From: a virus
IMG/VR virus record: IMGVR_UViG_3300019487_000001
Span: 64,001-128,000 of that record
Strand: one strand, 5' to 3'
DNA length: 64,000 nt
The notes under the pieces were generated by a model. The model saw only the letters and a program-made list of their open reading frames with translations. It had not been told where the DNA came from and ran no database searches. The number at the start of each line of letters is the position of its first letter. The stretch's first letter is position 1. A program made the translations under genes and the position numbers. This document shows, in pieces, positions 1 through 64,000 of this stretch.

Positions 1-461
1 TTACAGTGAGCTTCGTAGATAGCTTTATACATGGCATCCTTGCTTGTCGCTCGTGCCTGAGCGTCATCAAGTGAATCGAGATACCTTGAAAACTTTTCTG
101 ATTCTGACATGATGTGTTGCCCAGGTGCTGGAGGCACGTGCTGGCCGACCCAGACCTGAACTGTGCGAAGTGCGCCGCAGTCGGCGGCGGATAATTGGCC
201 CTTCATGAGTATGCGATGTATTTCCAGTACGTCCGTGAATTTTGGCTTCTTGTCTTGGAAGTTTTCAAGAACGAACATGATCGCTTTATAATGTTCTATG
301 ACTTCTTTATAGTGCTTTTCGTAGAGGGATTTTTCATAAGCATTAGTCTCGCTCTCCCACTCTTCGATCATATTCTTAATTGAGGCAAGGGGATGGCGAA
401 TATCCTCGATTCGGTTGGAATTGTAAATGAAGCTATATACCCAGTCTTTTTCGTAGTACAT
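1..461 (-). CDS. Fic-family protein, 3' end beyond the left edge (partial)
   Basis: The frame is open from ATG at 461 to the window edge (153 codons, no stop). It matches the N-terminal half of Fic/Doc proteins, which transfer AMP or other phosphate-containing groups to target proteins. Residues 11-20 hold an S15-xxx-E19-D20 element inside a helix, resembling the inhibitory (S/T)xxxE(G/N) motif of self-restrained Fic enzymes. Residues 96-111 hold G-x-x-R99-T-V-x-V-W-V-G-x-H-x-P-P, the conserved segment that precedes the active site. The last residues (A-H152-C) sit just where the His of the HxxFExIHPF region is expected, so the catalytic HPFx(D/E)GNGR motif should lie immediately outside the window. 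It starts 2 bases after the stop of the upstream - strand gene, so the two are probably cotranscribed. Family assignment is fairly secure; activity and target are unknown. Confidence 0.72.
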   Translation of the reverse strand, partial: MYYEKDWVYSFIYNSNRIEDIRHPLASIKNMIEEWESETNAYEKSLYEKHYKEVIEHYKAIMFVLENFQDKKPKFTDVLEIHRILMKGQLSAADCGALRTVQVWVGQHVPPAPGQHIMSESEKFSRYLDSLDDAQARATSKDAMYKAIYEAHC

Positions 462-463
462 AA

Positions 464-748
464 TTACACCAGTTTCTTGAAGCGCGGAGTTTTTGATTCT
501 TCTTCTTGCGGTCGCGCCCTGCCCGGCTTGTTGCGGTATGAGATTGCCCGATGTGCATATTGCCAAGGTTTCTCTTGAATGTGATTTCTATTAGGAGGAA
601 CAAAGGCAAAAGCTTCAGCTGACAACAGATCTGAGTTGTGGGCGTACACCCAATTAGTCTCATTAGCGAATACAGACAGTACTCGCCGAAGTCGGGAATT
701 TTCCCTCTTGAGATTATCCAATAATCTGATAAGCTGAGGATCGGACAT
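464..748 (-). CDS. small hypothetical protein with an N-terminal helix
   Basis: This 94-residue protein begins with a charged amphipathic helix rich in Leu, Arg and Glu (residues 4-28), possibly a short coiled coil. A polar, basic tail follows. An in-frame stop lies two codons before ATG 748, so no longer N-terminus is possible. No clear Shine-Dalgarno sequence precedes it, which suggests translational coupling to the Cys-rich gene upstream on the same strand. It sits directly before the Fic gene and could be its partner, but nothing in the sequence shows this. I do not recognise a family. An overlapping frame on the same strand (433-783) has a less protein-like composition and is not called. 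Confidence 0.5.
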   Translation of the reverse strand: MSDPQLIRLLDNLKRENSRLRRVLSVFANETNWVYAHNSDLLSAEAFAFVPPNRNHIQEKPWQYAHRAISYRNKPGRARPQEEESKTPRFKKLV

Positions 749-786
749 GAGTTAATGGTATCGCAATTTTGCGACATTGACAATAT

Positions 787-969
787 CTAGTTCGTTCCTT
801 CGAGGTCTAGGAAGTCATCTGATTCGTCTGAAGCGTCCGGGGGTCTTTCAGAACAGTAATCACAATCTTTGTCCGAGCAGCACCCCTCGAGCCACACTTT
901 ACATTCATAGCAATAGTACGTATCATAACGCTCACTTAGCCTCTTAGATTCATGTTCGCACTTTTTCAT
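787..969 (-). CDS. small Cys-rich, probably metal-binding protein
   Basis: This 60-residue protein has eight cysteines: one near the N-terminus (C4), a CxxC at residues 20-23, a CC pair at 30-31, and C36, C39 with neighbouring acidic residues. The C-terminal third is strongly acidic. The pattern suggests a zinc-binding knuckle, but no family is recognised. A purine-rich AAGGGGG lies about 12 bases before ATG 969. It is the first gene of the leftward transcript and faces the late region across a divergent promoter region. Confidence 0.5.
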   Translation of the reverse strand: MKKCEHESKRLSERYDTYYCYECKVWLEGCCSDKDCDYCSERPPDASDESDDFLDLEGTN

Positions 970-986
970 TTGACGACTTTACCCCC

Positions 987-1015
987 TTGCATTGTCATTT
1001 GACATATGTTATAGT
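987..1015 (+). promoter_or_regulatory. candidate rightward sigma70-like promoter
   Basis: TTGCAT (987-992), a 17-base spacer and TATAGT (1010-1015) precede the first + strand gene at 1039. The -10 matches TATAAT at five of six positions; the -35 is weak. Its place in the only divergent intergenic region supports it. Confidence 0.4.
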
Positions 1016-1034
1016 ACCGTAAAGGTGTTTGCAA
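1008..1034 (-). promoter_or_regulatory. candidate leftward promoter
   Basis: Read on the - strand, TTGCAA (1034-1029) and TATAAC (1013-1008) are separated by 15 bases, shorter than the ideal 17. It would drive the Cys-rich, helix and Fic genes. It overlaps the -10 of the proposed rightward promoter, so the two could compete. Confidence 0.3.
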
Positions 1035-1038
1035 CTAT

Positions 1039-1401
1039 ATGTTTAAAGCATATAAACTTAATGCGAGTAAGAGGGAACTGAAATTACCGTTCCCTGCTTT
1101 TGTGCCTATTGAGCCAGATTTGATTCTTACCCAAGTGTCAAAACCAAAGTCTCCCAAAGCTCGCTTTTCCTTGATGTCCTTTATCGGAAAAATGTTTGGG
1201 CGTCTGGTATGGCTGAGCCTAGGCTTTATAATGGGTCTGTATTTTGCCGTGACCGTCACTATCATACAAAACCTCGAGCCACCTACGGTTCGAGAGTTCT
1301 ATAATAAAGAAAAGGAAAACTTCAATGATTCTAAGACATTTAGGCATGGTGACTCTACTTTCTACGGCCTTGGTTTTAGGGAGCTGCGCAAGCGCCCGTA
1401 A
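1039..1401 (+). CDS. single-pass membrane protein
   Basis: This 120-residue protein has a basic N-terminal region of about 45 residues, one hydrophobic segment at about residues 52-77, and a charged C-terminal tail of about 45 residues. This suggests a bitopic inner-membrane protein. Its last 77 bases overlap the lipoprotein gene at 1325 in another frame. A membrane protein overlapped by a small lipoprotein gene recalls Rz/Rz1 spanins, which fuse inner and outer membranes during lysis. However, the long cytoplasmic N-terminus and short outer part are not typical of Rz. Function unassigned. Confidence 0.55.
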   Translation: MFKAYKLNASKRELKLPFPAFVPIEPDLILTQVSKPKSPKARFSLMSFIGKMFGRLVWLSLGFIMGLYFAVTVTIIQNLEPPTVREFYNKEKENFNDSKTFRHGDSTFYGLGFRELRKRP

Positions 1402-1615
1402 GCAAACGGCAGAACCCCCGGCAGCCGAGGAACAGTTCGAAGAGCCCTCAGAAGCTGAGCTCGAAAACTGTTACGCGACAGCGCTTGCTTATTGTACTGA
1501 TGCTTGTGTAGCCGATGATAATCCAGCTCCATTTGAGCTGGCTTGTGGCAACGAAGGTCGCTTGACCTTGACCGGCGCATGTAAGTGTGAATTCTTCAAA
1601 GAAGAACAGCAGTAG
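1325..1615 (+). CDS. small lipoprotein (possible outer spanin)
   Basis: The 96-residue product begins with a textbook lipoprotein signal: basic residue, hydrophobic core, and lipobox L-G-S-C with the acylated Cys at residue 21. The mature part begins with a Pro/Glu-rich stretch (about 30-45) and continues with six further cysteines, which may form disulfides in the periplasm. AAGGAAAAC upstream is a plausible ribosome-binding site. It overlaps the preceding membrane protein by 77 bases. Nested or overlapping lipoprotein genes are typical of Rz1-type outer spanins, but Rz1 proteins do not usually carry this many cysteines, so an immunity or exclusion lipoprotein is equally possible. Confidence 0.65.
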   Translation: MILRHLGMVTLLSTALVLGSCASARKQTAEPPAAEEQFEEPSEAELENCYATALAYCTDACVADDNPAPFELACGNEGRLTLTGACKCEFFKEEQQ

Positions 1616-1670
1616 AAAAGCGTAATAGAATTAGCTAGTTGGATGATATTTCACTTATAATGAAGTATTT

Positions 1671-1699
1671 TTGACTGGAATTGTGGAAAGTAGTATATT
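1671..1699 (+). promoter_or_regulatory. strong sigma70-like promoter ahead of the late region
   Basis: TTGACT (1671-1676), exactly 17 bases, then TATATT (1694-1699); each hexamer matches consensus at five of six positions. It lies in a 219-base gap (1616-1834) with no gene, upstream of a long run of + strand virion genes, and so may drive part of the late operon. Confidence 0.6.
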
Positions 1700-1760
1700 A
1701 CTTAGGTAGATAAAGCTTTCTCAAGGGCGTGGTGTGCCTCCACTATGCCTTTTGTCTATT

Positions 1761-1776
1761 ACGTACATTCGTACGT
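1761..1776 (+). other. small perfect hairpin in the leader
   Basis: ACGTAC and GTACGT pair around an ATTC loop, about 60 bases downstream of the proposed start point. A second imperfect stem (GTGG/CCAC) lies just upstream near 1730-1745. There is no U-tract, so this is more likely leader structure than a terminator. Confidence 0.4.
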
Positions 1777-1834
1777 CCTCTCACAATTTCCGCTCATATT
1801 ACATCCCTCCTAGCCTCACGGAAAGGGCGACCTG

Positions 1835-2092
1835 TTGGACTATTCTCAGTACTTAAAAGATCTTGACGATTTAGCGCAGACTATCAATAAGTCTATGTGT
1901 CATGGTTACGTTCATCTAGCTAGAACGTCGGAAAAAGGCGAGGACTGTCCATATGCCCAAAGGGCAAAGAACTATTTCCTCCGAGAAGAGGAAAGCGCCG
2001 TGCGTTCAAAATTGGTGGCCATCTTAAAGACCCACCTAGTAACCGCACTACAGGAGAATGATGATAAGTGCCAGCCGGATTCACAAAGCTAG
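1835..2092 (+). CDS. small hypothetical protein
   Basis: The 85-residue protein starts at TTG, preceded by GGAAAGG at 8 bases spacing. It is polar and mostly helical, with two cysteines about 16 residues apart (C22 and C38). Its end overlaps the next gene by 25 bases. It is the first gene after the strong promoter at 1671. No family is recognised. Confidence 0.5.
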   Translation: MDYSQYLKDLDDLAQTINKSMCHGYVHLARTSEKGEDCPYAQRAKNYFLREEESAVRSKLVAILKTHLVTALQENDDKCQPDSQS

Positions 2093-2286
2093 CCTCCAAT
2101 ACAGCCGTTAGATATGCCGCTCAAGGTTTAGGGACAAGGGTGCGCCAACAGCTCTTGCGACAAAAAATGCTGGGTAATCTATGGCAAAACCTGGAAGCCA
2201 ATTTCGGCACGATGGGCCAAAACATTGTTAAACACGGAACAGTGGGTAAGCCAGCGGCTGCAATTCGCGGTCGCATCATTCGATAA
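2068..2286 (+). CDS. small basic hypothetical protein
   Basis: The 72-residue product starts at GTG, with GGAG 11 bases upstream inside the preceding gene. It is strongly basic (many Arg/Lys, few acidic residues) and rich in Ala, Gly and Gln. That composition suits a nucleic-acid-binding or internal virion protein, but no family is recognised. Confidence 0.5.
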   Translation: MPAGFTKLASNTAVRYAAQGLGTRVRQQLLRQKMLGNLWQNLEANFGTMGQNIVKHGTVGKPAAAIRGRIIR

Positions 2287-2305
2287 GAACTGGACGGTAA
2301 TGTGA

Positions 2306-2578
2306 ATGGAAATATTTGGACTCTTAAAACAAATTGCAGAATTGGGCATCCCAGGTTTAATGATGTCCTTGTTCGTTATTCTTTACCTACGGGAGCGTTC
2401 CGAGCATAACAAAACTCGAGACAAGTATGTACAAGCTGCTTTGTCTGTAAAGGACCTCTTCCACAAAGTTATGGAGACTCTGAGAATTATCGGGGATGAG
2501 AATAGCACTGATTTTGAAGAGTGCAAACATCGCCTTGATCAGATCGAAAAGACACTTGAAGGGAAGGAGCGGGATTAA
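2306..2578 (+). CDS. small membrane protein with coiled-coil tail (holin-like)
   Basis: The 90-residue protein has one hydrophobic segment near the N-terminus (about residues 13-28). A highly charged helical tail runs to the C-terminus. Small phage proteins of this layout include holins and holin-associated proteins, and the next two genes are also small and charged or hydrophobic, so this could be part of a lysis group. No endolysin gene is adjacent, which weakens that reading. Confidence 0.5.
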   Translation: MEIFGLLKQIAELGIPGLMMSLFVILYLRERSEHNKTRDKYVQAALSVKDLFHKVMETLRIIGDENSTDFEECKHRLDQIEKTLEGKERD

Positions 2579-2581
2579 TTT

Positions 2582-2782
2582 ATGGATTTTTGGAAACCTA
2601 AAAAGAATGTTAAGAAAAAGAAATCTGATGAATGTGACCGTCTGCACGCGGAACTAGAATGTAGACATCAAGAGTTCGATGAGTTAAACGAGAAGATTAA
2701 GAAAATACAATCGGCTAGGAATGGCCGTAAATATACAAATCCTCCGCGTCAGGAGGATCCGGATTCTAAGGATTCTGAATAA
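2582..2782 (+). CDS. small charged coiled-coil protein
   Basis: The 66-residue product begins with a Lys-rich stretch (residues 5-15). A helical Glu/Lys/Leu region with heptad character (about 18-45) follows, then an acidic tail. It begins 3 bases after the stop of the membrane protein at 2306 and probably acts with it. No family is recognised. Confidence 0.45.
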   Translation: MDFWKPKKNVKKKKSDECDRLHAELECRHQEFDELNEKIKKIQSARNGRKYTNPPRQEDPDSKDSE

Positions 2783-2807
2783 CTAGAAACGAATAGGAGG
2801 TTCTACT

Positions 2808-3050
2808 ATGGAACTATTACAAAACTTACTAGATTTAGCTGCTAGCGGTAACTGGGCTGCGCAGGGTGCGCTTTATGCTGGTTATGCTCTGGCTGCTTTG
2901 GGTCTTCTTCAGACTGGACTTTCCTTTGTTGCTCCGAAGACCAAGACTACGTTAGATGATAAAGTTCTTGCTTTCTCGTATAAGGCTCTTCCGTTTTTGA
3001 AATCGCTTCACGAGAAATTCAATCAAGCTGTTGCTAAGAAGAAAAAGTAA
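2808..3050 (+). CDS. small membrane protein
   Basis: The 80-residue product has an Ala/Leu/Gly-rich hydrophobic region (about residues 17-43) and an amphipathic C-terminal helix ending in KKKK. A strong AGGAGG (2795-2800) sits 8 bases before ATG. The layout of one or two membrane helices with a basic tail is compatible with a holin or a minor virion membrane protein. No family is recognised. Confidence 0.5.
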   Translation: MELLQNLLDLAASGNWAAQGALYAGYALAALGLLQTGLSFVAPKTKTTLDDKVLAFSYKALPFLKSLHEKFNQAVAKKKK

Positions 3051-3061
3051 GGTGAAGATAA

Positions 3062-3379
3062 ATGCCTTGGGGTAGTACATTAAAAGCTAACTATGGAAAT
3101 GTAATGCGGGCAATGAAGACTTTTGCTCGCACAGAAACGTCCATAATGGCCGGAGCCTACCGAGCAGGTATGAGTGGAGCTAGTTCTGCTGGTATTACCG
3201 CTATGAATTCCGGTGCTGGCAGAATGGGCATTGCTCGTGCCTACGGATCAGCTGGAGCCAGGTCTTTTTATGCGGGACTTGGTGGTGGTCGTCGCGGTGC
3301 AGCGAGACTAGCTGGATGGACCGGTCTGGGTTATGGAGCGTATCGTGGTGTAACTTCTCCGTTCAGAGGAGATGAATAG
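3062..3379 (+). CDS. Gly/Ala-rich small protein
   Basis: The 105-residue protein is dominated by Gly, Ala, Ser, Met and Arg, with many small-xxx-small steps in residues 28-100 (glycine-zipper character). Such sequences pack helices tightly in membranes and occur in virion proteins that enter the host envelope. The next gene, starting 2 bases after its stop, has the same character, and a third such gene lies at 5013. Function is inference only. Confidence 0.5.
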   Translation: MPWGSTLKANYGNVMRAMKTFARTETSIMAGAYRAGMSGASSAGITAMNSGAGRMGIARAYGSAGARSFYAGLGGGRRGAARLAGWTGLGYGAYRGVTSPFRGDE

Positions 3380-3381
3380 TA

Positions 3382-3747
3382 GTGGCTTGGCAGAGTAAGC
3401 TAGCACAAACTGGACGGGGTATTTGGGCTCGCCGAGGCTGGTTAGGTCTCGGTATAGGTGCGGGAGCTTTTGTCGGCTCTGCTATGCAGAATCCGCATGG
3501 ATTTCGATCTGGGCTCGAAGGTGGACTACAAGGTACTGGTGCAGGATTCATTGCCGGTGGTATTGGAGGGGCTGCCTTCGGACGAGCAATGGGTAGAACG
3601 AAAATGGGTGCTAGGATTGGCGCAGGCGTCGGTGCAGCCTACGGTATGTGGTATGGTGCCCGATCCTATGATCCGACCTCTTTCGGTCGCCCGGTCCAAC
3701 CAACAAATTATGGATTCCGGTCTGATTTTCCGGGTGCTCAACCCTAG
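3382..3747 (+). CDS. glycine-zipper protein
   Basis: Starting at GTG, this 121-residue protein has regularly spaced glycines (about residues 21-94), including G-x-G-x-G-A-x-x-G runs, and closely resembles glycine-zipper domains. The last 25 residues are polar and Pro-rich. It follows the Gly/Ala-rich gene at 3062 with two bases between them. Likely a membrane-inserting or internal virion protein; no catalytic motif. Confidence 0.5.
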   Translation: MAWQSKLAQTGRGIWARRGWLGLGIGAGAFVGSAMQNPHGFRSGLEGGLQGTGAGFIAGGIGGAAFGRAMGRTKMGARIGAGVGAAYGMWYGARSYDPTSFGRPVQPTNYGFRSDFPGAQP

Positions 3748-3762
3748 GCAAGGTGGTCATGA

Positions 3763-4146
3763 TTGTATAAAGAACAAGCTCTGATTATTGACGAAGATCA
3801 CGATACGGTAGTTTTGAATGTTAAAAAGTATTCTAAATCTTTGAATTATGATTTGGGAGATAAAATTCTCTCTATAGAGTCGGGAGAAATGATAGACTGT
3901 AAAGCTAGTTATATCAACCCGATTATTAAGAAGGTTTTATTTCAGCAGAACAAGTCTTATACTGTTCTGGGATTCAATGTCTGGGAGCATAATACTATGC
4001 TTATTTCTACCATGCTAATGGATTCTAACTATGTTTATCCGGTTTGTATGAATATCAGGTTTGTGATGCAACACTTTGACCTGGATCCTTTCTTCATTAA
4101 AGACGCTAAAGGTAATAATAGATTTCGTAGTTTAATTTGGGAATGA
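3763..4146 (+). CDS. hypothetical protein
   Basis: The 127-residue protein starts at TTG, with AAGGTGG about 8 bases upstream; the nearby ATG is in another frame with an immediate stop. The predicted mix is alternating beta strands (residues 5-80) and a hydrophobic C-terminal half. There is no recognisable motif. It is followed 3 bases later by the Cys-cluster protein. Confidence 0.45.
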   Translation: MYKEQALIIDEDHDTVVLNVKKYSKSLNYDLGDKILSIESGEMIDCKASYINPIIKKVLFQQNKSYTVLGFNVWEHNTMLISTMLMDSNYVYPVCMNIRFVMQHFDLDPFFIKDAKGNNRFRSLIWE

Positions 4147-4149
4147 AAC

Positions 4150-5013
4150 ATGAGTGATCAAAAAGATAGATTTCGTCAGATTGGCCGAGACGCCGGTGGC
4201 GAAGATAAGATCGTCGAATACTACGGCGATGGAACCGCTTTGACTGAAAAAGGCGATATTACCAAACATAACTACTTAGAGTTTTTGAATATCAAGCTGC
4301 ATAACTATAGAGACCTGCACTACACAAAAGAAGAACTTGAGTCTGTAAGAAAGCATCTTCGATTTTTATCTACTGGACATGCATCAGCTGTACCTTTGCT
4401 TTGTGCTGCTGAAAAATGTCCATTTGCATCTACGTGTCCATTACAATTGATTGGTCGCGCTCCTCTTGGGAAACAGTGTATCCCGGAGAATGAGTTTGTG
4501 AACCTTAAGCGCCGACAATACATGGAAGAGTACGAGATTGATCCTAGGCAGCCCAGTATGATGACATTGGTCAATGAACTTGCTGAGATTGATATTTACG
4601 AGATGAGGGCAACCTTGAATTTGGCAAAGAACGAAAATGCTGATTTGTTCATAGACGAGGTTGTGAATGTTACCGAGAGTGGTCATCAGATTACACAGAA
4701 GCGTATTCATCCTGCATTTGAAATTAAAGAGAAGCTAAAAAATAGACGGATGCGTATCCTTGAGGTTCTTGTCGGTACGCCGAAAGAAAAATACAAACGC
4801 CAAGCCGCCCTCAAGAAGGTTGAGGGTGATGACTATAGTATTACACTTACGGAGGTGCAACAGACTCTTCGGAATCTTAAACGACAGACGGAGGATATAG
4901 CATTCAAGAATGCTAAACAGCTACTTCCCGCTCCAGAGGAGCAGCCGCCTGAAGAAAAAATACAGTTTGAGGTTGTTGATAAACTAGCTGATCTCGAAGA
5001 GCCAAAAGAATAA
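4150..5013 (+). CDS. Cys-cluster protein upstream of the terminase (possible small terminase or packaging factor)
   Basis: The 287-residue protein has a central cluster C85-x4-C90-x5-C96-x13-C110 with Pro after two of the cysteines, a layout that could hold zinc or an iron-sulfur cluster. The rest is helical and charged, with a long helical region at about 175-260 and an acidic, Pro-containing C-terminus. The small terminase normally lies just upstream of terL, and this is the largest unassigned soluble gene in that place. A small-terminase role is therefore plausible by context only; no helix-turn-helix is obvious. Its stop overlaps the next ATG by one base. Confidence 0.5.
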   Translation: MSDQKDRFRQIGRDAGGEDKIVEYYGDGTALTEKGDITKHNYLEFLNIKLHNYRDLHYTKEELESVRKHLRFLSTGHASAVPLLCAAEKCPFASTCPLQLIGRAPLGKQCIPENEFVNLKRRQYMEEYEIDPRQPSMMTLVNELAEIDIYEMRATLNLAKNENADLFIDEVVNVTESGHQITQKRIHPAFEIKEKLKNRRMRILEVLVGTPKEKYKRQAALKKVEGDDYSITLTEVQQTLRNLKRQTEDIAFKNAKQLLPAPEEQPPEEKIQFEVVDKLADLEEPKE

Positions 5014-5708
5014 TGACTCCTGAGTATATACAGTATCCAGCGAATGATTGGAGATTTCAGCAGTTCCAGAAAATAAACAAGACTAAAGGCCCAGCTACTT
5101 TTAACAGGACAAGTCTTAGAGCTGCGGCTCAACGCGAGTTTGCACAACAGAATGCTATGATGATGGGGACGGATATACACCAGTCCCTTGGTCGTGCTCG
5201 TACCGCGTTTAAGGGCTCTAAGCTTATGCCGAAAGTAAAAGCTGTGGGCGGCGTCGCTATGAGAGGCCTAGGTCTTTATACTATAGGATCTGAGGCTCTT
5301 GAGGGTTACCAAGATAATGCTGGTTTAGGGGCTGCTGCTGGTGTTGGTAGTGGGTATTTAGGTGTTCATGGATTTAGCATTGCTCAAAGCATGTTTGGTG
5401 CTCGTGCCGGTGGCATGGCTGCTATGCGAACCGTTCTAGGTGCAGGCTTAGCAAAGCCCGGTGTTGCGATAGCCGCTGGTGCTATGGCTTTGAATTATGT
5501 TGCTAAGACTGGTAGGGACGCTCGTAGAAAAATGCAGTTCGGTGAAGAGCTGATTGACAGTCCGATGATTTCTCAAATGCGAGGCCAAGCTTTTAGTGGA
5601 ATGAGGAATGCACGACATCGTATAAGCGCCTCTATGCAGCATACTGCGCACATGCGCGATCGTATCGTTGATGCTCTAGGTGATGAGGCGTCTTACCTTC
5701 ATTTATAA
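5013..5708 (+). CDS. Gly/Ala-rich hydrophobic virion-type protein
   Basis: The 231-residue protein has a polar N-terminal region (1-70) and a long Gly/Ala/Met-rich stretch (about 75-165) with small-xxx-small patterns. A basic, Met-containing helical tail follows. It resembles the glycine-zipper proteins at 3062 and 3382, so the three may be related internal or membrane-entering virion proteins. It is translationally coupled to the Cys-cluster gene (1-base overlap). No family is recognised. Confidence 0.5.
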   Translation: MTPEYIQYPANDWRFQQFQKINKTKGPATFNRTSLRAAAQREFAQQNAMMMGTDIHQSLGRARTAFKGSKLMPKVKAVGGVAMRGLGLYTIGSEALEGYQDNAGLGAAAGVGSGYLGVHGFSIAQSMFGARAGGMAAMRTVLGAGLAKPGVAIAAGAMALNYVAKTGRDARRKMQFGEELIDSPMISQMRGQAFSGMRNARHRISASMQHTAHMRDRIVDALGDEASYLHL

Positions 5709-5713
5709 TTATT

Positions 5714-6253
5714 ATGAATATGAAGCTTTGCAAAGCATGTAATAATCATAAGACTACTGAAAATTTTAGTTCTAGTCGTATTCTTAAAGATGGCCTATGT
5801 AGTATTTGCAGATCTTGTGATAGTGAACGTGGCAAGAGATATTCAGCTATGCATCCTGAGCGTGAAAGATTACGTAGAAAAAGATGGTATACTAAGAATC
5901 GTGCGCGACGCTTAAAGGTATCGGCTGCATGGACCGCTGATAATCAAGATCGTAGACGCAATGCCTGGTTGTTACGTGTTCACAGTATTACTTTGTTAGA
6001 ATATAATAAGTTGCTTGTGAAGCAAGACTATAAATGTGCTATATGTGAGACTCCTGCTTGCTCTTTAGATCAAAGATTATTCGTTGATCATGATCATTCT
6101 TGTTGTCCGAATTCTAGACATCATTGTAACAAATGTATAAGGGGTTTATTGTGTTTTAAGTGTAATAGGGCGATAGGCTTATTAGATGACTCACATGGAA
6201 ATGCGCAACGTGCTGCGAATTATTTAGCCAACAAGACTAAGGTTTGTGATTAA
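5714..6253 (+). CDS. endonuclease VII-like HNH endonuclease (homing type), copy 1
   Basis: The 179-residue protein has two parts. The N-terminal zinc ribbon (C6-x2-C9 and C32-x2-C35) is followed by a basic linker. The C-terminal domain is of the phage recombination endonuclease VII type: C108-x2-C111, the catalytic V-D125-H126-D127-H128, and R-G-L-L-C147-x2-C150-N. An extra Cys/His-rich insert (129-141) sits between the DHDH and RGLLC motifs. Such genes in structural regions are usually selfish homing endonucleases rather than Holliday-junction resolvases. It lies directly before terL, overlapping it by 8 bases, and its codons are more AT-rich than the capsid genes. Confidence 0.88.
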   Translation: MNMKLCKACNNHKTTENFSSSRILKDGLCSICRSCDSERGKRYSAMHPERERLRRKRWYTKNRARRLKVSAAWTADNQDRRRNAWLLRVHSITLLEYNKLLVKQDYKCAICETPACSLDQRLFVDHDHSCCPNSRHHCNKCIRGLLCFKCNRAIGLLDDSHGNAQRAANYLANKTKVCD

Positions 6254-9200
6254 TATGGAACAAAAATTTTGTGGAGAAACAAGCTGTAAAGATTGCCAAC
6301 GTGATTGGCGAAATAAGTTTAAAGAAAAGAAGCGTTTTGATCTTTCGTGTAACTTAATTAAGGTTGAACAGGTTCCAGCTGCAATACTCTTGCAGTTACC
6401 TGAAGAACACAGAAAGATTGCCGAAACTAGCATTGATATTATTAAGTGGGCAAGTTATCACTTCAAGGATCCTTCGCCTTCGAATCTTTCGCTGCCCAAG
6501 GATATGCAAAAACCTTGGACCCCCAGGGTTGCTAGTAACATAGATCCTAAACGCTATCCGAAGTATGCAAAGCTTAGTGGTGCTCACTATCAAGAAACTA
6601 TGCTTAGGTGTACCTCTAAACTGCGCGTTTCTAGAACTGGAAGACGAACTGGAAAGTGTCTAGCAGAAGGCACACTAGTTATGACACCGGGTGGTTCGAT
6701 TCCCATAGAGAAGCTATCCCCCGGCGACGAAGTGTACGGATACAATTCAGATGGATCTGTTAGTGTCACTCAAGTGGTTGCTTTGTGGGACCAGGGTGTT
6801 AAAGACGTAGTTGACTTGATAAACCATGACAAGGTAATTGCCACCTCTACTCTTGACCATAGATGGTTATTTGAAAGTGAAAATTGGAATCCCCGGCGCA
6901 GCGAAGTGAGACCCCTGAAGGATGCCGGGCGTGGCTATTACATAGCCCGAGAGCTTGTTGATATTCCGGGTGGAAATGTAGAATTTCCGTATGCCTATAC
7001 CTATGGAGCATTACTAGGAGATGGATGTTCCCGAGATTCCGGTATTGCTATTTCTTCAAGCGACAAAGTTGTAGTAGATGCGATTCAGGCTGAAATCGGC
7101 GGAGTTGTTAAACCACCTGTTTCTAAAAACTATACGTGGCATATCAATGGGATCAAGAAAAGTACATTGTCTCATTATCGTGACTGGATTGACAAGAAGT
7201 ATGCCCATGAAAAGTATTTTGACCTAGGTGTTGTAAAAGGTTGGAACCGCTCTTCTCAATTGAGGTTTATTGCAGGTCTGTTAGATAGCGATGGCACTCT
7301 GAGTGCAGCTGACGGTTGCTTGCAGATTCGTTGGACTTTTCAATCTAAAAAACTGATAGAAAATCTCAAAGATCTTGTACTGAATCTGTGGCAATATGAT
7401 GGGGTTTTATATAAGGACAAGCGAGATAAGTACAAAAATGGTCCTGTCTATACTCTTGCGATTAAGAATAATTTATTTGTTAAGCGTATTTTAAAAGATC
7501 TCAGTGAGTTTACTCAATGTGATCGTAAAAAGTGGAAGTCAGAATATCAGGATTATGTTGAGAATAACACCAATTCGAAATATGTGGGATTTAAGATTGG
7601 CGAGACTTACAAAAAACAATGCTGGGATATAACTGTAGCCAATGATACTAGTCTTTATGTGTTAGCAAATGGTCTTGTAACCCACAATACAACGTGTATG
7701 GCCATCGACATGTTGTTTCATTGCTATACTGCTCGAGCTCGATGTTTATTAGTTGCTCCCCGCAAGTCGCACGTTGAGGATATTTTTACACGCGTGCGAC
7801 AGTTTATTGCCATGAGGCCAGAGCTTCAAAATTCTGTTGTTCGCGATGTTTCTTCTCCGTTCTTTGAGATAAAGTTTGCCAGCGGTGCTCGTATAAGAGG
7901 TTTTACATCAGGGGCATCTTCAGGTTCTGATGCCGTTACATCACGTGGTCAGGATGCTGACAAGATCTATTTGGATGAAGCTGATTACTTGAGTGAGGGT
8001 GATCTTGCTGCCATTATTCCGATTGTATTCACTCACAAAAATGTTACGTTGTGGGCTTCCTCGACTCCAAAGGGAAGCCGTGGAGCTTTTTGGAACTGGT
8101 GTACACAAAACCCTTCTTTCAAGGAATTCCACTTCCCCTCGATGGTTATTCCCGAGTGGGAGCAGGTAGAGCACGAGATATCTGATTTATATCGTGGTCG
8201 TAAGACAGATTTTGAACATGAAGTTCTAGCTGAGTTCGGTGAAGAGAAACAGGGTGTTTATGAAGCTGTGCTCGTTGAGGCAGCTAGGGATACATATCGT
8301 TATGATGAGTGTAAACCAGAACCAGGCTTCCGGTATGTCATGGGGATTGACTGGAACAGTTCGGATGTTGGTACGGAAATTTATGTTGTAGCTTTTTCTC
8401 CAAGTAACCTGACTAGTAAGGTTGTTGCTAATATATGCGTGTCTAAGTTGAATTGGACACAGACCGCCGCAATGGGTGTTATCAGAGACTTGAATCGTAA
8501 ATGGAGACCAGATTGGATTTATTGTGATGAAGGCTACGGCACTACTCAGATCGAGTTTTTGAAGAAGCTTGGTCATGAGTCTACAGTCAGGGATTCTCAC
8601 GATCCAGATGGGGCCATGAAACAAATTGATGCCCGGTTGAAGGACATTGTGAAGGGTATCAATTTTAGCAGCAACATTGAGATTCGAGATCCTTTTACGG
8701 GTGTTCCGATCGAAAAACCCATGAAACCATATCTCGTGAATAATTCGGTTCGCATAATGGAAGAACACAGAATTAGATTCTCTTTCGAAGACTCAGATCT
8801 TGAAAAACAAATGTTGGGTTATAGAATTGGCCGCTGGTCTCAGAATGGACGTCCCACTTATGAGCAGGCCGAAGAGTCGACCGGGGATCACAAATTAGAT
8901 GCCTTTAATTTGGCACTGTTGGCATTAACTCAAGAATACACCGCTTTGGGTAGACCACTGACAGTTTCTAATATAGCATTTACTGGAGGATTTGGTCAGG
9001 CGGATCCAGCTAAGACTTCGATCGAACAGTTTAAGGACTTTGAAAAGAAGAGAGAACAGCAGCGTCCACAATCTAGGTGGCCATCTGCTCAAAGTCAATC
9101 CATCGTTGGTAAGCCGCATCATGTTGGTATGGATCGCTCTAAGTTGCCAATTTGGAGACACCAGGATTTTGGGAATGAAAGATCTGATGGTTATACTCCA

Positions 9201-9287
9201 AGACAATACGCTGGAAAAAATTACGGTGGGAGATCTCCTGGTTCTAGTATTCGTAGGTTTAATAGTCCCAAGCGAAATAAGTTCTAG
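6246..9287 (+). CDS. terL: terminase large subunit interrupted by an intein
   Basis: The 1013-residue precursor gives a 669-residue terminase, the ATPase-nuclease that pumps DNA into the prohead, after a 344-residue intein is removed. Exteins rejoin as G-R-R-T-G-K-T-T, the Walker A loop. Walker B is Y-L-D577-E578-A-D. The RNase H-like nuclease keeps three acidic residues: D702 (G-I-D-W), D761 (Y-C-D-E) and D885 (K-L-D-A-F). The N-terminal extein has a C-x4-C-x2-C group (residues 9-17). The C-terminal 70 residues are Gly/Arg/Ser-rich and disordered. Without splicing the ATPase would be dead, so packaging depends on the intein. The gene is next to a homing-type HNH gene but distant from the portal (16728). 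Confidence 0.95.
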   Translation: MINMEQKFCGETSCKDCQRDWRNKFKEKKRFDLSCNLIKVEQVPAAILLQLPEEHRKIAETSIDIIKWASYHFKDPSPSNLSLPKDMQKPWTPRVASNIDPKRYPKYAKLSGAHYQETMLRCTSKLRVSRTGRRTGKCLAEGTLVMTPGGSIPIEKLSPGDEVYGYNSDGSVSVTQVVALWDQGVKDVVDLINHDKVIATSTLDHRWLFESENWNPRRSEVRPLKDAGRGYYIARELVDIPGGNVEFPYAYTYGALLGDGCSRDSGIAISSSDKVVVDAIQAEIGGVVKPPVSKNYTWHINGIKKSTLSHYRDWIDKKYAHEKYFDLGVVKGWNRSSQLRFIAGLLDSDGTLSAADGCLQIRWTFQSKKLIENLKDLVLNLWQYDGVLYKDKRDKYKNGPVYTLAIKNNLFVKRILKDLSEFTQCDRKKWKSEYQDYVENNTNSKYVGFKIGETYKKQCWDITVANDTSLYVLANGLVTHNTTCMAIDMLFHCYTARARCLLVAPRKSHVEDIFTRVRQFIAMRPELQNSVVRDVSSPFFEIKFASGARIRGFTSGASSGSDAVTSRGQDADKIYLDEADYLSEGDLAAIIPIVFTHKNVTLWASSTPKGSRGAFWNWCTQNPSFKEFHFPSMVIPEWEQVEHEISDLYRGRKTDFEHEVLAEFGEEKQGVYEAVLVEAARDTYRYDECKPEPGFRYVMGIDWNSSDVGTEIYVVAFSPSNLTSKVVANICVSKLNWTQTAAMGVIRDLNRKWRPDWIYCDEGYGTTQIEFLKKLGHESTVRDSHDPDGAMKQIDARLKDIVKGINFSSNIEIRDPFTGVPIEKPMKPYLVNNSVRIMEEHRIRFSFEDSDLEKQMLGYRIGRWSQNGRPTYEQAEESTGDHKLDAFNLALLALTQEYTALGRPLTVSNIAFTGGFGQADPAKTSIEQFKDFEKKREQQRPQSRWPSAQSQSIVGKPHHVGMDRSKLPIWRHQDFGNERSDGYTPRQYAGKNYGGRSPGSSIRRFNSPKRNKF
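6657..7688 (+). mobile_element. LAGLIDADG intein in the TerL Walker A motif
   Basis: The element spans precursor residues 138-481. It begins with Cys in the classic first block (C-L-A-E-G-T-x-V). A T-x-x-H (T-L-D-H) block B is present, and it ends V-T-H-N before Thr, the downstream nucleophile. The middle holds a homing endonuclease with two LAGLIDADG-type helices: Y-G-A-L-L-G-D-G-C and F-I-A-G-L-L-D-S-D-G, both with the acidic residue kept. The element therefore looks full and active. The insertion point, between Lys and Thr of the P-loop, is one of the most conserved spots in the gene, as is usual for inteins. Confidence 0.95.
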
Positions 9288-9341
9288 AACTTTTTGTCAA
9301 TAAGTTCTAGTATATAACTACGGTAGGAGTACCAAAATACG

Positions 9342-9797
9342 ATGGGTTTAGGCATATACGAACAAATTGGTCCCGCTAGCTTTCAGAAGTTCTCTTCTGA
9401 GGGGGAGCAGCTTCATCCGGTCCAAACAACTCATAACGGACGCGAGGGTGAAATTGTTGAACGCCTATTGTTCCTTCGGAACGATGATTCAGATAAGTAC
9501 TATACGAATATCACCATAGATCCCATTGATACTGATGGTGATGATGATACTAACTTGACTGACACGGGTTGGGCTGTTCGATTGAGTCCAGGTGCCCTTC
9601 AGCCCAGTGAGGCACAGTGGCAGACGGTTACACCGAGTGATCCGATTGAGATGGAAGATGTTGGTGTTGACAGTGCAGCTGATACTACGACTTACTTTCC
9701 ATTTTACTATCGGATTGAGGTGCCGCGTAATACTCGAGTTCAGACTAAAACAGATATAACGCTGTCGATCCAGGCAGTAGAGAACGTGGTGATCTAA
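9342..9797 (+). CDS. putative virion protein
   Basis: The 151-residue protein is acidic and beta-rich. It has an Asp-rich segment (about residues 61-70) and a C-terminal half that looks like an immunoglobulin-type or jelly-roll strand series. GTAGGAGT lies about 12 bases upstream of ATG. It opens the block of presumed appendage genes after the terminase and overlaps the next gene by one base. No family is recognised. Confidence 0.5.
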   Translation: MGLGIYEQIGPASFQKFSSEGEQLHPVQTTHNGREGEIVERLLFLRNDDSDKYYTNITIDPIDTDGDDDTNLTDTGWAVRLSPGALQPSEAQWQTVTPSDPIEMEDVGVDSAADTTTYFPFYYRIEVPRNTRVQTKTDITLSIQAVENVVI

Positions 9798-11512
9798 TGA
9801 GCAAGACTCCAAGACATGTAGATGATTTTTCAACCGATCCGTTAACCAATCCGGCGTATCTTATACACAGTCCGTCTAAGTTGACTTATGATGGAACCAA
9901 TGATTGGCTTGTTGTTGGTACCATTAGTGACTATGGAAGCACCGGAGTCGAGGTCCTTAATACGAACCAGCCCACTGGTGAAGTTATTATGCATATTGAC
10001 TTCCCAGGTACTAAACGTGGAGCTTTAGGTATCATAGCTTTTGGCTATGTGTTTGTCTTAGATGACGAAAATAATCGCACTGAGGTTTGGCATGAAGAAG
10101 ATCTGGATATCGTAGGATTGAATGATAATAATATTCCCATTCTAGATAGAAGCTTTGTTGAGATGCCGTATAACGCTGCCGGTTTTTCCCAAGGTGATTC
10201 GGCATGGCGTATCGTTGGAAATAATCTGAATGTGTCTTGGTATTTGGATGGAATTTTACAAGTATCCGTTCCTGCTCGAGCTGTCAATAGTAATGTCCGC
10301 TGGTGGGTTAAGGGTGCTAGTGGTTTTGCGGATATGACAAACTGTAAGCTTAAAGATATTGCAGTTTATTCTGATTCAGAGGTTCCATTGGCACCAGTCA
10401 TGGTGCAGCCCGCACCTTCCGGTAATCTTCCGTCTGTAAGTGGACCGATTATTTTCCAAGTGCCACGCTCTCGTCTTTATATTGACTTGACTGATTACGC
10501 AGGAATTGTTTCAGGTGTTACGAGCGTTATTTACGAACCTGCCGGTGTCAATATATCGATGACCGAAGAAACCGGTGACGGCAGTGGGGATTTTTATTTT
10601 GAATCTCCCATGCTAGTAGGAAATGGATATCGCATAGTTATTGCAGAGGCGTTTCGTATTGCTAATTCTGTTAGTGTTGGTGACACGATTAGATTCACTG
10701 CACAAGGCGTAACTGGTGCAATTCCGGAAGACCGTTTACTTAAACAAGATAACGATCTGCATTTCCGCGTTGAAATTGATACCCACCCAGCTGTCAATCC
10801 AGACTACAGAACAAGTCTGAATTGGCGAGAGGTTATTGAATTGATCAATATTAATGCTGACGGAAATGCGGATGATTATGTTATCGGTGGTCCGGCAAAT
10901 GTGTTTAGTAATATTGAAAACGAGGACGATCGTCCCAATGTGGCGATTGCGGATCCTGGTATTACATATCCAGTCCTTTTGGATATTGACTTGGGCTATA
11001 AGAGAACTATTAAAGCGATAGCTGCGTATGGTTTAGTGGGCGGCGAAAAGAATTTTAATACCATGGATATTTATAGCAGTGACACCCCGTTTTCTGGACC
11101 AGGTCTTGGCCAGGGTGTGCTAGAACAGGCTGCATTCCCTATTACTGTTAGTCCTAGTATTCCAAGCTATATTCGAGATTACAATCCGATGGACATAGAG
11201 ATAACTGCACGTTATTTGCGCTTCGTATTTTTGGCAGCCTCACTGACGGGAGGCGGCAGTCCATATCGTATAGCGCGACACATTGCTTTATTCGGTAATG
11301 ACTACATGCGGCTCGATACAGATGGAGCGGATGCTGCTCAGTTTCAATATAGTAACGGCGGTGCATTTGTAACATTTCCAGTGGGTGGTGTTCCCGCAAG
11401 CAATGACGCTGTTACCGGCGTTGTTCGTTTAACTCTACCTCCGGCAAAAGAACTTCAAGAGGGTTTAACTTATTTTATGAGGGTTCGAGCAAAGGCGGAT
11501 TTAACAGACTAA
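9797..11512 (+). CDS. modular virion/appendage protein, paralogue A
   Basis: The 571-residue protein starts with D-D-F-S-x-D-P and a jelly-roll, LamG-like region (about 1-195). Next comes a linker with P-L-A-P and a beta domain (about 200-330). About residues 335-500 resemble a discoidin (F5/8 type C) sugar-binding domain, including I-D-L-G-x-x-R-T-I-K and M-D-I-Y-x-x-D-T-P-F. The same plan is repeated in the next gene, which begins one base after this stop. Such proteins probably decorate the virion and bind cell-surface glycans, but this is inference from fold-like features. Confidence 0.6.
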   Translation: MSKTPRHVDDFSTDPLTNPAYLIHSPSKLTYDGTNDWLVVGTISDYGSTGVEVLNTNQPTGEVIMHIDFPGTKRGALGIIAFGYVFVLDDENNRTEVWHEEDLDIVGLNDNNIPILDRSFVEMPYNAAGFSQGDSAWRIVGNNLNVSWYLDGILQVSVPARAVNSNVRWWVKGASGFADMTNCKLKDIAVYSDSEVPLAPVMVQPAPSGNLPSVSGPIIFQVPRSRLYIDLTDYAGIVSGVTSVIYEPAGVNISMTEETGDGSGDFYFESPMLVGNGYRIVIAEAFRIANSVSVGDTIRFTAQGVTGAIPEDRLLKQDNDLHFRVEIDTHPAVNPDYRTSLNWREVIELININADGNADDYVIGGPANVFSNIENEDDRPNVAIADPGITYPVLLDIDLGYKRTIKAIAAYGLVGGEKNFNTMDIYSSDTPFSGPGLGQGVLEQAAFPITVSPSIPSYIRDYNPMDIEITARYLRFVFLAASLTGGGSPYRIARHIALFGNDYMRLDTDGADAAQFQYSNGGAFVTFPVGGVPASNDAVTGVVRLTLPPAKELQEGLTYFMRVRAKADLTD

Positions 11513-11513
11513 T

Positions 11514-13238
11514 ATGCCTGACCGTATCTACAGATGGGAAGATGACTTTAGTGCAGATCCCGCTACTCATCCTGAGTATGTAAACCAGGGTGCGCACATG
11601 ATATATAATGGCACGTTAGACCAGATAGATCTTAGTTTTCCTAATGCCAATTTTGATGAGCGCCTAATTCTTGGTGAGAGTTTTTCTCCGATCGGTATTG
11701 TAGAGGTTGATTATAATGTTCCAGATCCTGGAACTGCAGCTTCTATAAATTTTGGCCTAGCGGCATTTGGATGGCAAGTTACATTTGGTCGTGTTGGTGC
11801 TGCCGGTACTAATATTATGGTTTTTAAAGAGGGTAGACAGATTGCCGGGGATCCTAACTTCGCTGACTATCACGTAACAGCTAGTAACGATCTGTGGGGT
11901 GGCCCACATACTATGCGCTTAATATCCCTGCCCGATAAAGTTATTGTCCAAATTGATGACATTAACCTCTTAGAATTTCCAGTTAATAAGACTGCTTCTA
12001 TAGATTGCCAATTTATCTGGTTAACCTATGGTGGTACTTATTCTGGTGCATACATAAATCGATTTAAGGTAAGCACAGATCCCTCTTTGCCGTTGGCTCC
12101 GATAATTCTTGAACCGTCGAATGGCACTACCTTACAAACAAGACTCGGCCCAATTATTACTCAAACGCAAGCAAACGGCTCGCCCTTGTATGTGGATTTA
12201 ACGGAGTGGGCAGGTTTAATAACAGGCTTAACAAATGTTACCTGGGATCCTAATGGTTTGAAAACTGGTCCCGTGAATATGACTGAGACAGTGAACCAGG
12301 CCGTATCCAATGAAGATTTTTTCTTTGTTTATCGTGGTAACGGGGGAAATACGTACCGACTTGTTATTAGTGAGGACTTTGTAACTGCAAACAACGTGCA
12401 ACCCGGAGATACCATTGAATTTGATGTTGTAGGTGTGAATGGTGCAACAGATCAAGAGCGACTCGTGGAAATTGACGATGACAATCATCTCATTGTTGAG
12501 ATTGACGAATCTTCTTCGTTTATTCCTGATCCAGCAGTGATTTCTAATTATGCCACAGAAATAGTTATACACAATGTGAATGCTGATAATAACAATACCC
12601 ACATCCTCAACGGTCCGCGTGGCAGATTATTCAATCAAAATACCGACGATGGTACGATAGATCTTCAGTTTGACTCTACCGTAAATTATCCAATCTTGTT
12701 CGATTTAGACCTGGGTGCCGTGCGGACAATAAAGGGCTTAGCTTGGGCGACACAACAGCCTAATTTAAGTGTTTATGTGGGCAGCATGGATATCTACGCA
12801 AAGGATACACCGTTTACTACTGCTTTGCTAACCGAAGGAACGCTAGTCGCGAATGGCTATTCTAATCTTGTCTTAAGTATCAGTGGAAGCTTTGCGACAG
12901 CCCTAGCAGCCATGAATGCTCGAGAGTTTCCACCTATAAGTGTTACAACTAGGTATCTTCGACTTGCTATCAACGCGGATGATATTGTAGGAACACCAGG
13001 GAATATTTTTCTTGGTAGGGAAATTTTCATCAAAGAGCAAACTTATCAGCGCTTTGATACGGCCAATAGTTATGGTATGTTTCAGCTCAGCCAAAATGGT
13101 AGTGCCTATATAGGGTTTCCGGGGACGGGCATTGCTTTAACAAACCAGTCGCTCATCAAGCTGGATCTTGTTGATGAGCTTAAAGTCGACCAGTCTTATT
13201 TTATAAGAAGCAGGCTTCAAACAGACCTGTCTGACTAA
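11514..13238 (+). CDS. modular virion/appendage protein, paralogue B
   Basis: The 574-residue product matches its upstream neighbour along the full length. It shares D-D-F-S-x-D-P near the start, L-P-L-A-P at the domain border, L-Y-V-D-L-T before the middle beta domain, and L-D-L-G-x-x-R-T-I-K with M-D-I-Y-x-x-D-T-P-F in the discoidin-like domain. The ends are also similar (Y-F-x-R-x-R-x-x-x-D-L-x-D). Clear divergence between the copies suggests an old tandem duplication, perhaps allowing two surface specificities or a hetero-oligomer. Confidence 0.6.
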   Translation: MPDRIYRWEDDFSADPATHPEYVNQGAHMIYNGTLDQIDLSFPNANFDERLILGESFSPIGIVEVDYNVPDPGTAASINFGLAAFGWQVTFGRVGAAGTNIMVFKEGRQIAGDPNFADYHVTASNDLWGGPHTMRLISLPDKVIVQIDDINLLEFPVNKTASIDCQFIWLTYGGTYSGAYINRFKVSTDPSLPLAPIILEPSNGTTLQTRLGPIITQTQANGSPLYVDLTEWAGLITGLTNVTWDPNGLKTGPVNMTETVNQAVSNEDFFFVYRGNGGNTYRLVISEDFVTANNVQPGDTIEFDVVGVNGATDQERLVEIDDDNHLIVEIDESSSFIPDPAVISNYATEIVIHNVNADNNNTHILNGPRGRLFNQNTDDGTIDLQFDSTVNYPILFDLDLGAVRTIKGLAWATQQPNLSVYVGSMDIYAKDTPFTTALLTEGTLVANGYSNLVLSISGSFATALAAMNAREFPPISVTTRYLRLAINADDIVGTPGNIFLGREIFIKEQTYQRFDTANSYGMFQLSQNGSAYIGFPGTGIALTNQSLIKLDLVDELKVDQSYFIRSRLQTDLSD

Positions 13239-13271
13239 AAGGGGTGATGCCCAATAACGGGGTGATCTAGT

Positions 13272-14399
13272 GTGGCAAAATCATTTTTCGGTCAAATATT
13301 TCAGGTTGAAGGACAACCCCTTGGCCACAGGTTCTCGATTGAGTCAGGAGAAAATCTATTATTTCATAGATTCGGCGTTCACGGAGACTACTTAAGTCAC
13401 AAATTTCTTGTACTTCCGAATAATAATGACGGTTTAATCGGAAGTGTATTTTCTGGAACCACTACAACACCGTTTGGCGCATTCAGTGGACAAGCTACCT
13501 CTACTCAAGCGCCCATAGGTGAACAGGTTCCACAGGCTACTTCTACGGATGATGAGTTCGGTCCGTATGATTGGGTAGAAACTGGCTTCCCGGAACCTCT
13601 TACTCATGCCTTTATGGTTTTTGGAACACCGTTCCGCCATCGTTTTGGAGTTCATGGTGATCCGTTCGGCCATAGATTCATTGTTCTTATTACAGATGCG
13701 AGCAGTGATTATGGGAGTATTGTTACTGGTATCGGCTTCCCGTTCGGTGACAACAAGTTTGTCAACTTTGGAATTGAGAGCCCCTTCGGAGATGCGGGTC
13801 TTGATTCTTGGACTTTTATACCCCCGCTAGGTTTACAGGCTATCTCGTCCAATAGTTTCGAACTGAGCAATCCGCAGGGTGATACCGTTACCTTTGATTT
13901 TATTGTGGGCGGTAGATTATTACATGAGTTTAATACCGACCACATTGACGTCCCCCCTGCAGTTGGAGTTCCGCATACTTTAGGCCAAGTATTTGACATA
14001 CCGTATATAAATACACAGGATTTCTTCGGCCATAAGCTTTTGACGTCAATCAGTACTCAGGATATACTAGAGAGTACTTTTAACGTAAACCAGATCACTT
14101 CACCTCCGGCGATTGGCACTGGCAACGTTTTACCAAGCAGATTTAACATTGCTGCTATCAATGCCATAGATATTGTAAGCCACAAATTTTTCGGGGTATT
14201 GGGTGCGATTAGTCGTTTACACCATGGGTTTTCTGTACCTATAAGTACAGCTGATTTGTTAAGTCATCGTTTACGGGTTAAGCCATTTAGGTTACGAACA
14301 AGGTTTCTGTCTACGTCGGATCGTCAGCTTGTTAATACAAGCGGACAGAAGCAGGTTAAGTTTGCTCCTTTAAAGACAAAGACAACGAGGCCTAAATAA
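13272..14399 (+). CDS. His-Phe repeat virion-type protein
   Basis: Starts at GTG after GGGGTGAT. The 375-residue protein holds about eleven copies of a short motif (L/F/V)-x-H-x-(F/L), often followed by x-V. The histidines are at residues 19, 32, 43, 112, 123, 134, 218, 254, 304, 318 and 332. Several occur in closely spaced sets, for example 112/123/134. The alternating hydrophobic and polar pattern suggests repeated beta strands or hairpins, perhaps a fibrous rod with inward histidines that could bind metal. The C-terminus is basic. No known family is recognised. Confidence 0.55.
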   Translation: MAKSFFGQIFQVEGQPLGHRFSIESGENLLFHRFGVHGDYLSHKFLVLPNNNDGLIGSVFSGTTTTPFGAFSGQATSTQAPIGEQVPQATSTDDEFGPYDWVETGFPEPLTHAFMVFGTPFRHRFGVHGDPFGHRFIVLITDASSDYGSIVTGIGFPFGDNKFVNFGIESPFGDAGLDSWTFIPPLGLQAISSNSFELSNPQGDTVTFDFIVGGRLLHEFNTDHIDVPPAVGVPHTLGQVFDIPYINTQDFFGHKLLTSISTQDILESTFNVNQITSPPAIGTGNVLPSRFNIAAINAIDIVSHKFFGVLGAISRLHHGFSVPISTADLLSHRLRVKPFRLRTRFLSTSDRQLVNTSGQKQVKFAPLKTKTTRPK

Positions 14400-14401
14400 T
14401 T

Positions 14402-16726
14402 ATGGCGAGTGAAGATAAATTTAGAACCGAGAACATTTCGCTTGACGACCGTCAAGTTTTGGATGCGATTGCGGGTTTAAAGTTCGAGCCTCTTAAGACA
14501 CCTCTGAGTAAACGGAGGGCTAGTACGCAGGCTTCTCCCGAAGAAGTTAATTCTCCGGCTAAGCGTGTTGAGACTATCATAGCCAAGTATGAAAATATAA
14601 TTGAGTTGGCCGATGAGTTGCAGGTTCTGGTTGACGAGAGAAGTAAGAATATTATAGTTCCCTATCGTGGTGTGAGTGTTGGAAATCAATACGGTGGGGA
14701 TCGCGAGAACTTGCCAATTACCAATGCCGTGCGACGCGTTTTTGGCAAGGATACCCCAGTTATTACTTACGAAATGTACAAGGAAGCTATCGAGTGTCAG
14801 GCCGAGATTGCTCGAGAGCAGAATGTTGCAGAAGTTGGTTTGGATGCGATTATTAATGGAAACGCCGGAAGTGTTTTAACCAGGCCTTCAGCGGATCATT
14901 CGGGCGATAGTTTAATCCAAAGCTTGGTGACTGCATTTACAGCGTTCCCAATTGCCATCTTTACGACTTGGGCTACGGAAAATACATACAATCTTTTGGT
15001 GCCCTTGATTTCAAAAGATTTCAGAGCTCTTAAAGATGAGAAGATGGCACATGAGCAGCTACAGGTTACTGGTGCTATTGGTGCTTTTAAGGTTACGGAC
15101 CCTGGCAGTGATAAGATTACGATTGGTGCCGAGGCTCTTTCTGCAAAGTCCAAGGCTGCGCAGTTAATAGGTTCTGCTGCTATCAGTGCCGCAGCGGCGC
15201 TGGCCGGTGGTTTATTGGGTGGTGCGGCTCAACAGGCAGTACAAAGCGGTGCCTCTGGATCGAACCAGCAGATACCAGCTAAATCTGGCCAAGCAGAAGA
15301 TGCTAAGCCCAGAGAGAAGAACCCACTGCACCAGGCTGACTGTAATGCGATATCGCAGACATACGAACGTGGCGTACATAGATTGACAGAAGAGAATGCA
15401 GTTTACCCAACGTTCACAAAAGATTTGACCCGTATAAAGATGTTTTCTACTTCTACGGTTGGAGCTCTTAAGCATTATCAGTTGCCACCGGGAACGGATT
15501 TGACGGATAAAACTAGCTTAAATTTTAATGGTTCACAGGTTAATATTACTGAGCCGAATTCCCTAGGTGACAAAATCAAGAATGGATTTGAGGATTGTAT
15601 TCCCTGCGCCGATCGAATTAAGGCGCTACTTGATTTGAATCCGTTGGAAGATTTTTTGAATGTTCTTGAGCAGGACATTAACAATAAGCTTGCTAGTCTC
15701 TTGAGTATATTCGATTTGTTTAACAACACTGATATATTCAATGACATATGTGCGCTTGTTAATCTTTTGTCCTTCCAGTGTGTTCCTGACCTAGTTGCGA
15801 TATTGGCAGCTCTAAAGGCCCTGCTGTGTAAATTTGCCGTGAATCTAGATGATATCGACGGTTTTATCACGGCCCTTCTGTCAATGTTTTTAGCGCCCAT
15901 GTTCTCTGGTTTGATGGCTTTGATTGACCAGTATGTCCAGCTAATTATGGATCCTCTCGATTGTATTATTAACAACAGTATTTTGCAGATGTCCAAGCTG
16001 AATGTGAATGGTGTACTAGATAACGAAATTAGATCTCTGGAAAACTTACAGTTTACTACCAGGGAAATTGTTACAGGCAAGGCTCAGCTGGCTAAAGATG
16101 CCGTACGTAAGGTTAATACGGAGATTAACGAGGTCCAGTCGACTTTTCAGCAAGAGGTTGAACAAGGGGTTCGTAGCTCTCTAGGTTATCTCAATGAGTA
16201 CATGATTAAGGCGCGGTCTCTTGCTAGGGCTAAGTTGAATGATTTGAATTCTGAGCTTGGTGCTTTTCTGGCTAGTGAAAGCAATGATTTAGACAACAAG
16301 GTTACCAACGCAGAACACTTTTTGCGTGTTACCCGTTTGATAGGTTTTGTAACAGCTCTTATCCAGGCAAACTCGCTGGGCGAGCTGTGTCGTAAGGGTG
16401 GTACTCCGGATTTGGCTCTTGATGAACTCGAGGTATTTATAAAGAATCGTATTAGTTCTATTACCCCGGTTCAGATTGATATATTACCAGATAATACAGT
16501 TGTGATTCGACCTACGGCGATTACTTCTGAGATACCTAATCTTTTGAATTTGAGATCTCAATCGGATAACCTTGCATCATTTAATCCGACACCGATAGAG
16601 AATCTACAGACGAATATTGTTGAAGAGATGAAGACCGTACTACCCCTGGGTAAGTGCTTGTTTACTGGTGGGGCTGATGACTTGAAGACAACTGAAGCTA
16701 TAATCGCACGATTGGAGACGCTATAG
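14402..16726 (+). CDS. large virion protein of unknown function
   Basis: The 774-residue protein sits directly before the portal gene. The first 170 residues are charged. An Ala/Gly-rich hydrophobic run with a GGLLGG element occupies about 255-290. A long Leu/Ile-rich helical section with scattered cysteines lies at about 395-540, and a charged coiled-coil region at about 545-650. This mix of membrane-like and coiled-coil parts resembles internal or neck proteins ejected with DNA, but no family is recognised. Confidence 0.55.
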   Translation: MASEDKFRTENISLDDRQVLDAIAGLKFEPLKTPLSKRRASTQASPEEVNSPAKRVETIIAKYENIIELADELQVLVDERSKNIIVPYRGVSVGNQYGGDRENLPITNAVRRVFGKDTPVITYEMYKEAIECQAEIAREQNVAEVGLDAIINGNAGSVLTRPSADHSGDSLIQSLVTAFTAFPIAIFTTWATENTYNLLVPLISKDFRALKDEKMAHEQLQVTGAIGAFKVTDPGSDKITIGAEALSAKSKAAQLIGSAAISAAAALAGGLLGGAAQQAVQSGASGSNQQIPAKSGQAEDAKPREKNPLHQADCNAISQTYERGVHRLTEENAVYPTFTKDLTRIKMFSTSTVGALKHYQLPPGTDLTDKTSLNFNGSQVNITEPNSLGDKIKNGFEDCIPCADRIKALLDLNPLEDFLNVLEQDINNKLASLLSIFDLFNNTDIFNDICALVNLLSFQCVPDLVAILAALKALLCKFAVNLDDIDGFITALLSMFLAPMFSGLMALIDQYVQLIMDPLDCIINNSILQMSKLNVNGVLDNEIRSLENLQFTTREIVTGKAQLAKDAVRKVNTEINEVQSTFQQEVEQGVRSSLGYLNEYMIKARSLARAKLNDLNSELGAFLASESNDLDNKVTNAEHFLRVTRLIGFVTALIQANSLGELCRKGGTPDLALDELEVFIKNRISSITPVQIDILPDNTVVIRPTAITSEIPNLLNLRSQSDNLASFNPTPIENLQTNIVEEMKTVLPLGKCLFTGGADDLKTTEAIIARLETL

Positions 16727-16727
16727 A

Positions 16728-19082
16728 ATGCCATTGGAATTTCAAGACGGTATGAGTGCTGTATCAACGGGTAGGTTGTTTAACCCGAGCAATCTGCCGG
16801 TAAAATACAACTCTGAGGATAAGTTCGTTATCAGGGCACAGGCCATTCTTGAACCTGAGCAAGTTAAGCAGGTTCGTGGTACGGGCTTACCAAAAACTCG
16901 CCCATTACATCAGATAGAGCGTATTAAATCTAACACTCTTGCTTATAAAAGTAATCATGTACGCGATAATTTTCAACAGCCTGAGTATGATTTTGTAGAA
17001 ATCGGAAGAGCCGAAGATACCGATGGATATATCAGTCGGTCCTTCACAATTAAATCTGGCCTTATGTTTAAAGAAGGTTGGGAGTTATTTGGTCGTAACC
17101 CGAATACGGTAAAGTATATAAAGACTCGGATGCGACAGATCGAGGTTGCAACTAAACAGTCGTTTGATGAGTTGTTAAAACGTACTGGTACTGATTTAAT
17201 AAAGTATTCAAACTCATTTTGGCTCAAGGTTCGCAATGAAGATGCTAGCGGTGGACAGACTAGAACAACTGCAGAAGGCAAGAAGCTTAAACCTATTGCC
17301 GGTTATTTTATTGCTGCGCCTGAGAGTATCGAAATCAAAACAGATGATTTTGGAAATGTTTTACGTTATAGGCAGCGTTTACCATATCAACAGCTATACA
17401 AGGAGTACCGCCCAGAAGATGTTGTACATTTTCATTACAACCGTAAGAATGGGTTTTTGGTTGGCACACCAGGTGTTATTCCGGTACTTGATGATGTTCG
17501 TGCCCTCAGGCGAATCGAAGAGAATGTGGAAATGTTGGTATATCAACATCTCTTCCCTTTATTCCATTATCAAGTGGGTACACCAGAAAGTCCTGCGCTC
17601 ACCTTCCCGGACGGCTCATCTGAAATAGATATAGCTAGATCTCAAATTGCGTCTATGCCGAGCGAGGGTGGTATTGTTACTCCGGAGCGGCACAAGATCG
17701 AAATGATTGGTGCCGAGGGTCGTGCTCTGCGTGCTGAGTCTTACCTGAAACACTTTAAGCAAAGAGTCTTTGCTGGCCTGGGTGTCGGGTCGGTAGATTT
17801 TGGTGAAGGTGAGACTGCCAATCGATCTACCAGTGACAATATGTCTAGGTCTTTGGTAGATAGTGTAAAAGATTATCAGAGAACCCTAGAGAACCTTATT
17901 GAGACTGAGCTTCTTACGGAGCTTATGCTAGAGAGCACTTTTAATTTAGATCTTATACAAGATGATGAAAACAAAGTAGAATTTCGGTTTAAAGAAATAG
18001 ATATTGAGTCTCAGATTAAGGTAGAAACTCATGCTACCGATATGTATGCCAAGAATGTTATTACCGAGTCCGAAGCGCGTCGTAAAATGGGCAGAGAACC
18101 ATTATCCGAGGAAGAACGCAAGGATACGTTCTGGGAACATGTAGAGAAGCCTAAGGCTCTTATTCTTGCTAGTTCAGGTGGCGATCCTAGTAGCTTGGGT
18201 GCCATGGAAATAGCCGAGAACCCCGCTTTTACAGTAGAGGAACCAGAGCGAGCTAAGGCCACTGGAGAATTACAGAAACGACAGTTAGCTCTTAAGAAAG
18301 CTGGTTCAGCGGGTAAGACATCTTCTGGCAGCAAAGCGATAGCTTCAAGAAACCGTCCGAGTAACCAACATGGTCGGCGATCTAGCCCCCGTAGAGCGCC
18401 AAGTCGGAACTCTACAGAATCGAGCCAAATTTTTGATACTACTGAGGAAAGAGCTCTATTTTTACTTGACAATGAGGTCAAGTCTCAGTACAATGAGATC
18501 CGGTCTCATCTCGTAGCTCGTATCAAGACAGAGAAGCGCTTTGATTTTGATATGGCGCAAGCCTTAATACAGACCACCAAGGCTCGTATGATTTCTGTTC
18601 TTAAGGCCTATTCCAAGGCTGAATTCCTCAATGGGTTTAATAGTGTTTATGGAGACCCCTCGCGTTTACGCGTGAGCAAGGCCTCCCAGGATCTAGATTT
18701 TCGCGTAGAGCGCTTTGTCGGACGCCTAATGGAACAGATTATTAAACAGTTACGTCGGGATATTAAAGAAGATGGTTCAGATCTTCCGACTAAGCTTGCA
18801 GGTGTTTTTGATGCTTTGGAATTCCGAACGGATTTTATTCATCGTTCTGAATTAACAAAAGCAAAAAATTATGGCTTGGCTCTGGCTTATAAGTCACTTG
18901 GTCACAAGACGGCTTATATTATGGCAGTAGGTGGATGTAACGATTGTCGCAAGAAACATAATGCAGCAATCAGTCTAGCCGGTGTTACGTTGGACGATGT
19001 TCCTGCGTTGCACCCGAACTGTCAATGTACTTTAGCCATAGAACAAACTGAGCTAAACGAGGAGAGCGAAGAGCATGTCTAA
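16728..19082 (+). CDS. portal protein fused to a MuF-like head morphogenesis domain
   Basis: The first 490 or so of 784 residues form the portal, the ring at the special head vertex through which DNA passes. The sequence shows the usual beta wing and long helical stem. A low-complexity Ser/Arg/Lys linker (about 520-570) joins it to a C-terminal domain of the Mu gpF (SPP1 gp7) type. That domain ends in a metal-site-like pattern: G-G-C-x-x-C-x-x-x-H, then H-P-N-C-x-C. In most phages these are two genes; here they are one chain. It overlaps the protease gene by 8 bases. Confidence 0.88.
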   Translation: MPLEFQDGMSAVSTGRLFNPSNLPVKYNSEDKFVIRAQAILEPEQVKQVRGTGLPKTRPLHQIERIKSNTLAYKSNHVRDNFQQPEYDFVEIGRAEDTDGYISRSFTIKSGLMFKEGWELFGRNPNTVKYIKTRMRQIEVATKQSFDELLKRTGTDLIKYSNSFWLKVRNEDASGGQTRTTAEGKKLKPIAGYFIAAPESIEIKTDDFGNVLRYRQRLPYQQLYKEYRPEDVVHFHYNRKNGFLVGTPGVIPVLDDVRALRRIEENVEMLVYQHLFPLFHYQVGTPESPALTFPDGSSEIDIARSQIASMPSEGGIVTPERHKIEMIGAEGRALRAESYLKHFKQRVFAGLGVGSVDFGEGETANRSTSDNMSRSLVDSVKDYQRTLENLIETELLTELMLESTFNLDLIQDDENKVEFRFKEIDIESQIKVETHATDMYAKNVITESEARRKMGREPLSEEERKDTFWEHVEKPKALILASSGGDPSSLGAMEIAENPAFTVEEPERAKATGELQKRQLALKKAGSAGKTSSGSKAIASRNRPSNQHGRRSSPRRAPSRNSTESSQIFDTTEERALFLLDNEVKSQYNEIRSHLVARIKTEKRFDFDMAQALIQTTKARMISVLKAYSKAEFLNGFNSVYGDPSRLRVSKASQDLDFRVERFVGRLMEQIIKQLRRDIKEDGSDLPTKLAGVFDALEFRTDFIHRSELTKAKNYGLALAYKSLGHKTAYIMAVGGCNDCRKKHNAAISLAGVTLDDVPALHPNCQCTLAIEQTELNEESEEHV

Positions 19083-21585
19083 ATATAAGATTGTAGTTCG
19101 GGATACTATAGAACTCCAACCGGCACAGGTAGCTGACCAGAACAAGGTTATGTTGAAAGATTTCGACTTGAGTAATCAAAGTCTGGTTATCAAGGTCGCT
19201 GCAACCCATGCTGGTCGAGTGACAAAGAATAACGGTTTCTACTTGCCCGATAAGATGCAGAAGGGTGTAGAGACTTTTACCAAGGATTTCCAGAAGCCAG
19301 TTCTTACTCATCATGATGATCGCCAAGATCCGATTGGTCGAGTTGTAGCTGCGCGATATGTTGATACCTCGGACAAGGCCAAACAAATTCTGTTGAAGCA
19401 AGACACTAGGGGCGATCTCTTGAAGCGCTTCCTAGCTCTGAATGACAGCAAAGTTCCCTTTATTAAGAAGGTAGATATCTTACAGGATTATGGTAAGGTC
19501 TCAGCGCTATTAGACAATGAAGCTTACGAGGGTTTGGGTTATGCAGAAGTGACAGCTCGAATCTCGGATCCAGAGGCTATTAAAAAAGTTCGTGATGGCC
19601 GTTATCTCACAGTTTCCATTGGGGCTAGTTCTGATCGTGCCGTTTGCAGCGTTTGTTCTCAGGACTGGAGCGAAGAAGGACGCTGTTCTCATGCTCCTGG
19701 CGCTCACTATAAAAAGAATGACGAAGGCGAATGGATGGAAGACGAAAGCAAAACTCCATCTGTTGGTCGCGTTAAGTGTTTTTTGGTATACGGCGAATTA
19801 TTCTATGATGAATTTTCGTTTATTAACCGTCCCGCCGATACTATTGCTAAGGTTATTGAGATCCAAAATGATGCCGGTGCTATTGATAGCATCGCGTTTG
19901 ATAAAGAAGATTTTGAAAAAGTCGTTGCGGATTATTTTGTTTCGAACCTAAAATCGCAGACAATGATCAATTTGTCTGATTCCACGCAAACCAATTTGTT
20001 AGATACGATGAAAGAGGAGGAAACCATGACAGACAAAGTCAAGGAAGAAGAGCAACCTTCTGCCGAAGGTGCTCAGAACTCTGATAAATCTGAGAAAGGA
20101 TTAATTGATCAGTTCGTTGATGGGTCTTTGAAAATTGATTCCGTTAAAGAACGTCAATTAGTTGTTTCATGGCACGATTCCTTGCACTATCAGTTTGACC
20201 CGTATAATGGTATGGAAAGCAAGTTAGCGAGTGAAGTTGCAAATCGGATGTCAACAGCCGACAAGGAGCTTCATGCCAAGTTACACAAGCTTGCCATCGA
20301 TGATGGGTTCAGGGAAGATTTCCGTAATGGCCCACTTGATTCTACCCTGGAGCTGTTTGGTGTTAAAGATCCTGAGCAACCTGGTGAGTATTCTGAAGAG
20401 GATGCTACGAAGGAAAAGGATCCAAAGGAAGCTGACGTTAAGGATGAAACTGTAGAGGGTTCAGAGGCATCTGAATCTACCACGCCTGCGGTCGAACCCG
20501 AAGCTCAGCCAACGGGCGATACTCAGTTTGATTTTGAAACATTTGACCTCGACAAACTGAGTGACAAAGATTTCGCCGAGAAAAATAGAGACGTGCTCTA
20601 TGATCTCATGATCGCTGAAATGGAAAGCGCTGTTAAAGATGGTGCCGTTTGGCATCGTCGCAATGGCGAACAGTTCAGTGTCGAGGATGCTAAGTTAAGC
20701 ACAGCACAGAGGAAGAAGTTAGGTTCTAGCACTTTCTGCGGTCCCAATCGTTCTTTCCCTGTACCCGACTGTGCCCACGTGACTGCGGCTCGTAGACTGA
20801 TTGGCCGGTTCAAAGCTGGCGAGTCAACTAAAGCCAAGGTTCTTTCTTGCGTAAATCGCAAGGCTAGAGCCTTGGGCTGTGACGCATCTACGTCGCGTGA
20901 TGCTTATTCGGAGGAGAAGATCGAATCCCTATCCGATAAACAACTTGAGCAGCTTTATAGACAAATCGACACGGAGCTTGTGAAGCGAGATATTTGCCCG
21001 CTTGCCCCGGAGCTCGAAGAGAATACGAAGTTGCATAAACAGGTTGAAGAGTTGGAAGATCGAATCGATGCTCTTAAGAAAGAATTAGAGTTGGCCTGGC
21101 GCGATGCCGAAGAGGCTCAGTCAAGGTCAGCCGAGATTTTACAAGAACGTCATCGTTCTAAGGCTGTTCAGTTAGTCGACTTTAAATTGTTGGCTGGCGA
21201 GACAGTGGAGGACTACGAGCAGGCTGTTTCGGTTGAGACCGAAAAGTCCAGCGAAGTCCTAGACAGTTTGGTCAAAGAGTACCGTGATAAGACAGATCTG
21301 AGCAAGATTTCAGCTAAGCTGAATGATGGAACTGCGCGTATCCCCAAGGGTGTTGTGCAAGATCCTACTACTAGCACAGAGGACGTTGAGTCTGGTACCG
21401 AATCTTCTGAAAAGGCGAAGGCACAAAAAGAGGCTGACGCCCGAGAAGTGTATGTACGTTTTAAGCAACTGTCTCTTAAGAGTCTGAATGGCGCTAGGCG
21501 CTTTTATCAGACTATGGAATCTAGAGGATTTATCACTCAGGACTTGTTTAACAAGTTCGAGCAAGAAACTAATAAAATAAAGTAA
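19075..21585 (+). CDS. prohead protease with scaffold domain
   Basis: The 836-residue protein begins with a prohead-protease domain (about 1-260). H79/H80 in T-H-H-D-D-x-x-D-P-I-G and S181 in Y-L-T-V-S-I-G are candidate catalytic residues. A zinc knuckle C191-x2-C194...C204-x-H206 with H211 follows the Ser. Residues about 520-610 resemble a domain seen in phage head proteins (F-x-x-P-N-x-x-x-P-V-P-D, then an Ala/Arg-rich helix). The rest is acidic and coiled coil (about 650-740), as in scaffolds. The protease matures the capsid and removes the scaffold. A strong internal start at 20026 likely makes the scaffold alone. Confidence 0.85.
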   Translation: MSKYKIVVRDTIELQPAQVADQNKVMLKDFDLSNQSLVIKVAATHAGRVTKNNGFYLPDKMQKGVETFTKDFQKPVLTHHDDRQDPIGRVVAARYVDTSDKAKQILLKQDTRGDLLKRFLALNDSKVPFIKKVDILQDYGKVSALLDNEAYEGLGYAEVTARISDPEAIKKVRDGRYLTVSIGASSDRAVCSVCSQDWSEEGRCSHAPGAHYKKNDEGEWMEDESKTPSVGRVKCFLVYGELFYDEFSFINRPADTIAKVIEIQNDAGAIDSIAFDKEDFEKVVADYFVSNLKSQTMINLSDSTQTNLLDTMKEEETMTDKVKEEEQPSAEGAQNSDKSEKGLIDQFVDGSLKIDSVKERQLVVSWHDSLHYQFDPYNGMESKLASEVANRMSTADKELHAKLHKLAIDDGFREDFRNGPLDSTLELFGVKDPEQPGEYSEEDATKEKDPKEADVKDETVEGSEASESTTPAVEPEAQPTGDTQFDFETFDLDKLSDKDFAEKNRDVLYDLMIAEMESAVKDGAVWHRRNGEQFSVEDAKLSTAQRKKLGSSTFCGPNRSFPVPDCAHVTAARRLIGRFKAGESTKAKVLSCVNRKARALGCDASTSRDAYSEEKIESLSDKQLEQLYRQIDTELVKRDICPLAPELEENTKLHKQVEELEDRIDALKKELELAWRDAEEAQSRSAEILQERHRSKAVQLVDFKLLAGETVEDYEQAVSVETEKSSEVLDSLVKEYRDKTDLSKISAKLNDGTARIPKGVVQDPTTSTEDVESGTESSEKAKAQKEADAREVYVRFKQLSLKSLNGARRFYQTMESRGFITQDLFNKFEQETNKIK
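20015..20028 (+). promoter_or_regulatory. internal ribosome-binding site and start for the scaffold
   Basis: A perfect AGGAGG with 5-base spacing to ATG inside an open coding frame. The run encodes Lys/Glu residues, so coincidence is possible, but position at the domain border supports use. Confidence 0.6.
20026..21585 (+). CDS. scaffolding protein from an internal start (nested in the protease gene)
   Basis: AGGAGG at 20015-20020 lies 5 bases before an in-frame ATG at 20026 (codon 318 of the protease gene). This is as good a ribosome-binding site as that of any separate gene here. Translation from it would give a 519-residue acidic, coiled-coil protein without the protease domain. This copies the arrangement of lambda C/Nu3, where the scaffold is made in excess from an internal start. 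Confidence 0.65.
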   Translation: MTDKVKEEEQPSAEGAQNSDKSEKGLIDQFVDGSLKIDSVKERQLVVSWHDSLHYQFDPYNGMESKLASEVANRMSTADKELHAKLHKLAIDDGFREDFRNGPLDSTLELFGVKDPEQPGEYSEEDATKEKDPKEADVKDETVEGSEASESTTPAVEPEAQPTGDTQFDFETFDLDKLSDKDFAEKNRDVLYDLMIAEMESAVKDGAVWHRRNGEQFSVEDAKLSTAQRKKLGSSTFCGPNRSFPVPDCAHVTAARRLIGRFKAGESTKAKVLSCVNRKARALGCDASTSRDAYSEEKIESLSDKQLEQLYRQIDTELVKRDICPLAPELEENTKLHKQVEELEDRIDALKKELELAWRDAEEAQSRSAEILQERHRSKAVQLVDFKLLAGETVEDYEQAVSVETEKSSEVLDSLVKEYRDKTDLSKISAKLNDGTARIPKGVVQDPTTSTEDVESGTESSEKAKAQKEADAREVYVRFKQLSLKSLNGARRFYQTMESRGFITQDLFNKFEQETNKIK

Positions 21586-21599
21586 GGAGGAGTTAATCA

Positions 21600-22841
21600 A
21601 TGGCTATTGAACAATATACTGCCAAGCATCGTAAGTGGGATCACGTCGGTAACCTGACTCCGAACATTGAAGTGTCGGAATCAGTCCGAACTGGCAACGA
21701 GTATATTCCTGCACCGTGGCTTCCTGTTCAGCGTTTCGACAAGCATTTCGAAGATTATTATGTCGTTTCTGCCGGGAAAGCGGTTGGTTTTACTCGGGAT
21801 TCTAATGGATTCGTAGTTCCTGCGGGCCTCGCGCTTGCGTGGGCTGCTGCTGGATCTGGCGGTACTACTGTGTTTTCCTATTCCGATCGAGATCTTGAAG
21901 AGCGTGTTATGGACATCAGAACCGGCCAAGCTTTGGCTGTCGGCTATACTGCCGCTGTAACTCGTGATCAGATTGAGACCGCGATTTTGGGAACCACGGC
22001 TGGTCCGTCTGCTACGAATAATCCGTTCTCTCCCCCCGCCGGTATTGCCCCTTACAATTACATCAAGCACCCCGGTGGTGATCGTCTGCAGAATCCTGCA
22101 GACCTCGAGTTTCATAATTACCGTCCCCAAGCGACTGTGGCGATTCTTCACGATCGTCATATCGAGCTTCCGTTGGTTCCGGCCCAGACTGCTACGGAGT
22201 CTTTAACGACTTCGGCGCAATGGACTTCAGCAGGTGGCGACGTTTATTACCGCCCGTTTACCAACCAGCCGATCGCTAAGCCTACGAGATTTTTGCCCTA
22301 CGTGTTCTCTAACACGACCGTGTTCAAACTTGAACAAGATCTACAGGGTGATCTTCAGGCTAATGGTGATTATTTCGTGGATACGACCACTGGTCGTCTC
22401 TATCTATTTAATGACACCATCGATCCTACTGCGAGTGCCGCGACCTTGGGCACTGTGACCTATTACAACTACGCTTCAGCTCCGGCTTCTGTCGGAACTT
22501 TTGCAGCGTGTGTTGGTAATCTGCGTCCCGGTGACTATCTCAAGTGTGACGCGAATTCTAACCTCGCCAAGTGGATCAAGGGTACTGATGCTCCAGAAGA
22601 AATTCTGGCTCAGGTACTTGCCTTCCAATACTTCCCTCGCGGAGGTCTTGATAAGGTGCGAACCGCGTTCGATTTAGGCCGTCTCCATAACGCTTTCCCG
22701 TGGCCATCCTCGGGTCCAGGCGATTTTGATAAAGACGGTAAGCGCGATGCAATGCCCGGTTCTGCGTCAGAGGGTCTTCCCGCCAACGTCACGTACGCTG
22801 GTGCGGCCAACATCTCTGTTCGCATTAACTTGATGAAGTAA
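21600..22841 (+). CDS. abundant head protein (candidate decoration/accessory capsid protein)
   Basis: The 413-residue protein follows the protease after AAGGAGG and precedes the major capsid gene. Like that gene it favours C-ending codons and is more GC-rich than its neighbours, a sign of high expression. It is beta-rich with Gly/Pro/Ala loops and no enzyme motif. A second strongly expressed head gene in this place is most likely a decoration or minor capsid protein. A family match was not recognised. Confidence 0.6.
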   Translation: MAIEQYTAKHRKWDHVGNLTPNIEVSESVRTGNEYIPAPWLPVQRFDKHFEDYYVVSAGKAVGFTRDSNGFVVPAGLALAWAAAGSGGTTVFSYSDRDLEERVMDIRTGQALAVGYTAAVTRDQIETAILGTTAGPSATNNPFSPPAGIAPYNYIKHPGGDRLQNPADLEFHNYRPQATVAILHDRHIELPLVPAQTATESLTTSAQWTSAGGDVYYRPFTNQPIAKPTRFLPYVFSNTTVFKLEQDLQGDLQANGDYFVDTTTGRLYLFNDTIDPTASAATLGTVTYYNYASAPASVGTFAACVGNLRPGDYLKCDANSNLAKWIKGTDAPEEILAQVLAFQYFPRGGLDKVRTAFDLGRLHNAFPWPSSGPGDFDKDGKRDAMPGSASEGLPANVTYAGAANISVRINLMK

Positions 22842-22891
22842 TAAAGAATTACTTCCTATAATAAAAACAAAGTAAGGAGGACAGAGTAACA

Positions 22892-24187
22892 ATGTCTAAG
22901 GAAATTAAAGAAGACACTAAAGTCCAGGACGATCAGACCAATGCTAAAGCGGATTATCGCCTTCGCCTTGCCGATATGGAATCGATTTGGCGCAATAACG
23001 GACGTGACCTCAATGGCAATCAGCACAAGATTCAAGATGCGTTGTCAACGAGTGATGCCCCGTTGCTGCTCCCCAAAGTTATTTCCAACATCGTCAAAGA
23101 AGAGCAAGAACCCCTTCTGGTTGGTACGTCGTTGCTGCAGAGAATTAATTACTCTGCTGGACGATCGATCACTTTCCCAGCCGTAGGCGGACTCGTCGCT
23201 GAAGACATCCCCGAAGGCGGAGAATACCCGGAACGTACGCTGAACATGGGCGGAGCTAGCGTGACTGCAACTATCGGTAAAACCGGTATCGCGGTCGCCG
23301 TCACTGACGAAATGCTTCGATATTCTCAGTTCGACGTCATCGGTATGCACTTGCGTGCCGCTGGCCGTGCATTAGCGCGACATAAAGAAGAGAAGATCTT
23401 CAACTATATCCGCTCGATGGGCGTTCCTGTTTTTGACAATCGTAACCCCACTCAGTCTTTACATGGTGTTACGCACGGTCGTAATGAGCAAGGTGCTGCA
23501 AACGGCTCCTTGATTATGGACGATCTTTTTGATGCATACGGTCATATTCTTACCCAAGGCTTCATTCCGAACACGCTTCTTATGCACCCTCTCACGTTCA
23601 TTTCTTTCGTGAAGGATCCTACGATGCGTGCATTCATGCTCGCTTCAGGTGGTGGCACTTTCTTCGCCAGCTGGACGGGTAATGCAGCCACTCGGGCTCC
23701 CTGGGATAATTCGAACCAGAACAAGTTGGGCTATAGCTCGGGCCAGAAGCTCGTATCGCCTAATAGCCAAGGCGGCAACCCCTCGGGTTCCGTTCTCTCG
23801 GCTCTGGAAGAGTATTCTCAGACGATGACCAGTGCACCTCAGCTTCCGAGTTATTTCAATCTGCCCCTGCGCATCATTGTTTCCCCGTACGTGAAGTACA
23901 ATCCCCGCACGAAGCTCACCGATGTTACGTTGTTTGATTCTTCGGAACTCGGCGCTTTGATCGTGGATGAAGACGTCACCACGGAAGAGTTTGATGATCC
24001 GACGGCGGATATTCGCAAGATCAAATTGCGTGAACGTTATGGTATTGGTATTTTCAATGAAGGTAATGCGATTGCTGTTCTGCGCAACATCAAGGTTGTG
24101 CCGAATGAGATCGTAACGCCTGCTCAGACCCAGATTCAAGTATCTGGCTCGATTGGACCTATCGATCCTGCGACTCCCGTAGTTTAA
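22892..24187 (+). CDS. major capsid protein (HK97-type fold)
   Basis: The 431-residue protein has the position, length and pattern of an HK97-fold capsid protein. A charged N-terminal arm (1-55) is followed by a region of the E-loop type with E-D-I-P-E-G-G-E-Y (about 103-111). Next come long A-domain helices with a repeated R-A-x-x-R-A-L-A-R pattern, and C-terminal beta strands (R-E-R-Y-G-I-G-I-F). AAGGAGG lies about 10 bases before ATG. Codon use is strongly biased to C-ending codons, as expected for the most abundant virion protein. A strong hairpin follows the stop. Confidence 0.85.
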   Translation: MSKEIKEDTKVQDDQTNAKADYRLRLADMESIWRNNGRDLNGNQHKIQDALSTSDAPLLLPKVISNIVKEEQEPLLVGTSLLQRINYSAGRSITFPAVGGLVAEDIPEGGEYPERTLNMGGASVTATIGKTGIAVAVTDEMLRYSQFDVIGMHLRAAGRALARHKEEKIFNYIRSMGVPVFDNRNPTQSLHGVTHGRNEQGAANGSLIMDDLFDAYGHILTQGFIPNTLLMHPLTFISFVKDPTMRAFMLASGGGTFFASWTGNAATRAPWDNSNQNKLGYSSGQKLVSPNSQGGNPSGSVLSALEEYSQTMTSAPQLPSYFNLPLRIIVSPYVKYNPRTKLTDVTLFDSSELGALIVDEDVTTEEFDDPTADIRKIKLRERYGIGIFNEGNAIAVLRNIKVVPNEIVTPAQTQIQVSGSIGPIDPATPVV

Positions 24188-24216
24188 TCTGATTTAGGCT
24201 ACACGTTATTACACAG

Positions 24217-24247
24217 TTTTGGGGGATCTGTTAAAAATCCCCCAAAA
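24217..24247 (+). terminator. hairpin after the major capsid gene
   Basis: An 11-base perfect stem (TTTTGGGGGAT / ATCCCCCAAAA) with a 9-base loop lies 30 bases after the capsid stop. No U-tract follows, so it may stabilise the upstream mRNA or be a partial terminator rather than a full stop. Confidence 0.6.
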
Positions 24248-24262
24248 TTATAGGAGCTTATT

Positions 24263-24886
24263 ATGACAAGTATTCTACAGCTCAATCCTCGTAAAGGTTT
24301 ACCGTTTTGGTTTGTTGACTCAGAGATACATTTCCCTCTTGGGAAGGCTCGAGAAATCGATCTAGAGAGTTTGTCTGATGGTTATCGCTCTTTAGTAGAA
24401 GAGGCTATTAAGAATGAGACTCTCTTAGATTTGACTCCGAGGCCTGAGTTGTCTGCTGATGCAATAGCCGACATGGTTGAGGTATCTCCGATTGAAGAAG
24501 AATCGATAGGTCTCGATGGTATTCCGCCCATGGCTGTTGTTATTGCTAGGAAGATTCTTGATGGATCTATTGATTCGGTTCATAGAGAGCTCGCGGCAAT
24601 TAATCCTTTGCAACGGATTCCATCCAAGATAGATATTATCAAGGCTTGTATCGCGGTTGAAGAACAATGGAAGAATCGTAAGTCACTTAAGGAGCAGCTA
24701 AGAGAAGAGCTGCGGACTTTGACGGCGGCTAGATTTTCTAAGATGTGTAGTGATATTCAGTCGCTAGTGGACACAATGCATACCGGTATCTCCGACGAAG
24801 TCGAAAAAGAAGTTACGATATCTCCTGTCAACCTAAGTGTTACTGAGGCAAGAGAAATTCAAGAAAAGGATAGTCAATCTTCCTAG
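24263..24886 (+). CDS. hypothetical protein after the capsid gene
   Basis: The 207-residue protein begins after ATAGGAG. The N-terminal 40 residues look like a small beta domain, and the rest is acidic and helical with a Lys/Glu-rich coiled-coil-like stretch (about 130-175). It sits where head-completion or capsid-associated proteins are often found, but no family is recognised. It ends 2 bases before the HNH gene. Confidence 0.5.
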   Translation: MTSILQLNPRKGLPFWFVDSEIHFPLGKAREIDLESLSDGYRSLVEEAIKNETLLDLTPRPELSADAIADMVEVSPIEEESIGLDGIPPMAVVIARKILDGSIDSVHRELAAINPLQRIPSKIDIIKACIAVEEQWKNRKSLKEQLREELRTLTAARFSKMCSDIQSLVDTMHTGISDEVEKEVTISPVNLSVTEAREIQEKDSQSS

Positions 24887-24888
24887 AT

Positions 24889-25410
24889 ATGCGGGCTTGT
24901 ACTAGATGTAATGTTATTAAAGATCTGGGGGATTTCTATAAGAATTCTAGGAATAAATCTGGCATAGATTGCTGGTGCAAATCTTGCCACTCTATTGCGA
25001 ACAAGAAGTACTGCTTGGAGAATCGTGATCGTGTTAACACACGTAAAAGACTTTATGTTCTAAAAAATAAAACACGGATTTCGGCACAGAGAAAAGAATT
25101 TAGAAAAAATAATTCAGAATCTATTGCTGGTCAAAAATTACAATGGTCGTATGGTATATCGATATTAGAATATAACCATTTTCTTAGTTTACAGAATCAT
25201 TGTTGCTGTATTTGCAATATGCACCAGTCTACTTTAAGTCAAAGGCTCGCCGTAGACCATGATCACAAAACGGGCAAGATTCGAGGTTTACTCTGTGGTA
25301 AGTGTAATAAGGGTATCGGATTATTCAAAGATTCGATCGAACTAATGAGAAAAGCTATTAATTATCTAGATAAAAAACAAGAGGGTGAATCTCGAAATGT
25401 CTCAGCCTAA
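24889..25410 (+). CDS. endonuclease VII-like HNH endonuclease (homing type), copy 2
   Basis: The 173-residue protein has an N-terminal zinc ribbon (C4-x2-C7, C30-x2-C33) and a C-terminal endonuclease VII domain. The domain shows Y-G-I-S-x-x-E-Y, C106-x2-C109, V-D123-H124-D125-H126-K-T-G, and R-G-L-L-C-x2-C-N-K-G-I-G. All metal and catalytic positions are kept, so it is probably active. It is clearly AT-richer than the capsid genes upstream. It lies between a capsid-associated gene and the Ig-like gene, overlapping the latter by about 14 bases. Confidence 0.88.
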   Translation: MRACTRCNVIKDLGDFYKNSRNKSGIDCWCKSCHSIANKKYCLENRDRVNTRKRLYVLKNKTRISAQRKEFRKNNSESIAGQKLQWSYGISILEYNHFLSLQNHCCCICNMHQSTLSQRLAVDHDHKTGKIRGLLCGKCNKGIGLFKDSIELMRKAINYLDKKQEGESRNVSA

Positions 25411-26500
25411 CATAGTTGAAGTTTCTCCTGGTGACAACGCAGATGGTGTTATCATCGGAGCTCCAATTATCATATTGTTTGACCGTGAAATCGATACGTT
25501 CTCACTGGAGGGTGGCGGTTTCGTTTTAACTGGACCAGATAATGATCGAATCCAGGGAGCCTTCCTAGGTCTTTGGGATGATCCGAGAACTAAACTTGAT
25601 GATAATGTTCTAGCTTCACCAGGCTATGATGGTATTGTCAAGGGTACATGGAAATTTGAGCGTGTTGATGGTAACGGTAATTCCGGTGCCTATTATGACT
25701 ATACCGGCGGTGGTAATGACTTCCGTCACAAAGCAACATTTACTCCTAACGAAGCTCTGTTTCCGACCACTATTTACACGGCATTCCTTGAGGGAGACGA
25801 GAATCTAGGAGATTCAATTCCGACAGGCGTACGATCTCGCACTGTCTTTGATACGATGAAGGGTGCTAATACTGGCACTGGTGAAGCCGAATATATCGGT
25901 GGTTATACTGGAGACGTTTCGGATACGTTCAACGTTCGTATCGTGCAGTCTGGCGAGGTGGGAGTTGCGGAGTTTGAATGGTATCGTGGCTCTGAGCCAT
26001 TTACTATTCGTGGCCCGATCAAAACATCAACAAAACAGGTCTTTCTAGAAGACGGGGTTTATATTAAGTTTTTTGCGAATGGTCAGTATGCCGTAGACGA
26101 TCTCTTCAACGTAGTAGTCAAGAAGGGCGATCCGGTTTCAGATAATTACAGATGGAAATTTACAACTGGCTCTGGATCCCTCCGAACGGTTCCGACTGTA
26201 CAGTCGGGCAGTGTTTTACCGGGCGGATCATTGTTAGTGCCGGTTACAGCACCGTTACAAGTTGTCAAAATTACTCCGGATCTTAGAGCGACAAACTTAG
26301 ATCCGTTTAAAGACTTTACAAATACAATTGTGGTAGAATTCAATAAGCCAATTGATCCTGCTAGTGTAACCGACGAGTTGATTAAGATATTCTCGGAACC
26401 AGTGAATGGCGATACCACAAACGAGAATATTCTTTATGCCGGTGAATTGAATAAAACGTTCACGGTAAATGGGAAACAGCTGATAATTCAGCTCTCCTAA
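25397..26500 (+). CDS. virion protein with two bacterial Ig-like domains
   Basis: I choose ATG 25397 (AGAGGGTG about 9 bases upstream) over an upstream GTG at 25385, giving 367 residues. Two regions look like SbsA-type (Big_5) Ig-like domains. The first begins about residue 8 with V-E-V-S-P-G-D and I-I-I-L-F-D-R-E-I-D. The second begins about residue 290 with V-K-I-T-P and I-V-V-E-F-N-K-P-I-D. Such domains decorate capsids and tails of many phages and bind cell-surface sugars weakly. The middle (100-270) is beta-rich and unassigned. Confidence 0.65.
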   Translation: MSQPNIVEVSPGDNADGVIIGAPIIILFDREIDTFSLEGGGFVLTGPDNDRIQGAFLGLWDDPRTKLDDNVLASPGYDGIVKGTWKFERVDGNGNSGAYYDYTGGGNDFRHKATFTPNEALFPTTIYTAFLEGDENLGDSIPTGVRSRTVFDTMKGANTGTGEAEYIGGYTGDVSDTFNVRIVQSGEVGVAEFEWYRGSEPFTIRGPIKTSTKQVFLEDGVYIKFFANGQYAVDDLFNVVVKKGDPVSDNYRWKFTTGSGSLRTVPTVQSGSVLPGGSLLVPVTAPLQVVKITPDLRATNLDPFKDFTNTIVVEFNKPIDPASVTDELIKIFSEPVNGDTTNENILYAGELNKTFTVNGKQLIIQLS

Positions 26501-26523
26501 TCAATTATGGAGGTTGGTTGTGT

Positions 26524-28470
26524 ATGGCAAGAAGTCAATTTCATCAAGTACAAACAGGCTCATCGTCCAAGGATGCTTCATATCTTGATGGGTTAACAGT
26601 AGCCCTAGATACAACTGCTGAAACCGCGAATGGTGTGACTCTGATTCCAGCTGAATCTGTAGCGTTCGCAGCGGCTGGTAACGTCGTTACATTCGGAACT
26701 TCTAATCCGCTAGCCCTGGGGGTAATTCCAGGTGACTTTGTTCGTATTGCTGGATCTACATCAGACGATAATGACTGGTTAATTTCAGCGGTTACTGCGA
26801 CCACAGTAACGGTCGTAGGTTCTTTTGCTGCTGCAGATGGCGGTTCTGCCACTGGTCAAGTTATTACCGGTCGAGATTTATTGTCAGATTTGAATTTATT
26901 ACGTAGCCAGGTTCGTAGAATTACTGGTGAACCGAATTGGTACGATGCTCCTACTATTGCAAACAATCCATTTTTTAATACTAAGAAGCTTTTATATGCT
27001 ACCGAAAATAAGACAAACATATCAGTTCCAGCTGCTGGTTTTGCGGATATTTCTACTTTGGGTCTTACGCCATATGCAGACTCATCCGATCCAACGGACG
27101 AGGGTGTTTTAGCGAGTACTACCGCGCCGACCGCTGGTGGTGGATATAAATCTGAAGGTACCCATTGGGTTAGAATTACTGACGCCAGTTCAGGGGAACC
27201 AATTACCGTTAACGGTTTTGAGGTTTACGGTTATATAATTGTAGACGATTTTGACACTCCGACTACTGAAGAAGTTCACTTTGTTTATTTTGACGAGGTC
27301 GCGGATGCGGAAGTTCTGGTTACCAACCTGAGTACCCAACAAGCCGGTTCGTCTACTAATTTCGAAATTACCTATGTTTCAAGAACAAGCTTAGCAAATA
27401 TTCCTGAGGATTTTGGTCTTTTTCCAACTCATCTCGAGATGCCCATCGACGTATCGGTTTCTTTACAGAGTGCATACATTGGTGGCAATACGATACAGTT
27501 ATCGGATACCGAGGGCGATCTGATCGTGGAAACGGATGATACTGGTTCTGTAGCCAATATTATTTTCCGTAAAGATGGTGCCGTAGATAATTTCTTTGCT
27601 ACCGATACTACTGCTAACCAGGTTGAGCTTGGTGCAGCAACGATCAGTGTCCAGTTACTTGGCAATACCGTTGTAACTACAGGCAACACTTTCAGTGTAA
27701 TCAATGGTCAGTCCACCTTCGGTGGTAACGTTGATGCCAACTCCGGTCTAGATGTAAGTGGTATTACCAATCTGGGCGATGGGGGCGTAACCAACTACGC
27801 ACGCTTTACTGCAGCCGGAGATCTTTCTTTTGTTGGTACGGCTGATTCGATCACGAAATCTGACGGTACCTTAGCCCTTGCAGTATCTGGTGGTACAAAT
27901 GATTTAGATATTGACTCTGGACGAAACGTACTGATCGATGCAGTTTCGGCTTTTAGTATCGATGGTGCAGCTGCTTCTAATGTCAGCGTCACTGGTGCTA
28001 ACTTGACTTTGTCTACTATAACATCGGGCAACGTTGCTCTTTCGGCAGCTGGCCTGTTAACCTTTAATGACTCATTCTGGGCTGGTGGTGGCGGTACTCC
28101 AGATCCATTACCTTTCGCGGATGCTGGTAATACGAACTTTATTGCTGATTTTACCACGGATCCTGTTTCGCTCATTGATGCCATTAACCAGGCTCGCTCA
28201 GCTGTATCTAACCATTTTAATCAAGCTGATTCGATACCGGGTGGTACAATAGCTAATGCGAACGTAACGATTCCTGGCGGGTTCTCATATATAGATGCTA
28301 CGGATTTTGTGGAAAATTTTGTGTTTTTTGTTAATGGCCAGAAGATGCGCAATGGTGCTAATGCTGCGGCCAACTTTGATTGTTACCCAGGAACAACTTT
28401 GACAACTGTACGTTTCGAATTTAGAATTCAACCTAATGACACACTGAGTGTATTTAAGTTTACACCATAA
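26524..28470 (+). CDS. large beta-rich fibre/appendage protein
   Basis: The start is set at ATG 26524, 10 bases after GGAGG; a TTG six bases earlier is possible. The 648-residue product is rich in Ala, Thr, Gly, Asp and Val. In its second half (about 320-540) it has many short strand-turn repeats of the T-G-N-T-F / S-G-G-T-N kind, typical of phage fibre shafts with stacked beta repeats. A short Gly/Pro hinge and a compact C-terminal domain (about 565-648) follow. Likely a trimeric fibre; receptor unknown. Confidence 0.6.
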   Translation: MARSQFHQVQTGSSSKDASYLDGLTVALDTTAETANGVTLIPAESVAFAAAGNVVTFGTSNPLALGVIPGDFVRIAGSTSDDNDWLISAVTATTVTVVGSFAAADGGSATGQVITGRDLLSDLNLLRSQVRRITGEPNWYDAPTIANNPFFNTKKLLYATENKTNISVPAAGFADISTLGLTPYADSSDPTDEGVLASTTAPTAGGGYKSEGTHWVRITDASSGEPITVNGFEVYGYIIVDDFDTPTTEEVHFVYFDEVADAEVLVTNLSTQQAGSSTNFEITYVSRTSLANIPEDFGLFPTHLEMPIDVSVSLQSAYIGGNTIQLSDTEGDLIVETDDTGSVANIIFRKDGAVDNFFATDTTANQVELGAATISVQLLGNTVVTTGNTFSVINGQSTFGGNVDANSGLDVSGITNLGDGGVTNYARFTAAGDLSFVGTADSITKSDGTLALAVSGGTNDLDIDSGRNVLIDAVSAFSIDGAAASNVSVTGANLTLSTITSGNVALSAAGLLTFNDSFWAGGGGTPDPLPFADAGNTNFIADFTTDPVSLIDAINQARSAVSNHFNQADSIPGGTIANANVTIPGGFSYIDATDFVENFVFFVNGQKMRNGANAAANFDCYPGTTLTTVRFEFRIQPNDTLSVFKFTP

Positions 28471-28488
28471 TTTTTATAGGAGTTAACC

Positions 28489-28869
28489 ATGTTTGACAAA
28501 GATGCTGGTTCGGATGCTTATAAGGATTTAGAACAAAAAGGTCTTCGAGAATTGCTACATTCTACGCTCGACCCCATTGCCGATAAAGCTATGGATGCCA
28601 AAGAAAAGGCTAGTGGTCGAATGGAAGGCCTAATGCAGGCCATTGAGGTAATTAAGAATGCGGCTTTTCTTGCAGGGCGTGCGACAGGTCAGGCAGAAGT
28701 TCTCGAACAGATGACTAAAGATATTCGAAACCGACTTGCCGCCATTGACGATAAATACAAGAAGGCGGAACAAGGAGAAAAGTCAGATGGGGCTTTGGAA
28801 CAAGTTAAAGAATCTGATCAAAAAACCAGTCGAAGTCGTCCAGGTCGCAGAAAGACCGGTTCTCCCTAG
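28489..28869 (+). CDS. small coiled-coil protein
   Basis: The 126-residue protein starts after ATAGGAG. It is almost wholly helical and charged with Ala/Lys/Glu/Leu heptads (residues 15-95), and has a Ser/Arg/Lys-rich tail. The last 83 bases overlap the next gene in another frame. It may be an assembly factor for the fibre encoded upstream. No family is recognised. Confidence 0.55.
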   Translation: MFDKDAGSDAYKDLEQKGLRELLHSTLDPIADKAMDAKEKASGRMEGLMQAIEVIKNAAFLAGRATGQAEVLEQMTKDIRNRLAAIDDKYKKAEQGEKSDGALEQVKESDQKTSRSRPGRRKTGSP

Positions 28870-28969
28870 GCCGAATTTCCCTGTCTTAAAAGACAAGGAT
28901 TCTATGACTGCTTCGCAGATACGTGTTTGGACACGGAAGCAATACTTAAAGGATAAGCGCCGTGGCTAG
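28787..28969 (+). CDS. small basic protein overlapping its neighbours
   Basis: Best start is ATG 28787, with AAGGAG about 9 bases upstream, giving 60 residues. It is basic and Pro-containing, with a helix at each end. It overlaps the coiled-coil gene by 83 bases in a different frame and the next gene by 8. Strong spacing of the ribosome-binding site supports it. No function can be assigned. Confidence 0.45.
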   Translation: MGLWNKLKNLIKKPVEVVQVAERPVLPRPNFPVLKDKDSMTASQIRVWTRKQYLKDKRRG

Positions 28970-29687
28970 AACTCAATATAACGAAGGTCAGATACGCGAC
29001 GCAGCGGTTGTTGAGGAGATCGAATTACTGTCAGATGGTACTGACAGTATGACGGGTCCTTTCAGTATTACGGCTGTGAACGGAACTTCTGAACAGATTA
29101 CTGTGAGCTCGGGTTTTTTTGTTATTGATCGTGTTGCGCCTGGTGATAAAGTTATTATAGCGGGTGGTACAGTTAACGATGGTACATATACTGTTGCTAC
29201 CGTGGTTGATGATGACAATATTACGACTGTAGAGAACCTAGCCAATGCCGGGGCCGGTGGTACTTGTGAAATATTTTTTCCCCCTGGTTCTGAAAAGGTT
29301 GGGGTAGAAGATCCGGGCGTGGGGTATACCCACTCTGGGACTTATCAGACCCTACAGGATCATATTTCCGATGCAGTAGCACATGCTGGTGGAGGGGCAC
29401 TAACACCCTCGTCACATAGAACGCTCGACCAATTAGTTCATGATATTGCCGAAGATGCATTTACGGAAATTGCATACACAGGGAATAAAGTTATTAGAGA
29501 GACCATATGGACTGATAATACTATGGTGCTCAAAATTAGAGAGACACTTATCACCTATACGGGCAACAAGGTCGATGACGAGACTATAACTCAGTATGAC
29601 GGTGTGGGTTCTCCGGTAGAGGTTTTGACAAAGAGTTATAATTATTCGGGGAATAAGATTGTAAGTATTGACGAGGTGTTAACGTAA
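28962..29687 (+). CDS. beta-repeat virion protein
   Basis: Starts at GTG and encodes 241 residues. The first 100 residues form a small beta domain of the kind repeated in phage virion proteins (V-x-P-G-D-K-V-I-I-A-G-G-T-V-N-D-G-T-Y). The C-terminal 75 residues hold three copies of a Y-(T/S)-G-N-K-(V/I) repeat about 30 residues apart. It overlaps the next gene by one base. Likely a structural accessory to the fibres encoded nearby. Confidence 0.55.
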   Translation: MARTQYNEGQIRDAAVVEEIELLSDGTDSMTGPFSITAVNGTSEQITVSSGFFVIDRVAPGDKVIIAGGTVNDGTYTVATVVDDDNITTVENLANAGAGGTCEIFFPPGSEKVGVEDPGVGYTHSGTYQTLQDHISDAVAHAGGGALTPSSHRTLDQLVHDIAEDAFTEIAYTGNKVIRETIWTDNTMVLKIRETLITYTGNKVDDETITQYDGVGSPVEVLTKSYNYSGNKIVSIDEVLT

Positions 29688-30367
29688 TGCCAATAGCTAT
29701 ACCCCCTATAGTTCCTACCATAGAAAATGAAGATAATTCTATTGCCGCTGGTGCTACGGAAGTACACACTCAAATTTCCCTTCCGTATATTTTTAATGGA
29801 ACTTTGTGGGTTAGGCAACAAGGAACGGCAGATGGGAAAACAAAGGTTGCCAGTTTTTCAGAAGCTTTAACTAGGTATAGCATAGGTATTCCTATTTATC
29901 ATTCGGGCGCAGTGGCAGTTAATTCGACAATTTTTGCTATGCGCAATCCGCTTGCGGCTACAAAATCGGTTTACATAGAGGAAATCTTTTTGACATTTGG
30001 ATTCGACGCAGCTACGCCTTTGATTAGAACATCCGTGGGTTATTATCTTGTGAGATTCTCGGCGGCTACCCCTACCGGTGGACTTGCTTTAACGCCCGAG
30101 AAGCTTGATTCGTCGGATGCTGCTACGTCGATAACTGATGCAAGAGTCCTATCAACTGGTACTGGCCTTACAACTGCTGGGGTTACCTTTAGTACCGCCG
30201 TAATTAGTTACCTAGGTTTACCAGCTGTTAGTGGTGCTGTCGAAAGTTTTAAATTTGCCGGAGCTGCGATCAAGCTTGCACCCGGAGAGGGTTTTGCTAT
30301 CCGCTTAGCGGCAGCCTCTATTGCTGGCCAATCATTGAGTGGCAATATGTATTGGAGCGAAAGATAA
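29687..30367 (+). CDS. beta-rich virion protein
   Basis: The 226-residue product is a compact beta domain with little Lys and much Ala, Thr, Ser and Gly. Its central and C-terminal part (about 75-220) resembles the C-terminal 170 residues of the next protein (30367). Both have a strand run ending in E-I-F / R-K-I-I-F, then A-A-T-P/A-S-G-A, then G-x-T-x-T-A-G, and finally L-A-P-G-E-G or L-A-A-G-Q-G followed by strand residues. The shared domain suggests a common attachment or trimerisation role. Confidence 0.5.
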   Translation: MPIAIPPIVPTIENEDNSIAAGATEVHTQISLPYIFNGTLWVRQQGTADGKTKVASFSEALTRYSIGIPIYHSGAVAVNSTIFAMRNPLAATKSVYIEEIFLTFGFDAATPLIRTSVGYYLVRFSAATPTGGLALTPEKLDSSDAATSITDARVLSTGTGLTTAGVTFSTAVISYLGLPAVSGAVESFKFAGAAIKLAPGEGFAIRLAAASIAGQSLSGNMYWSER

Positions 30368-32289
30368 TGAATAGCAATACTAGAGGCGTAAGTTGGTCAT
30401 ATTTTAAGAGTCTTATCGACGCCGGAGCCATGCAATGGCAGTGGTCAGAGGGAACCCTACCGGATAATTCCTTCGGACTTTATATTTTATATGGAAATTA
30501 TGGTTCCATAGCCCTTGAAGCTCAGATAGTAAAAAATAGTAGTGCCGAACACTTAGATTTTGAAAATAATTATAAAAATTCTTATTTTCTAAGAGTTAAT
30601 CCAGTTCCAGATGTTGGCGGCAGTGCTGTTTTAGATGCTCTTAACGAAGAAATAGTGCTTGCTGTTAACGGCCAATCTAGCGTGTCTTTCGAGATAGTGG
30701 GCACGTTGACTGGTACCTTGTCTTTAACTGCCTCTGTAGATCAGGGTTTAACATGGATTGCCGTACCTGCATTCCAATTGAATCCGGGGGCTACAGTAAA
30801 TTCTATAGCGGGTCCGTTTCCAAATATATTAGTTTTAGGTGCCGGTGGCTTTAGTCATGTTCGATTAAGAATGACTGCTTTTACTTCTGGTTCCGTAGCT
30901 GTTTCCTGGCGCTACAGTATTGGTACCAATATGTATCATGTATTTAGTGGGGCTGCGCAAGCCTTTAAAGCTTGGGCAGAATTACATGACGGCTCCGGGA
31001 ATGCTATTACTTCTACGGTCAATGGAGCTAAGCGACAACTAGATGTAACTCCGGCAATGCTAATAGATCGTTCTGGTAGTGGTACTATTACAACCCTGAA
31101 TGGAACGGTTACAGCTAATACCCAGGGCTGTGCTTCTATTATATTCAATGTGCTAGGAACCTGGGTTGCAACCATCGGTGTCGAGGGAACTGTAGATGGT
31201 ACTAACTGGTTTTCAGTAATTGGACTAGATCAATCTCAAGCGGTATTTGCTTCTTTTTCGGGTACTAATACGCGTGTTTATGTGAACTGTGCGGGGTTTT
31301 CACAGATCAGATTAAATGCAACTGCTTTTACTTCTGGCACAGTGAACGTTGCTTGGAATGCAAACGGATCTGCTCCTGCGGTATTCCAGGTTTGGAATAC
31401 AAATGCAGCAAGCTTAAAAGTTCAAGCAAGGCTACAAGACAGTTTAGCCAATAATATTACCACGCAAGCAAATGGTTCTCAGCGAGCTATGGATGTGGGA
31501 GTCAATGTTGCTGGTGTGCAGGTTGATCCGAGATCGATTAGAGCCCTAACTGCTTCAGACGTGGTTACAGTTTCCCAACCGACCGCCTCTGCACTGAACG
31601 CCCAAGTAGTAGGAGAAATTGCTAGTGATGCTGCGGATTCTGGGAACCCAATAAAAATTGGATATAAGGCAGAAAGTGGATTTCCAGCAGCGGTAGCTGA
31701 TAGTGATCGAGTAGATGGAAATGCAGACTTATTTGGACGAGCTAGGGTTGTTGTCCATCCAGATGATAAGCAACGATTAGGTGTTTATTATTATTCGACG
31801 GGAACTCTACTTGTTCAAGCAGCAGCTGATGGTGCTCTTGTCGGTAGATGTTGGTTAATTAATCCTGTAGGATCTGCTGTGACTGTACGTATTAGAAAGA
31901 TTATTTTCACTTGCCAGGTTGGTTCAACAATGGTAACAGCCACAAGTCCCCGTATTATTGTTCAAAGAGTTACATTTACAGGTACCGCATCCGGGGCAAC
32001 TGTAGCCCCAGCATTACGTAGATCAACAGATGCGGCCAATGTGGGTTCTTTAAGGACAGCCAGCACGGGTATGACTTTGACAGCGGGAGCTACAGTGCAT
32101 GAATTCTTACCAGTAGCATCGCAAACGGCAATTGGATGTACGGCAGCTGGTAGACAAGAAATGGATGCATTTTTGGAAGACTATATTGAACTAGCTGCAG
32201 GTCAAGGGTTGGTTATTAGACAGCCTGACGCCGGAACTACCGCAGATACTCGGCGTTTTGTCATTAGTATTATTGCTGAGGAATTTTAA
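30367..32289 (+). CDS. large modular fibre-like protein
   Basis: ATG 30367 overlaps the previous stop (TAATG), and GGAG about 9 bases upstream supports it over a TTG at 30352. The 640-residue protein has an N-terminal module (8-71). Two repeats of a beta domain (about 96-183 and 241-335) follow, each with D-x-G-x-x-W and G-F-S-x-x-R-L-x-x-T-A-F-T-S-G. A C-terminal domain shared with the protein at 29687 closes it. The N-terminal module recurs in the next gene. Probably a host-binding or decoration fibre. Confidence 0.6.
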   Translation: MNSNTRGVSWSYFKSLIDAGAMQWQWSEGTLPDNSFGLYILYGNYGSIALEAQIVKNSSAEHLDFENNYKNSYFLRVNPVPDVGGSAVLDALNEEIVLAVNGQSSVSFEIVGTLTGTLSLTASVDQGLTWIAVPAFQLNPGATVNSIAGPFPNILVLGAGGFSHVRLRMTAFTSGSVAVSWRYSIGTNMYHVFSGAAQAFKAWAELHDGSGNAITSTVNGAKRQLDVTPAMLIDRSGSGTITTLNGTVTANTQGCASIIFNVLGTWVATIGVEGTVDGTNWFSVIGLDQSQAVFASFSGTNTRVYVNCAGFSQIRLNATAFTSGTVNVAWNANGSAPAVFQVWNTNAASLKVQARLQDSLANNITTQANGSQRAMDVGVNVAGVQVDPRSIRALTASDVVTVSQPTASALNAQVVGEIASDAADSGNPIKIGYKAESGFPAAVADSDRVDGNADLFGRARVVVHPDDKQRLGVYYYSTGTLLVQAAADGALVGRCWLINPVGSAVTVRIRKIIFTCQVGSTMVTATSPRIIVQRVTFTGTASGATVAPALRRSTDAANVGSLRTASTGMTLTAGATVHEFLPVASQTAIGCTAAGRQEMDAFLEDYIELAAGQGLVIRQPDAGTTADTRRFVISIIAEEF

Positions 32290-32291
32290 TT

Positions 32292-33305
32292 ATGCAAATC
32301 AATAAAACCTGGGCTGAATTTAAATCTACGATTTCTACAAAAAAGATTCAATGGATTTATGAAGAATCTGATGATGCTTATTTTTTATATGGAGTTCTAG
32401 GACCATTTAATTATTACGCCAGTGTTCCCAAGGATGCTGGTGAGGATTGTATGGATTTTGAAACAAACTATAAGAATAAAACACGTACTGCAATTCAACC
32501 TATTTCTAAGGATGGTTTTTCGATTCTTACTGAGCGTAAAAGTTTTAAAGATTCGAGCCGATCTTTTGTTACACCAGATTTCTCGGACAAGTCGACTTGG
32601 TACTATGATGCCGCACGCATAACTGATGAGGTCGGTTTTACTTCTGATAATACAGCGTATATTTTTGGTGCAGACAAAGTAGTAATTGATTTATCTAGGA
32701 TTTCAGATCGTAACGATTGGCAAAGCCGTAAAATAATTGTTAAGAAAAATGATATCGTTATAACTGCTGGTTTTACAATCAGCCTAAATGAGTCTTCTCC
32801 GCAGCAATCTAGTATTATTTTTGATAACACCAATGATTCGGAAGATGTAATAAAGGTTACATATAGCTATGCTCAAACTAGCAAATTTGAGTTGACTCCA
32901 GCGGCAGGCAAAAAGATTTCCTTTGCTTACGTGGAGACTCAGTTTACCGTTGGTACAATTCTTACAGATATTCTAAGATTTGAACTTGTTTTGAATAATC
33001 CTAATACGGGGAACGCCGATTACGTGGCAGGGTTTTACGAGTATTGCAGTGCTAAAGACTACATGAATAAGGGTAATCACGGGGCGGTTGTGAGTCCGTT
33101 CGGTGAGTTGACGAAAGATGTTATAGTTCTTCCTTGGGATTATCAATCTGGATATACTTTAAAACCAGTTGGAGATGCTACGACTAATCCTGCAAGTGGT
33201 GAGTTCAATAAGATCAGAATTTATCTTAAGCAGGATCTTCCTTATACTGAATGTGAACTTGCAACTGGAACCTTTTACTGTTTTATAGAGGATCTAAATG
33301 TCTAA
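32292..33305 (+). CDS. modular virion protein sharing an N-terminal module with its neighbour
   Basis: The 337-residue protein begins with a module (about 6-62) like that of the preceding gene: W-x-x-F-K-S-x-I, Q-W-x-x-x-E, L-Y-G-x-x-G, and D-F-E-x-N-Y-K-N. The rest is beta-rich and different. A shared N-terminal module with distinct C-terminal parts is the usual sign of fibres or tips that dock on the same virion site. It overlaps the patatin gene by 8 bases. Confidence 0.55.
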   Translation: MQINKTWAEFKSTISTKKIQWIYEESDDAYFLYGVLGPFNYYASVPKDAGEDCMDFETNYKNKTRTAIQPISKDGFSILTERKSFKDSSRSFVTPDFSDKSTWYYDAARITDEVGFTSDNTAYIFGADKVVIDLSRISDRNDWQSRKIIVKKNDIVITAGFTISLNESSPQQSSIIFDNTNDSEDVIKVTYSYAQTSKFELTPAAGKKISFAYVETQFTVGTILTDILRFELVLNNPNTGNADYVAGFYEYCSAKDYMNKGNHGAVVSPFGELTKDVIVLPWDYQSGYTLKPVGDATTNPASGEFNKIRIYLKQDLPYTECELATGTFYCFIEDLNV

Positions 33306-34095
33306 AGAAATCGATTTAGTTCTTTCTGGTTGCGGGGTAAGATTGGGGGCGCACATAGGTGCTATTAAAGCTCTTGAAGAGTTGGATTACAAAATTGTAC
33401 GTATTTGCGGTACTTCTGGTGGTTCGATTGCTGGTGGAATGTATGCCACGGGTATGCCCATCGAAGATCTATGTAGGGAAATCAAAAAGATCGATTTCAA
33501 AAAGCTAAGAAAGTTTTCTGTGCTAGGCCTAGTCAGTAACTATGGTTTATATTCTACTGATAAAATCAAAGAGTACATAGATCGTATAACTGGCGGGATG
33601 CTTATGCAGGAATTACAAAAAGACTTTTATGCTTGTGTAACAGAAGAGTCCCGTGGTCTAGTTGTGTTGAATAAAGAGAATTCGGGCCTTCATACTCTGG
33701 GTGAAGTTGTTGCCGCCTCTAGTGCTGTTCCGTTCTATTTTCAGCGCATACAATGGGAAGGTGCCGGATTCTTGATTGACGGCGGTTTGCTAAAGAATTA
33801 TCCCATCGATGTTTTAGATCAGCAGAGAGACGTAGTTGGATTACACATACACCGCTCAAGACCTAAGACTTATGTTGCTAGTAAGAACATCGTGGAGTTT
33901 GTAAAGCATCTTGCTACTACGGTCGTTGAATCAATCGAGCGTGAACACGTTGAAGATGCCCATTGGGCAAAAACAATTCCTATACTTGTGGATGGGTTTT
34001 CTCCACTAGACTTTGATATGACTAAATCACAGAAGTCGCGTCTTGTAGATATAGGATATGAAAGTGTGATGAACTGGCATGAGCGTCAGCGTTAG
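33298..34095 (+). CDS. patatin-like phospholipase
   Basis: The 265-residue protein is a complete patatin-type lipid acyl hydrolase. The oxyanion-hole loop is S-G-C-G-V-R-L-G (10-17), a variant of GGGxxG. The nucleophile elbow is G-T-S40-G-G-S, and the catalytic Asp is in I-D161-G-G. This family cleaves fatty acyl chains from phospholipids with a Ser-Asp dyad. It lies inside a run of virion genes and overlaps both neighbours (8 and 17 bases). It may be carried in the particle to damage host membrane on entry, or act at lysis. No signal peptide or membrane segment is visible. Confidence 0.88.
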   Translation: MSKEIDLVLSGCGVRLGAHIGAIKALEELDYKIVRICGTSGGSIAGGMYATGMPIEDLCREIKKIDFKKLRKFSVLGLVSNYGLYSTDKIKEYIDRITGGMLMQELQKDFYACVTEESRGLVVLNKENSGLHTLGEVVAASSAVPFYFQRIQWEGAGFLIDGGLLKNYPIDVLDQQRDVVGLHIHRSRPKTYVASKNIVEFVKHLATTVVESIEREHVEDAHWAKTIPILVDGFSPLDFDMTKSQKSRLVDIGYESVMNWHERQR

Positions 34096-34651
34096 AGAAC
34101 CCATTCTAACCGGTATCAATGGAGTTAATAAGAACTTCAATACCAGTAAACCGTATAAGGTCGGGACTCTGAATATTGCTCAAAATGGTCAGGAGCTTTT
34201 AGTGGGTTTTGATTTCCAGGAGACGGGTGGAACTGGTTTTAAAACCTTGAATCCTCCATTTTCTTCGGATTTTTTATTAGCTGAATATGAGATAGATGTT
34301 GTTTCCGGATTTGTAACTCAAGAAACAACTTGGAAGATTAATACTCCGTTCTATTTCAAGCATATGGCCGATGTTGGTTTGGCTGTAAGTATTCGTGTTT
34401 TTGATTCTTCTACCGGATCAGAAATCTTGGGTTTTAATCCGATGATAGAAGAGCAGCCAGGGGTATACAAATTTACCTATACTCCAACTGCACTGGGAGA
34501 GTTTTATGCGGTTATGCAAGATGCGGCAAATTTAACTACGACCGTACACGAACTACATGTCCAAGAGTTAGACTTGAACGACATAAAAGATCAATTGGAT
34601 CAGATCCAAGCTGGCAATATCGGTAAGCCACGAATTGAACGGGTCGACTAA
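34079..34651 (+). CDS. beta-rich virion protein
   Basis: The 190-residue protein overlaps the patatin gene by 17 bases. It has an N-terminal strand-rich region, an Ig-like stretch at about 85-160 (G-V-Y-K-F-T-Y-T-P-T-A-L-G-E-F-Y), and a short helical C-terminus (165-180). The Ig-like stretch recalls polymorphic beta-sandwich domains of fibres and tails. The next gene also starts with such a domain. No family is certain. Confidence 0.5.
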   Translation: MSVSVREPILTGINGVNKNFNTSKPYKVGTLNIAQNGQELLVGFDFQETGGTGFKTLNPPFSSDFLLAEYEIDVVSGFVTQETTWKINTPFYFKHMADVGLAVSIRVFDSSTGSEILGFNPMIEEQPGVYKFTYTPTALGEFYAVMQDAANLTTTVHELHVQELDLNDIKDQLDQIQAGNIGKPRIERVD

Positions 34652-34665
34652 GGGGAGGGATAATA

Positions 34666-35781
34666 TTGAGTGATGCAGTACTAAGAGGGCAGCCTGTAAC
34701 AATCAAAGTTGTCTTTTTTGATGCTGGGAATAATCCCATTGATCCCACGGTGGGTCCGTTCGTCGATGTTTTTCCTGCGGGCAAGAATCCAAATAATCCG
34801 AGCACGGTTGATGCAGATGCTAAGATTTTAGATGCCTCTATGACTTCGCTGGGAAGTTCAGGTCAATCAGGTAATACATTTATCATACGTACCGGTGTTG
34901 GTAGATACGAATATACGTATACAGTTCCTACAGATCCGGACGATGCCCCGCTCGGAAGCTGGTACACTAGATGGAATGGTACCGTTGACTCTCAGCCACT
35001 GGGTGATGTTTTTGCCTTCGTAGTCATAGGCGGCGGTAGTATTGGCGCCTCCCAATTGTATCTTAATAACCGAGTAAATGTTTGCATCTTGGCGGGCGTT
35101 AAGGCTCTAGATGGTAGTACAATGCTCGAAGAAGATTTCTGTTCTTATTATACCACTACATACAACCCGCTTTACTGTAGTGCTCGCAAGATGAGAATTG
35201 ACTATGGAACCTTTATCCGAGAGATTCCAGATGATACTCTAAATCTCTTGATCTTCGAAGCTAGTATTGAAGCAGATGCTTTCACGTTCCGAGCTCCTAA
35301 TCCTGGACGCATGGCTTTTTTCCGCCACGCTCGTAGACAGTTTGCTTGTTGCTTGGCGGCAGTTAATTTGTTATCTAATCAACTCGATAGTACGGGTGGC
35401 CGCAAACAGCTAGGTGATCTATCTATCGAAGCAGGCGGTGTTGCTACCGGTCCAAACAATTCAATTACGGTTTTGCAAAAAGCCATAGACTGTATGACGC
35501 GATGGCGTCTCATACTGCAAAACGGTGGAGAAGGTTTTAATCTTAAAGCACAGGGTGTCGTTAAAGGTGAAAGTGATCCTGATCGTCCGCTGATTGGTAG
35601 GCTGTGGGGTACCGGTGGTTCTCATGCTGCAGACCAGGTGCCAGCTGCTAATGCTAAAGCTATCCATTCTGGTAGCCGACGAGGTCTTAGAACATACTCT
35701 CCAAGACATTCTATGTTCGATCCCAATTCGGATAATATCTTTATAGGCTCAGGTCGCTTAGTTAAGAAGAGGTTTTTCTAA
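34666..35781 (+). CDS. neck / head-completion protein with N-terminal Ig-like domain
   Basis: The start is TTG with AGGGGAGGG about 7 bases upstream. The 371-residue protein begins with an Ig-like domain (about 1-120). The body (about 130-270) is helical: an R-I-D-Y-G-T-F-I-R-E-I region, then F-F-R-H-A-R-R-Q-F-A-C-C-L, then G-G-R-K-Q-L-G-D-L. The C-terminus is basic. It precedes the zinc-containing gene and the tail genes, the place of head-tail connectors. Function is assigned mostly by position. Confidence 0.55.
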   Translation: MSDAVLRGQPVTIKVVFFDAGNNPIDPTVGPFVDVFPAGKNPNNPSTVDADAKILDASMTSLGSSGQSGNTFIIRTGVGRYEYTYTVPTDPDDAPLGSWYTRWNGTVDSQPLGDVFAFVVIGGGSIGASQLYLNNRVNVCILAGVKALDGSTMLEEDFCSYYTTTYNPLYCSARKMRIDYGTFIREIPDDTLNLLIFEASIEADAFTFRAPNPGRMAFFRHARRQFACCLAAVNLLSNQLDSTGGRKQLGDLSIEAGGVATGPNNSITVLQKAIDCMTRWRLILQNGGEGFNLKAQGVVKGESDPDRPLIGRLWGTGGSHAADQVPAANAKAIHSGSRRGLRTYSPRHSMFDPNSDNIFIGSGRLVKKRFF

Positions 35782-36392
35782 TGGGAAACGATCTTGATTT
35801 CTATCCAGATCCACCCGTTGGACAGGACGAAAACGGCTTATTCCCTACGGCTTCTATTCGAAAAGAAATTGATTTAAGGCAAGAGCTTAAGGATATTCTA
35901 TACGGTTCTGCGAGTCTTTTACCTCATGGGCAACTAGGACTTTTGAGGCGCATGAGAAAGGACGATGCTGGCAAGCTCATACCTTGTCCCTGCGTTGACC
36001 CTTTGACCGGAGAAGGTGACCGTGACTATCTTTGTCCGGTCTGTCTTGGCGAGTCATATCTGTGGGACGAAGAGTACATAACGTTCTATAAGACTGAGGT
36101 CGCTGGCCGTGAAGTTGCTTTTGCGGGCAAGGAGATTAAGCATCAGGGTGGTATCCTGAATGTTAAAACAATTTTGTTCTACATGGAGTGGTTTGTTAAT
36201 CCTACGGAACATGATCGTATTATCGAGCTTGAATTGGGGCTCGATGGCGCACCGCTAAATCCTATTAAGCGCAAGCAGGTCAATGTTATTACTACTGCTC
36301 AGGATTATAGGTCAGATTTTGGTAGAGTTGAATATTTTAGATGCGCTACATACGAAGACGAGGTAAAGAGTGGCTGGCAGCTCAAATCTTAG
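35781..36392 (+). CDS. zinc-binding neck protein (head-tail connector candidate)
   Basis: The 203-residue protein has a knuckle C69-x-C71-x13-C85-x2-C88, probably binding zinc, followed by a beta barrel-like region. Similar short proteins with such a knuckle lie between head and tail genes in other tailed phages. It starts 1 base inside the previous gene and overlaps the next by 23 bases. A head-closure or stopper role is inferred from position. Confidence 0.55.
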   Translation: MGNDLDFYPDPPVGQDENGLFPTASIRKEIDLRQELKDILYGSASLLPHGQLGLLRRMRKDDAGKLIPCPCVDPLTGEGDRDYLCPVCLGESYLWDEEYITFYKTEVAGREVAFAGKEIKHQGGILNVKTILFYMEWFVNPTEHDRIIELELGLDGAPLNPIKRKQVNVITTAQDYRSDFGRVEYFRCATYEDEVKSGWQLKS

Positions 36393-37128
36393 ACCGGACC
36401 TTAAGATACCGGAAGAGCTTTTAAACGAAGATCCTATCCTCGTTCAGAAGCTTAATTGGGCCGGTGGTTTGTGTTCAGGCGGCATTGCACCGTCTATCCA
36501 CGGAGTGAATCCTCGAGCTACAACTCCTGGTGATGCCAAGGACATTGTCCAGTTCTTTGAGTTAGTTCAGCAAGTTGTGAACGATAAGATGGATCGTGAA
36601 CAGATTGATCCTGAACAGCGTGTTTTATTCGTCGAAGAGTTCCCGCCTCAGGATATGAGAACTGAGGTTATTACGTTCGGTTTGGTGAGTCGTCAGCCAG
36701 GCCAAACAAGTGCTGGCCCCATAGATCTTGATGCTAACCGGCGCGAGATGCGCCCGACATTTAGACAAATGGTAGAATCTGATGATCCGGGTTATAAAAA
36801 CATTATTGCCGGGCAGTGGTTTGACAATATAGTTTCGTTCACTTGCTGGGCTAAGACTAATAAGGTCGCAAATTGTAGAGCGCTTTGGTTTGAAGATTTA
36901 ATGATTCAGTATAATTGGTTCTTCCAGTACTCGGGGTTGCCGCGTGGTGCGATATTCCTGAATCGCTTGGAAGATACTAAGGATGAACAGTCAAGTAACA
37001 AATTGGTAAAGCGTGAATTAAGATATCATGTTAGAACAGAAAGATTGTATACGATCAGTCAGAAAACTTTGACTGAACTGGTTATCAAGCTTCATTCGGG
37101 TGAAGTGGGCTCGCTTAAGCAGAAGTAA
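36370..37128 (+). CDS. tail-completion / terminator candidate
   Basis: Starts at GTG inside the preceding gene and encodes 252 residues. The C-terminal half has the mixed helix-strand pattern of tail-terminator proteins (a W-F-x-x-L-M-I-Q-Y-N-W-F-F-Q-Y helix, then strands ending L-Y-T-I-S). It lies directly before the tail sheath, the usual place of the protein that caps the tail tube and sheath. Sequence evidence is weak; position carries the call. Confidence 0.5.
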   Translation: MAGSSNLRPDLKIPEELLNEDPILVQKLNWAGGLCSGGIAPSIHGVNPRATTPGDAKDIVQFFELVQQVVNDKMDREQIDPEQRVLFVEEFPPQDMRTEVITFGLVSRQPGQTSAGPIDLDANRREMRPTFRQMVESDDPGYKNIIAGQWFDNIVSFTCWAKTNKVANCRALWFEDLMIQYNWFFQYSGLPRGAIFLNRLEDTKDEQSSNKLVKRELRYHVRTERLYTISQKTLTELVIKLHSGEVGSLKQK

Positions 37129-37174
37129 CCTCTTACAAACTTCCTAATCAATAGAAAAAGGAGGAATTTGGAAA

Positions 37175-39028
37175 ATGGCATTCGAAAACTTACCTGGGAT
37201 TATCTCCAACAAGTTGGATGGTAATTTGGGCCTTGCTAATCTTAGCAATGCCCCTAAAGTCTTAGTCCTTGGTACTTCGAGTAAGGGCCGTTCTGATAAC
37301 GTATTTCCCGTACGACGCAGTCAAGATGCATCCGCCGAATTTGGTTCTGCGGGTACTCTCTTGCGTGGTATGTTTGAAACCAGAACTGCCGGAGCCGAGA
37401 ACATCCTATTGTTCCGTCTTGGTGCTACCGCTGCTTCACTGGCGCACGTGGGCGACAGTACTGGCTTAGCTGGTATTCTCATCGAGACTCTGGAAAAGGA
37501 TGACGAGGCCGGAGCCCATTTTAGTGTTATATGGGACGACTCGGATGGACGCCTTCAGGTCTTTAACGAAGCTGGAGCTCTAGTGTTCGACAATAACCCT
37601 GCTGATCCGAATAGTCGAATAGACATCGGAGAAGTGGTTGTGTCGGGCGTGCGGGCATCTGGCGGAGGTCCTGACATTGGTGGCCCATCTGCTCCTGTTG
37701 CACTAGAAGACGTTACTGCCACTGGTACGGTCTATACGGCTGGTACCGATGGTTTGAATCCGTCTCTTATGGAACAGTACGAATCGTTGTATCAGGCTTA
37801 TGACTTATTGGAAAATCAAGACGCTGATATTATTATTCCAATGAACGTTTATCTCGATAGTCCTAATGTCATTGATCAAGGGAATGGTGCGACTACCATT
37901 ACACTTCCTGGCGTTAATCAATATCCCCTTCCTGGCAGTCCTAGTGATGCCCTCGGTAAACTCTTCGTTGAAGAGTTCCAAGGTCAATCCTGGTTCTTTT
38001 GGGATACGGATAATGATGGCGATGCTGAAATTTGGCCCACACAGGGTTCCGCTAGTGCGACTACAAAGATTAACGGTGATCCCCTGACGGCGGCTGATTT
38101 TCATGAAGTAAACTTTGCGTATCAACTGGCTAATTTTTGTTTTGATACGTCTGAGAATAGCGTCGAGATGACAGGAGTTATTGGTGTTTTACCGCCCAAG
38201 AGCTTTGCATTAAAGGACATTTCTACCTGGATTGGTACTCAACCCACCCTCCAGCAAGCTGACAATGGCTCGACTAGCATTGCCGGTCCTGCGGATAACG
38301 GCACTGGCCTACTTGGTAACAAGTTTATGGCTGGTCGTTTCGGTTATCGTGCTAGCGCTGGTTTCGGTGGATTTATTAAAACAGACTCTGGCTTTATTGA
38401 TGGAGCCGAGCTTAAAGATGAGAACGAGCATTTTGTTGACATGGGCAAGCATATTAGCGTTGTTGCTCAGTGGGCAACTGCCTTCACTCCGTTTGACCCA
38501 ACTGGCTTTGGTCAGACTGTGAGCATGGCGAGTTATTATGGTGGTCTTTACTCGACACTGCCCCCTGCAAGCGCCCCGACTAACAAGTCGGTTGCCAGCG
38601 CTACATTGCCTTTTAGGGTATCGAATACGAACTTGGACAGATTGTCTAAGTTTCGTTATGTAACATTTCGTCGAAGCCCTACAGCTAACATTGTTGTAAC
38701 AGATGCTCCGACCGCTGCTCGTCCTGATTCAGACTACCAGAGACTTAGTACTATGCGCATTGTGAAAGAAGTTATCGATGCGATTCGTAGATTCGGTCAG
38801 CCCTTCATTGGTGAACCCAATAATGCGGCTCAGCGAGCTGCGCTTCGCACAGTGCTTGAAAATGCACTTAACAGTCTTCTCAAGGCTGGTGACCTGCAGA
38901 GATACGCTCTTGAGATTATCTCTAATCCTGCAGATCAAGTGCTCGGTAAAGCATTCATTCAGCTGGACTTGGTGCCAGCGTTTGAATTGAGACAGTTAAC
39001 AGTTATACTTTCGTTGGCTGCTCAATAA
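37175..39028 (+). CDS. tail sheath protein
   Basis: The 617-residue protein is the contractile sheath. The N-terminus begins like other sheaths (P-G-I-x-x-x-K-L-D-G-N, then V-L-V-L-G-T). The middle has the G-T-D-G-L and Y-x-x-L-Y-x-A-Y-D-L-L segment, and a variable outer domain. The C-terminal domain (about 515-617) shows the sheath core: T-F-R-R-S, I-V-K-E-V-I-D-A-I-R-R, P-F-I-G-E-P-N, and the closing L-R-Q-L-T-V strand. AAGGAGG precedes the ATG. Its presence fixes the phage as a myovirus. Confidence 0.92.
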   Translation: MAFENLPGIISNKLDGNLGLANLSNAPKVLVLGTSSKGRSDNVFPVRRSQDASAEFGSAGTLLRGMFETRTAGAENILLFRLGATAASLAHVGDSTGLAGILIETLEKDDEAGAHFSVIWDDSDGRLQVFNEAGALVFDNNPADPNSRIDIGEVVVSGVRASGGGPDIGGPSAPVALEDVTATGTVYTAGTDGLNPSLMEQYESLYQAYDLLENQDADIIIPMNVYLDSPNVIDQGNGATTITLPGVNQYPLPGSPSDALGKLFVEEFQGQSWFFWDTDNDGDAEIWPTQGSASATTKINGDPLTAADFHEVNFAYQLANFCFDTSENSVEMTGVIGVLPPKSFALKDISTWIGTQPTLQQADNGSTSIAGPADNGTGLLGNKFMAGRFGYRASAGFGGFIKTDSGFIDGAELKDENEHFVDMGKHISVVAQWATAFTPFDPTGFGQTVSMASYYGGLYSTLPPASAPTNKSVASATLPFRVSNTNLDRLSKFRYVTFRRSPTANIVVTDAPTAARPDSDYQRLSTMRIVKEVIDAIRRFGQPFIGEPNNAAQRAALRTVLENALNSLLKAGDLQRYALEIISNPADQVLGKAFIQLDLVPAFELRQLTVILSLAAQ

Positions 39029-39057
39029 GTTAAAAATAAGACAAGGAGGAAGGAATA

Positions 39058-39774
39058 ATGGTTAATAGAGCCCCTACAACTAGCGCGTTCTCGCGCAGTT
39101 ATAATTCGTTCTCGGGACTAGACATGAGGGCGACGTTCGGGCACGCTATCATTGGCGAGCTTCAGGGTATCTCCTACTCTATCACACGTGAGAAGGCTCC
39201 TATCTATACGATGGGTAGTGCTGATCCGCGAGCTTTTTCTCGTGGTAAACGTGGTATTGCAGGAAGCCTTATCTTTATCATGTTTGATCGCCATGCGTTG
39301 CTAGAACAGATGCGAGTGGCAGGAGTTACGTTCCAGTCGGACAAGGATGACATTCGTCCCAATTTCCGCCGAGACGACTCCGACCCCTTGAATCTGAGTC
39401 TTACGTCAGCTTCAGCTAGACGAGCCGAGACACCGATCGGTGGCGCAGGCGTTGGCTTGAGTGCTGCTCAACGTGCTCAGCAGGAGAGTGCTTCACCAGC
39501 TGGTGACGCGGGTGCAGATCAGGAACAAGCTCTTCCGTGGTACTCTGACCAGATTCCTCCGTTCGATATCACTCTTTCAGCAGCTAACGAGTATGGTGCT
39601 TTAGCTGTAATGCGAATCTTTGGAGTTGAAATTCTGAACGAAGGATACGGAGTTTCCATTGACGACTTGGTCTCTGAGCAACAGATGACTTACGTTGCTC
39701 GTACGATCTTGCCGTGGCAGTATATCAACAACGAACAAGCTACTCAGACCGGATTGGCTCCAAGCGGAGCTTAA
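39058..39774 (+). CDS. tail tube protein, paralogue 1
   Basis: The 238-residue protein follows the sheath after AAGGAGG, as tube genes do. It has the tube-fold strand pattern: G-x-x-x-G-x-L-x-G-I-S-Y-S-I-T-R-E-K-A-P-I-Y-T-M-G, I-A-G-S-L-I-F-I-M-F-D, and Q-I-P-P-F-D-I. The end is V-E-I-L-N-E-G-Y with Y-V-A-R. A disordered insert (about 100-160) interrupts the fold. Its position next to the sheath and the terminators after it mark it as the main tube subunit. Two paralogues follow. Confidence 0.85.
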   Translation: MVNRAPTTSAFSRSYNSFSGLDMRATFGHAIIGELQGISYSITREKAPIYTMGSADPRAFSRGKRGIAGSLIFIMFDRHALLEQMRVAGVTFQSDKDDIRPNFRRDDSDPLNLSLTSASARRAETPIGGAGVGLSAAQRAQQESASPAGDAGADQEQALPWYSDQIPPFDITLSAANEYGALAVMRIFGVEILNEGYGVSIDDLVSEQQMTYVARTILPWQYINNEQATQTGLAPSGA

Positions 39775-39785
39775 TTATGGATATT

Positions 39786-39811
39786 CTACAGCCGTCCTAG
39801 GCAGGCTGTAG
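39786..39811 (+). terminator. first of two hairpins after the tail tube gene
   Basis: CTACAGCC and GGCTGTAG form an 8-base stem around a 10-base loop, followed by TTTCTATAA. It is 12 bases after the tube stop and acts as a moderate intrinsic terminator or mRNA 3' end. Confidence 0.6.
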
Positions 39812-39820
39812 TTTCTATAA

Positions 39821-39857
39821 GAGAAGTGGGTGGCCCTTCGGGGCCACCCATATTCTC
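39821..39857 (+). terminator. second hairpin, very stable, with TTCG loop
   Basis: TGGGTGGCCC and GGGCCACCCA form a perfect 10-base stem closed by a TTCG tetraloop. Flanking GAGAA/TTCTC extends it past a small bulge. The tetraloop makes the RNA hairpin very stable. There is only a weak T-rich tail. It separates abundant sheath-tube transcripts from later tail genes. Confidence 0.7.
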
Positions 39858-40036
39858 ACTCGATTCAAGGAGTTTTAGTTTTATCTGTCGGGAAGCGCTG
39901 TTTCTATACCCATAAAACTATCCGTAACAAGCTGACTTTGTGAACGGAAACGGCATATGTAATGGGAGGAACAGAGTCCCGGCAAAAACAAAAGATCTAA
40001 CGGTTTGCATAATGGGATCTTCCGGAGGAGGCGTAA

Positions 40037-40966
40037 ATGGCTAATTCTCAGGTTATAAGTACACCTACTGTAACTTTCGATCGGGACCGTGAACAAAAAA
40101 ATGGAAACATTTTCACGGGCAAGAACTCCTATAGCGGAGCCGACATGCAGGCCATTGTTACGATCCCTGGCAGTCGTAGCAGTATACCCGATTCTGAAGT
40201 TAGTAACCTTCGTGATACTATTTCAGTTGAAGAAGAGAAACTTGATCGGCTTAATAAGAGTCTTAGTAGCCTGTTCAATTTACAAGAGCAAGCCCTAGCC
40301 GGTAATAATACAGCAGAGTTTAAGCGCTTAGGTCGTCGTCTTCTAACAACTTCCGCGTTGCGAGACCGTCAAGAAGACCAGGTTCGTATACTCAGTGAGC
40401 GTCTCAATCAGATTACTCGAGAGCGCATCAAGGAGAAGCAGGTCAAGGTTCTTGGCGAGCTGACTACTGTTTCTTATTCTATTCACAGGGAAAAGTTTCC
40501 TGTTAGATCCCTGGGTGCAGTTTATCCCAAAACATTTACTCGTGGTCCTCGTACTATAGCAGGCAGCCTCATGTTTGTAGTGTTTGATAAAGCCGTTCTA
40601 CACGAGCTTCTCAATCCAGATAAGAGCGAGATTGAGTACTATAATCGTAGTACGACTCTCGCAGACCAGATCCCACCCTTTGACATTATTGTCAACTTCG
40701 CCAACGAGCTAGGCAGCTTGTCCCAATTGATCATCTACGGTGTTGAAATCCAAGATGAGGGCCAGGTCATGTCCATAGATAACATGGCTCTTGAGAACAC
40801 GATGCGTTTTGTTGCTAGGGATATCGATCCTATGCGTCTTACTGGTGCTAGACAATTAACTACCATGTCCGGTGGGGACGTTAAAATAGGCGCCTTCAAA
40901 AGCACTGATTTACTTAATAGCGATTTTTACAAACGGATTGATTCAAGGTATAATCCTTTTGCCTAA
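40037..40966 (+). CDS. tail tube paralogue 2 with coiled-coil insert
   Basis: The 309-residue protein keeps the tube pattern: E-L-T-T-V-S-Y-S-I-H-R-E-K-F-P-V, T-I-A-G-S-L-M-F-V-V-F-D, Q-I-P-P-F-D-I, and G-V-E-I-Q-D-E-G-Q with F-V-A-R. An inserted coiled coil (about 55-135) lies near the N-terminus, unlike paralogue 1. GGAGGAGG stands a few bases before the start. It probably forms a special ring, such as the tube end or the junction with the baseplate. The 262-base gap before it holds the two hairpins and no gene. Confidence 0.75.
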   Translation: MANSQVISTPTVTFDRDREQKNGNIFTGKNSYSGADMQAIVTIPGSRSSIPDSEVSNLRDTISVEEEKLDRLNKSLSSLFNLQEQALAGNNTAEFKRLGRRLLTTSALRDRQEDQVRILSERLNQITRERIKEKQVKVLGELTTVSYSIHREKFPVRSLGAVYPKTFTRGPRTIAGSLMFVVFDKAVLHELLNPDKSEIEYYNRSTTLADQIPPFDIIVNFANELGSLSQLIIYGVEIQDEGQVMSIDNMALENTMRFVARDIDPMRLTGARQLTTMSGGDVKIGAFKSTDLLNSDFYKRIDSRYNPFA

Positions 40967-40975
40967 GGAGTCATA

Positions 40976-41770
40976 ATGGGTGTCGATAAACAAAATCAGA
41001 ACTTTCAACAGGTATATGACTTCGATCACTTTGCCGGATCGCAGGTAGGCATTTTCATTGGTGATGTTTTTATAGATGATATCTCCTCGATTGGTTGGTC
41101 CCTCACGCAAGGCAAGAAGCCAATTTACGGCTATGCCAGTTCAAATTATGATCGTGTAGCACCCGGACAGGTTTTAGTTCAGGGTTCCTTCACTCTGAAT
41201 TTTAAAGAACGTGGCTATCTGTTTGTCATCCTGGAGCGGTATAATCGCCTATTGAATAGTGCTAATAACCCAGATGGCAATAGTCCACGAGTGGGTGACC
41301 TGGGCGAATTGGATCTTCGGAAAAATATCGAGCGCATGGTCGCCAGTTCGGAAGTCCATCCTAATTTTGCCTATGACACAAACGATCTGAGGTTTCTCGC
41401 TAATCTAAACGAATTACCCGACAAGGACTTTGAGACCATCGCTGGTATGTTTGAAGATGTAGCATGGGGCGAGGATCCTACAGACCTGGCTAATCGCAAA
41501 GCTGGCAAGAATATTAAACCTGGGGAAGCTCTTCCCGTTGATAGCAAAGGTACAGTTATGGTTCGTCCGGATCAGTTTCCGCCGTTTGATATTGTGATAG
41601 GCTACGGGGATGTCTTCCGTGAGAATCCGAGTGGTGGCAAAAAACAGCTACAAAATAGTACTTCTAAGCGTATCTATAATGTTGATTTAATTGGAGAATC
41701 TCAGATTATTGAGGTTACAGGTGCTCCCATCCAAGAGCGTTATGACTTCATTGCTCGTACAATTCTATAG
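40976..41770 (+). CDS. tail tube paralogue 3
   Basis: The 264-residue protein is the most divergent tube copy. It keeps I-S-S-I-G-W-S-L-T-Q-G-K-K-P-I-Y-G-Y, V-Q-G-S-F-T-L-N-F, and Q-F-P-P-F-D-I, and the final R-Y-D-F-I-A-R. Its insert (about 88-180) is charged and different from those of the other two copies. It may be the tube initiator that joins the tube to the hub, or a distal tube protein. A promoter-like sequence follows its stop. Confidence 0.7.
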   Translation: MGVDKQNQNFQQVYDFDHFAGSQVGIFIGDVFIDDISSIGWSLTQGKKPIYGYASSNYDRVAPGQVLVQGSFTLNFKERGYLFVILERYNRLLNSANNPDGNSPRVGDLGELDLRKNIERMVASSEVHPNFAYDTNDLRFLANLNELPDKDFETIAGMFEDVAWGEDPTDLANRKAGKNIKPGEALPVDSKGTVMVRPDQFPPFDIVIGYGDVFRENPSGGKKQLQNSTSKRIYNVDLIGESQIIEVTGAPIQERYDFIARTIL

Positions 41771-41772
41771 TA

Positions 41773-41801
41773 TTGACTTCTGTTGCTTTCCGAGTTAGAA
41801 T
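41773..41801 (+). promoter_or_regulatory. sigma70-like promoter for the chaperone/giant-protein block
   Basis: TTGACT (41773-41778), exactly 17 bases, and TAGAAT (41796-41801): five of six matches in each hexamer. It starts just after the third tube gene and ahead of the tail-chaperone genes, matching a separately controlled unit. Confidence 0.6.
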
Positions 41802-41830
41802 ATCGATAAGTTCTTTAACGGAGGAAAAAC

Positions 41831-42490
41831 ATGAATACACCTAAGAAATCTACGGATTTCAAAAAGCTGGGCATCAATCCGCTACCCGCAGGTAGTCTAG
41901 GTGATCCATTGAAAACTTGGAACCCTGCAGATCCTAATAGTAAACCTCCTGGTTTTGATCCTCTTGAGGATAATTCGTTCCTGTCTCAGTTAGAGGAAGA
42001 AGCAAATCCTATTACCAAGCTTCCCAATGCACCCAAAGTCAGACCTAGTGTGGGCACTCCTGTATATCCTACACAAGAACCAGTTCAGCCAGAACCTGAA
42101 TCGGAACAGCAAGGTGCAACTCAGAATGCTCCAAATATGATCGAGTTTATTTCGAGCATGAAAGATGGACCGAGTCGTTCTCAAATTGATGCCTGGAAGA
42201 GTGAATTTCCTGAAGTGAGTAGTGCGTTTTTTGCTGAAGATGAAGTTTATGTTATTCGACCGTTGTTACGCCAAGAGTGGAGGCAACTTAATTCGGACGA
42301 AAAGGTTGCCCAGAACTTTGAGCGTCTCAAGGAACAGGTCGTTTTCAAGTGCGTGTTATGGCCTCGTAAAGCTCCAGAACAGCTTGCAGGTCAGAAAGCT
42401 GGAACCCTAGATACTTTATATGAACAAATTATGGCGCTTTCGAATTTCATTCCCCCAGATGTCGCCATCCAGCTTGTAGCACGTCTCTAA
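41831..42490 (+). CDS. tail assembly chaperone candidate 1
   Basis: The 219-residue protein has a disordered, Pro-rich first half (1-105). A folded second half follows, with I-D-A-W-K-S-E-F-P-E-V, V-Y-V-I-R-P-L-x-R-x-E-W and a cysteine before L-W-P. It closes with a helical end (about 190-219). These features recall chaperones that bind the tape measure during tail assembly. A GGAGG lies 8 bases before the start. A second chaperone candidate follows in the same frame after two stops, so the classic frameshift arrangement is absent. Confidence 0.5.
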   Translation: MNTPKKSTDFKKLGINPLPAGSLGDPLKTWNPADPNSKPPGFDPLEDNSFLSQLEEEANPITKLPNAPKVRPSVGTPVYPTQEPVQPEPESEQQGATQNAPNMIEFISSMKDGPSRSQIDAWKSEFPEVSSAFFAEDEVYVIRPLLRQEWRQLNSDEKVAQNFERLKEQVVFKCVLWPRKAPEQLAGQKAGTLDTLYEQIMALSNFIPPDVAIQLVARL

Positions 42491-42508
42491 CCTTCAGGTG
42501 AAAATTAA

Positions 42509-43084
42509 GTGTTGCAGATCGTCACAGACAAGCTCAAGCACGAGCACATGTACACTATTACCCTTGGTCAATGGGAACCAAGTGTTAGTGTAAGGTTTAC
42601 CTTATTAAACTGGCGAGAATATAAGGCCCTATCGGAACTCTTGTCTTTTGGTTTTCCAGGTATCTCAATCGAAGAGATTATCTGGGATCGTTGTGTTTTG
42701 GATCCAGCATTAAAAGATCCCCAGACTTGGGAGAAGATGAATGCTGGTATTATAGCTACGGTATCTAGTGTTATTTTGTATCTTTCAGGATCGTCCACTC
42801 TTGACGATCTGAATGTGAAACTTACTAGGCACCGTGATAATATTCTTGTGGATCCAATACAGCAGATCACTATGTTTATTTGCCGTGCCATGCCCGCTTA
42901 CAAGCCTGAAGATTTTGAGGACATGCCGTGGCCCAAGGTTTTAACGCGACTAGCTCAAGCGGAAAAAATCCTTTTGGACCGTGGAGAGATTCAGTCGCCA
43001 TTCAAGTGGTTGCCGCCCGAAGAAGCGGAAGCCATGAAGCAATCTAATTTTACCGATGATAACAAGGGCATTGCTGAGATTTAA
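42509..43084 (+). CDS. tail assembly chaperone candidate 2
   Basis: Starts at GTG, with CAGGTGA about 8 bases upstream, and encodes 191 residues. It is mostly helical, with W-R-E-Y-K-A-L and I-I-W-D-R-C-V-L-D near the N-terminus and a long helical middle. It sits between the first chaperone candidate and the giant proteins, where the second chaperone product is expected. Family assignment rests mainly on position. Confidence 0.5.
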   Translation: MLQIVTDKLKHEHMYTITLGQWEPSVSVRFTLLNWREYKALSELLSFGFPGISIEEIIWDRCVLDPALKDPQTWEKMNAGIIATVSSVILYLSGSSTLDDLNVKLTRHRDNILVDPIQQITMFICRAMPAYKPEDFEDMPWPKVLTRLAQAEKILLDRGEIQSPFKWLPPEEAEAMKQSNFTDDNKGIAEI

Positions 43085-43120
43085 TCCTATCTTATATTCC
43101 CGCCTAATCCCTAATAACTG

Positions 43121-46100
43121 ATGCCCTTCTCAAGTATACAACAGAGGAATAGCTGGCTACAGCAATACGTCCAGCCAGAAGTTCAGCGCCTAAATCGTCA
43201 GGCGCCTGATCCGTATTGGTACGCCCCGGGTACCCAAGATTACATCCAACAAGACTCTAGCGGAATGCGCAACTTTCTTCTCGGTGCTGGTGCCGTAGTA
43301 GGTGCTGGTTTTATTCCTATCCGTGGTGGCCAAAGGGTTTGGGATGTATATCACAGGTTAGCCTTCCAACTAGAAGAACGAAGTCCTCGTGGTGTCTTAC
43401 GAACCTTCGGTGGATCACAGCTGTTACAGTCCATGGCTCGGCATCCTGCCAAGGATATGTTGATCGATCTTTTACCCACACAGAACGCCAAGGCTATAAC
43501 TCGCGCCGCAATGGCACAACAGGCTCAGTATTATAGTAAGCTGACTGGTCGTGACATGGGTGAATTCGGCCAGCTGATCTTTAAGCAAGGCAAGCTCTTT
43601 GGTAAAAAACTAGGACAGGAAGCTGAAGAATTGCTTCTTGGTAATGCTACCCTGTTGCGTAAACAGCGAGGCACCCTAGCCGCGTCGTACGTAAATAGCC
43701 TGGGCCTTCCAGCTGCATTTACAACCGAGCGCAACATCGTCATAGGTGCCGGATCTAGGGCTTCTTATTGGAGCCGCTTAGCGTCTGCCTATGCAACAGA
43801 TACTCTACAAAAAGTAAACAATCTGGCTCGAGACCCGTTCCTGGGTATGTTGCCTGATCTTGAGGTTAAGGGCCTTGGACATGTCGATCAGATCTGGCAA
43901 TCAATTCGTGGCTGGAAGCCATTAAAATCTTTAGGCTCACATTTCAGACCTTTTGATTTTGCAGTTGCACCTGGTCCTGCGCACAAGATGATGGGTGCCT
44001 TCGGTGCCAAGCTGGCTTCGAGGGTTGCCCTGGGAGCTGCTGCTTACACTGGTGCTTCTTTCGTTACCAAGACTTTGTTTGACGAGACTCCATTACAGCT
44101 GGTCGCAGACATGTACGTCGGGGCTCGTAAAGTTCGGGCTATGGTCGGTGATGCCATTGGTGCTACAGAGGCCAATAAAACTCGCGAACAAGCAGCACCT
44201 GGATCTACGAGTATAGCTGCTGTTGCGGCTATTCCTACTTCGTTCTTCTTGACTGGTTCGGCAGTAGCTTGGGCTCGTAGAGCCGTGGCTAAGGATGCAA
44301 CCATTGCGACATGGGCCGCACAAACTACCCATAGCATCTTGCCTGCTTTTGCGCACAAATATGCACAATATCTCCCGGGTTCTGTTTCAAAGATATTAAC
44401 TAAGGGTCGGACTATGGCTTCTGCTTATGGCTTACGTGGTGCTGCACTCGGTACATTATTGGTTGCTCCGTTTATACCCCGCGCAGTTTCTGGACTCTTA
44501 TTCGGCAAAGAGAGCTTTGATGAACTATCTGATATTTACGCTGGCCGTAAAGATGTTGCAATACGTAAGGGTCGTTGGTGGGAATTTGGCCGCACTCCGT
44601 TCAGAGGAGATCGAGTGGATTATTACCGGCCTCACTGGTATGCGCTCAATAAGACCGGTGCGCGAGAGAAGTCTATTTGGGGCGATGACGATCTTAATTG
44701 GTTCCAGAAATTCTATCTTAAGAACTTCACCTACGAGCTTGAGAAGCGGCATTACTACGATCGCCCATATCCTGTAAGCTCTCCTGCTTTTGCAGATTTC
44801 CCAGTTCCATTCATTAGGGCGCCACTCATGGCTCTTGGTCGGATGATCAAGCCGTCTGTGTATATGCACACCGAGGAGTGGGCAAAGGGTGAACCTGGGG
44901 CAGCTGGAACGCAGTATCTTGGTATACCTACCAGTGCCGGAGAAGACCCTGGTGCTGGGGGCTTGGGACCACTGGCTCCGCAGTCACCACATAGCTGGCG
45001 GCAGATAGTTGCAGAGGAACAATATAAATTAACCGAAGTCATCGGTTTGCGTGGCTTTGTGTCTGAGAGTATCAGAGCTGGTGTAACTGGGAGTAAGAAT
45101 CTTTTTGCTGGTCCTGTTATGGAAGATGCCGGTAGGATAGGTTCTGCACGTAGGGCTTTTTGGGATACCGATATCGGTGGCGGTATGGGTACTACAGAAT
45201 TTGTTCGTCGTCTCCTCCCTGCTGAACGCATAAAACCATGGGAAAGGTATAATCCAATCCGCAATCAAATGCCGGACTGGTTACCTGGTCCTGAGTATTA
45301 TATGGATTTTTTACATGGTGATCCTTACGCCAAAATAAAAATGGGAGAAGTCCGACTCCCAGGAAAAGGTTACGAAGTCCTACACCCCGAAGTTCTGGAC
45401 GAAGGGTATAGTGACTTCTGGAGATTTAAGATTCTCGCCGATGTAGCGCCCTATTCTGCGCAGTATAAAGAGTATGCTCGCAAAATTAGGGCACAAGCGG
45501 AAGCACATGTTTTAAATGAAGAGCAAGAGCGCGAAGCTCGAGAGATACTACATAGAGCCAATGAGATCAAGGCTCGACGTGAGTTTGATGAAGGGCCGGA
45601 AGAGGGTTTATCTGTGCTCGATAATTATTGGCGCTCTTTAACTCGCAGGTTGGCAGACAATCCAATCGAGTATTTGATTCCATTCGCACCTATTCATAAA
45701 TTTATTGGTAGGGAGAATGCACTCGAGCAATATGAGCGCGAGGTCATTGGTGGCGCTAGCAAGATAGCGTTATGGACAAGACCGATAGAACACTTTGTTA
45801 AACCCGCCGCATATTCATTGGTTCGTAATCTAGGCTTCGATTTTGTACCCAGCGAGTTGCAGCATCGTCGCGATATAGACGAATACTTTGATAGGCTTGA
45901 ATATGTTAAATATAAGAAGCTTGAAAAGCTATCTATACAGGAGGGTGACTACGCTACAGCGAAGTTGTTTACAAAGAAGGCTGGAGAAACCATGTTCGGT
46001 CTTGATAAGTATAGTCGCAACATGCAAACGATTTACCGTGCAATGTCTCCTCAAGAGCGAGATTTCTACGAACAGTTTGTAAACGAAACTGACGCCGCAG

Positions 46101-46621
46101 AGCGGACCAAGATACTAGGTATGGTTCCTGAGGATATGGCGGATTTGTATCGTGCTCAATGGGAACTAAAGGATGCAGAACGTGAAAAGCGTGGTGTTAA
46201 ATACGAGGAATTCCAGGATAGAGAAAAAGAGATATCTGAATTTTTTAGTAAACATGCCCTTCCAAATAAAGACTGGACTGGCTGGGATCCATCGGTTGAT
46301 TTACAGGATGTTAAGCTTAAGTATGTTACAAATCTTGGTGAGGATATGCACGATTATAATCTGTGGGAGTCTCGACAGGTTCAATTATCTCGTAAGCCGC
46401 AGGTGCAAGTTGCCGCCCAGGAACTCGAAGATGCTGAAGGGGGACTATCTTACGGAGAAGCTCGGGAGCGCATACAGGCTATTCTTAAAACCAAGGGTAG
46501 GCTTGCACTTCCAGCTGCATACTCTGATGATAGTGATGCAAGTAACTTGACCTTCGATATTCGGAATGATCAAAGTAAAAAATTCCAACACATGTTAAGA
46601 CGGGGAGAATTAAGTGGCTAA
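43121..46621 (+). CDS. giant virion protein with membrane-like segments (tape measure or ejected protein candidate)
   Basis: The 1166-residue protein lies just after the chaperones, the normal tape-measure position. It has a Gly/Ala/Val hydrophobic run near the N-terminus (about 49-66). Three more hydrophobic stretches follow (about 295-316, 362-390, 434-460). A conserved-looking aromatic block with W-W-E-F-G-R-T-P-F and Y-R-P-H-W-Y spans about 485-595. The last 350 residues are charged and helical. A tape measure would be mostly coiled coil, so a protein ejected into the host membrane seems as likely. No ribosome-binding site is visible before ATG 43121. Confidence 0.55.
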   Translation: MPFSSIQQRNSWLQQYVQPEVQRLNRQAPDPYWYAPGTQDYIQQDSSGMRNFLLGAGAVVGAGFIPIRGGQRVWDVYHRLAFQLEERSPRGVLRTFGGSQLLQSMARHPAKDMLIDLLPTQNAKAITRAAMAQQAQYYSKLTGRDMGEFGQLIFKQGKLFGKKLGQEAEELLLGNATLLRKQRGTLAASYVNSLGLPAAFTTERNIVIGAGSRASYWSRLASAYATDTLQKVNNLARDPFLGMLPDLEVKGLGHVDQIWQSIRGWKPLKSLGSHFRPFDFAVAPGPAHKMMGAFGAKLASRVALGAAAYTGASFVTKTLFDETPLQLVADMYVGARKVRAMVGDAIGATEANKTREQAAPGSTSIAAVAAIPTSFFLTGSAVAWARRAVAKDATIATWAAQTTHSILPAFAHKYAQYLPGSVSKILTKGRTMASAYGLRGAALGTLLVAPFIPRAVSGLLFGKESFDELSDIYAGRKDVAIRKGRWWEFGRTPFRGDRVDYYRPHWYALNKTGAREKSIWGDDDLNWFQKFYLKNFTYELEKRHYYDRPYPVSSPAFADFPVPFIRAPLMALGRMIKPSVYMHTEEWAKGEPGAAGTQYLGIPTSAGEDPGAGGLGPLAPQSPHSWRQIVAEEQYKLTEVIGLRGFVSESIRAGVTGSKNLFAGPVMEDAGRIGSARRAFWDTDIGGGMGTTEFVRRLLPAERIKPWERYNPIRNQMPDWLPGPEYYMDFLHGDPYAKIKMGEVRLPGKGYEVLHPEVLDEGYSDFWRFKILADVAPYSAQYKEYARKIRAQAEAHVLNEEQEREAREILHRANEIKARREFDEGPEEGLSVLDNYWRSLTRRLADNPIEYLIPFAPIHKFIGRENALEQYEREVIGGASKIALWTRPIEHFVKPAAYSLVRNLGFDFVPSELQHRRDIDEYFDRLEYVKYKKLEKLSIQEGDYATAKLFTKKAGETMFGLDKYSRNMQTIYRAMSPQERDFYEQFVNETDAAERTKILGMVPEDMADLYRAQWELKDAEREKRGVKYEEFQDREKEISEFFSKHALPNKDWTGWDPSVDLQDVKLKYVTNLGEDMHDYNLWESRQVQLSRKPQVQVAAQELEDAEGGLSYGEARERIQAILKTKGRLALPAAYSDDSDASNLTFDIRNDQSKKFQHMLRRGELSG

Positions 46622-49600
46622 CGATAATAGAAGCAGCATAAAAGATCGTAATCGTATCGTTGTAGGTGCCGGTCTAGTGGGGGCCGGTGCAGGCTTTGGC
46701 AATGCTGCATGGAGAATAACTCGTGGCACTGATGAGCGTGGTACTTTCAAGCAAGTGCGCGACTTGTATTTAGATGCCTGGAATCGTACGTTTCGTAAGA
46801 GCGACCTTGTCGGCCAGGGGGCTCGTGAGGTTTCAGCGGCCATGGTTGGCTATCGTTCTACGGGACTGAGCCAGTCTCGAGAAACAGAGCGTGCTGCGAA
46901 AGAGTTATTTTTGAGCCCCGTTGATATGGGTAACAACCTTATTAACAAGGCTGCTTTTTCTGAGGCTGTTCGTACTACTCCGGGACTGTCTAGTAGAGCT
47001 GCGGATCTAATGCAAGAGTTTCAGGCTGGATACGAAAAGGCTTCTACGGCTCTTGAAAAGTCTTCCTTTGTAGGACAGTTAGCGCAGAAACATGGTCTTA
47101 CTGGACAAGTAGAGAAAAATATTAAGAAGCTTAGAAGTGTTGAGGGTAGTTTGGCTGAGCATCAGATTTGGCCAGAAGCAGTTATGGGTCATACTCTACA
47201 AAAGTATTCTGATGCTGAACTGGAGCTACAAGGTAAGAGGTACGCCCTGTTCCAGGGTCAGTTCATAGACTACGCCGCTAGTCCGATGCTTGGTTCTCAA
47301 AAGAAGATGCGTGGTATTCGCGCTAAAGTAGCTCAGGAAACTTATAATCGTTCCATTCTACAGAAGATACAACAAGTGGAAAAAACTTCTGGTCAGAGAG
47401 TTATGATCGAACCTATGCTTGTTGGTGGTTCTAAAATTCCCATGTATCAAATTAGATTTGCCGTGGGCAAGAAAGATCTTTCCAAATTTGGAGATCAGGC
47501 TGCTAAGGCACTTAAAGGCTTCCGTCTTAATATACCAGGTACATTTGATGCACCTAGAGTGGAAGGCACAATGAAGAATGTTTTGTATTCGTCTCCCCTG
47601 ATACAGCCTCAGCGAGGGGGCAAGATGATTACTGGTGGCGAGTTTGCACTGGGGAGTCTTGCAGAGCAAGCCAAGCAGATTTTTGCTAAACCTCGATCGG
47701 TTGGTAGTCGTCTTACAGATTTCTTGAAAGATATTAATGCGGTTACTGATAAGGGTAAGCATTATTTGGGCGGAGTGGACACTCTCAGTTCTAGTGCTAC
47801 TGGACGTTTACGCTTACAAGCTCAAAGTGTTTATATGCCGTGGATTAAAGGTTTGCCTCGAACGACTGATATCTTTGGAGCATTTGGTTCACTGATGGGA
47901 TCCGGTAAGTTTTCTCCTGCTCTTTCTCCGGGAGAAGCTGCCGAGGGTATTCTCATGAAGCAGGGTTTATATGCGCATAGTGCTTTTGGTTCTCTTGGTA
48001 ACGTTGCCCGTAATCGCCCAGGTCAGTTGATTCGAGACGTTATTGAGATGCATCCTGATGCGTTAACTGCCATGGGATCTTCTTATGTATTTGGTCCTGG
48101 GGGGATTTTTAAACGACAGGGATCTCTGTATGCTACTAAGGCGGGTCGCGCATTTGAGGCTCAGACGGGCCATGGCACTAGAGTGAACCTCAATGTGCTT
48201 TATGCACCCGAGGCCGCATTTAAAGAATGGGGTACAGTTGCCGAAGATCTTATTATGAAACGTGGTGGCGATGTGAACAAACTTCTAACCACACAAACCT
48301 TTCCACAGCGTGAGTATCGTATTGGTTTAGATACACCGCTAAGCAAGAAGGTCCAAGAAGCTATGGCTGCCGGAGAGGGCACTGCCTTGTCTTTGCAGTC
48401 AGGAGAATTTTTGGGTCTATCAGAAACTGGAAAGATGATTCGTGCTGCCAATCAGCCTGGAGTCTCACAGGAGCTATTGGGTGTAACTAAATATCCTGGC
48501 ACCTCGAAGACCGCTGGATTCTTGCAGTTGCATATTAGACAACGCAATGAATTTCTTGAAGGTACAAAATTGTTTGGTATTAAAGGTTTGTCACAGTTTA
48601 GAAAAACCGAATGGTTTAATAAGCAAGCTGACGAGTTGCTTTACCTAGATGGTAATAAGAGTTTGCGTAAGATGGCTAGGAATCAATTTCTGCCCGAACA
48701 TGTGCGACAGGAAGCAGCAGCTCTTCTGAAGTCTAGAGAGTTAGAGCGTAACGCCGTAGAAGCAATTAGTTCCATGTCGTTATTGAAAAAAGATCCTGTT
48801 CAATTAATGAACACCTTGTGGGGCGGAATGGAAACACAGGCTGGACTTTTGAAACAGAATCCAGCTATGGCAAGAATCGGTTCTCAGTTTTTTGCGGGCA
48901 AGAAACGTGTATTATCGGAGATCTCTCGCTTGGGTAGCGTAGAAGAACAGGTTGCCCGATCTATTAAATACGCCGAGAATATTGGAATGCAGCCTAAACA
49001 TATCGCGGCCTTTGGTAGTGTGTTGACGGGCATGGAACTTACTGAGTTTTCTTCTCGTGGATATCTCGGGGCGCAGAAGGCGTTCTGGGAGAAATGGGCA
49101 GGACCACTTGGTCAGGCTGGGGTGAGCTCAGAGACTCTTGATGTCCTAGGTAGGGGCTATATGTTTAATACCGGAGTCCTGGCGCCAGCTGGCATTGCAG
49201 TTGCTGACTACACTCACGGCAGTAGACTTGCTAGTTTTGAGCCTCGAATATTGTCTGGTATTATGTCTCGCAACTTCGGCGCTCTTGAGGGCGAGGCGGG
49301 CAGTGATATATTGATTAGAGATATAATGAGCAACATGAATACGTTTCAACGTGAACGAGCAGCTCTTGGATTATCTGTGGGCTCTGTCGAGGGTAGCCTG
49401 AGTGCTGATATTCTTAGTCATGCCGAGAAGAATGCCGTCAAGGTTGGTGGCAAGGATTTCCCCATAGAATCTTTCATGGAAGGTTTTGATAAGGGTGGAC
49501 AGTGGATGCGTACACCAGATGGGCAATTAAGGTATATACCAGGCGTAGAAGAATGGCAAGGCATGGGGAAGTATCAATCTGATGCACAGCGATTACTTTC

Positions 49601-51380
49601 TAAAGACATGCGGAGAACAGTTGAAGCCTATGCTAAAAGACCGACTACTAAAAGCCTAGAAGGTTTAGATGAAGTTTTGAAGTCAGCGTATGGACAAAGT
49701 ATCTTCGGTGTTTCGACTGCAAATCAAATCGAAGGCAGCGTCTCTAAGCTTGAGGGTGCTTTACGAGGTAAGCATCATGCTAGTGCTTACGTGAGAGCAT
49801 TTAATGCTACAAGGGATTTACCCGAAAATAGAGTTGCTCTATCTGCTATGGCCGCAGAAGATATGTTTGGTAGCGCCCTGGATTTTGCTCGACGTCAAAG
49901 TGATGAAGCTAAGATTGCAGCTATTAACGATCAGCGCCGTAGATTTTTAGCCGGAGAAGAGATAGCTATGATGGTTGGACGTCATCCCGGTGGGAGTCCA
50001 GAAGCCTTGCAGCCTATGTTTGTGAGTTTATCGACTAGGACTGGTACACATTCTCAAGGCTTTGTTGAAACATCACAGGCCAAAAAACTGTTCCGTGCTT
50101 CCGATGCAGCTGGTCAAATAGAGGACATGTGGCTACGATCTGATCGAATGCTAGGCACAGCGTTTGATACAGACGGAGATCGACTCAATATTATTATGGC
50201 CACGGATCCGAAAGCAGAGAAGATTCTGCATCGTCAGCTAGTAGACACTCAAGCTGTAGAGACGGCAGCCAACCGTTCCATCAAACAGAGCTACCTGGAC
50301 GAATTAGCTTCGAGAGCCCAAAAGGCTAAGGGAGCTATATCGCATAAAGATTTGGCCTTACAGCAAACGGTACTCTTCCGATCTCAAGCTGACGTTGGTT
50401 TAGCGTCTAGTATATCGGATCAGATCTATCAGGGTGCTTCTAGGTATGGTACGGCTACTAATCGAGAGGCTGTAAATCTCATTGCTGCAGCAGTTGAGCA
50501 ATCTACCATTTCTTTGAAGAAGGCTGGAGCTTCGGAGATTATGAATCCGTTCCATGCTAAAATGGTTAATGCTTTCGCTGATTTGCAATCTGCTCCTAGT
50601 GGTTCTATTGCGTCAAGCATAGAGAGCTATTTCGCTGACTACCTGGGCGTAGGAAGTCTAGCCAGTGTTAAGGGTACTACCCTTGCTGCTGTTGACCCGG
50701 TCACGGGAGTTGCGGGTGCGCCCGTCGGTATGCCTGATTTCTCTGCTGCTGCACAGGAGATAGAGGAGTCTGTTAGAAGGTTCCGTCGCGAAGGTGGTGG
50801 CTCCCAGGTTTCGAGGTTTGCTTCTGGTAAGTATAAAGGTGCTATTTCAGAACTCGCTGGCGATATGAGTAAAAATAGGGTATTATCTATGCTAGGTGAG
50901 CCTCAGCGTTTTGCGGCCATGGCTGGCGAGGCCCCAATAAGTACGGTCGGTAAAGCCAAGATGGCTTTTACCGAGGCTACTCAAAAGAGTATAGATCTTT
51001 TAAGAAGGGTGCCCTATAAGCGATCTGTCTTAATGGGTGCCGCCGCCGCTGCTCTAGCCACTCTTGCCATAAGTGCTCGTTCGGGTCAGAGTCGTCCACC
51101 TGATACTTCGGTTTTGCAGCCTGGCGACATGGATCGCCCGATGGAACCTGTGCCAGTTTCTTCCACCCCACAACGCACCCAAATAGTACATGAGGGAGCA
51201 AAGGGTGGTTTGGCAGGTCGTATCAGAATGCGTGCGAACATAGAGTCGGGCATGGATGCACACAGTTTTGCTAGGAGTACAAATAGGTCTATGGGAAGAA
51301 GTTCAACTCAGTATGTCTTGAAAGACGATAGATCTAAGATGAGTCCACATGCTCTAAGTCGAAAGATTGAGGAAACTTAA
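46614..51380 (+). CDS. giant virion protein with candidate two-barrel RNA polymerase domains
   Basis: Starts at GTG overlapping the previous gene; 1588 residues. Two regions match catalytic double-psi barrels of multi-subunit-type RNA polymerases. First (about 585-660): S-G-E-F-L-G..., then E-G-T-K652-L-F-G-I-K657-G, like the beta-subunit G-D-K-x-x-G-x-x-x-x-K-G lysine pair. Second (about 1118-1190): G-R1123-H-P..., then A-F-D1185-T-D1187-G-D1189, the DxDGD metal-binding triad. Next come V-G-L-A-S-S-I (1261) and A-V-E...K-K-A-G (1293-1305), matching the LG...AVD...KTG order of QDE-1-type enzymes. A Gly zipper lies at about 16-30 and a membrane-like run at about 1471-1487. Not shown by alignment; a chance match of one motif is possible, of the whole series less so. 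Confidence 0.6.
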   Translation: MANDNRSSIKDRNRIVVGAGLVGAGAGFGNAAWRITRGTDERGTFKQVRDLYLDAWNRTFRKSDLVGQGAREVSAAMVGYRSTGLSQSRETERAAKELFLSPVDMGNNLINKAAFSEAVRTTPGLSSRAADLMQEFQAGYEKASTALEKSSFVGQLAQKHGLTGQVEKNIKKLRSVEGSLAEHQIWPEAVMGHTLQKYSDAELELQGKRYALFQGQFIDYAASPMLGSQKKMRGIRAKVAQETYNRSILQKIQQVEKTSGQRVMIEPMLVGGSKIPMYQIRFAVGKKDLSKFGDQAAKALKGFRLNIPGTFDAPRVEGTMKNVLYSSPLIQPQRGGKMITGGEFALGSLAEQAKQIFAKPRSVGSRLTDFLKDINAVTDKGKHYLGGVDTLSSSATGRLRLQAQSVYMPWIKGLPRTTDIFGAFGSLMGSGKFSPALSPGEAAEGILMKQGLYAHSAFGSLGNVARNRPGQLIRDVIEMHPDALTAMGSSYVFGPGGIFKRQGSLYATKAGRAFEAQTGHGTRVNLNVLYAPEAAFKEWGTVAEDLIMKRGGDVNKLLTTQTFPQREYRIGLDTPLSKKVQEAMAAGEGTALSLQSGEFLGLSETGKMIRAANQPGVSQELLGVTKYPGTSKTAGFLQLHIRQRNEFLEGTKLFGIKGLSQFRKTEWFNKQADELLYLDGNKSLRKMARNQFLPEHVRQEAAALLKSRELERNAVEAISSMSLLKKDPVQLMNTLWGGMETQAGLLKQNPAMARIGSQFFAGKKRVLSEISRLGSVEEQVARSIKYAENIGMQPKHIAAFGSVLTGMELTEFSSRGYLGAQKAFWEKWAGPLGQAGVSSETLDVLGRGYMFNTGVLAPAGIAVADYTHGSRLASFEPRILSGIMSRNFGALEGEAGSDILIRDIMSNMNTFQRERAALGLSVGSVEGSLSADILSHAEKNAVKVGGKDFPIESFMEGFDKGGQWMRTPDGQLRYIPGVEEWQGMGKYQSDAQRLLSKDMRRTVEAYAKRPTTKSLEGLDEVLKSAYGQSIFGVSTANQIEGSVSKLEGALRGKHHASAYVRAFNATRDLPENRVALSAMAAEDMFGSALDFARRQSDEAKIAAINDQRRRFLAGEEIAMMVGRHPGGSPEALQPMFVSLSTRTGTHSQGFVETSQAKKLFRASDAAGQIEDMWLRSDRMLGTAFDTDGDRLNIIMATDPKAEKILHRQLVDTQAVETAANRSIKQSYLDELASRAQKAKGAISHKDLALQQTVLFRSQADVGLASSISDQIYQGASRYGTATNREAVNLIAAAVEQSTISLKKAGASEIMNPFHAKMVNAFADLQSAPSGSIASSIESYFADYLGVGSLASVKGTTLAAVDPVTGVAGAPVGMPDFSAAAQEIEESVRRFRREGGGSQVSRFASGKYKGAISELAGDMSKNRVLSMLGEPQRFAAMAGEAPISTVGKAKMAFTEATQKSIDLLRRVPYKRSVLMGAAAAALATLAISARSGQSRPPDTSVLQPGDMDRPMEPVPVSSTPQRTQIVHEGAKGGLAGRIRMRANIESGMDAHSFARSTNRSMGRSSTQYVLKDDRSKMSPHALSRKIEET

Positions 51381-51382
51381 TA

Positions 51383-54300
51383 ATGGTTCTAGGTCAGAAT
51401 AGTACACAGGTAGCTGGCGGTAAGAAACTAGAGACGCGTGAAGACGTTCGGCGCCGAGTTGTTTCTCGGCAATTCGAGAGTGCCATAGACGCTGGTGCGT
51501 TGGCTATTAACGACATCCTGTTTAATGTTAATTTGGATGCTGACGCTCAAGACGTGCGCACTGCTACAGTGACAGAGATCGAAGTCGCCAAGCAAGCTCT
51601 CAATAATAACATGGACGTTCTTAGAATGCAGAACGTCATCAGAACCAAGTCGGGCCGCAGTAATCTGGCAGCTCGTATAAGAATCTTGTTTGTGGGCGAA
51701 GAGGAAGTAAATCATACTCTCCGTCGGCTCATAGCCGAGATTCGTAACGTGCCATATGTCGTGGTACATAATGATTTATTGGCTAAGGTTATTTTACCTG
51801 GTCTCCAGGTTGTTGATAACACTATGGCATTTACAGTGAGCAATGCTAGGCTTAGTACGCTCGAGGGTTTGCCGAGTACTTGGGCTCTAGATTTGCAATG
51901 TGTATGGTTTAACTATTTACCATATACCAATGATTTACGTTTCCGCGAAAAGTGGGAACCACTTCAGGAGATTCTTGATACGGGGAGTCCTGTGCAATTA
52001 GGTAACTTCGGTTTGCGACCTACTGTGCCAGTCAAGTTTCTTGGCTTCTCTGAGCCGTATATTAAGTATGTAGATCAAATACTGACATCGGAAAAGTCTA
52101 ACGGTACGCTTCGCAAAGATGGATTTATTTCTAATCGTACCGAATTTACCTGGCGTGAATATATCTATGTTCAGCCTCCATCTAAAAGGAGGGCTGATTT
52201 ACAAGACGTGCCTAGACCCGGCACTTTGTCGCAGCCTTCTTTTGCCGATGTGAAACTGATTGGGTCAATAGACTTCCGTATTAACAGCAAGGCTCAAGAG
52301 GATTTTGAAGAGCTTGCTACGCTATTTAAGAAGCGATTTGGCAAGCCTCTACCGTTGACCTCGATGTTTCGGTCTAAAGATAAACAGAAACTGCTTTACG
52401 AGAATGACAAAGAGATTGCTAATAGACCAGGCACCAGTACGCACGAATCTGGCCAGGGTATAGATATTCTTTTGTCTGACTACCAGGACATAAAACGTAA
52501 GGTTAATAATCTCACACAAAGTCGTGACCATGGTATTAGCAACACAGAATGGTTGTGGCTTGTTGGCAAAGCTCCCAACCAGACACAGGTTGAAAAAGAT
52601 GTTGTGCGCCGCTGGAAGGTGTCGAAAGAAGAATTCGGTGCTAATGAATCCTGGCACTTTACACATCAGAGATCTGGTACCCAGCAGCAGGCATATGAGT
52701 TTGTTTACAAATCAAGTGACGAGCAGGTTGTTGCTGCATTGACTGATGCTAACAGGATTGATAATAGGGATGTGGCAGTTACTCTAAGCGGCGGAGATCT
52801 TTTACTAGACGCGAAAGAGAAGCTGCGTGGCACTGCCAATGAGCGCAATGATAAAGAGATGGAAGAAGAGTTGAAGGCTTTTATTGACCTCTACGAAGTC
52901 GATGGATACAAGTACTACCGGGGTACCGACGCTTTTGTAACTAATGATATATCCGGTGTATTTTTCCGGGAGCGTTCATTGATTATAGCAGGAGATCCAA
53001 ATGAGAAGTCTCAGGTGGATCTGGTGCCTAATCAGATTACATGCTTCTTCGAGAATTTTGTTTCTTCGATTCCCATTCAAGGGCAGAGCTATCCGACTCA
53101 CCAATTTCTCGGATCTTCTGATACTAATACCAGTATTCTTTTATCTGCACTTTCCGATGGGGCCTTAGCGGATATAGCCAACATGGTTAACATGCTAGAG
53201 CGCCAGGCTATTGAATTCAGACGCATACCTCATTCTAGTGTAGTGAGAGTTAATAATGATGTGCTTAGGATCATGGGTATCAAGGACGTGCTTATTTCTA
53301 GCTATGAGGTTAGAACACAGCCTGATTCGCCAACTCTACGCATGGCAACATTAGGACTCGAGCAATACAGCTTTACACGCGAAGAGATCAAATCTCAAAA
53401 TGTTCGATCTAATCGAGATATTCAGCAGGTTGCTGTTCGTGTATTATTGAATCAACTAGAGCCAGACATTATAGATGGTCCCGTTGCTATAAGTGGCGAA
53501 CGTTCCTTCAAAGTAAAAGATGATCTTCGCAATGATCCCCGTAAGGCATTTTTGTCCGATAAGGTTTTACAACTTCTGCGAGTTCTACAGTCACGACAAA
53601 GAAGTCTTATTGATGGTTTTGCCCAGCAAAGACAGGGTTGGTTGGAGTTGCTAGGGGCACAGGAATTTTTAGTACCGGTAATCAAAGAGGATCCATTTAA
53701 AACCCTAGAGGCTGCATTTCTAGCTGGAGCTGCAGAACAGGATACGATCCTTGGTAGGACTCGTGTTACTAGTTTCTTGTCGAATCTGGGCACCTTTGTA
53801 AGTGCAGGTTTCCGCAATCTGTTATTCGATCCTACTGTATTGGTTGATCAGGGTAGGCTAACCGGTTTGCCGGTAGCAGCGGCAAACGCCGCAGGAGCTG
53901 CCGGTGGTACTCTTATTGGTAATTTGCGAGAGAATCAAACTATTAACGGCGACTCTCTTAGAGAGTCTGCCAAGGCTTTTATAGAAGAATTTGGTGAAGA
54001 GTTTACAGATGCGGTTACAGCATCACAAGATGTTCTCTTAGAGAGAACCAAACAAGATATTCTAGGCGTGGTGAACGATCTTATTTTCGAACTGTCCAAT
54101 ACGGATGGTGTTGATTTGGATTTTACTAGGCAGTTTCCAGAGTTGACTCCGTTGATTAACGAGATGGTCAAGCTTGAAGATCTCAATAGCAGAGAAGCCT
54201 ATCCAGATTTGGCCTTGCCCGCACATCCATTCACCGGTCGTATCATTGATACAGAGCCCGATTTTTTTGTGTTTAATGATTCAGAAGAGGGTGGCCTCGG

Positions 54301-56920
54301 CGACATTCCCCCAGGGGTTAGCTCTGTAGCTCGCAATTCTATTAGTCGCAGCGTAGAATCCTTTCAGGATTTTATGGCACCTAACGGTTTGTTTGCTACT
54401 GATCCCAAGTATAAAGTGGGTGGTAAGAGTGCGCAGCCTGCCGCCTACGAAGCAGGTCCCGACTCACCTCCTATCTCCAATGTTGTTACGATTCCTCCAG
54501 CTAAACGGGGAGACCATCGTGGTATTTTTAAGTATAGTCATGATGGTCTATATAAACAAAACGTCAATGCTTATCCCGAGGGGACAGCTGTTAAAATGGG
54601 CCGCGACCTACAGGATGCGAGTGATCCGGTTCTTAATCCGCCCAATGCACAGCACGTTTTTGATCAGAGTAACCTTATGGATATCATTAAGGACTTTACG
54701 TCTAGATCAGATGAGACCTTGACTATGCGTAGAGCATTTCCTGCCTTTAAGTTATTCTTCATCGAAAACGATAGCGATCTGATTGTGAAAGCTTTTGATG
54801 ACTGGTATAGTTACAATGCAATCCGCGAGATTCAATTAGTTAAAACACGCAAAAATCCAGTGGATTATTTAGTAGTCGAATTTTCTAATATCTCGGGCCT
54901 GCTGGATAACAGGGTTTTTAATGATAGCAGGAAGTCGAATGAGCCTTCCGAAGAAGAAATTGATAGGGGCGATACAAAAGAATTCTTTGATCCCGAGAAG
55001 GTTAATACCGAGCAAGAGAATCCCTTTGAGCGCTTAGTACTGAAGCCGGGTTTAAAGGTTGAGTTGCGACTAGGATATACTAATGATCCTAAAAAAATGC
55101 CATTGGAGTTTATTGGTCAGATTACTGAAATCGAACCAATGGACAATGGCGACTGTATTAGAGTGCTTTGTCAAAGTTATGCAACCGAGCTGATCTATAA
55201 AATTAAGGGAGATGACCCTCGTGCCGAATATGGATGGTTCCATTCGGACACGGCAGAATTACTCGGTGGCTTAATTTGTGAACCAGAAGTAGTACACTTT
55301 GGGAGGTGGAGATTCCGTGATAGGATTCGAAGACGCAATGAACGTGCAGCAACCGAAGGACGAAACTCTATTTTCGATAGATGGTTCTTTCTGGACCAGC
55401 CGCAAGACGACAATATTTTTGCTCCTAGAAGGGACTCTTATTTCAGAATTTTCCCACAACTTTTTGGATCTGACGATATCTCCAGTGTCGTTCAAGACGG
55501 AATCTTGGACTACAACGTTTATCAGACCACAATATGGGAAGTTTTCAAAGAGATGGAATTACGGCACCCGGGTTTTATAGCTTCTCCAGTACCATTTGAG
55601 AGCGGTGGCAATCAGCCAAATCGTATGACAATGTTCTTCGGAGTGCCATCTCAGCGCTATTGGGCACGCGGAGCTACACGCAATGAACAACAGTTACGGA
55701 GTCAAGTCAGGGATATAGAGAAGAAGGCGTCGCAATTACGGTCTGGTATCCTGGAGCCCCGCACCATTCTAGAGAATATATTTAACCGTATTCCATTTGT
55801 CGGGGATTCTAGAGATACGAGACGGCAGTTGGCAGCCACCCAGAAGGGCGCGATAGATAAGCTTGAACGAGATGGACAGAAGGCCCTGGAGAAAATAGAC
55901 GCATTGATACATAAGCGTTACCGTAGCTTTCGAAATTACCACATGGTTACTTCTAGTCATCACATCGTGGCCAATAATATCAAGGCTTCTGCCAAGGGTG
56001 TTTTCAATTCAGTCATAGTCCAGTATGTTAGAGACACATCTCATCAAACTGGTTTTTTCATTGGTGCTCAAACTGTATCTGAAAATGGTACTGTTAACTA
56101 TTACGCTGATGATATTGTTAAGATGAGAGCTGACGATGACATTCCGGATGAGTCAATCATTGAAGCCAAGTTTTCCTATCCAAATTGTGAAGGTCCCCGT
56201 ATGGCTCGTCGTTACGCATTGGGACTCATGCTGCGGCATTTGCGCGATGTATACAAAGGTAGCTTGGTAATTACGGGTAGACCTGGCATTAAGCCGTATG
56301 ACATTTGTTATGTTTTTGACACTTATAGTGGCATGTACGGGCCGGTCGAGGTCGAAGAAGTCACCCATGTAATTTCTCGAGATACTGGTTGGGTTACGGA
56401 AATCGTTCCCGACATGTGCGTATATGCTAATGAATTTTCTAGTTGGCCCTTACTTGAGGCTGGGGCTGTAGTTACCGGTCATTTATTTGAGGCTGTTTCA
56501 GATGGAGGATCGGCGGCTCTTAAGACGTTAGGTTTTGAGCAGGGATTTAAGGATCCTGGCGTTAAGAGTTTCACTCAGGGCGTAGGTGTAACGGCAGGTG
56601 GACTAGCTGTTGGTGGCACCATTGCTGCAGCGGCATCCGCCCCCCTATTAACACTTGGTGGCCTGGGAGCTGGTGCATTCTTCATGGCTTGGGGAGCCAC
56701 GAAGTTTATAAGGTATACTCAACATCGCCAACCGCTTAAGATCTGGCCCCTCATGTATCACAAGAAGCCGTATATAGCGGCGTTGAACGGTTACAAGACC
56801 AACAAGATCTTTACGAGCTATTACGGTAAGCTTTCAACTTGGTGGAACAATACCCGCCAAGATCTTCGTCAAGGACTGAATATTTTAGATGCTAACCTTA
56901 AAGGTATACTGGATCAGTAG
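51383..56920 (+). CDS. giant baseplate hub protein with built-in M15 peptidase
   Basis: The 1845-residue protein joins several modules. Residues about 300-430 are a D,D-carboxypeptidase/endopeptidase of the M15 (VanY) type: S-x-F-R330-S, S352-x-H354-x2-G-x2-I-D361, and E422-S-W-H425, with all zinc ligands and the catalytic Glu present. Downstream parts (about 625-690, 1150-1290, 1530-1690) are rich in barrel-like strands as in gp27/gpD hubs. A Gly/Ala hydrophobic run (about 1730-1772) is near the C-terminus. It probably forms the baseplate centre and cuts peptidoglycan peptides during ejection. It follows the candidate polymerase by 2 bases and precedes small baseplate genes. Confidence 0.72.
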   Translation: MVLGQNSTQVAGGKKLETREDVRRRVVSRQFESAIDAGALAINDILFNVNLDADAQDVRTATVTEIEVAKQALNNNMDVLRMQNVIRTKSGRSNLAARIRILFVGEEEVNHTLRRLIAEIRNVPYVVVHNDLLAKVILPGLQVVDNTMAFTVSNARLSTLEGLPSTWALDLQCVWFNYLPYTNDLRFREKWEPLQEILDTGSPVQLGNFGLRPTVPVKFLGFSEPYIKYVDQILTSEKSNGTLRKDGFISNRTEFTWREYIYVQPPSKRRADLQDVPRPGTLSQPSFADVKLIGSIDFRINSKAQEDFEELATLFKKRFGKPLPLTSMFRSKDKQKLLYENDKEIANRPGTSTHESGQGIDILLSDYQDIKRKVNNLTQSRDHGISNTEWLWLVGKAPNQTQVEKDVVRRWKVSKEEFGANESWHFTHQRSGTQQQAYEFVYKSSDEQVVAALTDANRIDNRDVAVTLSGGDLLLDAKEKLRGTANERNDKEMEEELKAFIDLYEVDGYKYYRGTDAFVTNDISGVFFRERSLIIAGDPNEKSQVDLVPNQITCFFENFVSSIPIQGQSYPTHQFLGSSDTNTSILLSALSDGALADIANMVNMLERQAIEFRRIPHSSVVRVNNDVLRIMGIKDVLISSYEVRTQPDSPTLRMATLGLEQYSFTREEIKSQNVRSNRDIQQVAVRVLLNQLEPDIIDGPVAISGERSFKVKDDLRNDPRKAFLSDKVLQLLRVLQSRQRSLIDGFAQQRQGWLELLGAQEFLVPVIKEDPFKTLEAAFLAGAAEQDTILGRTRVTSFLSNLGTFVSAGFRNLLFDPTVLVDQGRLTGLPVAAANAAGAAGGTLIGNLRENQTINGDSLRESAKAFIEEFGEEFTDAVTASQDVLLERTKQDILGVVNDLIFELSNTDGVDLDFTRQFPELTPLINEMVKLEDLNSREAYPDLALPAHPFTGRIIDTEPDFFVFNDSEEGGLGDIPPGVSSVARNSISRSVESFQDFMAPNGLFATDPKYKVGGKSAQPAAYEAGPDSPPISNVVTIPPAKRGDHRGIFKYSHDGLYKQNVNAYPEGTAVKMGRDLQDASDPVLNPPNAQHVFDQSNLMDIIKDFTSRSDETLTMRRAFPAFKLFFIENDSDLIVKAFDDWYSYNAIREIQLVKTRKNPVDYLVVEFSNISGLLDNRVFNDSRKSNEPSEEEIDRGDTKEFFDPEKVNTEQENPFERLVLKPGLKVELRLGYTNDPKKMPLEFIGQITEIEPMDNGDCIRVLCQSYATELIYKIKGDDPRAEYGWFHSDTAELLGGLICEPEVVHFGRWRFRDRIRRRNERAATEGRNSIFDRWFFLDQPQDDNIFAPRRDSYFRIFPQLFGSDDISSVVQDGILDYNVYQTTIWEVFKEMELRHPGFIASPVPFESGGNQPNRMTMFFGVPSQRYWARGATRNEQQLRSQVRDIEKKASQLRSGILEPRTILENIFNRIPFVGDSRDTRRQLAATQKGAIDKLERDGQKALEKIDALIHKRYRSFRNYHMVTSSHHIVANNIKASAKGVFNSVIVQYVRDTSHQTGFFIGAQTVSENGTVNYYADDIVKMRADDDIPDESIIEAKFSYPNCEGPRMARRYALGLMLRHLRDVYKGSLVITGRPGIKPYDICYVFDTYSGMYGPVEVEEVTHVISRDTGWVTEIVPDMCVYANEFSSWPLLEAGAVVTGHLFEAVSDGGSAALKTLGFEQGFKDPGVKSFTQGVGVTAGGLAVGGTIAAAASAPLLTLGGLGAGAFFMAWGATKFIRYTQHRQPLKIWPLMYHKKPYIAALNGYKTNKIFTSYYGKLSTWWNNTRQDLRQGLNILDANLKGILDQ

Positions 56921-56928
56921 GAGGCACT

Positions 56929-57381
56929 ATGGGCGGATATACTAAGACAGGACCAGATAGTACTACACAGACCGGACAGCGAGTCTCTCAAGAGGAGAGG
57001 TCATCTCAAGCTGATAAAAACCGTGCTGTTAAAATTGAATATGGCAGGATCAAACAGGTATTCTTTGACAAAGAGGGTACTCTTAATGAAGTGGTCATTG
57101 GTCCGGATAATCCTAACGTTGCCAGAGACTCAGTATTTGGTCGTAAGCAGACCCAGCGTATGCAACTGAACCATACCGCCGAGGAGATTGCCCAGCAGTT
57201 TGGTAGCGAGCTTGTAGGCCGCAGGGTCAGAATCGAATATAGCGGTGTACATATTCACAAGGGTACGGCTACTATTGTAGAAGAATTGAATCGTAAGACG
57301 CCAGATGCCATGGATCTGCCACAGGCCCCATCTGCTTTTGCGGGACCTGGCGGGAAGCCTGGCTTGGGCGATTTCTTCTAA
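56929..57381 (+). CDS. small baseplate-associated protein
   Basis: The 150-residue protein has a disordered N-terminus (1-35), a small beta domain (35-120) resembling the OB-type folds of baseplate hub-spike partners, and a Gly/Pro tail. AGGAGG lies 6 bases before ATG, 9 bases after the hub stop. Its place between hub and gp25-like genes suggests a hub or spike role. No family is certain. Confidence 0.5.
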   Translation: MGGYTKTGPDSTTQTGQRVSQEERSSQADKNRAVKIEYGRIKQVFFDKEGTLNEVVIGPDNPNVARDSVFGRKQTQRMQLNHTAEEIAQQFGSELVGRRVRIEYSGVHIHKGTATIVEELNRKTPDAMDLPQAPSAFAGPGGKPGLGDFF

Positions 57382-57382
57382 G

Positions 57383-57401
57383 TGTTAGTGATTGACTAAC
57401 A
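57383..57401 (+). other. small hairpin between baseplate genes
   Basis: TGTTAGT and ACTAACA pair over a 5-base loop directly after the stop of the gene at 56929. The downstream A/G-rich sequence is the next ribosome-binding site, so this is more likely an mRNA element than a terminator. Confidence 0.35.
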
Positions 57402-57420
57402 GAAAGGAACATGGTACTCT

Positions 57421-57744
57421 ATGGTGAGCAAAAAAGTTTGGAAAACTAATGCCCAAGATAAAGCAGGCATGGAGGTTACTCCAGAGTCTGCTACTATAGT
57501 TGGTAACGAGAAATCCTGGCTTCGAGCTGACACTACGGGCTGGACAGCTTATGGCAAGGCTAGTTTGGTGGCGGCTGCTGATGAGATCAGGGTAGCTGGC
57601 CTCTGGACATTCCAAAATACCTACAAGGGAATGGTTCCTTCTACTCTTGCTAGTCCGGTTCCCCAATATGAAATTAGCCCTCCGGTATCTGGTATTGCCG
57701 ATATTGTTAAATCAGTGTCTTTCATTAAGTCTTTGTTGGTGTAA
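57421..57744 (+). CDS. small baseplate-region protein
   Basis: The 107-residue protein has a beta-rich first 70 residues and a helical end. AAAGGAA lies about 12 bases upstream of ATG, which is rather long. It ends 5 bases before the third HNH gene. No motif allows a family call; context suggests a minor baseplate part. Confidence 0.45.
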   Translation: MVSKKVWKTNAQDKAGMEVTPESATIVGNEKSWLRADTTGWTAYGKASLVAAADEIRVAGLWTFQNTYKGMVPSTLASPVPQYEISPPVSGIADIVKSVSFIKSLLV

Positions 57745-57749
57745 TAATT

Positions 57750-58262
57750 ATGTCTGAGAAAATTTGTACAAAGTGTAATAAAATCAAATCGTTAAGCGAG
57801 TTCAGCAGGCGTTCTGATCGCGGAGATTTGCTGAAAAGTCATTGTAAGTTATGCATTAAAACCTATAACAAGAACTACGCTTTGTCCAATCCAGACAGAA
57901 TTAAATATTTAAGAAAACAAACCCGAGTCCGTCATAGCGAAAAACGCAAGATTTATGACAAGCAACACAGGGCAGAGAACGCGGACTGGTATAAGAATTA
58001 TCAGCTAGTATATAGATACGGCCTTACTCTTCAGGAGTGGCAGGACTTATTAAATAAGCAAGAGGGCCGTTGTTTAATCTGTAATATCCATTACTTAGAA
58101 ACACCGGATCAGCAACTGCACGTAGACCATTGCCATGTGACTGGCAGTGTTCGAGGCCTGCTGTGCCGTAAACATAATAGTGGCCTTGGTTATTTTGGTG
58201 AAGATCCTAATCTGTTGAGGGCTGCTATAAAATACCTTGAAAGTGCAGGGGTGACCTCCTAA
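57750..58262 (+). CDS. endonuclease VII-like HNH endonuclease (homing type), copy 3
   Basis: The 170-residue protein has the same plan as the copies at 5714 and 24889: zinc ribbon (C6-x2-C9, C32-x2-C35), basic linker, and the endonuclease VII domain with C108-x2-C111. Two positions differ: the catalytic motif is V-D126-H127-C128-H129, with Cys instead of the usual Asp, and the last metal pair is C139-x2-H142 instead of C-x2-C. Activity may be altered but a Cys/His metal site can still form. It overlaps the gp25-like gene by one base, splitting the baseplate cluster. Confidence 0.85.
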   Translation: MSEKICTKCNKIKSLSEFSRRSDRGDLLKSHCKLCIKTYNKNYALSNPDRIKYLRKQTRVRHSEKRKIYDKQHRAENADWYKNYQLVYRYGLTLQEWQDLLNKQEGRCLICNIHYLETPDQQLHVDHCHVTGSVRGLLCRKHNSGLGYFGEDPNLLRAAIKYLESAGVTS

Positions 58263-58714
58263 TGGCTTCAAATCAAGATAGACTAGACCTGGCCTGGACC
58301 TATGATGGTGACATCGTTATAGGGGCTTCTGGTGATCTACAAGACACTTCGGACGATGTTCTAAGGTCTTTTATCCAAGAAGTTCAAACCCGGGTACGTT
58401 CAGCCCTGGAAGACTGGGAGCCCTGGCCAGAGATTGGCTCAAACCTAGATGAGCTGAGGGGCGAAATTAACAATCGACAGACTGCCCAGGAGGGCCAGCA
58501 GCGTATTATAACTGCCCTCACCTTCCGTGGTTTTATGAAGTCGGGCGATATCAAGGTGCGCTTTGTGCCTGTTACAAAATCAAAGCTAATGTACTTCTTG
58601 AATTTGACAGTAGAAGGAACGTCAGCGAATAATTTTGTCGAAGACGTACGGTTGAATCTTGTCTATGACAGTGCCGAAGACGGTATCATCTTTACAGACG
58701 TTATACCAAACTAA
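58262..58714 (+). CDS. gp25-like baseplate wedge protein
   Basis: The 150-residue protein is of the T4 gp25 / Mu-type W family, the lysozyme-like-fold wedge part that joins sheath to baseplate. It shows the family start (L-D-L-A-W-T-Y-D-G-D-I, then G-D-L-Q-D-T-S-D-D-V-x-R-S-F-I-Q-E-V-Q-T-R). A W-P-E-I-G-S-N-L region and strand-rich end follow. It directly precedes the gpJ-like gene, the usual pair. Confidence 0.85.
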   Translation: MASNQDRLDLAWTYDGDIVIGASGDLQDTSDDVLRSFIQEVQTRVRSALEDWEPWPEIGSNLDELRGEINNRQTAQEGQQRIITALTFRGFMKSGDIKVRFVPVTKSKLMYFLNLTVEGTSANNFVEDVRLNLVYDSAEDGIIFTDVIPN

Positions 58715-58727
58715 GGAAGTGTAGAGC

Positions 58728-59960
58728 ATGGCATTCTTTGAAAGAACTATAGCAGAACTAGACAGGTTGGCCTTAGAGGACCTGGTAGAAAAAACAAATA
58801 TCACTCAGTTAACTCCAGGTGCAAAAGCTCGAGCGTTGCTCAGTGCCGTTAACCGTAGGCTTAATGAAGCCTATAAAACTTTCGATAGTAATCTTGCCCA
58901 AGCTTTATTGGCTGGTGCCAGCGGTCCTTTCTTGGATCTTATTGGCGAGCTCTTCAACACGCCACGTCTGCAGCCACAGGCCGCTCTTACTACCGCCGGG
59001 GAATTAAACCTAAACTTTTTCGTGCTCACTGGTACGTTCGGCGATATTAACAACAGCAACAACATTGTTATACCAGCTGGTACTATTATTTCTAATCAAA
59101 CAATCTCACCCGAGAATCCTCCGACGGCTGTACGCTATACCGTACTACAAGACGCGGTTTTGTCAGCTACAAGTAATCAAGCCTTCGTAGATGCCGAAGC
59201 TGTCGATTCTGGTTCTAGGTTTAATACTGCGATCGATACGCTTCAGTTCCATAACTTTCTTAACTATATCGATGTTGCCAATGACACTCTAAAGGTAACT
59301 AATTCTGCTGCCATTGTTACAGGCAAAGATTCGGAGTCAGATACCAACTATCGGTTCCGTCTTAGTCAACGAACCCTGTCTACTGAGCAAGCTAACCTAA
59401 CGGCTGTGCGATTAGCAGCTTTGTCTGTGCCGGGTGTTGCTGATATTTTAATAGACAGGTATGCACGTGGCATTGGAACTTTTGATGTTGTTATCCGCTC
59501 CATTGCTCCTTCCGTATCCAGTTCCTTGTTGACATCTGTCCAGGCAGCTATCGAAGCTGTTGAAGCCGTTGGCGATCGTGGTATTGCACGAGCTCCAGAA
59601 GAAGTGGGACTTGAAATCCGGTATACGTTGACTTACAGGGAGAGTATTCCCGCAGATGAAAAAGCCCTGATTGAAATTTCTACTACTAACGCCGTTGAAG
59701 ATTATGTTAATAATCTATCCATTGGTGAAGACTTTATCGTGAATGAGGTTGTGCAACGAGTTCTACAAGTCGATGACAGAATTAAAAACATTGGTCAAGC
59801 CAATCAGCCGCTCGATGACATCTTCGAATATAGATTCTCAGAGACTGAGGGTAATAGGGTCCGTCGCCGCTTACTAGGCGATAGACTGGCTTTGTCGAAT
59901 CAGAGAATCATTATAGAGGAAAGTATTCCCAATCCGATAGTAGTGAGGTCGAGTAATTAG
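58728..59960 (+). CDS. baseplate J-like protein
   Basis: The 410-residue protein matches phage baseplate J / T4 gp6-type wedge proteins. It has the N-terminal helical part (L-T-P-G-A-K-A-R-A-L-L), the beta domain with I-P-A-G-T-I-I-S, and the S-E-S-D-T-N-Y-R-F-R region. The C-terminal repeats of about 280-400 complete the family pattern (V-x-x-A-I-E-A-V). It builds the wedge ring that opens at contraction. It overlaps the next gene by one base. Confidence 0.88.
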   Translation: MAFFERTIAELDRLALEDLVEKTNITQLTPGAKARALLSAVNRRLNEAYKTFDSNLAQALLAGASGPFLDLIGELFNTPRLQPQAALTTAGELNLNFFVLTGTFGDINNSNNIVIPAGTIISNQTISPENPPTAVRYTVLQDAVLSATSNQAFVDAEAVDSGSRFNTAIDTLQFHNFLNYIDVANDTLKVTNSAAIVTGKDSESDTNYRFRLSQRTLSTEQANLTAVRLAALSVPGVADILIDRYARGIGTFDVVIRSIAPSVSSSLLTSVQAAIEAVEAVGDRGIARAPEEVGLEIRYTLTYRESIPADEKALIEISTTNAVEDYVNNLSIGEDFIVNEVVQRVLQVDDRIKNIGQANQPLDDIFEYRFSETEGNRVRRRLLGDRLALSNQRIIIEESIPNPIVVRSSN

Positions 59961-61579
59961 TGCTCAAGTCGCATCGTAGTAATTTCACCCAGCATATTGC
60001 AAACAACTATCCCGGCTGGAGCCAGGTGCGCCAGCGATGGGATAGTAACGGCCAGATATTTTTGAATCCTGCCGGAATAGCCATTGAGGACCTAAACAAA
60101 CAGCTGACCACTCAGCTGGGGAATTACTTTATTGGCACAAATAATCTAGATGAATTTGTTATCTCTTATAGGTTTGCTCTTCCAAAGAATTATACGTTCG
60201 ATTTTGATGTTTCAAATCCTGAACGTATAACACCCCTGGCTCCGAAGGTTACTGGGTTCCTGTCCAATGGTGCGCAGGTGGAAGTTCAAGCTACTTCTTC
60301 GAATACAATAGAAGATGTTTGGTATCTATCATTACCTCATCGTATCTCTATTGCTACTAATGTAGGTAGGGGTACAGTCTTATCTGCCACGCCGCTTAAT
60401 GCGCTGAGTACAGCTGTGCTTAGTCTACCGACTAACCCCGGGCGTTTGTTGTTATCCGTTACGGGTGGCTCTGAGTTTATTCAGGCTCAGTTTGGTCAAC
60501 AGGCTACGATTGAGTTACAGGGTATAACACGGAAAGGCACAGAAGAAACGGAACGGGTGTTTTTTGTAGGTAACCAATCTCTTAGTACTGCCAAGGAGTG
60601 GAAAGAGATTAAGAAGGTTATTGTTCGCAATCTAATCCCGGATACTGCTACTTTATCTATTGAGACGTTTGAATTCAATCGCTTATTTCGTGTGGATAGT
60701 TTTACAAAGTATTTTGATTCCTTTAATAAGGAACAAAAAAATATTCAATACCACCTTGAAGCCATTCCTGCGGGATCTGTTCTAGAAGAACATATTCCTG
60801 TGAGTATTGATCCTGGTTTAATCGCACAGGGCATATCCGACACTAACATTATCAAACAGCATTTGCTCTATGATGTTTCCGGATTGCCCATATTAGACAT
60901 TGTAGATTTTTGCATACAACCTTTTACTCAAAAGGTTTATGCAATAAGTCCAAGTAAACTATATGTATTTGACTTGCACCAGGAGTATCCGAATGTTAAA
61001 GCTCTTCGTGGTCGTGGTGCCGGTCCCCAAACCATGATTGAAACTAATACTGACGAGGTAGTGGTGGGAGATATTTTAGGTCTTACAGCTGTAAGATTGA
61101 TACCATTACGTCGTGTAGTGAAACATGAATGGTTTGTTACCAAGCCAGATGGAACCAAGTTTCGTATTGCCTCGGATGGTAGTGAGGTTCCCTTGTCGGC
61201 GAATGTGGCTATTTCGAATCCTGAATTTACTAGTTTCACTTTTGCTTTTAATAAAGTGAATTATGAGATTGATCAGAGTGGCACATATGTGTTTGAGCTC
61301 AAGGTGACGTATCATGATAATACCTTTGACTTGACTAAGAGGGCTATCACATCTAATTACCGTAGAGCCCTAAGAGAGTTCGATCTTGGTGCACTGTTCT
61401 CGAGTGCGATTGGTATTGCTTTTGATAGTGACCAGAGACTTTGGATTCTAGACATGTATGCTGACGAAGCGCTGCAGGTTCAGCTTCATAAAGATTTAAT
61501 GCTGATTGATTTCCAAAGGAAGGTTATTCATTTTTACGAACAATATGAAAAAGTAGAAGTGGAGATTCCAAATGGTTAG
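59960..61579 (+). CDS. baseplate or fibre-connecting protein (gpI position)
   Basis: Starts at GTG; 539 residues. The position after gpJ is where gpI/wedge or fibre adaptor genes lie. The first 65 residues are helical. Beta-rich domains follow, with a possible Ig-like fold at about 390-470 (S-G-T-Y-V-F-E-L-K-V-T-Y) and a helical C-terminal part. It overlaps the tail-fibre gene by 8 bases. No family match is certain. Confidence 0.55.
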   Translation: MLKSHRSNFTQHIANNYPGWSQVRQRWDSNGQIFLNPAGIAIEDLNKQLTTQLGNYFIGTNNLDEFVISYRFALPKNYTFDFDVSNPERITPLAPKVTGFLSNGAQVEVQATSSNTIEDVWYLSLPHRISIATNVGRGTVLSATPLNALSTAVLSLPTNPGRLLLSVTGGSEFIQAQFGQQATIELQGITRKGTEETERVFFVGNQSLSTAKEWKEIKKVIVRNLIPDTATLSIETFEFNRLFRVDSFTKYFDSFNKEQKNIQYHLEAIPAGSVLEEHIPVSIDPGLIAQGISDTNIIKQHLLYDVSGLPILDIVDFCIQPFTQKVYAISPSKLYVFDLHQEYPNVKALRGRGAGPQTMIETNTDEVVVGDILGLTAVRLIPLRRVVKHEWFVTKPDGTKFRIASDGSEVPLSANVAISNPEFTSFTFAFNKVNYEIDQSGTYVFELKVTYHDNTFDLTKRAITSNYRRALREFDLGALFSSAIGIAFDSDQRLWILDMYADEALQVQLHKDLMLIDFQRKVIHFYEQYEKVEVEIPNG

Positions 61580-63941
61580 TCGGATTGTATACAACTCGTC
61601 TTATATAGATGGTAACGGGTTTGCTGTTACGCAGTACGACAACGTATTGAATGCATTCTTTTATGATGCTACCAAGGATCCTTGGCATACTCCCACCCTT
61701 AATAGTTTCACTGGTTTTGGTCGAGACGGATTTAAGTATACCAATGGCGTACAGGATGCTGGTCCTGTTTCTGCTAGCTGGCGAACAGAAGCGTCTTCGG
61801 CGACTCGGGGTAGTGGTGTTGGAGCGACTTTTGCTAAGCCGGACTTTCCAGAGCACGCTGTTATTGTCGTGTCTTCCTCTAATGCTACTGGACAGACTGT
61901 AGGTGGAGCTTTTTCACCGACGACTTGGGACATTATCGATGCCGACACAAATAGACACTGGATGAGGTTTGTACTATTCAGTGAAGCAATAGCTTCAACT
62001 ACTAAGATGATGGCAGGTGGAGTTGGCGCAAGTCACGGTGCATATGGTTTTACGGCCTTTAGTTCTACTAACGGAAGACCGTCTCCTGTTAAGATGTTCA
62101 ATGGATCTTTATTTATGGGTCTAGGTCATGGTAACGGATGGGGTTGGGTTATGTGCTCCTTTGTAAAGGAGCGTGCTATTTATAGTCAAACTGCACTTCG
62201 GTATGATTGGACGGGTAACATAGCAAGTCGCAATGGTGGTGGAGGCTGGACTTTATTCGACAGCGTGACTCGTACTGCTATGGGTCAAGTTGTAGATGTT
62301 GACATGCAAAAACTTGTGGGCGATGGCAAAGAGTATTTGGCTATGGCTACCTATACAACCTCTTGGATTCTTCGTAATACATTCGAGTGCCAGTGGGCTG
62401 CCATCGAGGGTTTTAATCGATACTACGGAACTATTACGCAAACCGATTGGTTTGTCCAATTAACTCCATCTGGTAAACTCTATGTGTGGGATGCCTCTTT
62501 CGTTAGGGTTGAGGTGTATTATCAAGTTCACGAAGATGCGAATAATTCTACTAATATTTTGTTCAGTGCTTTTTATGATAACAGTAACCCAGCTGCGGCG
62601 GGGAGAATAGCAGCTAGTACTGATCAGGCTAATGCTATGTTTGTTACAGATCAAACATCTGCAATTGAGCCTAGTTCGAGCACTATATTTGTCGCCCAGG
62701 GTGGACACTTGATAACTGTCATTAGTACTTATGAAATCATTGGACAAGAAAATAATGCCAAAGTTTCTTTAATAGGGCCAAATGTTATTTATCCACCGGT
62801 ACATTACGGGGATAAGGATGGTGGTGCTGGTGGCCATATAACATTTGGGCGGGGAAGTCCAACTAACGTATTTCCAGAAACTACGCAGTTCACTTGGATA
62901 AACCATCCTATGCGCAATGTTGGTAACACCGGTGCGTCAGAATTTGAGTTTTCTCAAAACGTAGGTGCATTTCCAGGTATGTTCTGGGAAATTGATAGCG
63001 GCGCTTCAACAACTGTTCCATTATCGGGCCTTATGGTCAGTAGAAAAATTTATAATAATGCCTCAGGGAATCAGACCCTTCATGATGCAGTTGGTAATAC
63101 AAATGAGGTAAACATAGATGGTATTAATCGTAATACTAATCCTGTAATGTTTTTACGTATTGCCCGTGGAACTGATGGAGGAGAACGGTGGTTTACCATA
63201 GCCTTTTGTGCAGGCTGTGCTTCTGGCGGAGTGCAGAATTTCTTTCAAGGTCGCTTTTCTGGCTACATGTGGGTCGACGGCCCTGGTGGTGGAACAACTC
63301 CATCAATGTCAAGACTATATAGGTTTGACGGTGGTAGCTCTGTGGATACTGCTACGCCCGTTAGGATAGATGCCGAGAGTTCAGTAGCAACCCTTCCGTC
63401 TAGTTTTAGTTCTCCTGATTTTTATCAATACTACATTGCCCTGACGCCTACGACAATTAAAGTCTATAATGTTAGTGGTCAACCGATCGGACCCGGTGCA
63501 TCTAATAACTTCACTAATGATCTTCCATTTTTGACTGCTACGGATGGTACCTATAATGGTGGTTTTATTTCTTTTGGACCTTCATTTAATAGTAATAGCA
63601 GTGGTACTTATTATTTGGTAAACGAGCTCTCGGTTGAACCACCTCAGCCTGCGTATTCTTTGCGCGGCGGTTCCTATAAAGTAATAAGTATTTCCGGGGA
63701 CTCATTTGCGGGTCGCGATGTGGGCAGACTAGTTGTAGCTAGCACTCTTGAATCCTATAATTCTCCAACTATAGCGTCAGAGGCGCACTATCAGGTTGTC
63801 GACATGAGTGTCAAATATAATAACACGGGGGTAGATCCTGTTAATGGTCCTCAACTTTTTCATGTCTCATCTGAGAACAATCAGGTGCCTGATATTACCA
63901 GTGAGTGGATCTATCCGGGTTTGCCAGGCCCGACGGGATAA
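61572..63941 (+). CDS. tail fibre / host-binding protein
   Basis: The 789-residue protein is rich in Gly, Ser, Thr, Asn and aromatic residues. It has jelly-roll-like strand runs (for example about 290-460 and 560-740) and Asn/Gly turns typical of fibre shafts and sugar-binding tips. It follows the baseplate genes, the normal place for receptor-binding proteins. The C-terminus ends in a Pro/Gly-rich collagen-like P-G-P-T-G. No specific family or receptor can be named. Confidence 0.6.
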   Translation: MVSRIVYNSSYIDGNGFAVTQYDNVLNAFFYDATKDPWHTPTLNSFTGFGRDGFKYTNGVQDAGPVSASWRTEASSATRGSGVGATFAKPDFPEHAVIVVSSSNATGQTVGGAFSPTTWDIIDADTNRHWMRFVLFSEAIASTTKMMAGGVGASHGAYGFTAFSSTNGRPSPVKMFNGSLFMGLGHGNGWGWVMCSFVKERAIYSQTALRYDWTGNIASRNGGGGWTLFDSVTRTAMGQVVDVDMQKLVGDGKEYLAMATYTTSWILRNTFECQWAAIEGFNRYYGTITQTDWFVQLTPSGKLYVWDASFVRVEVYYQVHEDANNSTNILFSAFYDNSNPAAAGRIAASTDQANAMFVTDQTSAIEPSSSTIFVAQGGHLITVISTYEIIGQENNAKVSLIGPNVIYPPVHYGDKDGGAGGHITFGRGSPTNVFPETTQFTWINHPMRNVGNTGASEFEFSQNVGAFPGMFWEIDSGASTTVPLSGLMVSRKIYNNASGNQTLHDAVGNTNEVNIDGINRNTNPVMFLRIARGTDGGERWFTIAFCAGCASGGVQNFFQGRFSGYMWVDGPGGGTTPSMSRLYRFDGGSSVDTATPVRIDAESSVATLPSSFSSPDFYQYYIALTPTTIKVYNVSGQPIGPGASNNFTNDLPFLTATDGTYNGGFISFGPSFNSNSSGTYYLVNELSVEPPQPAYSLRGGSYKVISISGDSFAGRDVGRLVVASTLESYNSPTIASEAHYQVVDMSVKYNNTGVDPVNGPQLFHVSSENNQVPDITSEWIYPGLPGPTG

Positions 63942-63945
63942 AAGA

Positions 63946-64000
63946 ATGAATGAGCCAGTTCGACGAATACTCAGTCAGTACGGAGGATGGGGTTCTTGGA
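63946..64000 (+). CDS. start of a further gene, cut by the right edge
   Basis: ATG at 63946 begins 4 bases after the tail-fibre stop and stays open for 18 codons to the window end. The visible residues (M-N-E-P-V-R-R-I-L-S...G-G-W-G-S-W) are too few to assign. Position suggests another tail-fibre or fibre-assembly gene. Confidence 0.5.
   Translation, partial: MNEPVRRILSQYGGWGSW

Follow-up and report, generated by a model that had tools for sequence, protein, structure and literature searches.

The gene at positions 46614 to 51380 of the viral DNA analysed here (the window: 64,000 nucleotides, positions 64,001 to 128,000 of IMG/VR virus record IMGVR_UViG_3300019487_000001) most probably encodes a single-polypeptide, two-barrel RNA polymerase (RNAP) that would be packaged into the virion via its C-terminal module and ejected for early phage transcription. 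Our computations show homology of the second barrel (DPBB-B), conservation of the active site, a position among tail genes, and a modular C-terminus that also exists without the polymerase; polymerase activity, packaging, ejection and early transcription are what we infer. The polymerase would be made late, together with the tail proteins, and a C-terminal membrane-helix and anchor module would build it into the virion. When the phage infects a cell, the enzyme would leave the particle before the DNA or together with it, remain near the entry channel and transcribe the first phage genes during DNA entry, until host or later polymerases take over. A virion-RNAP role appears to have been assigned to this gene by nobody before.

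Motifs and their conservation among relatives

The open reading frame overlaps the gene upstream (43121..46621) by 8 bases at its start. Its features are the following.

46614..51380, + strand: predicted two-barrel RNA polymerase gene (1588 aa, GTG start)
48366..48683, + strand: putative first barrel (DPBB-A), residues 585-690
48567..48584, + strand: lysine pair K652...K657 (GTK-LFGI-KG), from sequence and a dedicated alignment
49956..50198, + strand: second barrel (DPBB-B), residues 1115-1195, from profile and fold matches
49980..49988, + strand: RxP motif R1123-H-P1125, from sequence and alignments
50166..50180, + strand: predicted catalytic metal-binding motif D1185-T-D-G-D1189, from sequence and alignments
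50343..50543, + strand: conserved helical region past the active site, residues 1244-1310 (VGLASS ... EQSTISLKK), candidate bridge-helix/trigger region
51021..51077, + strand: membrane-helix-like segment, residues 1470-1488, in the C-terminal module that is also found without polymerase
51201..51377, + strand: C-terminal anchor-like domain, residues about 1530-1588, common to the RNAP-less versions

An earlier note on this DNA had based its proposal of a polymerase on four landmarks, and all of these were confirmed in the sequence: the lysines K652 and K657 (within G650-T-K652-LFGI-K657-G658), R1123-P1125, D1185-D1189, and VGLASS starting at 1261; AVEQSTISLKKAG lies near residues 1293-1305. 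Among 20,000 composition shuffles of the window protein, DxDGD appeared in 1.0%; requiring an RxP 20-75 residues before it lowered this to 0.14%, and requiring GxKx4KG as well to 0.005%, a rarity that was computed post hoc and is only suggestive. DxDGD in a single sequence is not proof, because the phage record contains it in three other genes that are unrelated, the tail sheath gene among them; the proof for the motif residues is their conservation across homologues. K652 and D1185 are 533 residues apart, a spacing that is long for a single-chain two-barrel enzyme and counts against the polymerase reading.

A pattern search from a three-sequence polymerase alignment was unsuccessful, whereas the baseplate hub worked as a synteny anchor, and relatives were gathered as the gene directly upstream of the hub in about 110 phage contigs. 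Of 112 such upstream genes, 97 have DxDxD at 370-640 residues from the C-terminus; among the hub-gene controls the count is 2 of 68. In a 31-member alignment (about 16% identity), the only invariant positions are R474, G601, K652, R1123 and the three aspartates. D1185, D1187 and D1189, which the earlier note had wished to see compared in homologues, are likewise invariant in a 24-member alignment. The second lysine of that note, K657, is conserved at 90% or more in a dedicated alignment, which favours it over K682, the second catalytic lysine of an earlier alignment, now dropped. Motifs downstream of DxDGD (G..S and E..IS.KH) are common to the whole family. Judged from these alignments, the residues that are invariant at about 16% identity are RNAP active-site residues. 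The window clade and a distant clade are homologous by profile (E 4.9e-15), and a few members carry an N-terminal 3'-5' exonuclease domain. This is a predicted two-barrel RNA polymerase family in myophages of the 0305phi8-36 type, with gp36 of Acinetobacter phage ME3 and gp034 of Bacillus phage KLEB27-3 among its members; the latter is labelled a structural protein by its depositors, and a literature search for KLEB27-3 found no paper.

A tail structural or tape-measure protein derived from an RNAP, with the polymerase function gone, is quite improbable. Members diverge fast outside the motifs and some have an altered fourth motif position (DxDFD, DxDLD or DxDHD, variants that by their sequence may be inactive), and in 0305phi8-36 the slot was named tape measure (PMC2147016), all of which would suit such a history. 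However, if the protein served the structure alone, one would not expect the three aspartates, R1123 and K652 to be what survives at 16% identity, and the short RNAP-less versions described below imply that the structure can do without the polymerase part.

Profile and fold comparisons of the two proposed barrels

As a single query, the window protein had no match in Pfam, PHROGs, PDB, phage tblastn or viral contigs, and the window-clade profile alone had none in PDB. When family profiles were run blind against PDB, the nine best matches of the 24-member profile were RNAP largest subunits (6e-4 and weaker), as were all 60 matches listed for an 18-member DPBB-B profile, the best being phiKZ nvRNAP (1.9e-6), with AR9 beta' at 2.8e-5. 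Members also match Pfam RNA_pol_Rpb1_2 weakly (0.0016, 0.00076). DPBB-B is homologous to the largest subunits of RNA polymerases. There is less certainty about the first barrel, since the DPBB-A profile had no match in PDB; in the AlphaFold model its region is strand-rich, of good confidence, and carries K652 and K657.

The earlier note had suggested a structure prediction of residues 560-1320 as a check. For the model made here (residues 430-1400; pLDDT 70.5, pTM 0.69), all 50 of the best PDB matches listed by Foldseek are RNAP chains; the matches are local, covering about 280 residues in the clean ones, with TM-scores of 0.10-0.16 by query. A second model, of a distant-clade relative, was poor (pLDDT 51.5, pTM 0.39), and RNAPs only were among its Foldseek matches listed, the best being AR9 beta' (9.6e-6), which for so poor a model is consistent with RNAP. 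Both the PDB profile matches and the Foldseek lists thus bear out the two-barrel RNAP family that had been proposed. The narrower assignment to the "YonO/crAss gp66 type" found no support: Pfam RdRP (PF05183) matched 0 of 24 members and not the window protein either, and among solved structures the profiles come closest to multisubunit RNAPs (phiKZ, AR9, Pol I/V largest subunits).

PolD likewise has two double-psi barrels (PMC10770324), and the exonuclease domain of a few members could resemble proofreading, so that one might think of a different tail-carried two-barrel enzyme, for example a PolD-like DNA polymerase or a primase. We give this the least credence of all the readings, since every low-E-value match listed, whether by profile or by fold, is an RNAP, and since genes for a DNA polymerase III alpha-like protein and a primase-helicase can already be read from the sequence of the phage.

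Tail locus and C-terminal module

The location that the earlier note had given, within the tail cluster of a contractile-tailed phage, is supported by the genes nearby.

37175..39028, + strand: contractile tail sheath
43121..46621, + strand: upstream 1166-aa gene, ME3_35 homologue
51383..56920, + strand: baseplate hub gene with VanY peptidase domain, 1845 aa, the synteny anchor
58728..59960, + strand: baseplate wedge subunit

The polymerase gene is flanked by a conserved tail gene on one side and the hub on the other, a position that is fixed in dozens of diverged phages. Its location could nevertheless be incidental, with an unpackaged two-barrel RNAP made late and transcribing late genes in the cell. 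The fold and motif evidence is independent of packaging, and gp99 of 0305phi8-36 shows that intracellular phage RNAPs occur in the lineage (PMC2147016, PMC7824862). Yet this reading, which we consider unlikely, would have to accommodate the fixed place just described, a membrane-helix/anchor module at the C-terminus that in some relatives occupies this place by itself, and the structural label of KLEB27-3 gp034; moreover, at least one family member has a separate YonO-like polymerase elsewhere in its genome, which would cover the intracellular job. In the window's own record, neither a Pfam search nor a scan for DxDxD in all ORFs of at least 150 aa revealed a second polymerase, though the record may be incomplete and one may lie outside it; a Pfam RdRP search of the genome was empty, as was its control. 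Shared upstream (promoter) motifs in the record did not rise above shuffles, and no phage-specific promoter motif was found, which counts against our main reading.

To return to the packaged polymerase, the C-terminal module is separable from the rest of the protein. The polymerase part is absent from loci L006, L020 and L102, and the C-terminal module is retained in RNAP-less proteins at the polymerase slot (193 aa, E 1e-22; 805 aa, 3e-11; 745 aa, 4e-8). The RNAP-less records were also searched for a polymerase that had moved to another place; this search was empty, and was run without a positive control. Three further loci (L069, L078 and L114) were ruled out as polymerase-less; their hub is split, which places the polymerase one gene further upstream and explains its apparent absence.

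These RNAP-less forms also bear on the "tape measure" position in which the earlier note had placed the gene. A role of the polymerase gene as tail-length ruler is doubtful, because proteins of 745-805 aa and even of 193 aa fill the same slot. In 0305phi8-36, gp146 was called the tape measure protein from its length and position only, and of the genes around the tape-measure genes, orfs 143/144 are the only ones described as non-structure genes (PMC2147016). The upstream 1166-aa gene is a better tape-measure candidate, as it is the one conserved throughout, RNAP-less relatives included; ME3_35 is annotated as a relative of 0305phi8-36 YP_001429636, which by gene order is gp145.

More broadly, and with somewhat less assurance than for the single gene, we favour the view that a whole lineage of contractile-tailed phages, common in metagenomes and with cultured members, carries a two-barrel RNAP as tail-anchored, ejected cargo in the "tape measure" slot. 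The polymerase part would have been lost or left out several times and the membrane/anchor module kept, and entry-channel transcription would thus be a module that the contractile injection machine can have or lack. If our reading is true, a large gene family so far without function gains an enzyme activity, one more family joins the few known single-chain RNA polymerases, tail-locus virion polymerases occur in contractile-tailed phages besides Thermus siphophages, and the start of transcription in these phages is explained. It also becomes doubtful whether gp146 in the 0305phi8-36 lineage is rightly assigned as the tape measure. The cultured phages ME3 and KLEB27-3 make the matter testable at once, with the natural RNAP-less forms as ready controls.

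Comparison with known systems

In gp96 of the Thermus siphophage P23-45, a virion RNAP is joined to the tape measure protein (PMC10770324). Like the predicted enzymes of the window family, gp96 has a single-chain two-barrel RNAP encoded at a tail locus, DxDGD is the sole recognisable sequence, and the RNAP part is missing in some relatives (G18 and phiFa there; L006, L020 and L102 here). Unlike the RNAP of gp96, which is the N-terminal part of a 5,002-aa ruler, the window family is a separate gene of about 1,400-2,400 residues beside the hub, belongs to contractile-tailed phages and has a C-terminal membrane-helix/anchor module. By hhalign, the family meets gp96 on the DPBB-B motif (E 0.0028, probability 11%; window clade E 0.17), a profile relation that is only suggestive.

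The earlier note had limited known virion enzymes of this clan to crAss-like and Thermus phages, but contractile-tailed phages of the phiKZ type have multisubunit vRNAPs as well (PMC13282480, PMC7598289). The multisubunit RNAPs of phiKZ and AR9 (7ogp, 7s01), themselves from jumbo phages with contractile tails, are the best profile and fold relatives of DPBB-B. Their RNAP is split into several subunits, whereas the window family is one polypeptide, and the vRNAP contained in the phiKZ virion (PMC13282480) is packaged in the head, whereas the window family is encoded in the tail cluster.

YonO and gp99 of 0305phi8-36 are single-chain two-barrel polymerases too, the latter from the same phage lineage. 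However, gp99 is a YonO-like polymerase that can be aligned with Pfam RdRP and is encoded in the non-structural arm, away from the structural cluster (PMC2147016, PMC7824862), in contrast to the window family, which is without an RdRP match. The crAss-like gp66 (phi14:2) is similarly a single-chain two-barrel polymerase of a phage virion; gp66 and QDE-1 are absent among the PDB matches listed for the family, and are compared here by those lists alone. Finally, 0305phi8-36 gp146, likened to the window family by position and published description, occupies the slot between gp145 and the hub gp147. It can be aligned with its BtI1/BwK1 counterpart only in the last 60 residues (PMC2147016), as expected from the C-terminal domain found here.

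Setting of the predicted polymerase gene and relatives found by synteny

The gene of the window protein, a predicted two-barrel RNA polymerase (RNAP) of 1588 residues, lies in a phage record of 194,631 bases, surrounded by a contractile-tailed phage gene set (terminase, portal, major capsid protein, tail sheath and baseplate wedge), and is directly followed by a baseplate hub gene.

46614-51380 (+), window protein gene
51383-56920, baseplate hub gene with VanY domain

The window protein gene overlaps the end of the 1166-aa gene before it by 8 bases, so the two probably belong to the same late operon. The hub is related to those of Acinetobacter phage ME3, Moorella phage MTATph1 and Bacillus phage KLEB27-3, the annotation of which points to Bacillus phage 0305phi8-36.

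Used as a single query, the window protein found no match in Pfam, PHROGs, PDB or phage records. The gene directly before the hub encodes 1603 residues in ME3 (gp36) and 2434 in KLEB27-3 (gp034); neither product resembles the window protein significantly by BLAST, and both carry RxP and then DxDxD in the order seen in it. Through hub alignments, viral contigs contributed about 110 further loci and contigs of bacterial genomes another six. The hub-upstream gene carries DxDxD 370-640 residues from its C-terminal end in 97 of 112 loci, as against 2 of 68 for the hub genes themselves at that distance (representatives below 80% identity); in three additional loci the polymerase sits one gene further upstream. 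In MTATph1 (L003:8904-16260, CDS0027-0031) the slot gene, that is, the one directly upstream of the hub, is split by an IS21-type istA/istB pair and is without DxDxD, with the anchor domain retained in CDS0031. A DnaQ-like 3'-5' exonuclease domain occurs in CDS0027, in the slot proteins of relative loci L118 and L121 and in a few others; it lies within their N-terminal half or at another place that is not part of the polymerase core.

Elsewhere in the record, the terminase large subunit (6246-9287) is unusually long at 1013 aa, its N-terminal part matching a helicase family. Two adjoining genes after the sheath (40037-40966 and 40976-41770) hit a PHROG whose label is major head protein; since their position looks tail-tube-like, they may encode tail-tube proteins and the label may be wrong. 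Outside the window, the first half of a 979-aa protein (G000:C1:179831-182770 (-), whole-record numbering) is made up of numerous short repeats centred on (L/F)GHKF, and a ribonucleotide-reductase-like protein (G000:C1:189311-192217 (-)) appears, as read from sequence, to contain an intein.

Active-site conservation, homology and predicted fold

Every residue named in the earlier note, which had flagged the motifs from sequence alone, is found in the window protein. DxDGD, RxP and GxKx4KG at loose spacing, a combination chosen post hoc, co-occur in 0.005% of shuffles of this protein, and the record has DxDGD by itself in three other, unrelated genes. Across 24 full-length members (mean column identity 14%), invariance is limited to G18, G606, P1125, D1185, D1187 and D1189, with R1123 conserved in more than 90%; among 31 members of the window clade, R474, G601, K652, R1123 and the three aspartates are invariant. 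K657 is the second lysine. The DxDGD aspartates, whose conservation in homologues the proposed polymerase entailed, are thus invariant in both alignments. Members were selected partly for carrying DxDxD; that selection imposes neither the falling of DxDxD in one alignment column nor the conservation of the lysines and RxP.

Searched against all PDB chains, the 24-member profile has largest subunits of RNAPs as its top hits (Pol I at 6e-4; phiKZ and AR9 at 1e-3), and a second-barrel profile (18 members) matched 113 chains, the best 60 of which are all RNAP largest subunits (top 1.9e-6). Single members reach 0.00076 and 0.0016 against RNA_pol_Rpb1_2, short of the curated cut-off. The window and KLEB clades are homologous by profile (E 4.9e-15, 321 columns, no sequence common to both profiles) across a stretch that starts ahead of the second barrel and includes the helices downstream of it. 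Outside the window clade, an HMM of its segment 1080-1330 picks up 30 proteins, with 8e-20 as the best E-value, and one of the first-barrel segment picks up eight.

An AlphaFold model of residues 430-1400 from 31 sequences (pLDDT 70.5, pTM 0.69) has good-confidence, strand-rich segments at 592-687 and 1117-1195, each containing the conserved residues. The likeness to RNA polymerases proposed earlier is borne out by a structure search: all 50 listed PDB matches are RNAP chains, 40 with E <0.001. These matches, nearly all beta' chains, are local (about 280 residues in clean ones) with low TM-scores, and do not establish the overall architecture. One match, 8rdj_C (1040 residues), may, judged by its length, be a plastid beta subunit; this would lend support to the first barrel. 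In the comparison with viral models, the top named hit (6.7e-8) is a protein of ME3 with a length matching half of gp36, and RNAP subunits of large DNA viruses come next with weaker E-values. A distant second member modelled poorly (pLDDT 51.5); all 50 of its listed PDB matches are also RNAPs, with AR9 on top.

The putative C-terminal anchor and slot proteins without a polymerase

The C-terminal end of the window protein recurs in slot proteins of relative loci that are without the polymerase part.

Window protein, residues 1470-1488: membrane-helix-like segment
Window protein, last ~60 residues: conserved C-terminal domain
L006:5701-6282, and same in L011: RNAP-less, 193 aa, little beyond the C-terminal module (E 1e-22)
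L020:4689-6926: RNAP-less, 745 aa, same C-terminal end (4e-8), without DxDxD
L102:4388-6805: RNAP-less, 805 aa, same C-terminal end (3e-11), without DxDxD

L006 and L011 are two contigs from different metagenomes, with hubs among the closest to the window hub. Two of the RNAP-less forms also have an unrelated N-terminal part. All RNAP-less loci keep the upstream gene, at 32-35% identity to the window 1166-aa protein over long stretches. Since these forms retain both the anchor module and the conserved upstream gene, we conclude that a structural anchor carries the polymerase as cargo, presumably packaged, and that the upstream gene is a better tape-measure candidate; the tape-measure position assigned to the polymerase gene in the earlier note is doubtful. 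The C-terminal module fits a published observation on 0305phi8-36, whose gp146 aligns with its counterpart over the last 60 residues only (PMC2147016). The C-terminal 60 residues of the upstream gene (43121-46621) show a pattern resembling the anchor domain, and the two ends may be paralogous.

Proposed role and comparison with other polymerases

We infer packaging, ejection and polymerase activity of the window protein. The only tail-locus two-barrel polymerase described in the open literature we searched is that of P23-45 (subscription papers were thinly covered, and an unseen report is possible), which is proposed to transcribe pre-early genes during DNA entry (PMC10770324). By analogy, the window protein would likely transcribe the first phage genes at the entry site. 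In papers on jumbo-phage transcription, the enzymes named for these groups are all either multisubunit or of the gp99 type (PMC7824862, PMC7598289, PMC13282480).

A DxDxD scan of ORFs of at least 150 aa found no second polymerase in the window's own record. Two relative loci (L133:3172-7573 (-) and L134:2222-7001 (+)) each have another large gene product that carries RxP plus DHDGD or DFDID and weakly matches RdRP PF05183; these are probable non-virion polymerases. In one relative the separate protein is YonO-like, 1467 aa long, and has DHDGD. 0305phi8-36 also has gp99, which together with a slot polymerase would give the same two-polymerase plan as in the YonO-carrying relative.
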